From Gluconobacter sp. Gdi (GTDB lineage: Bacteria; Pseudomonadota; Alphaproteobacteria; Acetobacterales; Acetobacteraceae), in contig NZ_BLJQ01000015.1 of NCBI RefSeq assembly GCF_014132155.1, positions 1-35,459 on the forward strand: 35,459 bases of DNA, given 5' to 3'. The notes below the pieces were generated by a model. The model had not been told where the DNA came from. It did not search any database and saw nothing but the letters and a program-made list of their open reading frames with translations. Both the position numbers and the translations under genes were made by a program. Positions 1 through 35,459 of this stretch are shown here, piece by piece. Positions within the stretch are counted from its first letter, which is position 1. Each line of letters begins with the position of its first letter.

Positions 1-91
1 AACTGCAATGTCTGTCATTGTTCTTCTCCGGATGCCCTGACTGGCAACGGCACCCTAGCACTAAAGTAAGGCATAGAGGCCGTTCACCACA
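1..91. other. Junction DNA beyond the truncated relaxase
   Basis: I recognise no gene here. In module B the relaxase continues for about 250 residues past the point where the module A copy stops. This stretch therefore replaces relaxase coding sequence and probably lies just beyond a deletion or recombination breakpoint near position 110. I found no clear insertion-sequence end or target duplication, but only one side of the junction is visible. Confidence 0.4.
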
Positions 92-1063
92 TCAATTCCC
101 ACACGCCGGCGCATGTTCCGTGGCGAGGCCCATATCGCCCAGCTTGCCAAGACGGCGCAGCCGAAGCGTCCGATCCGCCTGGCCGCGCGGATCATCAGGC
201 TCGTGACGCAAGTCGAGAAAGCGGTCATTAGCTTCCGCGAGCATCGCCCGGTCGATACGGGTAAAACGATCCTGGTCGATTTCGGCGACCAGCTTGCGGC
301 GCTGCTCGATCTCGGTGACAGGGCCGAGTTCCAGCGTCACCAGTTCGCTCGCCCGTTCGCGGATGCCGTTGGCGAGATAATCGCCGTTGATGACCAGATC
401 CTCGCCCAGTTCGTCACGGCCGTTGACGACGACATGCACATGCGGATGGCCGGTATTATGGTGGTTGACGGCCACCCAATCGAGCTTCGTGCCAAGATCG
501 GCTTCAACCTGCGCCATCAGGTCGCCGGTGTAGCCCGTCAGGTCGGCGAGATTCCCGGCATCCTCCGGCGAGACGATGAACCGGAACTGATGGCGGTCGT
601 CGCGCCCACGATCGAGAAACGCATCACCATCGGCACGGTCTTCGATCCCCGAATAGAGCCGGCCCCGTTCACCGTCGCGGGCGGTGCCGTCGCGCTGGAT
701 GTAACGGAGATGGGCAGCGGCCTTGCCATTCCGCCCGGCGGCACGGACGGAGCGGGATTTGACGACGACGCGGCGGCTACCCGGTCGCCGATGGCTCCAG
801 CCATTCGAGAGGTTCCGGGCGCGCACGAACGTCGCCCCGCGTCCACGCCGCACACCACGTCCGGACGCGATGCTTCCCTGCCCCCTCGGCGCATGGCTAG
901 GCCCGCCACCTCGAGGGCGTCCGCTCGCGCCGGTCGCCGCCTGTTGCTGGCGCGTGACCGTGCGCACCCTGGTCAGGAAACTCCTGACACGACCGACCTT
1001 CGGCGTGTCGGCGCGGATACGGCCAGGCCTCGGGCGGAAGCGGTTGTCGTCGCCCGCGCTCAT
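92..1063 (-). pseudogene. rlxS: RlxS/VirD2-type relaxase, C-terminally truncated
   Basis: The 323-residue product would nick one strand at oriT and stay bound to it during conjugation. It starts at the ATG whose product begins MSAGDDNRFRPRPGRIR, the usual start of DUF3363-type relaxases; an upstream start would add an unrelated leader. A basic, Gly/Arg-rich N-terminus is followed by a Tyr region (HLRYIQRDG) and the histidine motif HPHVHVVV of HUH relaxases. It aligns with the 578-residue relaxase at 26334-28070 up to LGDMGLAT, then runs ten unrelated residues into a stop. The C-terminal DUF3363 half is missing. The nicking domain could still fold, but I infer that the gene is a decayed remnant. 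It is last in its operon. Confidence 0.85.
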
Positions 1064-1134
1064 GGCCGCTGATCCGCCCGAAACGGCCACAAACAGGCAA
1101 GAGTGCCGCGAAAACCGGGGCGGAAACTGACTTT

Positions 1135-1174
1135 GCCGCCTGTGGCGGCACCATACCCCCTCAAAGGGGGTGCC
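1135..1174. other. Candidate oriT hairpins, module A
   Basis: This lies in the 238-bp gap between the relaxase and transglycosylase genes. GCCGCC and GGCGGC form a hairpin around TGT at 1135-1149. ACCCCC and GGGGGT pair around TCAAA at 1155-1171, nested inside GGCACC (1147-1152) and GGTGCC (1169-1174). As I recall, related ICEs have oriT directly upstream of rlxS, so this is the expected place. No nick site can be read from the sequence, and a simple transcription-related hairpin is possible. Confidence 0.35.
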
Positions 1175-1301
1175 ACCCAAAACAATGTGCAGACAAGGGC
1201 TTGCCCTGCGGATCGGACCCATGGAGTGCCGTCCGCTTTAATCTTGCGCTCCCTTTTCTGTCCTCTTTCCGCCTCTCCACCCCCTGCCCCTCGCCCTGTC
1301 A

Positions 1302-1955
1302 TCATGGCCGCGCTCCCATGCCGCCATGCGCCACGAACAGGCCATCCGCTCGCGGCATGATCCCCGGCATATCGCGCCCAGACGCACCCGCCGCATTGCG
1401 ATCCGACTGCACGATGAAGAGCGGCGCACGGGTCCAGGCAAACCGATCGGCCGCCGCGATCATAACGGGAGCATAGCCGCCACCTCCGATGATCGGCGCA
1501 ACGGCAGCGACGTAGGCACGCGTTTCCAATGGCAATGGACGCCCTGCCAGAGACGCCTCATAGCGTGCGGGACCGGCATTATAGGCGGCGAGAAAACCCG
1601 GCGAACCGTAGCGGTCATGCAGTTCGCGGAGATAGGCCGCGCCCGCCAGAATGTTGTCGCGCGGATCGTAGGGATCGCGGCCAAGATGATAGCGGAGGCG
1701 CAAATCGGCCCATGTGCCGGGCATGATCTGCATCAGTCCCATCGCGCCCGCTGACGAAACGGCGCCCGGATCGCCAGCACTCTCGGCCCCCATGACGGCC
1801 CTGATCCAGATCGTCGGAATGTCGAAACGCCGTGCAGCCTCAGCGATCTCGGCGGCATACGGGATGTCGAGTGTCTGCGCCAACACAACAACCGGCGCCA
1901 TGACAACGAGGCAGCCCGTCAACAGCAGACACGTAATCCGGGTCTGACTGCGCAT
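1302..1955 (-). CDS. Lytic transglycosylase (conjugation-type, SLT fold)
   Basis: The 217-residue protein would cut peptidoglycan in the periplasm to let the conjugation apparatus through. The first 26 or so residues form a signal peptide (hydrophobic LLLTGCLVVMAPVVVLA, cleavage near AQT). The SLT motifs follow: catalytic Glu58 in MGAESAGDP, then SSAGAMGLMQIMPGTW, then FLAAYNAGP near residue 130. The start chosen lies 4 bp after the DUF736 stop and gives a clean signal peptide. The last 60 or so residues are not part of the fold and I see no motif in them. It sits between DUF736 and the relaxase, as in module B (28318-28983). Confidence 0.9.
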   Translation of the reverse strand: MRSQTRITCLLLTGCLVVMAPVVVLAQTLDIPYAAEIAEAARRFDIPTIWIRAVMGAESAGDPGAVSSAGAMGLMQIMPGTWADLRLRYHLGRDPYDPRDNILAGAAYLRELHDRYGSPGFLAAYNAGPARYEASLAGRPLPLETRAYVAAVAPIIGGGGYAPVMIAAADRFAWTRAPLFIVQSDRNAAGASGRDMPGIMPRADGLFVAHGGMGARP

Positions 1956-1959
1956 GGTG

Positions 1960-2295
1960 TCAGTCCCGTCCGTCACGCTTGTGGGGGCGGCTCCAGTGCA
2001 GCGACCAGAGACCGCCATTGCCGCCATCACGGAACAGATTGGCGCGCAACGGCTGCGGCAGGAGGGGATCGTCGATCAGCAGGGCAACGTAATCGCCAGC
2101 GCGTTCGCCATTACGTTTCCAGCCGGCACCAATCTCGGGGCCGTCCTCGTCATCGCGATGGATGCGATAATCGGGTGCGTTGTCGGAGTCCGATTTCTCG
2201 GCCGGCATGATGACGATCTCATGAGAACCGAGGAAGGTCTGGATGCGTCCGGCAAAACCGGTCTTGTCGCGCGTGAAGCTACCGATCTGCGGCAT
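1960..2295 (-). CDS. DUF736 family protein
   Basis: This 111-residue cytoplasmic protein belongs to DUF736, a family of unknown function common in alphaproteobacterial ICEs and plasmids. The signature is visible: an opening MPQIGSF, then FAGRIQTF, then NAPDYRIH, EIGAGWKR and AGDYVALLIDDP. The start is fixed by a GGAG ribosome-binding site 8-11 bases upstream and by the family's usual N-terminus. Its first 17 bases overlap the end of traF, and the transglycosylase gene begins 4 bp after its stop, so all three are probably co-translated. Module B has a copy at 29576-29917, and a third family member is cut by the window end. Confidence 0.88.
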   Translation of the reverse strand: MPQIGSFTRDKTGFAGRIQTFLGSHEIVIMPAEKSDSDNAPDYRIHRDDEDGPEIGAGWKRNGERAGDYVALLIDDPLLPQPLRANLFRDGGNGGLWSLHWSRPHKRDGRD

Positions 2296-2878
2296 GGGAA
2301 GTCTCCATAGCGATGTTGGGAAGAGACGGCGTCGGCCTGTCAGCATATAGGCCGTGCCAGACGAAATGACCGTCGCCGCGCGCGTCGGTGTAGAGCGGCG
2401 TCGCCCGACCGATCACGGTGCTGCGCGGAAGCGGACCGAAATAGCGCCCGTCCAGACTGTCGCGAACGGACGGGTTCATGAGGAAAAGCTGATCCGGTGC
2501 GATGCGGCGGCAGCCCTGCCAGACCGGCAATACGCGCCTACGCCGGTCGCGGTCCTGCGCTTCACCCAGCCGCACACCATCCACGGTGACAATGCGGCCA
2601 ACACGGCACACCTGTTGCCCCGGCAGCGCCGCGATAGGCTTGAGCAGCGGCACACCCCGGCCGATATAGCCCCGCCCGACCATGAAATCCGCCAGCGGTT
2701 TCGGTGGCCTGACGGCGACCAGATCGCCGGCCTTCAGCCTGTTCGGCGCTGTAAGGTCGTAGAGGCCGAGGGGCGTGCTGGCGGAGGCGTTCCAGAGCAG
2801 CTTCACCGGGACGATGGACGCGACGGCGACGCCCATCGCAGCAAGATACGTCGCCATGACATAGCCGAAGCGGGTCAT
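2279..2878 (-). CDS. traF: TraF-like S26 signal peptidase
   Basis: The 199-residue protein matches the conjugal-transfer TraF branch of the S26 serine peptidases. In IncP systems this enzyme matures and cyclises the pilin. An N-terminal membrane segment (about residues 8-27) precedes NASASTPLGLY, where Ser34 fits the nucleophile position. The conserved lysine lies in PLLKPIAALPG. A later MNPSVRDSLDGRYFG matches the family's closing box. The start overlaps the DUF2840 stop as ATGA, so translation is coupled. The C-terminal 25 residues run into the DUF736 gene. The paralogue is at 29972-30601. No pilin gene is visible in the window. Confidence 0.9.
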   Translation of the reverse strand: MTRFGYVMATYLAAMGVAVASIVPVKLLWNASASTPLGLYDLTAPNRLKAGDLVAVRPPKPLADFMVGRGYIGRGVPLLKPIAALPGQQVCRVGRIVTVDGVRLGEAQDRDRRRRVLPVWQGCRRIAPDQLFLMNPSVRDSLDGRYFGPLPRSTVIGRATPLYTDARGDGHFVWHGLYADRPTPSLPNIAMETSHAADR

Positions 2879-3390
2879 GACCTGATCTCCCGCCGCCTGA
2901 GCCAGGCCCGATGACGCGCCATCGTGTAGACGCGCGGCTGCTCACCCGCGTTCAGCCGGTTGCCGACATGCCGCCAGTGATCGGGCGCGACCGCGCAGGC
3001 GTCGATGCCGGCCTGTTCCACCCCGTCGATATGGCGGAGCACCTGCTCGACCTTCGGCCAGCCTACAACCCGCAGCAGGATTTCACCGCCCGGACGGACA
3101 AAGGGCACAATCTGGCAAGGTTCTCCCGGTGCCACGGCGCTCAGGATGTCGATGCGCGATGCGATCGTGCCGAAATCGTTGGCCACCCAGCGGACAAAGG
3201 CGAAAACGCTGCCAGGCCGGAAGGAGAAGATACGACGGCGTCGGTCGAGGATCTGTTCCTGAGCCTCATGACCGAACCTGATCCAGTTCTCGACACGCTT
3301 GTCGATGTGGGTCAGCTCCACATGGGTCAGTGGATCGCGTGCAAACGGCAGGGCGTGGCCCCACGCACGAGACGTTGTGGCGCGGGTCAT
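2875..3390 (-). CDS. DUF2840 family protein
   Basis: This is a 171-residue cytoplasmic protein of DUF2840, a family of unknown function that almost always sits between repA-like and traF genes. Recognisable blocks are THVELTHIDKRVENWIRFG, then RRRIFSFRPGSVFAFVRWVANDFGT, then APGEPCQIVPFVRPGGEILLRV and a closing MARHRAWLRRR. The start at 3390 overlaps the repA stop as ATGA, and the stop overlaps the traF start in the same way, so it is the middle of a translationally coupled chain. No catalytic motif is visible. The paralogue in module B (30598-31074) keeps the same order of blocks. Confidence 0.85.
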   Translation of the reverse strand: MTRATTSRAWGHALPFARDPLTHVELTHIDKRVENWIRFGHEAQEQILDRRRRIFSFRPGSVFAFVRWVANDFGTIASRIDILSAVAPGEPCQIVPFVRPGGEILLRVVGWPKVEQVLRHIDGVEQAGIDACAVAPDHWRHVGNRLNAGEQPRVYTMARHRAWLRRREIRS

Positions 3391-4505
3391 GGCCCGTCTC
3401 CCGGCATGGGAGAAAGACCACACGCGTGCGGATCGCCCGGCCGGTCGGCGGCACCGGCACCACGGTCGGTATCCGGTCGCCCCAACATCAAAAAGTTAGA
3501 GTCTAAGTTAGACTCTAAGTTAGGAGCGCGATTCCGCGTTTTAGGCCAAAGACTTAACTGAGGTTCGTGCGCCTGAAATCCCGATAGTGATGCGCCCGAA
3601 GTCCCGATAGTCCCTGCGCCCGAAATCCCGTGTCCGCCCACAGCGTCATCCACAGGCACTGTGGATAAGTTGGCGGGACGAATATGCAGCAGGTTCCGCC
3701 GCCCCTCGCGTCGGATCGCGAGGTGATAACCGGGAAGCGACTGGCGGACGGCGATGCGCCGCAGGTCGAGCGCGAAATCGGAGACACGCGCCAGGCTGCC
3801 GGATTTCTCGTGAAGATGGGCGATCTCGAACAGCCAGCCCTGCGGCTGATGCCCGGCATGTTTACGGGCGACGCGGTAGAGCCAGCGTTCGATGCCGCCC
3901 GTCAGGCGGAAATAGGCCGGGTCGATGGTCAGGACCAACGAGCGGTCGATGACGCCGCGATAGAACCAGTCGGGCAGGACGCACTCCATGCCCTCGACAC
4001 GGCCGTCGCGGGTGGTCCGTTCCTCCCATTCGTTGATCCAGGAGAACTGGTGCCGGCGCCAATGCTCGCCATTGCGGATCGTGGTGCGGATCACGGTCGA
4101 TTGTAGCCGGGCGAACGCGGCCTTGAGCAGCCGGTATTCCCGTGCGCCCGTGGCACGGCCAACGGCCGTCAGAAGCTGGTATGGGGTGAAGCGCAGGAAG
4201 CGGGACGTCCTGAGGCCGTCATTCTCGGCCTCGACGATCTGCGAAGCGGCCCAGATCAGCACGTCGGCATCCCAGATGGTTGCCATGCCGTGCTCGGCCA
4301 GGCCGTGAATCTCGACCCGCTGACCGCCGGCCTCGTAGAGGATCGGGGCGACCCGCTTCACCTTGGAAAGCGAGAAGAACGGGCGCTCCATAAGGTCGCG
4401 CTGGTCGCGGGGGCTGGCATCCCCACCCGCGATCACGAAGGGATCGAGGCGCAGCCGCTCGCTCTCCCTCCCGTGCTGGCCGCGCTGCGGTATGACGCCG
4501 GCCAT
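3387..4505 (-). CDS. repA: RepA-like replication initiator
   Basis: The 372-residue protein resembles the RepA/replication initiator A family found on alphaproteobacterial plasmids and ICEs. Family blocks are FFSLSKVKRVAPILYE, then MATIWDADVLIWAASQI, then RFTPYQLLTAVGR, then LTIDPAYFRLTGGIERWLYRVARKHAG and GWLFEIAHLHEKSGS. It would bind origin repeats and start replication of the element, perhaps of an excised circle. The stop of the rdfS-like gene directly abuts its ATG. The last 90 or so codons are low-complexity (GTIGTSGAS, NLESNLDSNF) because they also carry DNA repeats and DnaA boxes, listed separately. The module B version is shorter (275 residues). Confidence 0.85.
   Translation of the reverse strand: MAGVIPQRGQHGRESERLRLDPFVIAGGDASPRDQRDLMERPFFSLSKVKRVAPILYEAGGQRVEIHGLAEHGMATIWDADVLIWAASQIVEAENDGLRTSRFLRFTPYQLLTAVGRATGAREYRLLKAAFARLQSTVIRTTIRNGEHWRRHQFSWINEWEERTTRDGRVEGMECVLPDWFYRGVIDRSLVLTIDPAYFRLTGGIERWLYRVARKHAGHQPQGWLFEIAHLHEKSGSLARVSDFALDLRRIAVRQSLPGYHLAIRREGRRNLLHIRPANLSTVPVDDAVGGHGISGAGTIGTSGASLSGFQAHEPQLSLWPKTRNRAPNLESNLDSNFLMLGRPDTDRGAGAADRPGDPHACGLSPMPGDGP
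3496..3518. repeat. Inverted TTAGAGTCTAA repeat in repA 3' end
   Basis: TTAGAGTCTAA and its exact reverse complement TTAGACTCTAA lie one base apart, and a partial third copy (GTTAGG) follows. They encode the NLESNLDSN stretch of RepA. A closely similar palindrome lies beside the module B repA (32008-32025), so the DNA motif is kept even though the protein ends differ. I infer a binding site for Rep or a partition or regulatory protein. Confidence 0.6.
3569..3630. repeat. Iteron-like CCCGATAG direct repeats
   Basis: Three imperfect units of the form GCGCC(T/C)GAA(A/G)TCCCGATAGT are spaced 23 and 24 bp apart. The CCCGATAG cores start at 3580 and 3603, and the third unit retains only AAATCCCG. 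The spacing is close to two helical turns, as in plasmid iterons. The same CCCGATAG octamer recurs as an inverted pair upstream of the rdfS-like gene (4893-4941). This makes a shared DNA-binding protein plausible, either RepA autoregulation or FseA/RdfS control. Confidence 0.5.
3647..3668. other. DnaA-box pair inside repA
   Basis: TGTGGATAA at 3660-3668 is the complement of a perfect TTATCCACA DnaA box. TCATCCACA at 3647-3655 is a one-mismatch box facing the other way. They lie 17 bp past the iteron-like repeats, as in plasmid origins. Module B has the equivalent TTATCCACA at 32150-32158 in its own repA. Confidence 0.5.
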
Positions 4506-4775
4506 TCAGAGAGTCGCCTTTTCGGCCGGAGTCAGCGGGCGGGCTGGGAAGACACGGCAGGGAGTCTCATCGGTGGTAGACCTGCGGACACCATTCTCGA
4601 CCCAGCCCTGAAGATCTGGGAGGGCGTAGACGATGCGGCCGCCGATCTTCCGATAGGTCGGGCCTGTGCCATAGGTACGGTGCTTTTCCAGCGTGCGGAT
4701 GGAAATACCGAGGAAGCGCGCCGCGTCGGGCGTGCGCAGGAAACGGGGCGGCAACCCCGTCTTGGGATCGAGCAT
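4506..4775 (-). CDS. RdfS-like excisionase (AlpA/MerR-type HTH)
   Basis: This 89-residue DNA-binding protein has a winged helix-turn-helix: LRTPDAARFLGISIRTLEKH, then GTGPTYRKIGGRIVYALPDLQGWVE. Size, fold and its place at the head of a traF-rlxS operon match RdfS, the recombination directionality factor of ICEMlSymR7A, which drives excision by the integrase. The start is set by GGAGG ten bases upstream; an earlier ATG would add about 39 unrelated residues. It is first in the operon, and its upstream region carries the inverted CCCGATAG pair. The module B paralogue (32886-33152) shares the core. Whether it is the excisionase or an operon regulator cannot be settled here. Confidence 0.75.
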   Translation of the reverse strand: MLDPKTGLPPRFLRTPDAARFLGISIRTLEKHRTYGTGPTYRKIGGRIVYALPDLQGWVENGVRRSTTDETPCRVFPARPLTPAEKATL

Positions 4776-4892
4776 GATCGGGCCTCCGGTTGGGTTCGGC
4801 GGCTGCCGGTCACGACAGCGGGCCATGGCGAACCGTGGCGGAGGATCGGCGGCGTGGAGAGTGCCGGAATGAAATGGGATTGATTCCGACAC

Positions 4893-4941
4893 CCCGATAG
4901 GAGGTGCTTATGTGGAAAGGAACTGACAGTCAGCTATCGGG
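4893..4941. promoter_or_regulatory. Inverted CCCGATAG sites upstream of the rdfS operon
   Basis: CCCGATAG at 4893-4900 and its exact complement CTATCGGG at 4934-4941 flank 33 bp, about 120 bp upstream of the rdfS-like start. The octamer matches the iteron-like repeats within repA. I infer an operator or a looped Rep-binding site controlling the operon. Confidence 0.45.
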
Positions 4942-5021
4942 AGGAGAAAACCGAAAGAAGCCATCTCCACAATGGAAGAATCTAAAATCATAAATCAAAC
5001 AATAATATTTTTATACTGCTA

Positions 5022-6377
5022 TTATTCGTCTTTTTTTATGTTAGAAATACTTTCTATATAAGATAGAATTATCCTTTTAGAAAAAAGGTATGCCTCCATA
5101 TGAATTTTGTACATTGTTTTTTTATCATCGGAAATAGAACCCCCATGCACTAACTGTGATCTATAATTATATAGTTTATAAAACGGATCAACCTCTTTCT
5201 TTCCCAGAAGGTTTTTAACTAAAATTCCACAATTTTTTCCAATAGACTGAAACTCATTTGATAATACACCTTGAGTGATAGATTTTTTGACGTTTTCATC
5301 AAGATCGGCTTCACTTAATTCTTTTTTTAAATAATTTAACGCCTCAATTTCATTATCCGAGCGTTTTATTTTTTCGGATAAAACTTCAATAGCAGTCATT
5401 GATAAAATTATTTTATTTATGAGAAGATCGTCGAATAGAGATGCCGTAAGTATAGATATGGCAGTTTCTAACTTTTTAAATTTATTATCATAAATAAAAA
5501 CATCCTCAAATTTATTGTAATTTTTATCAAATGAAAGTGTAAATTCTTCGACATCAAAAGTATCGCTTTCCATTTTAGTCATACTGTTATACTGAAAAGT
5601 TCCAGATGGAAATAGAACAACTCCGAATTTATCACTAAAGTTAATTAGCGGAATTGTACAATGTTTTTCATAAATATCAATGTGCCGTCCAATAAAAACA
5701 CTTTCTAATTCCCTTCTTAACTTTTCAACAATTACTTCAGAAGCCAGATGCTCAGGATAAGAGATACCTATCCCAGATTCAGCAAAAGCTAAAATCAAAG
5801 CCTGCTCAACTTTCTTAGAAACATCGACGATTTCCCGATAAATTAAATTATCCGAGCTCTTCAATTTTAGGATCGTAGATCCCTTCAGTGATTCATTTGA
5901 GTCGGATACGATAGTAAATCTATCTAAAAATACTATTGAATCTTGATCCACTCCAAGTGGTTTTGATATCTTAAAGCGAATATAGAAACTCCATTTAGTC
6001 TCTTCAGAGTCCATTATGCTTATGGTATCTTCATTTGAATCTTCAACTCCTGCCGACATTTCGCCTTCCATTATTTCGATAAATTTTTCAAATTCAACTT
6101 CATCAAGTTGCTCAATAAAATCTTTAATAGTACTATCCATTTCATGCATTAATTGATCAATATCCGAATCTTCTGATTCGACCTTATTTTTAATAATATC
6201 CTTTATAATTTTAAAAATTTCTTTTATGTTTTCTTCTTCAAGAGGTCTTTGAATTTCAACTCCAAATAAAGTATTGGTTTGATTATTACACACAACAAAA
6301 TCCTCATTGTAACAAGTGTGACATTGATTTTTTATAGCAATATTTTTATCCGAAAAAAATATCTGTGCGGCAGTCAA
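5022..6377 (-). CDS. Unknown protein with C-terminal HEPN-like motif
   Basis: I do not recognise the 451-residue protein as a whole. Its C-terminus has NYRSQLVHGG, where Arg406 and His411 form the RxxxxH motif of HEPN ribonucleases, set in an all-helical region as in the Apea-like HEPN group. The N-terminus carries a Cys cluster (Cys19, Cys22, Cys30), possibly metal-binding. An acidic helical segment (about residues 50-110) and a mixed middle domain follow. The gene is strikingly AT-rich against its neighbours, which points to recent transfer. The start is uncertain: a TTG at 6377 is the first usable codon after the araC stop, in the same frame, with no clear ribosome-binding site, and the next Met is near residue 77. 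An antiviral or toxin role is only an inference. Confidence 0.7.
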   Translation of the reverse strand: MTAAQIFFSDKNIAIKNQCHTCYNEDFVVCNNQTNTLFGVEIQRPLEEENIKEIFKIIKDIIKNKVESEDSDIDQLMHEMDSTIKDFIEQLDEVEFEKFIEIMEGEMSAGVEDSNEDTISIMDSEETKWSFYIRFKISKPLGVDQDSIVFLDRFTIVSDSNESLKGSTILKLKSSDNLIYREIVDVSKKVEQALILAFAESGIGISYPEHLASEVIVEKLRRELESVFIGRHIDIYEKHCTIPLINFSDKFGVVLFPSGTFQYNSMTKMESDTFDVEEFTLSFDKNYNKFEDVFIYDNKFKKLETAISILTASLFDDLLINKIILSMTAIEVLSEKIKRSDNEIEALNYLKKELSEADLDENVKKSITQGVLSNEFQSIGKNCGILVKNLLGKKEVDPFYKLYNYRSQLVHGGSISDDKKTMYKIHMEAYLFSKRIILSYIESISNIKKDE

Positions 6378-6425
6378 AAGTGAGGCGAAAATGAACCAAA
6401 GGCGAGCGTCTTGGATATCGCCGTC

Positions 6426-7208
6426 TCATTTTGCCATACGACCGTAGAACGCGGGAGTGACGCCGACGGAACGCTTCATATAGCGTGTCAGATGCGCCTG
6501 ATCGGCGAACCCGCATTCCGTGGCGGTGTCCGCAATAGGACACCGGGCGTCCAGAAGCTCTCTAGCGCGGGCCAGGCGTCGTTCCATGAGATAGCGATGC
6601 GGCGTTACGCCGAGGCTTTGCCGGAAAGCCCGCACCAGAAATCCAACGGACAATTCAAGCTCCGCCGCCAGTCGAGCAACCTCCAGCCGTTCACCCATGT
6701 GACGGTCGATCAACCTATCGATCGCGGCCAGACGAGCCGCCGTGATCCACGGAGCAGCAACCCTTCCTGAAGTAAACTGATGGAGGAGGACGGCGGCGAG
6801 GATATCCGGCTCCGATGCGATTTTCTGTGTCCCGGAGAGCAGCCTGCGCCGCAATGAACAGGCGGCTGCCACGGCGTCCGGGTCGACAATTCCGTTCAAC
6901 GGTCGCTCTCTGGCATCCCGATGCCCTATCATGATGGTCGGCATACCGCGCAGGACGAGGTATTCACCGCCTTCGTCCGAGCGGGAAAACACCGGACATG
7001 TGCTCGGCACCCAGGACAAGGTATTGGGGCGCCGCAGGAAAGAGTGCGCCTTCCCGGTTCCGATCGCATCCACCCCGCGCTGCGCCTCGAAGGCAAAGCC
7101 GATCACAGCGCGATCAGAGGTTGCCTGCACATCGTAGGCCGCCTTGGGCCACAACTCGACCACCCAGTTCTCTGTCTCAAGCCTTCTGACCGTTTTCGCC
7201 ATGTGCAT
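6426..7208 (-). CDS. AraC-family transcriptional regulator
   Basis: The 260-residue protein has a unique N-terminal sensing domain and the two C-terminal helix-turn-helix motifs of AraC regulators. The first is RLEVARLAAELELSVGFLVRAF and the second, ADTATECGFADQAHLTRYMK, ends in the family's closing VGVTPAFYGR. The likely start (MHMAKTVRRLE) at 7208 leaves a 63-bp divergent spacer to the racemase gene, which makes the racemase its likely target. Its C-terminal stop lies in frame with the AT-rich HEPN gene downstream. The ligand cannot be read from the sequence; an amino acid is a reasonable guess from the neighbour. Confidence 0.85.
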   Translation of the reverse strand: MHMAKTVRRLETENWVVELWPKAAYDVQATSDRAVIGFAFEAQRGVDAIGTGKAHSFLRRPNTLSWVPSTCPVFSRSDEGGEYLVLRGMPTIMIGHRDARERPLNGIVDPDAVAAACSLRRRLLSGTQKIASEPDILAAVLLHQFTSGRVAAPWITAARLAAIDRLIDRHMGERLEVARLAAELELSVGFLVRAFRQSLGVTPHRYLMERRLARARELLDARCPIADTATECGFADQAHLTRYMKRSVGVTPAFYGRMAK

Positions 7209-7271
7209 TTTGTTCAAGACCCGTTCCCCGGCTTCGATGGTAACGGTCACGGATGGGAAAGGGAGAAGAAA

Positions 7272-7964
7272 ATGCACGTTCTTGGTCTTCTGGGCGGAAT
7301 GAGTTGGGAAAGCACGGCGATCTATTATCGGCTGATGAACGAAGGCGTCCGGGCGCGAAAGGGTGGTCTGCACTCGGCTCCCTTGCTGCTCTGGTCACCG
7401 AATTTCGCGCTGATCGCAGACCGCCAACGTGAAGATGACTGGTCGGCGCTGGCGGAACAATTAGGCCGGGCCGGTCAGCACTTGAAACGGTCAGGCGCTG
7501 AGGCGTTGCTGATTTGTAGCAACACCATGCACTGTCTCCATGAGACCATCGAACAGGCGGCGGGGATCCCGGCACTGCATATCGCGGACGGAACCGGTGA
7601 AGTGTTGCAACGCGCCGGCTGCAAACACCCCATGCTTCTTGCGACCCGTTTCACGATGGAACGCGAATTCTACACGAAACGCCTGCGCGATTTGTTCGGG
7701 ATCACGGCCAGGATTCCCGATGAGGATGCGCGGATCGGCATTCATCGCATTATCTATGAAGAACTTTGCCAGGGTATCATACGCGACGAAAGCCGGGCGT
7801 ATTATCGTGATGTCATCAAACAAATGAAAGCAGAAGGAGCCGACAGCGTCATTCTGGGATGCACGGAAATCACCATGCTGATCACGCAGGATGATACCGA
7901 TCTGCCCGTTTTTGATACCACAGCGATTCACGCTGAGGCAGGCGTTTCCTGGATACTGGGCTGA
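7272..7964 (+). CDS. Aspartate/glutamate racemase family protein (YgeA-like)
   Basis: The 230-residue cytoplasmic enzyme probably interconverts L- and D-amino acids without a cofactor, using two cysteines. Both are visible: CSNTMH in the first half and GCTEITML near the end. The opening LGLLGGMSWESTAIYY and the total length match the broad-specificity YgeA branch. The ATG at 7272 follows a strong GGGAGAAGAA ribosome-binding site; in-frame upstream codons lie in the araC region and are ignored. It forms a divergent pair with the AraC gene. Its role on a mobile element is not evident: D-amino acid supply for the cell wall or use as a nutrient are both possible. Confidence 0.85.
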   Translation: MHVLGLLGGMSWESTAIYYRLMNEGVRARKGGLHSAPLLLWSPNFALIADRQREDDWSALAEQLGRAGQHLKRSGAEALLICSNTMHCLHETIEQAAGIPALHIADGTGEVLQRAGCKHPMLLATRFTMEREFYTKRLRDLFGITARIPDEDARIGIHRIIYEELCQGIIRDESRAYYRDVIKQMKAEGADSVILGCTEITMLITQDDTDLPVFDTTAIHAEAGVSWILG

Positions 7965-8058
7965 AAAGCGCACAGAGTCGTGTCAGAATATTATCGGCCT
8001 GTTGCGGCTCTTTGGTCATGTTCGGACTCATGATAGCTTCCTGGTCCCCCGCCTTATC

Positions 8059-8848
8059 TCAACGCTCAGACAGACGGATCGGATAGCGCAATAAGTCACG
8101 ATAGCCGCCACGAACATAATACTGACCATCAGCAACGAGACGGCGGACCTGGTTCTTGCGAGGATTGTTTTCCCAATCGGCCTTCCTGCCTTCAAACCCG
8201 AGCAAAACTTCGGCGAGCTTGCGATAACTCGCGCCAGCCGTCCGACCGTCAAACGCCCGGAGCATCAGGATATGCCGGTCCCGCGTTTGCTGCGGAAAAT
8301 CATGAGCCCACCTGCCCTCAGACCGGCCAACCAGCGCGCGCCATAAACGCAGCACGGCCTCCGCGCGAAGTTCCAGCAGCTTGTCGAGCGGCAAGATGAT
8401 GACATAGGTGGCGCGCCCGTCCGCCGGAGGTGTCGGGAGCCAGACCTGATGCGCCGATGCGCCGGACCGCCAGAAACCATGCCAGGCATCACCGTCATCC
8501 AGCCGCACGACGAGGTCCGGCAATTCCGCGAGGTTGATCGGCATGACGACCGGGTTATCTGTGTCAGCGAGAGCCTCGCGCAGTTCGATCACGTCAGGCG
8601 AGAGTTCCGGCATCCAGAAGACAGGCGTGCGGCCGGCAGGCTGCGCCGGATCGACAGGGAAATCGCAAACCCCATCGTTCGGAGAAAGCTTTCCTGCCCC
8701 TTGGCTTCGGAGCCGCAAGCGTTTTCATTCGCTGGAACGCGCGACGATATTCGTCGTCACGTCGAAGATATTCCCAGGCCATGCCGGCAGCAGCAATGTC
8801 TTGTGCGTGTTCGTAAGCGGCCGGCGACTGCCAATCTGATATCGGCAT
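8059..8848 (-). CDS. fseA: FseA-like excision activator, made by +1 frameshift (copy A)
   Basis: Two overlapping frames together encode one protein of about 262 residues. The first frame starts at 8848 (MPISDWQSPAAYEH) and carries a DUF6499 domain up to WGLRFP; unshifted, it ends at 8594 as an 84-residue peptide. The second frame picks up as FPVDPAQPAGRTPVFW and carries a DUF2285 domain to 8059. This is the layout of FseA of ICEMlSymR7A, where tRNA-Phe slips from UUU to UUC and the fused protein activates rdfS and so excision. The ribosome-binding site is GGAAGGG. Module B has a diverged copy with the same site. A simple frameshift mutation is the alternative, made unlikely by conservation of the site. 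Confidence 0.8.
8656..8662 (-). promoter_or_regulatory. +1 programmed frameshift site, copy A
   Basis: On the coding strand the site reads CGA TTT CCC TGT. Slipping one base on TTT-C (codon 63) changes the reading from Phe-Pro-Cys to Phe-Pro-Val-Asp-Pro and joins the DUF6499 and DUF2285 frames. UUU-to-UUC slippage by tRNA-Phe is the mechanism reported for FseA in Mesorhizobium. Confidence 0.75.
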
Positions 8849-9050
8849 CGCGTTACCCTTCCTCTTGCGCCTGCTTCTGGCAGCAGGAACATCAGGATGC
8901 GCAATGGGAAGATTTTGTGCAGACTGTGTTTGGAGATATGTCGATCTCGTAACACGATCGCACGATGTTATGGCGTTCGTCCGCGCTACCAAAATAGTCC
9001 GCGAGCCGGGCACGCGCCCGGCGAGCGGCACTTATTTTCCATCTTCCCGT

Positions 9051-9076
9051 CGCCGATCCGCGAAGTCGGATCGGCG
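9051..9076. promoter_or_regulatory. Inverted repeat upstream of fseA-A
   Basis: CGCCGATCC and GGATCGGCG pair perfectly over 9 bp around an 8-base spacer, about 200 bp upstream of the fseA start and 75 bp beyond the methylase stop. It may be an operator for fseA or a terminator-like hairpin for the methylase gene. No T-run follows on either strand. The rest of the roughly 300-bp gap shows nothing else I can name. Confidence 0.35.
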
Positions 9077-9151
9077 CAAATTTGTACGGACAGACAGGCC
9101 CAAGAAAGGAAAGACGCAGAACCGAATTGTCGGCCCTGCGGCGTTCGATCC

Positions 9152-9832
9152 CTATGCTGCTATTTTCTTCGCCGCGTGCCAGGCCAGTCGCCGGGTCGCC
9201 GTTGCCGCATGTTCTGCGTCGAGTTCCATCCCCAGCCACTCACGGCCGAGATGCTGCGCCGCCACCAGCGACGAACCCGAACCGCAAAACGGGTCCAGCA
9301 CCAGACCACCAGCCGGGCAGAACGTATCCACCAGCGGAAGCAGCGCCGCGACGGGCTTTTGCGTCGGATGCAGCCTGTTCCCCGAGTAGGGCATGTCGAT
9401 CACGTCCGGCACCGGCTGATGGGGCCGCATCGCATTTCCCTTCGCCAATAGATAGGCGCTTTCGTGCTCGTAGCGCAGAAAACCCGAAGATGAGGCGTAT
9501 GACTTGCGAAACACGATATGCCCGACCATGCGGAACCCGGCGGCTTTCCAGGCGTCGGCAAACAGGTCGATCTTATTCCATCCGTAAAAACTGACGGCAA
9601 GACCGCCCCATTTCAGGACACGGTGCATCTGATTCACCGCAGGCCGGAGCCAGCGCGCATTATCGTCATTGCGGACCTTCCGCCCGTCCCTGCCCTGATA
9701 ATTCACCAGGTAAGGCGGGTCGGTCAGGATGAAATCCACCGAATTGCGCGGCATTGCCCGCATCAGGTCCACGCTGTCGCCATTGAGAATGGTATTGCGG
9801 AAATCGGTCGCCGTGATGGTGTTGCCGGTCAT
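9152..9832 (-). CDS. DNA methyltransferase (N6-adenine/N4-cytosine, beta class)
   Basis: The 226-residue enzyme would transfer a methyl group from S-adenosylmethionine to an exocyclic amino group in DNA. The catalytic DPPY (Asp38-Tyr41) comes first and the cofactor-binding DPFCGSGS comes late, the order of the beta class. An LHPTQKPVAAL box lies between, as in phage and plasmid orphan methylases. The ATG at 9832 begins MTGNTITATD; upstream codons give low-complexity sequence. There is no restriction endonuclease beside it, so it is probably an orphan methylase protecting the element from host restriction or marking its own DNA. The adjacent DUF2726 protein has a nuclease-like fold, but pairing is speculative. 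Confidence 0.85.
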   Translation of the reverse strand: MTGNTITATDFRNTILNGDSVDLMRAMPRNSVDFILTDPPYLVNYQGRDGRKVRNDDNARWLRPAVNQMHRVLKWGGLAVSFYGWNKIDLFADAWKAAGFRMVGHIVFRKSYASSSGFLRYEHESAYLLAKGNAMRPHQPVPDVIDMPYSGNRLHPTQKPVAALLPLVDTFCPAGGLVLDPFCGSGSSLVAAQHLGREWLGMELDAEHAATATRRLAWHAAKKIAA

Positions 9833-9853
9833 GGTCTTTGCCCTTTGTTCCGC

Positions 9854-9877
9854 GAGGAACAGCCCCCGCTGTTCCTC
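9854..9877. repeat. Hairpin in the methylase leader
   Basis: GAGGAACAG and CTGTTCCTC pair perfectly around CCCCCG, 22 bp upstream of the methylase start. A mostly C/G loop and its place in the 5' leader suggest an mRNA structure or an operator affecting methylase expression. The sequence on to 10035 shows no gene. Confidence 0.35.
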
Positions 9878-10035
9878 TGCCTCGCGGCGAGCAGCGGGGT
9901 AGCAACGGCAAGGGCGACCGATGGGGAGGGGTCTCTCCCGGTCTGCACGGAGCGTAGCGCAGGAAGATCGGGGACACCCCATCGGGCGGCGTCAGCCTGC
10001 TGACGCGAACCCTTGCCGGCGCGAGGGCGGAGCCC

Positions 10036-10659
10036 TTAGCCTGTTCTTTTTTCTGTTTCCAGCACTCCAACTTTCTCTGAAAGCGCGGCGAGGATGTCGA
10101 GCTTGCCCATTCTTTCGGGAATTTCGAGCAGCGGGATACCCGCCTTCTGCAAGGCCAGACGCTTGACCGCCATGCGAGCGTCAGCGTCGCCGGACAGATC
10201 GTGACCGGAACCGTTATACTCGACCACCAGGACCGGATTACCAAAACGATCGATCAGAAGGAAATCGACGCGCTTGCCACTGTAGGACTTGAACGCCCGC
10301 TTCTGACGCGGATCATCCGGGGCATAAGGCGTTTTGATGAAGCCACCCATCGCAACTTCGAAGGCGAAACGCCAGTCGGGCTGCATATCCTTGATCCATT
10401 CATCGATCGCATAGAGCACGCGCACGGCTTCCCGATTGACGGGAGGGACTGCCTTCAGGCTGCATTCATCAATGAACCGCAACTGGTTCTGCGGATCGGA
10501 CAGGTCATTTTCCTGTCGGTATTGCCGACGCCGTTCGTCTTCCTTCTGCCGAACAGCGGCCTGCTGCGCCAGGGCCTCTTTCGCGCGGCGATCCCGAACG
10601 TAGAATCCGATGGCATATCCGATCGCCAGAAAAATGATCACCTTTTCCACTTCCGCCAT
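10036..10659 (-). CDS. DUF2726 protein, membrane-anchored, nuclease-like
   Basis: In this 207-residue protein an N-terminal membrane segment (VIIFLAIGYAIGFYV, about residues 7-21) is followed by a charged, coiled-coil-like linker rich in Lys, Arg, Gln and Glu. A C-terminal DUF2726 domain completes it. The domain shows GKRVDFLLIDRFGNPVLVVEYNGSGH, a pattern of the PD-(D/E)XK nuclease superfamily in which Asp and Glu bind metal, and ends with ALQKAGIPLLEIPER. A GGGAGG ribosome-binding site precedes the ATG. It is divergent from the small gene at 10779. Its role is unknown; DNA processing or defence at the membrane is an inference from the fold. Confidence 0.8.
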   Translation of the reverse strand: MAEVEKVIIFLAIGYAIGFYVRDRRAKEALAQQAAVRQKEDERRRQYRQENDLSDPQNQLRFIDECSLKAVPPVNREAVRVLYAIDEWIKDMQPDWRFAFEVAMGGFIKTPYAPDDPRQKRAFKSYSGKRVDFLLIDRFGNPVLVVEYNGSGHDLSGDADARMAVKRLALQKAGIPLLEIPERMGKLDILAALSEKVGVLETEKRTG

Positions 10660-10778
10660 GCCTCCCTTTTCTGCGCGATCACCGCCGATTACCGCATTGA
10701 CCGGCGTCTGGTCTTCTCAAATCCCCTTGTCCCGTCCTTCATCGTTCCTGTCGCCCCATGACCGGGAAAGTGGACAGG

Positions 10779-10985
10779 ATGGCACGCAAACCCGTCAGGA
10801 TCAGGATCGAGGTGTTCGACCCCACTGAGGCGGAAACAGCCGAAGAGGCGTTTCGCCCCTCCAATGAAGCCGTCCGATCCCTCGCCCGCCTGATCGGGCG
10901 TCAGATCGCCCGCAAGCAGTTTGAGCGTGCCCGCGCGCTGGAGCGGAAACAGACCCGGCAGAACCGATCCGGCCCCATGCGGTAG
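10779..10985 (+). CDS. Small charged hypothetical protein
   Basis: This 68-residue protein (MARKPVRIRIEVFDPTEAE...) has a basic start, an acidic middle and a helical, Arg/Gln-rich C-terminus (LARLIGRQIARKQFERARALERKQ). I recognise no domain. The second ATG is preferred because a purine-rich GGGAAAGTGGA lies upstream; the ATG at 10758 would add seven residues and has none. It sits alone between the divergent DUF2726 gene and higB. Its codon use matches the GC-rich neighbours, so it is probably real. A small DNA-binding or antitoxin-like role is possible but not shown. Confidence 0.55.
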   Translation: MARKPVRIRIEVFDPTEAETAEEAFRPSNEAVRSLARLIGRQIARKQFERARALERKQTRQNRSGPMR

Positions 10986-11049
10986 CTTCCTCTCCCCGGC
11001 TGCGTTTCCCCCGGCGAACGCCCCCTCGCCGGGCAGTCGTGCATTTTTC

Positions 11050-11078
11050 TTGTGACCATTATGGTCCCGTGATATAAG
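11050..11078 (+). promoter_or_regulatory. higBA promoter with operator palindrome
   Basis: A -35 TTGTGA (11050-11055) and a -10 TATAAG (11073-11078) are 17 bp apart. Between them is a perfect palindrome, GACCAT T ATGGTC (11054-11066), placed as expected for repression by HigA or the HigBA complex. Transcription would start only a base or two before the higB ATG, so the message may be nearly leaderless. Confidence 0.55.
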
Positions 11079-11086
11079 GTCAGTCA

Positions 11087-11410
11087 ATGAGGATCATCGC
11101 CCGTCGCACGCTGAGAGAGTTCGTCGACAGTCTGGTGGGTCAGAAGGACCAGCCGGCCGTCAAGGCGGCGCTGGATGCCTGGTTCGCCGAAGTCGGCAGG
11201 GCTGCGTGGACGAGCACTGCCGATGTGAAGCGGCTCTATGCCACGGCCAGCATCGTCAGTGCCGAGCGGATCGTCTTCAACATCAAGGGCAATGCCTATC
11301 GTCTGGTCGTGGCGGTCGATTTCGAGAAAAGTATCGTCTGGATCAAATGGATCGGCACGCACAAGGCGTATGACAGGATCGACGTGACGGAGGTGGAGCA
11401 TGACGGCTGA
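11087..11410 (+). CDS. higB: HigB-type toxin (RelE-like mRNA interferase)
   Basis: The 107-residue toxin would cut mRNA on the ribosome when its antitoxin is lost. Family features are the opening MRIIARRTLREFV and the late box RIVFNIKGNAYRLVVAVDFEKSIVWIKWIGTHKAYDRID, typical of the HigB_toxin family. It comes before its antitoxin gene, the unusual order that defines higBA systems, and overlaps it by 11 bp. A promoter with a palindromic operator lies directly upstream. On this element it probably stabilises the module next to the recombinase by killing or arresting cells that lose it. Confidence 0.9.
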   Translation: MRIIARRTLREFVDSLVGQKDQPAVKAALDAWFAEVGRAAWTSTADVKRLYATASIVSAERIVFNIKGNAYRLVVAVDFEKSIVWIKWIGTHKAYDRIDVTEVEHDG

Positions 11411-11780
11411 TCTGAAACCCATCCGCAACGAGGCGGATTATGACGCAGCGCTGGAAGAAGTCGGCCGGCTGTGGGGTACGAAGAGCGGCACACCGGACGG
11501 CGACCGCCTCGACGTGCTGGCAACGCTGATCGACGCCTATGAGGCGAAGCACCATCCGATCGACCCACCCGATCCGGTCGAGGCGATCCGCTTCCGCATG
11601 GAGCAGCAGGGCCTCACCCGCAAGGATCTGGAGCCGATGATCGGCCCGCGCAACCGGGTGGCCGATGTGCTGAACCGCAAGCGCGGCCTCTCGATCGATA
11701 TGATCCGCCAGTTGCATGACGGCCTAGGCATCTCGGCCGAGGTGCTGATCCGGCCCAGCCGGATGGACAAGGTCGCCTGA
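11400..11780 (+). CDS. higA: HigA-type antitoxin
   Basis: The 126-residue antitoxin has an N-terminal toxin-binding part and a C-terminal helix-turn-helix (QQGLTRKDLEPMIGPRNRVADVLNRKRGLSIDMIRQLHDGLGI) that would bind the operator upstream of higB. The repeated ISAEVLIRPS ending is typical of HigA proteins with this kind of partner. Its ATG lies inside the end of higB, so translation is coupled. The gene ends 14 bp before the serine recombinase start, so recombinase transcription may be partly under HigA control, an inference from spacing only. Confidence 0.9.
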   Translation: MTADLKPIRNEADYDAALEEVGRLWGTKSGTPDGDRLDVLATLIDAYEAKHHPIDPPDPVEAIRFRMEQQGLTRKDLEPMIGPRNRVADVLNRKRGLSIDMIRQLHDGLGISAEVLIRPSRMDKVA

Positions 11781-11794
11781 TAGGAAACACCGCC

Positions 11795-13519
11795 ATGACC
11801 CGCGTCGCCCTGTATGCCCGCTACTCGTCCGACAACCAGCGCGACGCCTCGATCGAGGACCAGTTCCGCATCTGCCGGGAACACGCGAAGCGGGAAAAAT
11901 GGAAGATCATTAACGCCTACAAGGACGCGGGTATCTCTGGCGCCAGCATGATCCTGCGTCCCGGTATCCAGACCCTGTTGCAGGATGCCCAGGCCGGGCG
12001 CTTCGACATCGTTCTGGCCGAGGCGCTGGACCGCATCTCGCGGGATCAGGCCGACGTCGCCACCCTGTTCAAGCACCTGAAATTCGCCGGCGTGCCGATC
12101 GTTACCCTGGCCGAGGGCGAAATCAGCGAACTGCATGTCGGTCTCAAGGGCACGATGAATGCCCTGTTCCTGAAAGACCTTGCGGCCAAGACCCATCGTG
12201 GCCTGCGCGGCCGGGTTGAGGACGGCAAATCCGGCGGCGGTCTCTGCTACGGCTATCGCGTCGTCCGGCAGTTCGACGCAAAGGGCGAACAGATCCGGGG
12301 CGATCGCGAGGTCGACGCGCATCAGGCGGAGATTATCCGCCGCATCTTCCGGGACTTCGCCGCCGGCATCGGCCCACGCGCCATTGCCAAAGCCCTGAAC
12401 GATCAGGGCATCGCCGGTCCCGAGGGCAAGCTGTGGAGCGACACCACCATCCGGGGCCATGTGAAGCGCGGCACCGGCATCATCAACAACGAGCTGTATA
12501 TCGGACGCCTGGTCTGGAACCGGCAGCGCTATGTCAAAGACCCATCCACCGGCAAGCGCGTCTCGCGCCTTAATCCGGAATCCGAGTGGGTGGTAACAGG
12601 GGTTCCCGATCTGCGGATCGTCGATGACGCGCTCTGGCAGGCGACCAAGGCCCGCCAGAGCGTCATCGCCGAGAAGTACGTCAACGTCACCGAGGCCGTT
12701 CGCGCCCACCACAAGCGGAACCGGCTCAACGGCACCCGCCGCCCGAAATCCCTTCTGTCGGGCCTGCTGTTCTGCGGCCTGTGTGCTGGCCCTTACACGC
12801 TGCGGGGTTCCGACCGCTTCGCCTGCTCAGGCCATGTCACCAATGGTTCCTGCGCCAACAGCCGGACGATCCCCCGTCCCGATCTGGAGCGCCGCGTGCT
12901 CTCCGGTCTCAAGGACCGGATGATGGCGCCGGAGATCGCGGCCGAAGCGATGCGCGCCTATGCCGAGGAGACCAATCGCCTCAATCGCGAGCGCCGCTCC
13001 AACGCCGATGTCTGGCAGGTGGAACAGGTGAAGGTCGAGAAGCATATCCGGGGCATCATCGAGGCCATCAAGGAGGGCATGTTCCATCCCAGCATGAAGG
13101 CGGAGATGGACACGCTCGAAGCCCGCAAGGCTGAGCTGGCGACCCTGCTCTCCGACGTTCCCAACGATGTGCCTGACCTGCTGCCGAGTGCGTCAGCGAT
13201 CTATGCGCGCAAGGTCGGACGCCTGACCGACGCCCTCAACCACCCTGAGGAACGGCTGGAAGCTGCCGAGGCACTGCGGGCGCTGATCGAGAAGGTTGTG
13301 CTGACACCCGGCCCGAACCGGGGCGAGATCGACGCGATGCTGTATGGGGAACTGGGCACGATCCTGAGCTGGATCGAGCGGCAAGCCATTGGAAAGGCTG
13401 AAAAAAGAAACACTCCCGGAGTTGGGCTCACGGGAGTGTCGGTATCAGTGGTTGCGGGGGCATGCAACCAATGTAGCCTGCGTCTTGTGAGCGGGTTCGT
13501 TGAACGTATCGCAGCATAG
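11795..13519 (+). CDS. Large serine recombinase (candidate integrase of module A)
   Basis: This 574-residue protein has an N-terminal resolvase domain with the nucleophile in YARYSSDNQ (Ser11) and the arginine motif EALDRISRDQADVA. A recombinase domain (KSGGGLCYGYRVV, then HVKRGTGIINNELYIGRLVWNR) follows, then a zinc ribbon (CGLCAGPYTL, CSGHVTNGSC) and a coiled-coil-rich C-terminus. Such enzymes integrate or excise elements at short att sites. It starts 14 bp after higA with an AGGAAAC ribosome-binding site. The last 30 or so residues encode an odd VVAGACNQCS tail because the DNA there resembles a tRNA 3' end. That tail suggests the gene ends in its own attachment site or has been fused to new DNA. 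Confidence 0.88.
   Translation: MTRVALYARYSSDNQRDASIEDQFRICREHAKREKWKIINAYKDAGISGASMILRPGIQTLLQDAQAGRFDIVLAEALDRISRDQADVATLFKHLKFAGVPIVTLAEGEISELHVGLKGTMNALFLKDLAAKTHRGLRGRVEDGKSGGGLCYGYRVVRQFDAKGEQIRGDREVDAHQAEIIRRIFRDFAAGIGPRAIAKALNDQGIAGPEGKLWSDTTIRGHVKRGTGIINNELYIGRLVWNRQRYVKDPSTGKRVSRLNPESEWVVTGVPDLRIVDDALWQATKARQSVIAEKYVNVTEAVRAHHKRNRLNGTRRPKSLLSGLLFCGLCAGPYTLRGSDRFACSGHVTNGSCANSRTIPRPDLERRVLSGLKDRMMAPEIAAEAMRAYAEETNRLNRERRSNADVWQVEQVKVEKHIRGIIEAIKEGMFHPSMKAEMDTLEARKAELATLLSDVPNDVPDLLPSASAIYARKVGRLTDALNHPEERLEAAEALRALIEKVVLTPGPNRGEIDAMLYGELGTILSWIERQAIGKAEKRNTPGVGLTGVSVSVVAGACNQCSLRLVSGFVERIAA
13411..13438. repeat. Hairpin near the recombinase 3' end
   Basis: CACTCCCG and CGGGAGTG pair perfectly over 8 bp with a 12-base spacer. 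It lies within the last 40 codons of the recombinase, just before the tRNA-like sequence. It may be part of a recombination site or an mRNA hairpin. Confidence 0.4.
13449..13470. other. Candidate att site resembling a tRNA-fMet 3' end
   Basis: TGGTTGCGGGGGC at 13449-13461 equals, in antisense, the last 13 bases (with CCA) of many bacterial initiator tRNAs. The match stops abruptly and the next bases, GCAACCA, form an inverted repeat with TGGTTGC. No tRNA body is present. A short tRNA-end match at the tail of a recombinase gene is typical of an attachment site after integration. No second copy was seen in the window. Confidence 0.4.
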
Positions 13520-13626
13520 CTAAACGACTGAAAAAGGAGAAGCTTTTTCCCGCGTTCCCTTATAGCCCGTGGGTGTGCTGAATGTGGCTGCACATGCGCG
13601 TGCCCTTCTGTCGCCGGAGCACGACG

Positions 13627-13837
13627 ACAATCAACGCCAGTCTGGCCCGTCACGGGATATTCATCATGGACGGGCGTGGCCGTCAAATGGATAACGTGCA
13701 CGTTGAGCGCCTGTGGGTATTCTTGAACCACGAACCCGTCTACTTAGTTGGGCTCGAAACCGAATTGGCAATGCGGATGGGGTGGCAGAATGGGTTGCCA
13801 TTATAATGCGCTAAGTCCACATCCCGCACTGGTCGGA
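13627..13837 (+). pseudogene. IS3-family transposase fragment (OrfB end)
   Basis: A degraded piece of an IS3-type integrase-domain transposase is visible. GIFIMDGRGRQMDNVHVERLW resembles the family's ISMDGKGR.DN.F.ERLW block, with its DDE glutamate. Further on, YNALSPHPALVG in another frame matches the closing YN.RPHSALGG. A frame change between them and the absence of the rest of the gene show it is dead. It lies just beyond the recombinase, at the boundary to the low-GC cargo. From here to 14070 I see only a long C-run near 13888 and no gene. Confidence 0.7.
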
Positions 13838-14070
13838 TGCGAGCCCCATCAGGCGCATCATATCGCGCCGGCACCGTCAATTGGGGAGGCGTCCCCCCCC
13901 CCCACACACAAGACAACAAATAGCAATCCGGTCAAAGAGGCGGCATCGCGACCGCTGGTTATCCTTAGAAAGTCAATAAAACTGTTGGAACGGACGGCAC
14001 ATCCTCTCTAAATAATATCTAGGATTTCTACTATAACCTGATTCGCTTGATTGAAATTTTCAGACGAACT

Positions 14071-14844
14071 CTAGAAGGCTGTCCTGACCAAGCCACCGTC
14101 AATGCGATAACCTGCTCCTGTGATGGCGGCAGCCCTATCGGAGACTAGGAACGCTATTAAGTCTGCAACCTCACGTGGCTGCACAAAACGGTCAATCAAA
14201 CTAGTCGGCCTATATCTCCTTATGAATTCCCGCTCCATCTCGTTTTCGCTCATGGTTTCCCCCTTGAAGACCGATTTTACAAAATCGCTGACCCCTTGGG
14301 TCCACGTTGGACCTGGCAACACACTATTCACCGTCACTCCAGTACCAGCCGCCACTTGGGCATAACCCCGTGCACTTGCGACCTGCGCAGCCTTTACGGC
14401 ACCGTAATGGATCATTTCTGTAGGAATTTGCAAGGCCGACTCACTACTTACAAATACAACTCTACCATCTCCACGTTCTATCATCTGCGGCAGATAGTGC
14501 TTAGTAAGGCGAACTGCACTCAAAAGATCTACTTGAAACATTTCAAGCCAGTCACTATCGGTGAGATCGAGCGCCGATTTTGATTTGAACATTCCAGCGT
14601 TGTTGATGAGCACATCAACGCGCGGGACGGAAGCAGAGACCAGGGGAACACTGTCTTGACTTCCAACATCGGCAACGCAGCTCGATATTTCCCCGTAGGC
14701 TTCTAAAGCCAGGACTGCTGCCTGAAGTTTAACAGGATCGCGCCCATTGACCACGACGTGAAACCCATCGAGTAAAAGTGCTCTAGCAGTTTCAAATCCA
14801 ATACCTTGCGAACCGCCAGTTATTAATGCGATTTTTTTGCTCAT
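14071..14844 (-). CDS. Short-chain dehydrogenase/reductase
   Basis: The 257-residue NAD(P)-dependent oxidoreductase has all classical SDR motifs. These are TGGSQGIG near the N-terminus for cofactor binding, NNAG after it, and a catalytic Ser in VSSESALQ with Tyr and Lys in YGAVK. The C-terminal GYRIDGGLVRTAF is the usual SDR ending. The start chosen (MSKKIALITGG) has GGGAG eight bases upstream. Asn in VVVNGRDP after the second strand fits NADP(H) use. It is last in a minus-strand block after the beta-propeller gene (38-bp gap), so it probably reduces or oxidises a carbonyl of the same small molecule. The substrate is unknown. Confidence 0.9.
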   Translation of the reverse strand: MSKKIALITGGSQGIGFETARALLLDGFHVVVNGRDPVKLQAAVLALEAYGEISSCVADVGSQDSVPLVSASVPRVDVLINNAGMFKSKSALDLTDSDWLEMFQVDLLSAVRLTKHYLPQMIERGDGRVVFVSSESALQIPTEMIHYGAVKAAQVASARGYAQVAAGTGVTVNSVLPGPTWTQGVSDFVKSVFKGETMSENEMEREFIRRYRPTSLIDRFVQPREVADLIAFLVSDRAAAITGAGYRIDGGLVRTAF

Positions 14845-14882
14845 GCTCCCAACTCCCATTCCATTGATTTAGGGTGAAAATG

Positions 14883-16151
14883 CTACAGTCCTTCCTTCTG
14901 GAAGTAATGCATAACTATTTGCGAGTTATTCGCCTCAAAATAGTTTTTTACGGAATATCCGATGGTAGCGAAGTCTACTACACCAGCTCCCTCGCGAGGT
15001 ATCAGCTTGATTCTCGCGACAGACGCATCGGAAACTTTCCACTTTAAATACATACCTTTTACTGGATCAATGATCTTGTAGTAATAAACTCCCTGCCATG
15101 GTTCTGGCCCGCGGAGACCTACTAGAAACTCATCATCCCCGTCGTTATCAAAATCGGCTGCCACAACGCAGTGGCCTGGGCCTTCTCCCAACTCGTTCGG
15201 GTCACCGTAAACGTCAAGAATATCGCGGGACCACTGGGATCCCAGATTGCTACATCCTTGAGTCGCGTAATAAATACACACGGTATTTCCGTGGAATGGC
15301 TCCAATGACAGCACGATGTCGTGACCAGTACTTCCCAGATGCCCAATGGCCGCGTCGCCGCTGCCTTTGAATCCCGTTCGCTCGAGTTGGCTGCCTTCGC
15401 CACTTCCGACCGTTTGCCACGCCCATTTTTCTTCGTTGATGTCGTAGAAAAAAATGCGTACGCCTTCGTCAGAACAAATCAATAAGGCATCGGCGCTTCC
15501 CGTCGGGTTACCGCCGCGAATAAGTTCCACACCGTGAACGAAACGGAAATCACCATTATTTATAATTTTACTAGGCCATTTCTCGCGAGAATTTCCATCG
15601 CTCGGAGAGCTGAACAAGACTATGGGCAATACGGCATGTGTACCATTGAGCCCTACTATCGGAAACCCAATGATCTCCATATGACCAGATGTAGTAAAAT
15701 TTCCAACACGGAATCGGTGCAGCGCCGGAATTTGTCCGATTAGATGATGCTGCCACGGCACATCAGGGGACGGACCCGGTTCAAGCCATGCGAGTTTCCC
15801 GCCGTCGCCAGAAGGATCTCGGAACGTACCAGTGCACCCGTACAAATCATAGCAAATTATTGGATTCAGCCGCCCAGTTCCGTCCAATGGCGCGAGATCC
15901 ATGGCCACAGGCATCGTGAGCGAGTTGGTCAAAAGTTTTCTTCGCCAGCCGCCGACAAAAGGAGCTCCAAACCACGTATCGCGAGAGTATAGAAATATCT
16001 CACCCATGGTCGGACCATAACCGATGATTTCGTTACGGCCTTTGGCCGAAATACCGCCCCAGTCAACCCAATATCCGTCCCGAAGAAACTCGTCGACCAC
16101 CTCCTGCTCGAATTTTGGCGCGACTATGGTGGCTGATATATTCTCTTTCAT
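14883..16151 (-). CDS. Aldos-2-ulose dehydratase-like beta-propeller protein
   Basis: The 422-residue soluble protein has no signal peptide and an FG-GAP/VCBS-like propeller pattern. From memory it resembles the N-terminal propeller of fungal aldos-2-ulose dehydratase (AUDH), which removes water from 1,5-anhydro-D-fructose or glucosone. Shared blocks are DGYWVDWGG, then IIGYGP, PVAMDLAPLD, GGKLAWLEP, IPALHRFRVGNF, EPFHGNTVCIYY, DFDNDGDDEFLVG and FATIGYSVKNYFE. His145 in ALHRF sits where I recall AUDH's catalytic His, and Asp333-Asp340 look metal-binding. The fungal enzyme is about 900 residues with C-terminal cupin domains; this one ends after the propeller. It is co-directional with the GST-like and SDR genes. 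A binding-only propeller is the alternative. Confidence 0.6.
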   Translation of the reverse strand: MKENISATIVAPKFEQEVVDEFLRDGYWVDWGGISAKGRNEIIGYGPTMGEIFLYSRDTWFGAPFVGGWRRKLLTNSLTMPVAMDLAPLDGTGRLNPIICYDLYGCTGTFRDPSGDGGKLAWLEPGPSPDVPWQHHLIGQIPALHRFRVGNFTTSGHMEIIGFPIVGLNGTHAVLPIVLFSSPSDGNSREKWPSKIINNGDFRFVHGVELIRGGNPTGSADALLICSDEGVRIFFYDINEEKWAWQTVGSGEGSQLERTGFKGSGDAAIGHLGSTGHDIVLSLEPFHGNTVCIYYATQGCSNLGSQWSRDILDVYGDPNELGEGPGHCVVAADFDNDGDDEFLVGLRGPEPWQGVYYYKIIDPVKGMYLKWKVSDASVARIKLIPREGAGVVDFATIGYSVKNYFEANNSQIVMHYFQKEGL

Positions 16152-16207
16152 TGATTATTTTCCTTCGCTCTACACTCGGTTTCCCATTTTTTGACTTCGT
16201 TATAGGA

Positions 16208-16831
16208 TCACGAGGGACAGTAAGTTGCCTGTATGACAGAAGGCCGTTCGAGGTTTAGTCTCATTCGGGCGCGCCATGTAGGATATCTCTCCATCGAGAT
16301 CGCTAATCCTGTGCCCCAATTAAAATAGGGTATGAGGTAAGCATCAATAATTGTTAATTGATCAGTCCACCAATCGAAACTCGCAACAAATCGCTCGATT
16401 TCCAGGAACTGATCAGGTAGTAGTCTGATCGCATATTTACTGATTTCCTTCCTGATATTCTCGTCAAATGCTAAGTGCTCGGGTCTGAATATGGCGCCGA
16501 TTGTTCTATGCACACTGGTGCTGAGCCATGACAGAAATTCTACTGTTCGTAACTCCACTTCTCCCTTAGGAGGAAATATATCGTGGCGTTTTTTTGCTAA
16601 CGACCGAATAAAGAGAACAATTGCTCCGAGTTCCGTGAGTATAAAATCATCTCTAGTAATTACGGGAACCAACCCTTTGGGATTGATGCCTAGAAAATCT
16701 GGGGTACGGTAATTTCGAAAAGAGTCGGCTGTTCTATCGACGTAAACAACTTCAAAGGGCACTCCTAATTCGGACAATAATACATGAACCGTAGCCGAAA
16801 TTGTATTTGGGTCTGTATATAGAGTTAACAT
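16208..16831 (-). CDS. Glutathione S-transferase family protein
   Basis: The 207-residue cytoplasmic protein has an N-terminal thioredoxin-like domain: MLTLYTDPNTISATVHVLLSELGVPFEVVYVD, then the cis-Pro region GLVPVITRDDFILTELGAIV, in which TELGAI replaces the usual TES.AI glutathione-binding motif. An all-helical C-terminal domain contains TIIDAYLIPYFNW, the conserved N-capping Asp box. A GGAGAG ribosome-binding site precedes the ATG. It is first in a block with the propeller and SDR genes (gaps 56 and 38 bp). It may conjugate or isomerise a reactive unsaturated intermediate, or protect the cell from it. The changed glutathione motif makes binding less certain. Confidence 0.85.
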   Translation of the reverse strand: MLTLYTDPNTISATVHVLLSELGVPFEVVYVDRTADSFRNYRTPDFLGINPKGLVPVITRDDFILTELGAIVLFIRSLAKKRHDIFPPKGEVELRTVEFLSWLSTSVHRTIGAIFRPEHLAFDENIRKEISKYAIRLLPDQFLEIERFVASFDWWTDQLTIIDAYLIPYFNWGTGLAISMERYPTWRARMRLNLERPSVIQATYCPS

Positions 16832-18090
16832 GGAAAACTCTCCTTTTACATTCCGGACTAAACCCGAAGAAAATGATGCGACAAAATCCGACCATGCTCA
16901 GCCGCAACCTGATTTTTTTCCATAATATTGAATTTCGGTAGGGGCATTTGCTGCTTCGGCGTGGATCAACGCTACAAATGTTGCTCTCTGTCACTCTAAA
17001 TTCGGTGTCTGGGGTCTGACGCGATATCACTGTAATTTACGAGCGCTCGATGATTTGCTTTCCGTAATCGTTCCTCATTTTATTAGTAAAGCGAATTATA
17101 TTATAATAGAATAGCAAGGTCCGTGAGCATGAATACGCGAAAATTGATCCAATATTACTTAATAACCCAGCGCGCCACTTGAGGGCATGGCCTAACCTGC
17201 TTCGACCTATGTTTTTTTTCGATGGTAGAATAGCTTCAACGCACTGGCACCCATGCATGATTACGACCTCGTTACATCTCGCCAACTTTATGAAATTCAT
17301 AGTGTACGACCATAGACGCCGAGAACCGAGACAACGGGCGGGGAACTTCATCTCAGCCGCCCCAAACACTGGTGCTAGCCACCAACTAACTCCGCATGGT
17401 GTCACGCCCCCTTGTTTGTTGATGATGCGCGAGGGCCTCGCCTGTCATGCCGCAAGTCAGGCCGACCAGTGTGACATGTCCGATTTCTTTCATGGACGCA
17501 GGCAACTGGTTGACATCCGCCAGACCGAGAAGCTGTGTTGCCACAGGGTAGGCCATATTAACATTGCTCTCGCGCAAGCTGTCAGCGATCGTCCAGCGTA
17601 TCAAAGTTTGATTACCGAGGACAACGCGATCGCGGGCGCAGGACTGGCAGCCCCGGTGGGCACGACAGACAAGATGCCGAGAACCATCTTCATGGTCGTC
17701 ATACGACAGTCCCTTGTCTAGACAATGCGATGATCCAGAAAGGGCAGCCTCCGCGGATTACTTCATCAAAATAGTGGCCCGCCTTGCGAGCGAAGGCGTT
17801 GAAAGTTTGCCAACTCTTGCGGGATGCATGGCTGTGCCGAATGGGCTGGCGCAAGGAACATCAATTTCACCTTGCACCATCAGCAATAAAAGGGAAGTCG
17901 CTTTTTTTGTGCTATGGCGTCACCGACATGCACAGTCATGCATCTCAAAACTTTTGAGCCGGTATTACCAACAGCTCACCTTATAAGTTTTTGATTTTAA
18001 AAACATACAATATAATCTACTTACTATAGACGAGATATTTTTAATAGATAATAATTTTACGCAGTAATAATCGTTAATATCTCAATCTTG
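16832..18090. other. Gene-poor, decayed stretch
   Basis: About 1.26 kb with no convincing intact gene. Short open frames in it lack ribosome-binding sites, known motifs and consistent codon use. A small SDR-like fragment is listed separately at 16938-17030. A frame on the minus strand around 17386-17700 reads like ordinary protein but I cannot place it. The last 90 bp are strongly AT-rich. It looks like relics of earlier genes between two cargo blocks. Confidence 0.5.
16938..17030 (+). pseudogene. Possible SDR fragment
   Basis: The frame reads VGAFAAS, then ALCHSKFGVWGLTR, which resembles the active-site helix of short-chain dehydrogenases (Y..SKFGVWGLTR) with the catalytic Tyr replaced by Cys or His. 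No cofactor-binding half is present. It is on the opposite strand to the intact SDR at 14071-14844. The evidence is a single short block, so chance similarity is possible. Confidence 0.25.
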
Positions 18091-19038
18091 TTATTCCGAA
18101 ACATCAATGTGGAATTTTGGTATTACATACTGGGATAATTCGTATATAACCTCGTCAGGTGGACGCTGACTAGGCCGGAGCAATATAGCAACATGTGATA
18201 ATTTCACTTCATTCATAATTTTTAAATAATCCATTAATGTATTTCGCCCCATGCGTCCACCGAATCGAAATGGCTGCAGCGGGCAATCAGGATCTCTATC
18301 TAGATCCAAGTGAAGTGCCGTTATTACCCCACGAGTACTTCGACCAATAAGTTGACGTTCGTGCTCCCAGTCTGAAACTTTTTTTGCCAAGTGCTCAATA
18401 GGCCCAGGATATACGAACCATGCGTCAGCATGGCGCGCAATCCAAGATGTACTTTGCTGGGCTCCCCCTATCACTACCCTCGGAATTAACGGCTGGATAG
18501 ACCGAGGTAAAATAACGGCGCCCTGTTCCATTGACTCCATGTCGCCTGAACGCCACAATTTTTCAAGCGCGACGAATGACCGACGATATATCGCCCCGCG
18601 TTCATCGTAATTGACGGCATAGAGAGGATATTCGAGTTTTCGATCTCCGGAAGCAAGGCCCAAAACGATCCTCCCTCCTGACAAAACGTCTGCGGACGCC
18701 GCTGCTTTCGCCACATCAATCGCACTTCGCAATGGTAGCACCACCCCGGCAGTCCCAATTACAATTCGCGAGGTGATCGCGGAGAGGTAGCCGTAGTTAA
18801 CGAAGGGATCAAAGATGCTTCCCGCGTCTCCGAAATGAATAGGATCAAACACCGGAACATCTCTCTGCCACACGGCTGCAAAATTTCCTTCTTCGGCCAA
18901 TTTCACGAGATACCCTTGTCGGCTTATATCAGCGACACCTCGAGCCTCCGTAGGGGAACTCCTGGCCCAGTCATTGTCGATCGGAAGCTCGATGCCGATA
19001 GTAAGGCAGTTCCTGCAAAGTTTATCTAACGCATTCAT
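18091..19038 (-). CDS. LLM-class (luciferase-like) flavin oxidoreductase
   Basis: The 315-residue enzyme of the bacterial-luciferase superfamily probably uses reduced FMN and oxygen to oxidise a small substrate. Typical blocks are IGIELP at the start, DPIHFGDAGSIFDPFVNYGYLSAIT, then IVIGTAGVVLPLRSAIDVAKAAASADVLSGGRIVLGLASG, and VVIGGAQQSTSWIARHADAWFVYPG. It resembles the subfamily I recall as TIGR03571 (BA3436-like). An AGGA ribosome-binding site precedes the ATG. It follows the MFS gene by 75 bp and is probably co-transcribed. No flavin reductase gene is seen, so reduced flavin would come from the host. The substrate is unknown. Confidence 0.85.
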   Translation of the reverse strand: MNALDKLCRNCLTIGIELPIDNDWARSSPTEARGVADISRQGYLVKLAEEGNFAAVWQRDVPVFDPIHFGDAGSIFDPFVNYGYLSAITSRIVIGTAGVVLPLRSAIDVAKAAASADVLSGGRIVLGLASGDRKLEYPLYAVNYDERGAIYRRSFVALEKLWRSGDMESMEQGAVILPRSIQPLIPRVVIGGAQQSTSWIARHADAWFVYPGPIEHLAKKVSDWEHERQLIGRSTRGVITALHLDLDRDPDCPLQPFRFGGRMGRNTLMDYLKIMNEVKLSHVAILLRPSQRPPDEVIYELSQYVIPKFHIDVSE

Positions 19039-19113
19039 ATTGGTAATCCTGGAAAAGTGGGCCTAACGACAGAGAGAAAAAACCGTGCCGACCGCGTATT
19101 CTTCGACCGCACC

Positions 19114-20304
19114 TCATTGAGCGGCATAGCCATCACGAAATTTTTTTTTCTTATCTAAGGCGTAACTCAAGACCGCCAAAACAAAGGCACACACGACAAC
19201 CGCAGCAGCGGCAACGGGTGTCGTTCCCACGCCACCACCAGAACTGACGATCTTCGCCCCAACGAACGAACTGAAAGCGATGCCAAAATTCGCCGCCGAT
19301 ATGTTGAGCGCTGAAGCTACATCTACTCCATTTGGCCGAAAGGTCTTCGCGAGATCGACAATATATAAATGCAGTCCAGGCACATTTGCGAATGAAAAAA
19401 CTCCGACAAATGCGATATTTAATAGCAACAAATATGGATGCAGATCGGTTATATACAGGAGCGACAATAAAACCCCTTGAATTAGAAATAATGGAATTAA
19501 GATTTTTATCGGCGTGCGGTTGGAAAGATATCCTCCGACCATGTTCCCTATGATTACCGACACCCCGTACAATGACAATATCGGCCCCACAGTCCACGTA
19601 GGCATGTGCGCAACCTCAGTGATAATTTCCGAGAGAAACGTAATAGCAACGAATGTACCTCCATACCCAAAGAAATTCATAGCGAACCCAACAAGCAGCC
19701 TACCGCTACTGAGAACGGATAACTGCTCATGAATGCTCACATCTTCATCTGTGCGAACACCACCGGGAAGCCATCTTGCCATGCAGGCAACCGAAACCGC
19801 GCCGAGGAGCGTTACAAGCACAAACGTAGCTCTCCAGCCGGCACGTTGCGCAATGATTGTTCCTAACGGGACGCCTAGTGCTATGGCTATAGTAAGCCCC
19901 GAGAAAACCGTTGCTATGGCAGAGGCACGTTTGTTTGGTGGAACTAAATTTGCAGCGAACGTTGCCGCTGTGGCAAAAAAGACACCGTGCGCTGCTGAGG
20001 TTGCAATACGAATAACCAATAACGCCTCGAAGTTGCCCACCAGTGGTGCGAGCGCGTTCCCTGCGGTGAATAACGTCATCAAGCCCAACATCAGCTTCCG
20101 GCGATCCACTTTCTGACAAAAAGCGGTTAACACTGGGGCACTAATCCCAACGCCAAATGCGTATAAACTCACCAGAAGCGATGCAAGTGAGAGAGATACC
20201 TGGAGGGATTGTGAAATGACCGGTATCACTCCCACCAATACGAATTCACTGGTTCCGATCGCGAACGACGCCAGTGCCATTGCCAATAGTGCAAACTTCA
20301 TCAT
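19114..20304 (-). CDS. MFS drug:H+ antiporter-type exporter (DHA1)
   Basis: The 396-residue inner-membrane protein has about twelve hydrophobic segments. It matches the AraJ/YdhP-like DHA1 group: SFAIGTSEFVLVGVIPVIS in helix 1, DRRKLMLG in the loop 2-3 motif A region, and GLTIAIALGVPLGTIIAQRAGWRATF, motif C, which marks antiporters. The start chosen (MMKFALLAMALA) has GGAGAA nine bases upstream; the longer frame would add ten basic residues. It would pump out a product or toxic compound using the proton gradient. It heads a block with the LLM gene and is divergent from lysR, the likely regulator. Export of the cargo's metabolite is an inference. Confidence 0.92.
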   Translation of the reverse strand: MMKFALLAMALASFAIGTSEFVLVGVIPVISQSLQVSLSLASLLVSLYAFGVGISAPVLTAFCQKVDRRKLMLGLMTLFTAGNALAPLVGNFEALLVIRIATSAAHGVFFATAATFAANLVPPNKRASAIATVFSGLTIAIALGVPLGTIIAQRAGWRATFVLVTLLGAVSVACMARWLPGGVRTDEDVSIHEQLSVLSSGRLLVGFAMNFFGYGGTFVAITFLSEIITEVAHMPTWTVGPILSLYGVSVIIGNMVGGYLSNRTPIKILIPLFLIQGVLLSLLYITDLHPYLLLLNIAFVGVFSFANVPGLHLYIVDLAKTFRPNGVDVASALNISAANFGIAFSSFVGAKIVSSGGGVGTTPVAAAAVVVCAFVLAVLSYALDKKKKFRDGYAAQ

Positions 20305-20493
20305 TCTTCTCCGAGAGTATCTAAGAGACCGCAAAGGCAGTACTGGCTACTTCGACCTTTTGAAGGTATTAATGGACGTACTGGTTCGTCCTTTGCGATA
20401 GGTTGCGTATGTCATGCTACATCGACTGAGTTCCGTTGACTCGTGCCGCGTCGGCATAATTAAAGTGAATTGAGAGCAACACCGGAGTAATCC
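20305..20493. promoter_or_regulatory. Divergent MFS/lysR intergenic region
   Basis: This 189-bp spacer holds both promoters and probably the LysR-binding site. A possible -35 for lysR, TTGACT, lies at 20436-20441, but the matching -10 (AT-rich CATAATTAA near 20455) is spaced too closely to be confident. I could not pick out a clear T-N11-A palindrome. Confidence 0.35.
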
Positions 20494-21417
20494 ATGACTC
20501 AAGATATCGCGGAAATGCGTGTTTTCGTTGCAATAGTTGAAAATCTCAGTTTGTCCGAGGCTGCTAGGAAGCTTGGGCTTACGCCCTCTGCTGTCAGCAA
20601 GTCATTATCCAGGCTTGAGGCAAGACTAGGAGCTACTCTAGTCCATACATCTCCGAGAAAAATTTGGATAACAGAAATCGGGGCTTATTATTATGAGGAG
20701 TCCAAGAATATTCTAGATGACCTATGCGAACTCGACAAGAAAATACGAGGATATTCTTCTAGTTCTCCCGGGCAGACGATTAAGATCACGTCGAGCATAC
20801 CTTTTGGACGTCTTTTACTATCACCGCTGCTCGCAGAATTTTGCAGAATTCATCAGCACGTTAATCTTGATATTTATCTAGATGACACTGTCGTAGATCT
20901 CGTAGAGGCTCAAGTCGATTTGGCAGTACGGGTGGGACCACTCCGCGATTCCACGTTAATTGCTCAACGGCTGCTAGATAGCCCTTACATTGTTGTCGCT
21001 TCGCCCGATTACTTACATAGGGAGGGATTCCCCGAGAAACCGACCGATCTTAATAACCATGATTGCATCGCTTATAATTTCAAAAGAAAAACGATGAGTT
21101 GGCCATTTCAAGTCGAGAAAAAAATATATCGCTTCATACCGACATCGCCTCGTCTTCGTGTGAACAATGGTGATTCTGCTCGGCAATTTGCATTGATGGG
21201 CGTAGGGATTACGCGGCTAGCCCGTTTTCACGTTGATGATGAAATAAGAGAAGGAAAACTTGTCGAATTGCTTTCCGAATTCAGAACAGAAATGGCTGAA
21301 CAGGTAAATGTAGTGTATCACGGAAAACATAGACACAATCGTAACATTAAGTTATTAATAACATTCCTGAAGAATTCTCTTAATGAATCATCGCGGCACA
21401 AACAAAACACTCTCTAA
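20494..21417 (+). CDS. LysR-family transcriptional regulator
   Basis: This 307-residue regulator has an N-terminal winged helix-turn-helix (MRVFVAIVENLSLSEAARKLGLTPSAVSKSLSRLEARLG) and a C-terminal periplasmic-binding-like effector domain, with ITSSIPFGRLLLSPLLAEF and VDLAVRVGPLRDSTLIAQRL as in the CrgA/AaeR-like branch. The ATG follows GGAGTAATCC. It is transcribed away from the MFS-LLM block and most likely controls it in response to the transported compound or a precursor. Base composition matches the low-GC cargo. The effector cannot be predicted. Confidence 0.92.
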   Translation: MTQDIAEMRVFVAIVENLSLSEAARKLGLTPSAVSKSLSRLEARLGATLVHTSPRKIWITEIGAYYYEESKNILDDLCELDKKIRGYSSSSPGQTIKITSSIPFGRLLLSPLLAEFCRIHQHVNLDIYLDDTVVDLVEAQVDLAVRVGPLRDSTLIAQRLLDSPYIVVASPDYLHREGFPEKPTDLNNHDCIAYNFKRKTMSWPFQVEKKIYRFIPTSPRLRVNNGDSARQFALMGVGITRLARFHVDDEIREGKLVELLSEFRTEMAEQVNVVYHGKHRHNRNIKLLITFLKNSLNESSRHKQNTL

Positions 21418-21484
21418 ATTATGAAATAATTCAAAACAATACTGAACTTCCTCTACCTCTATCCTTATCTCTTGCGACGTAATA

Positions 21485-21625
21485 TCAGGTCTCGGAGCCT
21501 TTTTGGGGAAGCCACGGATGAACGTTTCTGCTGAGCATGAGGCTTCCCATGGCGATGTGGATCATGGCCTCTGCGACATCAATCCGCTATTCGTCGTCCT
21601 TCACGAGGAGAGGCCGGCGGACCCA
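21485..21625 (-). pseudogene. IS5-family transposase C-terminal fragment
   Basis: Read on the minus strand the frame gives WVRRPLLVKDDE, a stop (TAG), then RIDVAEAMIHIAMGSLML and a final stop. This matches the closing RIDV.EAMI..AMG..LLRR of IS5-family (IS427-like) transposases. The internal stop and missing body show it is dead. It abuts the IS256 relic on the other strand, so this is a site of repeated insertion. Confidence 0.6.
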
Positions 21626-22262
21626 CGACTTCGACAACAGGATCATCTCGATGTAAGCACACGGGATGAACGCGGGCGAGATCCACGGCCATCTACTTGC
21701 AATCTATGGCCTGGAAGCGTCGCCGGGCCCAATCAGCGTCATCACCGACGCCGTGCTGGAGATGTGACGGGACGGCAGAACCAGTCGCTGGAGACAGTCT
21801 ACCCAGTCGTGTTCTTCGATGCATTCCGGGTGAAGACCCGAGACGAGAGCGTGGTGCGCAACAAGGCGGTGCCCATTGCACTGGGCGTACCCGTCGACGG
21901 TACCAAGCAAGTCATCGACCTGTGGATCGAGCAGAACGAACGCGACAAATTCTGACTCCGTGTCATGAAAGAACTACACCATCGCGACCATGAGGATATC
22001 TTCGTCCTCATCGACGGGCTAAAAGGCTTCCTCGATGCCATCCGTACCGCCTTCTCCGAAACCCTAGAGCAGATCCCGTTCAGATGGAATCATCTGAACG
22101 GGTGAAGATGCTCGCAAAAACAAACAACCGGAACGTTTTTCGCGAACCGTTTTGAGCGGAAAACGCTCTAGTGCAGACTGTATCGTTCATCTGCTGCGCC
22201 ATTCGCTGGATTTCATCGCCTCGAAAGACCGGAAGTCTGCGCCTATGGCATTGAAGGACATT
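21626..22262 (+). pseudogene. IS256-family (Mutator) transposase relic
   Basis: Pieces of an IS256-type transposase can be joined across frame breaks: FDNRIISM stop AHGMNAGEIHGHLL, then GLEASPGPISVITDAVLE, then YPVVFFDAFRVKTRDESVVRNKAVPIALGVPVDGTKQVIDLWIEQNE, then DGLKGF, and after the MITE an LRHSLDFIASKDRK piece. The DDE-type Asp in FFDA and the later VDGLKGF-like box (here IDGLKGF) are recognisable. Premature stops, frameshifts and a MITE insertion at 22065-22170 inactivate it. Confidence 0.8.
22065..22170. mobile_element. 106-bp MITE inserted at TA
   Basis: The element is bounded by TA on both sides, with ends GAGCAGATCCCGTT and, inverted, GAGCGTTTTCCGCT, giving CTAGAGC and GCTCTAG at the junctions. 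An internal hairpin (GTTCAGATG and CATCTGAAC) lies near the left end. Removing it with one TA restores GAA ACC CTA GTG CAG ACT, the ETLVQT of IS256 transposases, so the insertion point is exact. A TA target and GAGC-type ends suggest mobilisation by an IS630-family transposase. It has no coding capacity. Confidence 0.8.
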
Positions 22263-22284
22263 CTATATCCACAAAATCTGTTTG

Positions 22285-22323
22285 GACCGGACATGATTTT
22301 AGTAATTGCGACCATGTCCGGTC
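22285..22323. terminator. Perfect 11-bp hairpin behind the ABM gene
   Basis: GACCGGACATG and CATGTCCGGTC pair perfectly around a 17-base loop, starting 21 bp after the ABM monooxygenase stop on the minus strand. No clear T-run follows, so a factor-dependent terminator, an mRNA-stabilising hairpin or the end of a small repeat are all possible. Confidence 0.4.
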
Positions 22324-22344
22324 TCGCATACGAAGATTTTATGC

Positions 22345-22662
22345 TTACGTATTATAAATATTCATACTGATATCAGGCTGAAAATATTCCACTCTCATCT
22401 CTTCAGCAAGGACTTCGTCTTTCGATGCCCTAAACGCCAGAAAATGAGGCGATTTTGTATGTCGGTCGAGGTCCGCTTGAGTCGCCCAATGTTCATAAAA
22501 CATCCATGTAGCGGGGTTATCTGTGGAACGGTGCAGATCATATGTGATGCACCCGTCCTCAGCAAGAGTTGGTTTGATACCCGAACGAAGACGCTTCCCC
22601 AGCTCTTCCTCTTGTCCAGGCTTCGCGGTAAGTTGTGCTACCACCGTTACTATTCTCGTCAT
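22345..22662 (-). CDS. Antibiotic biosynthesis monooxygenase (ABM/YgiN-like)
   Basis: The 105-residue protein has the ABM ferredoxin-like fold, usually a dimer: VTVVAQLTAKPGQEEELGKRL, then CITYDLHRSTDNPATWMFYEHWATQADLDRHTKSPHFLAF. It is closest to the YgiN quinol monooxygenase group. These enzymes oxidise quinols or aromatic polyketides without metal or flavin. A purine-rich AAGAAGGACAA precedes the ATG. It stands alone, with an IS relic on one side and an empty 600-bp stretch before the cupin gene. It may tailor the same metabolite as the LLM enzyme or detoxify a quinone. Confidence 0.85.
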   Translation of the reverse strand: MTRIVTVVAQLTAKPGQEEELGKRLRSGIKPTLAEDGCITYDLHRSTDNPATWMFYEHWATQADLDRHTKSPHFLAFRASKDEVLAEEMRVEYFQPDISMNIYNT

Positions 22663-23263
22663 TTATGTTGTCCTTCTTGGAAAGAACTTCCAGGAACTAT
22701 TGTTCTGGAAGATGTTGGGTTGTCCCTGGTGAGCACCTCTCATAGAACACCATCTATTCATGGAGAGAACGTGATTTCTTAATAATTTCCATAATGTGGA
22801 AAAAGACGGGAGCAGCGATAAAAACTCTCTGAATGGCACAAATACGTTGGTTTCTTGATACTACACGAAATACCAAAGCCACTTTCCGGTTACGATTTTC
22901 GTCTTAATCCCTTTAAACTATAAAAATCATGTAGGGAGATGTACTAAACTACTGAATTTAACGGCACAAGGATCAGAAAAACTAACGACTAAATTTGGAG
23001 AATATCTCTTACATTTGCATCTCATTGACAATTGCCAAAAAACTAGGTTTCAGTCGGGAAATATAGCACGGAAAGTGATCAATTTATTTTTTTATACATA
23101 TTTTATTGAGGGGGCCATATGATATAAACCGCCATTAATTCGGCATTTGTAATGAGATAATCTTGGTTTAAATAATATTATACGCATAATTTCGCAAAAT
23201 CAGGTATGTTGTTTCCGTAACGAGTCTAGTTATCAGATAATAATTCGCAACAAATTATTTTTT
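22663..23263. other. AT-rich stretch without a recognised gene
   Basis: About 600 bp, markedly AT-rich. I found no open frame with a ribosome-binding site or motif, no RNA gene and no clear repeat. It contains the promoter of the ABM gene (right next to 22663) and the 3' untranslated region of the cupin gene. Confidence 0.4.
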
Positions 23264-23968
23264 TTAAATCAGAAAGTATTCCAGTGCCATCCAAACACAA
23301 TCTGTTTCAGCAAAATACTGATGAAAAGGGTATGAAAACTCTCCTTCGGCGATCTCTGAGCAGAATGGTTCAGAAGTTGTTGTGCCTGGTGCCAGTATAT
23401 CTTGCTCGATAATTGAATTATATTTCTGGGAACGAAATTTTTGCATAATTCCGACTCCGTATAATTGAGTGTGTATTTCTAAGAAATCATGTTTGTCGTG
23501 AATTCCACAATGGCTTCCGGCAGACGCGAACCAAAAATTTGCATAAACAGTAAATAGGCGCGGACCAAGGTTTCCCTTTTGAGGCATTGTTATTATATCG
23601 AGATCAATTGGAATCGTTCCGATTTTTATTCGCGGCGACTTCCAAAGCTCGCCATAACCGTTTGTGGCGGGATCAAGTTTAAATTCTTTCCATCCTAACT
23701 GCTTAACGCAGCTCATTTTTTTTGGGATCACATCTAAATCTACTAATAACAAGTTGTTTCCTGTTAATCGGCTCCCGCGTTGGTAGTGGCGGGAAGAGAA
23801 TGGCCTAAGCGCACTTGGAGGAGACCCTTCTGCGTAAGCCGTCTCTTCGCCTATATTAACGACAATCATTTGGTGATTCATGAGGAGTTCTTGCGCGCGC
23901 GCAGCGAATGACAACTTGATACCGTGGTCAGCAGAGATCTCTAACTGGTCATTTACCGTTCGAGACAT
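23264..23968 (-). CDS. Cupin-like protein, possible AUDH isomerase-domain homologue
   Basis: I do not recognise the 234-residue protein as a named family. Its C-terminal half carries a cupin-like metal set: His157, His160, Glu164 and His166 in GIHDKHDFLEIHTQLYG, and His216 in YPFHQYFAETDCVWMALEYF. From memory these blocks match the order in the cupin domain of fungal aldos-2-ulose dehydratase (an H.H..EIH block, then a VP/AP turn, then YPWH before a closing aromatic strand), which isomerises the dehydrated sugar to a pyrone. The N-terminal half (residues 1-110) has no motif I can place. It follows the wecB-like gene by 48 bp, so they are probably co-transcribed. The AUDH link needs a structural comparison. 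Confidence 0.5.
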   Translation of the reverse strand: MSRTVNDQLEISADHGIKLSFAARAQELLMNHQMIVVNIGEETAYAEGSPPSALRPFSSRHYQRGSRLTGNNLLLVDLDVIPKKMSCVKQLGWKEFKLDPATNGYGELWKSPRIKIGTIPIDLDIITMPQKGNLGPRLFTVYANFWFASAGSHCGIHDKHDFLEIHTQLYGVGIMQKFRSQKYNSIIEQDILAPGTTTSEPFCSEIAEGEFSYPFHQYFAETDCVWMALEYFLI

Positions 23969-24016
23969 TGTATATTCCCTTCATATTTGTCGAGAGATAT
24001 TGCTAAATGTTGGGCT

Positions 24017-25165
24017 CTATATAATGCTCCATTGATACGCGATATGGTCCGCTGGCAGTTTCCCAAAATATTTTGCAATCGCAGCAACACACCGTGCCGA
24101 GGCGTTGCCGTCCCCATAGGGCTGTCCCAGATGAACGCGATCTCCTTGATTGTGTATCTCTACCAGCGCATCAGTGGCATTGTTCAAAATACTTTTCAGA
24201 TCACGGCCAGTTAATTTCGCTACCCCCGTTGAGACGGCTTCAGGACGTTCGGTTACTGTCCTCAGGACCAGAGTTCGTATTCCAAGGGTAGGTCCCTCTT
24301 CTTCAGCGCCGCTACTATCCGAGATAATAAGGGAAGAATTATTGAGAAGATCTACGTATTCTGGATAGGAAAGCGGTTCAATGAGGAACACGTTTTCTAA
24401 TCCTGAAAGCGCCGGAACAAAAGCCTCGCGAACGATGGGGTTTTTGTGGAGAGGAACAACTAAACTGACGTCGTTTAGCCTTGCAATTTCCCGTAGCGCG
24501 CTGGCGACTTCTGCCAAGTCATGCCAACCCTCGCGTCGGTGTGCGGAGGCTATTATTATTGGCTTTTGACGCGATACTATAAATTCGATTTGTTCCGAGC
24601 GCGGTGTTCTATTATTACTGATAAAATTCTGTAGTGCATCAACTACCGTATTTCCTGTCACAAATATAGCATCGCTGTGAATGCCCTCTCTTAGCAAGTT
24701 TGCTCTGGCGCCCTCCGTGGGAGCTAAATGTAGATTAGCTATTTGCCCGACTAATTTACGATTAGCCTCCTCGGGAAATGGAGATCCTGCATGGTGACTG
24801 CGAAGTCCAGCTTCGACATGGATCAGTGGTATCCTATTTTGAAATGCGTATATGGCGCCAGCAAGCGTGGATGCTGTGTCACCGTGAACTATAACTGCGT
24901 CAAGTTCTCCAGGTACTACAGTCGCGTCGAGACCTTCGAGAGCTCTCTGAGTAACCTGGGTGAGACTCTGTCCTGCTCGCATTATTCCGAGATTAATTTG
25001 GGGAATTATACCGAACGCCTCAAACGTCTCATCCGCCATCTCACGATGCTGCCCCGTCGCTATAATTCGAGGACAGAAATTTTTGTCTTCCTGCAGCGCC
25101 GCGTAAAGCGGTGCGCATTTTACGATTTCAGGCCGTGTTCCGATAATGAAAGCTATGTTGATCAT
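24017..25165 (-). CDS. wecB: UDP-GlcNAc 2-epimerase (WecB-like, non-hydrolysing)
   Basis: The 382-residue GT-B-fold enzyme has the family's key boxes: GTRPEIVK at the start, HGDTAST, HVEAGLRS, FPEEANRK, GNTVVDAL and SAHRREGW. They hold the Asp, two Glu and His of the active site. WecB enzymes interconvert UDP-GlcNAc and UDP-ManNAc by eliminating UDP to a 2-acetamidoglucal and adding it back. The usual SDSGG.QEEAP and RDTTERPEA boxes are changed to SDSSGAEEEGP and RTVTERPEA, so nucleotide handling may differ. A GGAGAG ribosome-binding site precedes the ATG. It heads a block with the cupin gene and is divergent from iclR. No surface-polysaccharide genes are nearby, which makes a classical role in cell-surface sugars less likely. 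Confidence 0.88.
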   Translation of the reverse strand: MINIAFIIGTRPEIVKCAPLYAALQEDKNFCPRIIATGQHREMADETFEAFGIIPQINLGIMRAGQSLTQVTQRALEGLDATVVPGELDAVIVHGDTASTLAGAIYAFQNRIPLIHVEAGLRSHHAGSPFPEEANRKLVGQIANLHLAPTEGARANLLREGIHSDAIFVTGNTVVDALQNFISNNRTPRSEQIEFIVSRQKPIIIASAHRREGWHDLAEVASALREIARLNDVSLVVPLHKNPIVREAFVPALSGLENVFLIEPLSYPEYVDLLNNSSLIISDSSGAEEEGPTLGIRTLVLRTVTERPEAVSTGVAKLTGRDLKSILNNATDALVEIHNQGDRVHLGQPYGDGNASARCVAAIAKYFGKLPADHIAYQWSII

Positions 25166-25340
25166 TGGTCTCTCCGTTCTGCTTGATTACCTAGGTGCTC
25201 ATCCAGGAACAGAACTGTGCCGACCAATACGGCACAAACCCACCCTACTCTGAAGAACGGAAGAATGTCAATTTTTATTGCGTACGGACCGGTATGGATA
25301 TATTAAACGTAACCTCTCGCTTGAATGCTGAGGTTTTGAT

Positions 25341-26093
25341 ATGGCGATTATCCAATCGGTGAGTCGAGCTCTCGCAATCCTTGAATCACTCGCGACCCAA
25401 GATCAGGGCTTCAAACTCAGTGAACTTGCTGGCGCTCTGGAACTCGAAGTATCAACTTGTCATAATCTGCTAAAAACCTTAGTGACTCGCGGATATGTCA
25501 TTCGAGATGGCGTTACACGGAATTATAAAATTGCAGGCAAGTTTGGCCAGCCTACTTCTTTAGGCATTCACGATCTTAATCTCCTAGAGGACATCGCATG
25601 TATAGCTCGGGATTACTCTCGAACACCGGGTTTTAACACATATATAGCCCTCCCGGAGCTACACTTAGTGCGCTATGCGAATTCCTTTGTCGACGGCCAT
25701 AACGATCCGCGTAACACTGCGTTCTATAGTGAAAGTATAGGCATACATTCTGCGTCAGCCATATTATTTTTGGCTCACATACGGGTTATGAGATGTCATG
25801 CAGATCTACGAGGTCTTTTGTCGACACCGGCTGTGCAAGCACGCTTGGCTTCAGCTGAGGCGAAGGGTTACGCGTTGGATTTGGGATACTCCGTCGCAGA
25901 TGTCCACGGGGTCGCATCACCCGTATGGCAGCACGGAGAAGTTGTCGCAGCTGTAGGTTTATACGGGTCTCGCCGTCTGTTAGACAGGAAGAAGCTAGAA
26001 CAACATGGTTGGATTCTAATGCGGAGACTGCAAGAAATTGTGGGGAATAATATAAGATTACCGTCACGTCGGGACGGCGAGGTCGGTGATTAG
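25341..26093 (+). CDS. IclR-family transcriptional regulator
   Basis: This 250-residue regulator has an N-terminal winged helix-turn-helix (IIQSVSRALAILESLA, then FKLSELAGALELEVSTCHNLLKTLVTRGYV) and a C-terminal effector domain with the IclR ending GVASPVWQHGEVVAAVGLYG. The start is the ATG at 25341, behind a modest TGAGG. It is divergent from wecB across 175 bp, so the wecB-cupin block is the probable target. IclR proteins usually sense sugars or aromatic acids, which fits the proposed sugar chemistry, but the effector is not predictable. The 240 bp after its stop, up to the relaxase gene, show nothing I can name. Confidence 0.9.
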   Translation: MAIIQSVSRALAILESLATQDQGFKLSELAGALELEVSTCHNLLKTLVTRGYVIRDGVTRNYKIAGKFGQPTSLGIHDLNLLEDIACIARDYSRTPGFNTYIALPELHLVRYANSFVDGHNDPRNTAFYSESIGIHSASAILFLAHIRVMRCHADLRGLLSTPAVQARLASAEAKGYALDLGYSVADVHGVASPVWQHGEVVAAVGLYGSRRLLDRKKLEQHGWILMRRLQEIVGNNIRLPSRRDGEVGD

Positions 26094-26333
26094 TGATATT
26101 TGTACATGTAATTCTGCGGGAAGCAGCAGGCATTAACTAGCTAGATTTCAGCATCTGCGGAATAAGCGAAATTTATGGAATGAATTGCGCTGTTGTCAAC
26201 GGGCGGCATGAGCCGGTGAATGGCTTAAAAGCAAGTCAGCAATGTTCTTTTTTGTCCCACGAAAATTTTTGTCATCCACGCTCTAGAGGTAGAAGGTCAG
26301 CTTAGATGCGCAAGTGACTTAATGTCGCAGGCT

Positions 26334-28070
26334 TTACATCCCGATCGCTATTATTCGCTTTTTTGAAAATTCCCACGCGATTGCCCCACTTCCCCGCGTT
26401 GTTCCGGAGACCGCCTTTCCGATTTGCTTGTCAATCGCTGGCGTCCATGGAACTAACTGAAACCCCAGTCCGTTGTCGATCATCGCGTATCGTCCCGACG
26501 CTAGAGTGATGCGCTGACGATAAACACCAGCCACGTTGTCACCCGGCGCAACGGGATCGAACGGCCTTCCTTCCTGCCGCGCGAGTTTCTCCCCGGCAGC
26601 CCTCAGCTCGCGCTCTCGAAGCGTGGACAGCAAACCCCGCTCGAACCTGACACGTTCCCCGTCCCGCTGCGCGAGCCCTTCCCGCACGAGATGATCCGCA
26701 CGTCGACGCATCGCGTCCCGCACCTCCGCCCCGAAGCCGCCACCCAGTTCTGGCGGTTCGTTGGCCAAGGCCTGTCTGTCCAGCCATGTGGCCCCCTGCG
26801 CCTCTACCTGCTGCTCCAGCGTGAAGTCCGACCGCACCGCCAGCGCGATCCGACTTCGCCCTTTCGCGTCCTCGAACCGGCGCAGTTCGAGGATCGCTCC
26901 CATCGGTGCGTCGGTGGTCGCTTCCAGGCTGGGAAGATGCACATGATGGGTTCGTCCGTCGATCCCGTCTACTACCGCAAAGGCCGTGCCCTTCAACTCG
27001 TCATCAAGCCCGCGCCCGACCAGTCTGCCGAGGACAGGATGCTCCGCTTCGTCGCTCGCCAGCACCCACGACGCTTGCGGTCGTTCCACACCCTGTTCGG
27101 CAAGGCCACGATGAATCCGTTTGATGATGTCGTTGCGTTGCCCCATTTCACGCAATGTCGCCTCGGCGTGCTCCTCCAGCGCCCAGCGGCCCAGTTCGAT
27201 CTGCCGCGCCAGCCCCAGTCCTTCCAGGCGCCGGAGACGGCCGACCTTGAGCACCTCGAACGTGTCGGGCCGCCGATCCGGTGAGGGGCGCATATCAATG
27301 AGTCCATGTTCACCCGCATCGCGCTGAAGCTGCCGATCGAGTTGCGTCCAGCGGTCGGCCTCGACCTGGCGCTCAACGGCGCGCCGAATCTCCACATCGT
27401 TGCGCAGACCGAGTTCGCGGGTCACGAGTTCCTGCGCACGACCCCGCATGCCTTCCCGGATGTAATCGCGCGCGATCACCAGGTCCTCGCCGTCTTGGGC
27501 CTTGCCCCGCACGATGACATGAATGTGGGGATGCTCAGTGTTCCAGTGATCGACGGCCACCCAGTCGAGCTTCGTGCCAAGATCGTGCTCAGCCTGCGTC
27601 ATCAGGTCGCGCGTGAAGCGCTTCAGATCCTGCATCTCCACGGCATCATCCGGGGAAACGATGAAGCGGAAATGATGACGATCATCGGCGCACCGCTCGG
27701 CGAAAGCTTTGGGATCGACCTCGTCCTGCTCGGGGCCGAACAGCTTCGCCTTCTCGCCATCCTGTGTCACACCCTCGCGCCGCAGATACCGGAGATGCGG
27801 AGTCAGTGGTGCTGCGCGCGGTCCATGCTTCACAACGCGCGCCTTGATCACCACCCCGCGTGAGCGACTGGTGAGGAAACGGTTGGCATGCGCGCTCGCC
27901 ACACGGCCGCGCCCGAAGGTCGAGCGACCACCACCGCCCTGCCTCCCTCGTCCCATGCCCCCCGCCCGCTGAGTGGCCGCCAGCGCCTGGGCAATGAAGG
28001 GCCGTGCCCGCTGGGTGCCGGGCGAGCGGATGCGACCCGGTCGAACCCGGAAATCGTCGTCTTTTGTCAT
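26334..28070 (-). CDS. rlxS: RlxS/VirD2-type relaxase with DUF3363 domain
   Basis: The 578-residue relaxase would nick oriT and pilot the strand into a recipient. The start is at MTKDDDFRVRPGRIR, the usual N-terminus. A basic Gly-rich segment (GGMGRGRQGGGGRSTFGRG) precedes HLRYLRREG, with the likely nicking Tyr, then DRHHFRFIVSPDDA and the histidine motif HPHIHVIVRG. The rest is the DUF3363 domain, with DGIDGRTHHVHLPSLEAT, then VYRQRITLASGRYAMIDNGLGFQLVPW and an end close to the family's. Length is normal, unlike the truncated copy at 92-1063. It is the last gene of the module B operon, separated from the transglycosylase by 247 bp that may hold oriT. Confidence 0.92.
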   Translation of the reverse strand: MTKDDDFRVRPGRIRSPGTQRARPFIAQALAATQRAGGMGRGRQGGGGRSTFGRGRVASAHANRFLTSRSRGVVIKARVVKHGPRAAPLTPHLRYLRREGVTQDGEKAKLFGPEQDEVDPKAFAERCADDRHHFRFIVSPDDAVEMQDLKRFTRDLMTQAEHDLGTKLDWVAVDHWNTEHPHIHVIVRGKAQDGEDLVIARDYIREGMRGRAQELVTRELGLRNDVEIRRAVERQVEADRWTQLDRQLQRDAGEHGLIDMRPSPDRRPDTFEVLKVGRLRRLEGLGLARQIELGRWALEEHAEATLREMGQRNDIIKRIHRGLAEQGVERPQASWVLASDEAEHPVLGRLVGRGLDDELKGTAFAVVDGIDGRTHHVHLPSLEATTDAPMGAILELRRFEDAKGRSRIALAVRSDFTLEQQVEAQGATWLDRQALANEPPELGGGFGAEVRDAMRRRADHLVREGLAQRDGERVRFERGLLSTLRERELRAAGEKLARQEGRPFDPVAPGDNVAGVYRQRITLASGRYAMIDNGLGFQLVPWTPAIDKQIGKAVSGTTRGSGAIAWEFSKKRIIAIGM

Positions 28071-28080
28071 GGAAATCCCC

Positions 28081-28152
28081 GCGAGGTGCGCAAAATGGCC
28101 GGAAACCGCCAGAAACGGGGAGAAGCAGGCTTCAGAGCGGCCCGCACCTCGC
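28081..28152. other. Candidate oriT region, module B
   Basis: GCGAGGTGCG (28081-28090) and CGCACCTCGC (28143-28152) form a perfect 10-bp inverted repeat around 52 bp, starting 11 bp upstream of the relaxase start. Placement matches oriT of related ICEs as I recall it. The repeat sequence differs from the module A hairpins, which would give each relaxase its own site. The nick position is not visible. The rest of the gap to 28317 contains C-rich runs and no gene. Confidence 0.4.
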
Positions 28153-28317
28153 AGAGGGGGCCAGAAATCCGCAGAAATTCGCCACAAAACCACCCCCAAC
28201 CGAGACGCACATCGCGGCTTTTATCCTGCCTATACGCAACCCCCTCCCCCAGCGTCCTTCTGTGCCCATCCAAACCCGGACGTAGCAACGAGGCAGGAGC
28301 CAGCATGCACCATGCCG

Positions 28318-28983
28318 TCATGGTCCATCCCTCCAGCCGACCGAAACGAAGAGATCCGATGGTGAAGCTGGTGGGACAAGGCTCACACCGGTCGTCATCG
28401 TCCCACTCGTTGAAGCCCGCACAGGACCGACGAACAGCTTCTCACTGGGAATGTGCGAGACTGGCGAAGCCTCCGGCAGTTGACGAAGAAATGTCGAAAC
28501 AGCGTTGTCCCCCATCCGCCGTGCGACCGCAGTCACGTAAGCCCGCGTCTCGTCGGGCAGCGGTCGACCGGTCGCCAGATGCTCGTCATAGCGTCCGGGA
28601 CCGGCGTTATAGGCGGCCAGAAACCCGGCGTCCCCGTAGCGGTCGTGCAGCCAGCGCAGATAGGCGGCGCCGGCGACGATGTTGTCGTGCGGGTCGAACG
28701 GATCGGCGCCGAGATTGAGGGTATGGCGCAGGTCACGCCACGTGCCGGGCATGATCTGCATCAGCCCCATAGCGCCCGCCGACGATATGGCATGCCGATC
28801 GCCGCCGCTCTCGATGCGCAGCACGCCGCGGATCCATGACGGCGGGATAGCAGCCTGACGGGCCGCCTCCCGCACCAGCGCGTCGAAATCCTGTGCATGC
28901 CCCGGAACCGGCGAGAGCGCCAGCGCGAGCCCGAACCGGGCGACCGTCAGGGCGCCCCATCGACAGTAAACCGTTCTCGACAT
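28318..28983 (-). CDS. Lytic transglycosylase, module B
   Basis: The 221-residue periplasmic peptidoglycan lyase has a signal peptide over residues 1-30 (FGLALALSPVPGHA, then QDF). The catalytic Glu58 lies in RIESGGDRH, followed by SSAGAMGLMQIMPGTW and FLAAYNAGPGRYDEHL. The start overlaps the stop of the upstream DPPY gene as TGATG, so they are coupled. It matches the module A enzyme in size and motif spacing and differs mainly in the signal peptide and the C-terminal tail, which is Ser/Pro-rich here. The tail may contact other transfer proteins, an inference. Confidence 0.9.
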   Translation of the reverse strand: MSRTVYCRWGALTVARFGLALALSPVPGHAQDFDALVREAARQAAIPPSWIRGVLRIESGGDRHAISSAGAMGLMQIMPGTWRDLRHTLNLGADPFDPHDNIVAGAAYLRWLHDRYGDAGFLAAYNAGPGRYDEHLATGRPLPDETRAYVTAVARRMGDNAVSTFLRQLPEASPVSHIPSEKLFVGPVRASTSGTMTTGVSLVPPASPSDLFVSVGWRDGP

Positions 28984-29579
28984 CACAAATCCTCCGGCAT
29001 GAGCATGTCCAGCGGTGAATCATCCGGGTGACGTTTCGGCGGCGAGAGGGAGAGTTGTGGCAGGACGAAGTTCCGTCGCCACGACTCCCATGCCCGGGTC
29101 ACCGCTCCGGTGCCGGGGTAGAGATCGTCCAGCGCGTCATCCGGATGGGCGCCCAGCAACTCGAACGCCCAGTGACACACGGCGTCGGGTTTGGCGCCGG
29201 TCAGTCCGCGACGCAGGGTGATGCTCTCCTGAATCCAGTCCCGCATCACCAGGCGACGGCTGACGACAGGACGCCGCGCCGCCTTGATGATGACCGGCTC
29301 CCACGCATAGGCGACCGGAACATTGCGCTTGAAGGCGGCGAAGCCCTTGACCCACACCATCCAGCGCGCGCCGGTGTCCATGACGAGCGGCGCCAGCGTG
29401 GCGATCGACGCCGGTGTCGCGGCGGCATGCAGCACCCAGCCGTCATAGGTCGCGTCGAGGTGCCGCACGAGTGCCGCGTGATCGACCTCGCCCGCGTAGT
29501 CCGGCTGTCCGCGATAGAGGTGGGCGCAGTTCACGTAGGGCGGGTCGGCATAGCCGAGCCGGAGACGGACGCGCGTCAT
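28983..29579 (-). CDS. DNA methylase-like protein with DPPY motif
   Basis: This 198-residue protein begins MTRVRLRLGYADPPYVNCAH, with the catalytic DPPY of amino-methyltransferases very near the N-terminus. Later it has VHAAATPASI-like sequence (WVLHAAATPAS), WMVWVKGFAAF and DLYPGTGAVTRAWE, in which PGTG resembles the cofactor-binding loop. It fits the short phage-type DNA methylases (MT-A70-like or D12-like); the exact group is uncertain. It overlaps DUF736 by ATGA and the transglycosylase by TGATG, so it belongs to the transfer operon. Module A lacks it. With the methylase at 31071-31814 the module carries two methylases and no restriction enzyme, suggesting anti-restriction during transfer. 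Confidence 0.7.
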   Translation of the reverse strand: MTRVRLRLGYADPPYVNCAHLYRGQPDYAGEVDHAALVRHLDATYDGWVLHAAATPASIATLAPLVMDTGARWMVWVKGFAAFKRNVPVAYAWEPVIIKAARRPVVSRRLVMRDWIQESITLRRGLTGAKPDAVCHWAFELLGAHPDDALDDLYPGTGAVTRAWESWRRNFVLPQLSLSPPKRHPDDSPLDMLMPEDL

Positions 29580-29917
29580 TCCCGGCCTCCCTGACGCTTG
29601 GCGGCGCGCGTCCAGACGAGGTTCCAGACACGACCGCCGCGACCGGCCTGAAACAGGGTGGCGCGGATCGGCTGGGCGAGCGACGGATCGTCCAACAGCA
29701 CCACGACGTATTCGCCGGCGCGTTCCCCGGTGCGGGTCCAGCCTGCCCCTATCTCGGGCGCCTCGGCGTTGTCACCGAGATGGATGCGATAGTCGGGCGC
29801 GTTCTCCGCGTCCGTGTTCTCGGCTCGCGCGAAGGTCAGTTCCGCGTCGAGGGAGAGTGTGCGCAGGCGGCCGGCGAAGCCGCTCGCCGTGCGCGTGAAG
29901 ACACCGATGTGGGTCAT
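29576..29917 (-). CDS. DUF736 family protein, module B
   Basis: This is a 113-residue DUF736 protein: MTHIGVFTRTASGFAGRLRTL, then NAPDYRIHLGD, EIGAGWTRTGERAGEYVVVLLDDP and a final RVWNLVWTR. The function of the family is unknown. It lies 54 bp after traF and overlaps the DPPY gene by four bases. It keeps the module A order traF-DUF736, but the methylase-like gene has been inserted after it. Another family member is cut off at the window's right end, so module B probably carries two. Confidence 0.88.
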   Translation of the reverse strand: MTHIGVFTRTASGFAGRLRTLSLDAELTFARAENTDAENAPDYRIHLGDNAEAPEIGAGWTRTGERAGEYVVVLLDDPSLAQPIRATLFQAGRGGRVWNLVWTRAAKRQGGRE

Positions 29918-29971
29918 GGGTTGAGAGCTTTCGTGTCAGGGATTGTGAAAAGGTCTGGCGACGTCACGACG

Positions 29972-30601
29972 TCACTCGAGCGGCGGCTCGGGCGGCCGCT
30001 GAACCGCTGGACGCACCAGCATCGTGGGGAACCGTGGTCGCGGGTCCGGCAGATCCGGAAGCGCTGCGAACTGCGGAGGCGGTGGCTCTGCCTCGCCCGT
30101 GCGCAGGTAGACAGGGGTGGCACGACCGATCACGGTGTCGGCCGACAGGACACCGAAATAGCGTCCGTCGAGACTGGCCGGGACCGCCGAGTTCATGACG
30201 AAGACCTGCCCCGGCGCGAGATGACGGCACCCTCGCCACCCGGGTAGCGGACGCCCCCGATGGTCAACGGCTTTGGCCTCTCCGACCGTCTTCCCGTCGA
30301 TGGTGACACGCAGGCCGACACGACAGACGGTCTGACCGGCGAGTGCTGCAACCGGCTTGAGCAGCGGCACGCCGAAGGGCAGATAGCCGCGCGTCGCCAG
30401 CAGCGTCGCGTCGCGCTCGGGCAGATGCAGCGCCACGATGTCGCCGACGCGCAGAGCGGCCGTCGGCGTGACCCGATACAGCCCGACCGGCACGCTGGCG
30501 GTGGCGTTCCACATCCAGTGTGGCGTGGGCGAGATACCGATCGTCGCCAGTGTCGTGAGTGCTGCGAAATAGGTGGTGAACAACCAGCCGCGCCGGGTCA
30601 T
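29972..30601 (-). CDS. traF: TraF-like S26 signal peptidase, module B
   Basis: The 209-residue membrane peptidase is likely to mature the pilin. After an N-terminal membrane segment (TTYFAALTTLATIGI) comes WNATASVPVGLYRV, with Ser36 in the nucleophile position. The lysine lies in PLLKPVAALAGQ, and MNSAVPASLDGRYFG is the late family box. The start (MTRRGWLF) overlaps the DUF2840 stop as ATGA. A Pro-rich C-terminal tail (PPPPQFAALPDLPDP, then QRPPEPPLE) is longer than in the module A copy. The tail might face the periplasm and contact cell-wall partners, an inference. Confidence 0.9.
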   Translation of the reverse strand: MTRRGWLFTTYFAALTTLATIGISPTPHWMWNATASVPVGLYRVTPTAALRVGDIVALHLPERDATLLATRGYLPFGVPLLKPVAALAGQTVCRVGLRVTIDGKTVGEAKAVDHRGRPLPGWRGCRHLAPGQVFVMNSAVPASLDGRYFGVLSADTVIGRATPVYLRTGEAEPPPPQFAALPDLPDPRPRFPTMLVRPAVQRPPEPPLE

Positions 30602-31074
30602 GACGCGGTTCTCCGCCATAGCCACGCCTCATGGCGGGCGCGGCAGTAAAGAGGGGGCGGCAGCCCGGCCCGCAGTCGCGCGTCGAGATCGCGCCAGTAG
30701 TCCGGGCAGACAGTGCGCGGGTCAAACGGCTGCCGTTCGATGCGAGTGATAGCATCGAGCACCGCGCGAACCGGCCCGTCGCCGGTCTGACGCAGCAGCC
30801 TGTCGGCAGCGCCCGTGATCCATGGCAGAACGGCGCATGGCTCGCCCGGCGGCATGGCTCGCACAATGTCGATGGACACCGTGACGGCGCCCGTGTCGCT
30901 GGCAAGCCAGCGCATCAGGGCAAACACATCGCCTGCTGCGAAACTCACGCGGCGCCTGTGGCGATCAATTCTGACGCTGGTCTCGGGGATGCCGAAACGC
31001 AGCCAGTGTTCGATGCGGGTCTCGATCCAGACCAGATCGAGCTGCGCACCGGTAGGAGCGCGAAGATCGTTCAT
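30598..31074 (-). CDS. DUF2840 family protein, module B
   Basis: The 158-residue DUF2840 protein is of unknown function. Blocks shared with the module A copy are DLVWIETRIEHWLRFG, RRRVSFAAGDVFALMRWLASDTGA, PPGEPCAVLPWI and CRARHEAWLWRR. Its ATG overlaps the stop of the methylase gene, and its stop overlaps the traF start. The chain is therefore coupled from methylase to traF. In module A the gene before it is repA, so the methylase has been placed between repA and DUF2840 here. Confidence 0.85.
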   Translation of the reverse strand: MNDLRAPTGAQLDLVWIETRIEHWLRFGIPETSVRIDRHRRRVSFAAGDVFALMRWLASDTGAVTVSIDIVRAMPPGEPCAVLPWITGAADRLLRQTGDGPVRAVLDAITRIERQPFDPRTVCPDYWRDLDARLRAGLPPPLYCRARHEAWLWRRTAS

Positions 31075-31814
31075 GACGGTTCTCCGACGGGAAAGGGAAG
31101 GATGGTGGCAAGGCGATCGCGGGCGCGCCGCGCCATGTCCGGGTCGATTTCGCAACCGACATAGCGGCGGCCGGCCAGCCGGCAGGCGACGCCGGCCGCG
31201 CCGGACCCGGCGAACCAGTCGCCGACGAGGCCGTCAGGCGGGCAGCTCACGCGCACCAGCAGGTCGAGCAGCGGCACCGGCTTTTCGGTGGGGTGGATGG
31301 CACGACCATGAACGTTGCGGAAACGCTGCACGGAGCGGGCGAGACGCGGGCCGCCGTCGAGGCTGCGATAGGTGCATGCCGCGATGGCGCCGGTGTGCGG
31401 CGGCCGGTGCTTACGGCGCACCGTCCGCGCCCGGGCGTCGTCCGTGGTAGCCACTTCGTTGTAGATGTCCTGCCATCGGGCGGTCGCGGGATAGAACTGC
31501 ACGATCAGTTCGTGAACACGCCGGAAGCGGTCAGCGTGAAACACGCTGCCGTTCTGCTTCTCCCAGACGATTTCCTGCGCGTGCCGCAGCCGGGCGACCC
31601 GGAAGTCCGTCTCGGTCGCCATGAAGCTGCGCAGGGAACCGAACACCCACAGCGAACCGGACGGCGTCAGGGCTTGTGCTGCCAGCGGCAGCCAGCCCTC
31701 GACCCGCCGATCCCACGACAGGGAGGTCTCGCCGTAGGGCGGGTCGGCAAGGATCAGGTCATACGGTCCCTGCGCCGGCATGAGGTCGCGGCAGTCGCCG
31801 CAGAGCAGCGTCAT
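31071..31814 (-). CDS. DNA methyltransferase (beta class), module B
   Basis: The 247-residue DNA amino-methyltransferase begins MTLLCGDCRDLMPAQGPYDLILADPPYGE, placing DPPY at about residue 26, and the cofactor motif DWFAGSGAAGVAC follows late, the beta-class order. HPTEKPVPLLDLLV is the usual box before it. An RBS GGAGACATCGCC fits the chosen ATG, and the longer upstream frame is unlikely. It shares layout but little sequence with the module A methylase (9152-9832). There is no endonuclease nearby. Its position inside the transfer operon, right after repA, points to protection of element DNA in a new host. Confidence 0.88.
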   Translation of the reverse strand: MTLLCGDCRDLMPAQGPYDLILADPPYGETSLSWDRRVEGWLPLAAQALTPSGSLWVFGSLRSFMATETDFRVARLRHAQEIVWEKQNGSVFHADRFRRVHELIVQFYPATARWQDIYNEVATTDDARARTVRRKHRPPHTGAIAACTYRSLDGGPRLARSVQRFRNVHGRAIHPTEKPVPLLDLLVRVSCPPDGLVGDWFAGSGAAGVACRLAGRRYVGCEIDPDMARRARDRLATILPFPVGEPS

Positions 31815-32007
31815 GGCGATGTCTCCGCAGCGCCCTGCCCGCGTCGTCCGCTCAATTGGCGGCCACGGCTCTGACGAGGTGGAACAGGAGACGGGAAAAA
31901 CGGACCGTTCCCGATATTGGTTCGGCGTATGTCGCAGCCCTGCGGCACGAAGAAGATCGCACGCCATGGGCCATGCATAGGGTCGCGCGCGGTACACATG
32001 TACAAAG

Positions 32008-32025
32008 AGAGTCTATTTAGACTCT
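32008..32025. repeat. Inverted AGAGTCTA repeat beside repA, module B
   Basis: AGAGTCTA and TAGACTCT are exact inverse copies two bases apart, about 40 bp beyond the repA stop. Module A has the same core within the repA 3' end (3496-3518). Conservation of the DNA motif between diverged modules, once coding and once non-coding, suggests a protein-binding site. From here to 31815 the gap holds no gene I can support. Confidence 0.55.
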
Positions 32026-32061
32026 TTAGAGAGAGACGATTTGTCATTGTTTTGCAGTCCC

Positions 32062-32889
32062 TTATCGATGGTTTTCGCACGCGATAGGCGTGGATTCACT
32101 GGTCGATAGGCGTGTCCGCACAAAATTATCGACAGGGATATCAACAGACTTATCCACAGACGCATCGGGAGCGGGCCTCAGGCGCACCCGTTCCGGCCAG
32201 TTCAGATCGGATAGTTCGATGCGATAACCGGGAAGCGGGTTGCTGCGGGCTATGCGCCGGAGGATCGCCACGAACGCTGTGAGCGTCTGGGTAATTCCTG
32301 TCTTGCGGTGCAGATGGGCGACCTCAAAAACCCAGCCGTCACGTTGCCGCCCGGCATGGCGGCGTGCGATCAGGTAGAGCAGTCGTTCGAGACCGCTGGT
32401 GAGGGTAAAATACGCCGGGTCAAGCGCGAGCACGGCCCTTGGCGTGAGAACCGCTTCGCGCACCCAGCCGGCGAGACGGATCTGGACGAAGCCGGCGGAG
32501 ATCCGCCAGTCTTCGATCCACGGCGCGCCGGTCTGCTCATCAGTCCATTCTGACGCGCTCATGACGACATTGGTCCGGCTGAGGCGTTCGAGCCCGTCTG
32601 GCAGACGCTCGTAATACCCACCCGAAACGCAGCGCCCCGGAAAGCCGAGGATCTCATACCGTGTGGCCTGAAGGACTGTCGGGATCGGGGCGCCGCAACG
32701 CTGCGCCGCGATCATCGTCGATGTTGCCCAGATCAGGATGTCAGCGTCCCATATGGTCGCAAGCGCCATCGGAGACGAAACGAGGATGTTCTGACTGCCC
32801 TGCCTGAAGCGCAGCGGGGCGTGACGGCGTCCCTTCCCCAGCGCAAAGAACGCGTTGGACATGAAGAGACGGGGCATGCAGGGGGTCAT
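32062..32889 (-). CDS. repA: RepA-like replication initiator, module B
   Basis: The 275-residue initiator is of the same family as the module A protein. Shared blocks are MALATIWDADILIWATSTMI, then RYEILGF, then LALDPAYFTLTSGLERLLYLIARRHAG, GWVFEVAHLHRKTG and LPGYRIELS. Its start overlaps the rdfS-like stop as ATGA. The N-terminus differs from the module A protein and the C-terminus is about 100 residues shorter. The 3' end again carries repeats and DnaA-box-like DNA. It would start replication of an excised or plasmid form. Two different RepA proteins in one region might allow two origins without incompatibility. Confidence 0.82.
   Translation of the reverse strand: MTPCMPRLFMSNAFFALGKGRRHAPLRFRQGSQNILVSSPMALATIWDADILIWATSTMIAAQRCGAPIPTVLQATRYEILGFPGRCVSGGYYERLPDGLERLSRTNVVMSASEWTDEQTGAPWIEDWRISAGFVQIRLAGWVREAVLTPRAVLALDPAYFTLTSGLERLLYLIARRHAGRQRDGWVFEVAHLHRKTGITQTLTAFVAILRRIARSNPLPGYRIELSDLNWPERVRLRPAPDASVDKSVDIPVDNFVRTRLSTSESTPIACENHR
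32082..32158. repeat. Iteron-like repeats and DnaA boxes in repA, module B
   Basis: CGATAGGCGTG occurs at 32082-32092 and 32104-32114, a 22-bp period. TTATCGACA (32126-32134) and the perfect DnaA box TTATCCACA (32150-32158) follow, 24 bp apart. All lie in the last 100 bp of repA. The arrangement parallels module A but with a different iteron sequence, which would keep the two replication systems apart. Confidence 0.5.
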
Positions 32890-33152
32890 GATCGCCCCTT
32901 TCCGCGCCGTGCGACACCCGCGCGCATGAGGATGTAATTTTTAGAGAAAATAGACTTTGAAAGGCCGTTTTCGACCCATGTTTTCAGATCTCCAGTTGTA
33001 TAGGTGACGCGGTTACCGAGCTTGTAGAAGACAGGACCACCGCCAATTGTGCGGTATCGTTCAAGTGTTCTTGGTGAAATACCGAGCCATTCAGCAGCCT
33101 GTGGGGTCCGCAGATGCCGGGCCGGTCTCGGTTGGGGCCTTTTCCTGACCAT
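32886..33152 (-). CDS. RdfS-like excisionase (AlpA/MerR-type HTH), module B
   Basis: This 88-residue protein has the same winged helix-turn-helix as the module A copy: LRTPQAAEWLGISPRTLERYRTIGGGPVFYKLGNRVTYTTGDLKTWVENG. The basic N-terminus (MVRKRPQPRPARH) and the C-terminal KGRS fit a DNA-binding protein. GGAGAATAG precedes the ATG. It heads the transfer operon, with 211 bp between it and the fseA-like gene on the same strand. By analogy with ICEMlSymR7A, the FseA-like protein would switch on its promoter and it would then drive excision. No CCCGATAG pair is seen upstream here. Confidence 0.75.
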   Translation of the reverse strand: MVRKRPQPRPARHLRTPQAAEWLGISPRTLERYRTIGGGPVFYKLGNRVTYTTGDLKTWVENGLSKSIFSKNYILMRAGVARRGKGRS

Positions 33153-33363
33153 GACTATTCTCCACTGAAACAGGACGTGGCGTAACGCCGCGTACCGGGG
33201 CGGAGACTGGCGAAAAAAAAGGCCGGGGGTGGTGGACGAAAACAGGGGGCTCCCAAGGAATCGTCCACCCCATCAGCACGGCAGACAGACTATGTTCAGT
33301 GGGCGCCGCGTCGCGTTTACTGGCGAGGCGAATCAGAACACCTTATGGAGAAGACGGTTGTTT

Positions 33364-34183
33364 TCAGCAGGGAGTGTGCGATGTCGTCTGCGGAAATGCA
33401 CGACGACCATATTGCAGCAAGGCGAGGTATTCGCCGGCGGCAAGTTGCTCCCCAAGCGTCAGCAGGCGTTCGACGCGGGCACGCTGGTGAACGTCTTTCC
33501 ACAGAGAGCCGCTCAGAGACTTCACTTCGGGGTCCGTCAGGGCCGCGATGTCACGCGCCGTGGCGCCGGAACGTTTGGCGGTGAGCGCCTGCAAGGCGTG
33601 GGCAAGACGCCTGATTCTATAGCGTGTGGGGCGAAAGACGTTGGGCAACGGACCGCTCCTCCTGCCATACAGATGCTCGATGAAGCGACGCAAATGATGA
33701 AGACGTACCCAACAGGATTCATCAAGAGGAATCACGACAGCGGGTCTGCCGTGGCAGTCATCGGCGATCCATAACCGCAGCGGTCCGGCCCGATCTCCCA
33801 TGATGACGTGAAGGCCGTCATCGGCGGTTGCGGCATGAATGTGTGGTGTCAGGATCAGGGGTGTAAATGTGGCGGCTGTGTAGATTTCAGGGGCGCGGAC
33901 CAGCGCGATGATGGCAGAGAGAGCCTCCGCCGCCCAAAGCGCAGGGGCAGCCCACGCAGGGATGGACGGGTCAACAGGGAAATCGGAGGCCCCACTGACG
34001 TGCAAAAGCATCGAGATTGCGCTGGCGGACCGTCTCGTCTGAGTCGGAGAGTCCGGTAAATGCATGGTATCCACGCACATAATCCTGATTCAGGGAGAGG
34101 AACTCCTGCGCAAAATCAGGGAGGTCGAGCGTGAACGCCCTGTCCAGAAATCCGGGACTATACCAATCGGGTCGTGTCTCCAT
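33364..34183 (-). CDS. fseA: FseA-like excision activator, made by +1 frameshift (copy B)
   Basis: Two frames encode one protein of about 272 residues. The first starts at 34183 (METRPDWYSPGFLDRA), carries a diverged DUF6499 domain and ends WGLRFPC stop at 33971. The second resumes as FPVDPSIPAWAAPALW and carries a DUF2285 domain to 33364. A +1 slip on TTT-C joins them exactly as in copy A and as reported for FseA of ICEMlSymR7A. Without slippage only a 70-residue peptide is made. Low slippage would keep excision rare. The protein sequence is far from copy A, yet the nucleotides around the slip are identical, which argues against accidental mutation. Confidence 0.8.
33976..33982 (-). promoter_or_regulatory. 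+1 programmed frameshift site, copy B
   Basis: The coding strand reads CGA TTT CCC TGT TGA. Slippage of the Phe codon 68 from TTT to TTC moves into the frame CCT GTT GAC CCG and avoids the TGA that follows two codons later. The twelve bases CGATTTCCCTGT are identical to copy A. Confidence 0.75.
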
Positions 34184-34299
34184 CGTCGGTCAATCTCCTG
34201 TCATCACGTGGACGCGTCATCCAAAGATCAATCACAAGCAGCATCTGATCGGTTCGTGTCGGCAAACGTCCGTTGCGCCCGAACAGCGCCAGGGACGCG

Positions 34300-34737
34300 C
34301 TAATTGCGTCGAGAAGGGAATGTTCCGGTCACAAGATCAGCGTCAGGGGCAAGCCGCGCAAAAGAGGCCGCCCCGACGACAGCGGCACCCAACACTCCGA
34401 GGATGATCCGCATGAGCGGAGAAGAAATGCCGATCTCGGCCAATCCAGTTGTGGCGAAGTATCCCGCAACAGAGGCCGGAAAACAGAAGGCAAGCACGAC
34501 GGCAAGTCTGATTTCGGGACGCCGGGCCGTCGTCAGCGCTACCCGAAATAGCCATAGTACGAGACTACCAGCAATAATGGCAGGAAGAACGGCCGCCAAT
34601 CCGGCACCCATGCGATATGTCCAGAAGAAGACGATCAGTCCCGCCATTGTGGGCACGACAATGGATACAAGGCTAAAGAAGACCCAACAGAGCAGTGCGA
34701 TCCCCAAGACCCACGAGATGAGCCCGATGACAATCAT
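34300..34737 (-). CDS. Hypothetical inner-membrane protein
   Basis: This 145-residue protein has four or more hydrophobic segments (for example LISWVLGIALLCWVFFSLVSIVVP and AAVLPAIIAGSLVLWLF) and little else. I recognise no family. The start at 34737 (MIVIGLISW) has GGAGG directly upstream; an alternative TTG lies five codons earlier. It is on the same strand as the fseA-like gene, 116 bp upstream of it, and has its own likely operator at 34752-34782. A role in entry exclusion or in the transfer apparatus is possible, but nothing in the sequence shows it. Confidence 0.6.
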   Translation of the reverse strand: MIVIGLISWVLGIALLCWVFFSLVSIVVPTMAGLIVFFWTYRMGAGLAAVLPAIIAGSLVLWLFRVALTTARRPEIRLAVVLAFCFPASVAGYFATTGLAEIGISSPLMRIILGVLGAAVVGAASFARLAPDADLVTGTFPSRRN

Positions 34738-34751
34738 CTCCACCTCCGGCA

Positions 34752-34782
34752 AACAGTACGGGACATTATAATACGTACTGTT
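34752..34782. promoter_or_regulatory. Operator-like inverted repeat over a TATAAT box
   Basis: AACAGTACG and CGTACTGTT are perfect inverse 9-mers around 13 bp that contain TATAAT, read in both directions as an ATTATAATG-type -10. The right-hand arm is 45 bp upstream of the membrane-protein start. This is the form of a repressor site covering a promoter. The regulator is unknown. Confidence 0.5.
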
Positions 34783-34900
34783 CTGTAGTTATTCCAGAAA
34801 AAAAGACGTACCCGATATGATCTGGCGGGGATGTTTTGCTCAAACAGGCTTACCAGAAGTGTTCCCCGCCTACATGCATGGGACTGCCGTTCCGCCCGGC

Positions 34901-35047
34901 TCATTCGTCCGAGCGCCGGTGCGTCGCTGCGATCTGCGCCATGGCATGCTCCAGTTCGCGCTCGATCTGCTGGCGCTCGCGACGGCTCAGGTGAAAGCTG
35001 GTCAGTTCGGCGCGCAGCATCTGGATGTGGCCGTGGTGCGTGGTCAT
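34901..35047 (-). CDS. Small helical hypothetical protein
   Basis: The 48-residue protein begins MTTHHGHIQMLRAELTSF and continues HLSRRERQQIERELEHAMAQIAATHRRSDE. It is His-rich at the N-terminus, then a single predicted helix rich in Arg, Glu and Gln. GGAGCAGGACG directly before the ATG is a strong ribosome-binding site, the main support for the gene. It is on the same strand as the DUF736 gene to its right, about 340 bp downstream of it. I recognise no family. It could be a small DNA- or protein-binding factor of the element. Confidence 0.5.
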   Translation of the reverse strand: MTTHHGHIQMLRAELTSFHLSRRERQQIERELEHAMAQIAATHRRSDE

Positions 35048-35388
35048 CGTCCTGCTCCTTTCGTTTCTTGAAGACAGGCCGCCGGCTCATGCCGGGGTGG
35101 ACCGGGTCAGGGATCGCCGCAGGCGACCGGCTCGCCGGCGCGTGGGGGAGCCGATTTTGTTCGGCGCGCCCGCAGGGGTGCGTCGGGCAAAATTGGGGGG
35201 ACCACGCGTCCTTGACGCGGTTTGCCCTCGCGCATGGTACAATGGGAAGGCTGAGGGAAAGCCTCGTGTTCCTCTTGCGTCTCACGTCGGGCGACCAGCG
35301 CTGCCGCCCGCGCCCGGAAGAGCACGTGGGAAAAGAAGTGCCGGAAGGCCCCGCCCGGGAAGACCGGGCGGGGTTGGTGGTGGGGAGC
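35048..35388. other. Spacer with no recognised gene
   Basis: About 340 bp of GC-rich DNA between the 48-residue gene and the DUF736 stop. It holds the hairpin at 35349-35373. Short frames here are compositional and have no motifs or ribosome-binding sites. Confidence 0.45.
35349..35373 (-). terminator. Strong hairpin behind the DUF736 gene
   Basis: CCCCGCCCGG and CCGGGCGGGG pair perfectly over 10 bp around GAAGA, 15 bp after the DUF736 stop on the minus strand. Placement fits a terminator. The T-run of a classical intrinsic terminator is weak or absent. Confidence 0.55.
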
Positions 35389-35459
35389 TTACTCCCCGTT
35401 CCGGCTGCGGGGCCGGGTCCAGATGAGGGTGTAGCCTTCCCCTTCCTCGTCGGTGAACA
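35389..35459 (-). CDS. DUF736 family protein, C-terminal part (runs off the window)
   Basis: Only the last 23 codons are in the window: FTDEEGEGYTLIWTRPRSR, then NGE and a stop. The EGEGYTLIWTRP ending is the common close of the larger DUF736 group and differs from the HWSRPH- and VWTRAA-type endings of the two complete copies, so this is a third, separate member. Its start lies beyond position 35459. It would be upstream of the 48-residue gene on the same strand. Confidence 0.75.
   Translation of the reverse strand, partial: FTDEEGEGYTLIWTRPRSRNGE

Follow-up and report, generated by a model that had tools for sequence, protein, structure and literature searches.

The window, the whole 35,459 nt stretch of Gluconobacter sp. 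Gdi contig NZ_BLJQ01000015.1 analysed here, harbours a mobile cluster of ten cargo genes, adjoined by a large serine recombinase gene (11795–13519, forward strand; Resolvase E 8.7e-26, Recombinase E 1.5e-21) and by a relaxase gene of the DUF3363 / MobA-VirD2 type (26334–28199, reverse strand; profile match). All genes named are ORFs at the coordinates given, and the ten cargo genes are intact open frames with a GC content of 0.43–0.50, lower than the 0.64 of the recombinase and relaxase genes on either side. The core comprises an AUDH-type seven-bladed propeller, a predicted zinc-dependent sugar dehydratase of 422 aa (14883–16151, reverse strand), an AUDH-type bicupin, a predicted isomerase of 234 aa (23264–23968, reverse strand), and, adjoining the cupin gene, a WecB-like UDP-GlcNAc 2-epimerase homologue of the SSG type (24017–25165, reverse strand, 382 aa; TIGR00236 E 2.1e-108, above cut-off). 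The same strand encodes an SDR oxidoreductase, likely a tailoring step (14071–14859, 262 aa; Pfam adh_short E 9.2e-42), a GST-like protein (16208–16831, 207 aa; GST_N_2 E 1.7e-9), an LLM-class flavin-dependent oxidoreductase of the TIGR03571 subfamily (18091–19038, 315 aa; E 2.6e-93, above the curated cut-off), an MFS exporter, DHA1-like by best-hit names (19114–20334, 406 aa; MFS_1 E 1.4e-42), and an ABM-family monooxygenase (22345–22662, 105 aa; PF03992 E 2.8e-25). On the forward strand are a LysR-type regulator (20494–21417, 307 aa; profile match) and a loosely linked IclR-family regulator (25341–26093, 250 aa; HTH_IclR E 1.7e-13). The best NCBIfam match of the MFS protein, Cmx/CmrA, falls under its cut-off. 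These matches and the GC values bear out the low-GC cargo and the gene identities proposed in a first-pass annotation, which left out the WecB homologue although this gene lies inside the segment described. Fragments of IS12528-like and IS256-like transposase genes are located between the LysR and ABM genes. In a plasmid collection the cargo had no close counterpart, and matches were limited to short IS-like fragments; a distant propeller was present in three records, and positions 16850–18080 had no match.

The propeller protein matches Pfam AUDH_beta_propeller above the cut-off (E 3.1e-37) and PDB entry 4a7k over residues 11–412 of 422 (E 5.5e-51), and its predicted structure superposes on the propeller part of AUDH (4a7z chain range 14–436). 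Propeller homologues frequently go under the names hypothetical protein, VCBS repeat protein or FG-GAP repeat protein. For the cupin, AUDH_Cupin was the sole Pfam match up to E 10 (E 0.016, 15.1 bits, under the cut-off of 25), searching the PDB with a profile built from the cupin alignment recovered no AUDH, and a single-sequence search found nothing. The structural match is strong, the predicted structure superposing on the cupin part of AUDH (4a7z range 401–734), and AUDH_Cupin matched at E up to 0.01 in 18 of the 42 members of cupin set A2. Kinship of the cupin to AUDH is visible only by structure, here a predicted one, and by weak Pfam hits. The 103 listed members of its family are hypothetical, uncharacterised or unnamed and have no Pfam domain. 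The PF18637 profile found nothing in the whole source genome at E up to 1 (0/1), and this model is therefore too insensitive for co-occurrence counts. In all three core proteins the catalytic- and metal-type residues are conserved; candidate metal ligands are invariant in propeller and cupin (residue counts leave out L058 and L072, which have poor frame ends).

A cupin gene accompanies the propeller gene in 66 of 80 propeller loci (the best 80 of 105). Since the predicted structures superpose and homologues of both genes co-occur, the split AUDH proposed in the first-pass annotation is supported, and a division of AUDH into two genes is ordinary in bacteria. The two genes are adjacent or overlapping in many relatives; here they lie 7.1 kb apart. 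The 66 cupin-bearing loci carry either a WecB homologue (58 loci) or a GH31 gene (8 loci), none having both and none neither, and the 14 loci without cupin have neither. No cupin was found anywhere in the 14 propeller-only genomes, in a search where the L057 genome, included alongside, matched. All eight GH31 proteins share the motif WQDMTTP, which resembles WQDMTVP of red-algal glucan lyase, while aligned glucosidases have DMNE (one GH31 aligned). The supplier thus looks glycal-forming in both versions of the locus. Lyase-like GH31 genes beside propeller and cupin occur in cyanobacteria, Paenibacillus and a Marinilabiliaceae MAG; unlike these anhydrofructose-type loci, the window has no GH31 glucan lyase among the cargo genes scanned.

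Searching from the cupin side, we obtained matches in 5 of 398 Pseudomonadota genomes, including the window's own. Two full-length cupins had no propeller, WecB or lyase within the 17–18 kb around, one divergent match likewise had none nearby, and the fifth match was marginal (E 3.5e-4). Four of 386 cyanobacterial genomes matched: L057 has propeller, cupin and GH31 together, and the other three have a GH31 beside the cupin and no propeller in the 16–19 kb around (one of these GH31 proteins is a 92-aa piece and one cupin an 88-aa piece). None of the seven genomes carrying these cupins, among them the genome with the marginal match, gave a hit to PF22301, in a search where no positive control matched. 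Strict co-occurrence of propeller and cupin fails from the cupin side, as cupins without a propeller nearby exist. In the host family, PF22301 was detected in 4 of 397 genomes. Within Gluconobacter it was present in 1 of the 14 genomes scanned (the window's own) and also in G424, outside those 14, and the cluster therefore cannot explain a genus-wide trait. WecB is similarly confined to 2 of 26 Gluconobacter genomes, the window's own and G424; in both the gene is the cluster copy, the same stretch being present in G424. With these counts, we dropped the cluster as a source of the classical gamma-pyrones of acetic acid bacteria.

The WecB homologue matches PDB entry 1vgv (E 3.7e-87), and the catalytic-type residues D96, E118, E133, H209, E289, E290 and R307 are kept in all 59 linked WecBs (58 loci plus the window). 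These proteins all have SSG, whereas 12/12 WecB paralogues from the same genomes have SGG; the paralogue set lists 44 places, of which 30 had loci; 18 of these are cluster copies, leaving 12 as paralogues. Linked WecBs form one side of a tree branch with a support of 100/100, the outgroup consisting of only 12 rows, and the window's copy sits on a long branch (1.96). A WecB-centred test in Streptomyces (30 loci examined of 58 matching genomes) gave 15/15 versus 0/15: SSG was found in 15 WecB copies, and within these 30 loci the type was restricted to those with AUDH. Passages of a published study (PMC8869731) describe the SGG loop as highly conserved, its residues likely holding the UDP phosphates, and 2-acetamidoglucal as both an intermediate and a leak of UDP-GlcNAc 2-epimerases. 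They also report that KasQ, of the WecB family, releases 2-acetamidoglucal (23.8% at 12 h versus 9.2% UDP-ManNAc). That SSG influences the re-addition of UDP is conjecture, and the motif might just as well indicate another UDP-sugar. The WecB-like gene probably feeds an amino sugar to the AUDH halves.

The WecB-linked and lyase-linked propellers also differ from each other. Position 203 is an arginine accompanied by a loop insertion in the WecB-linked class, including the window's protein, whereas fungal and lyase-linked propellers have a histidine and no insertion. Arginine and insertion are no proof of an amino-sugar substrate, because both are also present in propellers whose loci lack WecB and cupin (L017, L032, L062, L063, L065 and L067); L075, L076, L077 and L081 have Arg203 without the insertion.

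Accessory genes recur at other loci. Nine cargo genes have homologues at L004 (Pseudomonas flavescens) and L022 (Phyllobacterium leguminum), and six of these nine at L074 (Xenorhabdus kozodoii). ABM (61–68% identical) and GST-like (35–39%) homologues are found at all three loci, MFS homologues (50–51% identical) at L004 and L022, and LLM homologues at L004 (297 residues aligned) and L022 (142 residues aligned only). SDR homologues, 46–49% identical, are present at L004, L022, L043, L049 (there 7 kb off), L050 and L074, and LysR homologues at L003, L004, L015, L018, L022, L043, L049 and L050. Besides L002, IclR homologues occur only at L022 and L024 (27–29%). Actinobacterial loci additionally have a flavin oxidase of the BBE type with the core (ORF clusters, one representative scanned).

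Homologies, folds, gene linkage, the WecB subfamily and its signature are observations. An N-acetylamino-sugar substrate fits them better, because the cargo scanned has a WecB-like enzyme instead of a lyase and the propeller has the arginine and loop insertion; for the same reasons the neutral pyrone of the first-pass annotation, such as microthecin or cortalcerone, is probably off. We rather favour a small-molecule pathway around a split AUDH, with 2-acetamidoglucal provided by the SSG-type WecB. Activities, substrate and product are predicted as follows. The SSG-type WecB would eliminate UDP from UDP-GlcNAc and release, without re-addition, 2-acetamidoglucal, a 2-acetamido analogue of 1,5-anhydrofructose in its enol form. 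By homology, the propeller would then remove water via zinc on conserved histidines; this step supposes dehydration of an enamide instead of a ketone, and oxidation may have to come first. The bicupin would isomerise the propeller product, as the cupin part of AUDH reportedly does in converting ascopyrone M to microthecin. The resulting acetamido-pyranone would be C8H11NO4, with a computed [M+H]+ of 186.076, which the SDR, LLM, ABM and GST-like proteins could modify; a single two-electron oxidation would lead to C8H9NO4 ([M+H]+ 184.060), which is also the formula that a kojic acid analogue with an N-acetyl-amino group would have. The MFS protein would export the product, under putative LysR and IclR control.

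An unlikely alternative is that the WecB homologue makes UDP-ManNAc or ManNAc and an oxidase or the SDR converts an amino sugar to a keto sugar for propeller and cupin; this route would likewise start from an amino sugar, but with no free glycal. It agrees with the intact catalytic-type residues of WecB and with the SDR genes and actinobacterial BBE-type oxidase beside the core. However, the swap of lyase for WecB is most simply taken as an exchange of glycal suppliers, and an ordinary epimerase would not be expected to carry SSG, because all twelve paralogues keep SGG. Decidedly unlikely, in our opinion, is neutral glucose chemistry, in which host glucosone or 1,5-anhydrofructose yields cortalcerone or microthecin and WecB serves a separate sugar or is unrelated. 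The absence of GH31 from the cargo scanned, the position of WecB next to the cupin and its presence in 58 of 66 relatives, the restriction of SSG-type WecB to AUDH loci among the 30 tested, the distinct position 203 and loop, and the rarity of PF22301 in Gluconobacter all argue against it, even though propeller and cupin are AUDH homologues and acetic acid bacteria form the gamma-pyrones kojic acid, 3-oxykojic acid and 5-oxymaltol, according to passages of a review (PMC9171043). A decaying or repurposed island, whose proteins fold but whose pathway no longer works in Gluconobacter, would suit the rarity of WecB in the genus, the IS fragments, the long WecB branch and the separated propeller–cupin pair, but is very unlikely with ten intact genes and conserved core catalytic- and metal-type residues.

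Returning to the 2-acetamidoglucal route, we tentatively propose that glycal-to-AUDH processing of an amino sugar could be a previously undescribed pathway type in Actinomycetota and Pseudomonadota, possibly yielding an N-acetylamino-pyranone natural product. No bacterial AUDH or WecB–AUDH pathway was found in open-licence PMC literature, among the matches listed. Entire clusters seem geared to the use of 2-acetamidoglucal, otherwise an intermediate or leak. If true, this would be a nitrogen counterpart of the anhydrofructose pathway and a small-molecule class that polyketide/peptide assembly-line tools may miss, with a one-residue signature (SSG) for finding such pathways in genomes. It also offers a function hypothesis for an uncharacterised cupin family and for propellers named hypothetical, VCBS or FG-GAP. 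The pathway steps could be tested with three proteins and the substrate whose synthesis is covered in passages of PMC8869731.

Several known systems can be compared with this cluster. Fungal AUDH of Phanerochaete chrysosporium (PDB 4a7k/4a7y/4a7z) is one chain of about 900 residues, whereas here the counterparts of its propeller and bicupin domains (the bicupin recognised by structure) are encoded by separate genes. Pocket-region residue 203 and the loop differ from the fungal enzyme, and the neighbouring supplier gene here is WecB-like. The fungal chain has a C-terminal lectin-type domain, for which there is no room in the two shorter chains here. The anhydrofructose pathway combines alpha-1,4-glucan lyase and AUDH in fungi and algae. 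It shares with the present loci the slot logic, in which propeller and cupin have a putatively glycal-forming enzyme as neighbour, but the supplier here comes from a family acting on UDP-GlcNAc and not on glycogen or starch; at sequence level, the GH31 proteins of the eight WecB-less loci have the WQDMT nucleophile motif of the lyase. Finally, WecB/RffE and KasQ (kasugamycin biosynthesis) belong to the same family as the linked WecBs, with the same catalytic-type residues and a known 2-acetamidoglucal intermediate, whereas in the proteins described here the UDP-phosphate loop reads SSG and not SGG; they also form a separate clade and are tied to AUDH genes.

The first-pass annotation was right in what it observed of the cluster: the genes it described exist as open frames in the window, and its reading of the propeller (14883-16151, minus strand) and cupin (23264-23968, minus strand) genes as a split aldos-2-ulose dehydratase/isomerase (AUDH) is supported by our analysis. 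More interesting is a gene that it omitted, encoding a homologue of the UDP-GlcNAc 2-epimerase WecB (24017-25165, minus strand). On sequence grounds this protein belongs to a WecB-like subfamily of its own that is linked to AUDH.

We surveyed the best 80 of 105 propeller loci (L002-L081), which include a near-identical Gluconobacter copy, L002. The cupin was present at 66 of these 80 loci, 58 of them with a WecB homologue and eight with a GH31 gene, none having both or neither. No WecB homologue or GH31 gene was found at the 14 cupin-less loci among these best 80 of 105; at one of them, L017, the propeller lies only 169 bases from the contig end. The commonest gene order was WecB-cupin-propeller (42 loci), followed by cupin-WecB-propeller (12 loci), and the frames touch or overlap in many cases. 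All eight GH31 proteins carry WQDMTTP, where the red-algal alpha-1,4-glucan lyase has WQDMTVP and the aligned alpha-glucosidases have DMNE. Because their motif resembles that of the algal lyase and not that of the glucosidases, they are best read as glucan lyases, which would produce 1,5-anhydrofructose. According to the AUDH structure paper, the propeller reportedly dehydrates 1,5-anhydrofructose to ascopyrone M, which the cupin isomerises to microthecin. Ascopyrone M is a reaction intermediate in the title of PDB entry 4a7z.

The AUDH-linked WecB homologues retain catalytic-type residues. All 59 (the 58 loci and the window, L002 being identical to the latter) have SSG in the UDP-phosphate loop, where 12 of 12 paralogues taken from this group of genomes have SGG. 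In PMC8869731, SGG is described as highly conserved and assigned to the UDP phosphates. In a tree, the linked proteins formed one side of a fully supported branch, with an outgroup of 12 rows, some long-branched. As these first loci had been selected by the propeller, the test was repeated from WecB in 392 Streptomyces genomes, 58 of which had a match. Among the 30 loci examined, which are related by descent and so represent fewer than 30 independent cases, cupin and propeller lay beside 15 of 15 SSG-type WecBs, and neither lay beside any of the 15 SGG-type proteins. WecB occurs in two of 26 Gluconobacter genomes, as the window's cluster copy and that of G424, which bears the same stretch.

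Non-hydrolysing UDP-GlcNAc 2-epimerases eliminate UDP to give 2-acetamidoglucal and then re-add UDP. For KasQ, of the same family, PMC8869731 gives a 12 h release of 23.8% 2-acetamidoglucal versus 9.2% UDP-ManNAc, and no UDP-sugar re-formed from 2-acetamidoglucal and UDP. On chemical reasoning, 2-acetamidoglucal would correspond, as an acetamido analogue, to 1,5-anhydrofructose in its enol form. By this likeness and the epimerase-family chemistry, WecB fits the slot of GH31: in each version of the cluster, one potentially glycal-making enzyme would feed the two AUDH halves. The link between AUDH and this separate WecB-like subfamily points to a possible amino-sugar variant of the anhydrofructose pathway.

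Homologues of nine cargo genes (SDR, propeller, GST-like, LLM, MFS, LysR, ABM, cupin and WecB) recur in Pseudomonas flavescens (L004) and Phyllobacterium leguminum (L022; LLM over 142 residues only), and six of the nine in Xenorhabdus kozodoii (L074). Actinobacterial clusters, grouped by clustering open frames, mostly add SDR, MFS, BBE-type oxidase and acyltransferase genes to this core, the oxidase and the acyltransferase having been scanned in one representative each. From these recurring gene sets, the predicted content is that of a small-molecule pathway with export.

The window belongs to a 3.55 Mb genome. The cargo has a GC content of 0.43-0.50, against 0.64 for the flanking mobile-element genes. 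The left flank carries a large serine recombinase gene; relaxase, transglycosylase and replication initiator genes make up the right one. The cargo proteins of the window and of L002 (contig name Gluconobacter potus) show 100% identity, and an equally long contig of G424, of the same genus, matches window positions 13445-35459 at 99.98-99.99%. Identity to this copy (L117/L118) ends at 13445, within the 3'-terminal part of the recombinase gene; the two Gluconobacter genomes therefore have different left flanks. Insertion elements have probably struck the cargo, since fragments resembling IS12528 and IS256 transposase genes lie between LysR and ABM (21490-21621 and 22165-22265). DNA methyltransferase genes occur near the cargo at 9152-9982 and 31071-31997, both on the minus strand. 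A 451-residue open frame (5022-6377, minus strand) has 29.6% GC in a region of mostly 57-65%; Pfam and PADLOC scans of it gave no match.

The pairing was looser when searched from the cupin than from the propeller. Two full-length Pseudomonadota cupins have sugar-catabolism-like surroundings with no propeller at the locus. AUDH-type cupins are found in alphaproteobacteria at L168 and L169, and possibly reflect a catabolic use of the fold; the L169 cupin has a thiamine-diphosphate enzyme and a histidinol-dehydrogenase-like protein close by. Three of four cyanobacterial cupins adjoin a lyase or lyase piece, again with no propeller at the locus; L174, L175 and L176 each hold a cupin, of which L176 has a piece, and a GH31 resembling glucan lyases, of which L174 has a piece. 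Among propeller-only loci, L062, L065, L075, L076, L077 and L081 share by clustering a xylose-isomerase-like TIM-barrel group (Pfam checked in L076). L073, L078, L079 and L080 are likewise joined by a GatZ-like group, checked by Pfam in L080, and a ThuA group, checked in L078 and L079, occurs in three of these four. These neighbours suggest that such propellers may have other sugar dehydratase roles. Pyranose oxidase-type enzymes make the other known class of AUDH substrate. Oscillatoria princeps, the species of L064, is the source of a characterised bacterial pyranose oxidase (PMC11650716).

Histidines 145, 206, 287 and 327 are invariant across 79 aligned propellers. Residue 203 is Arg in 57 of 57 WecB-linked propellers versus His in eight of eight lyase-linked ones. 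The former also have a short insertion near 103-108, which the latter lack. Both features also occur in propellers with neither cupin nor WecB (L017, L032, L062, L063, L065 and L067), and Arg203 without the insertion in others of this kind (L075, L076, L077 and L081); they may therefore only hint at the substrate of WecB-linked propellers. In the alignment, the fungal AUDH propeller has His and no insertion, as do the lyase-linked propellers.
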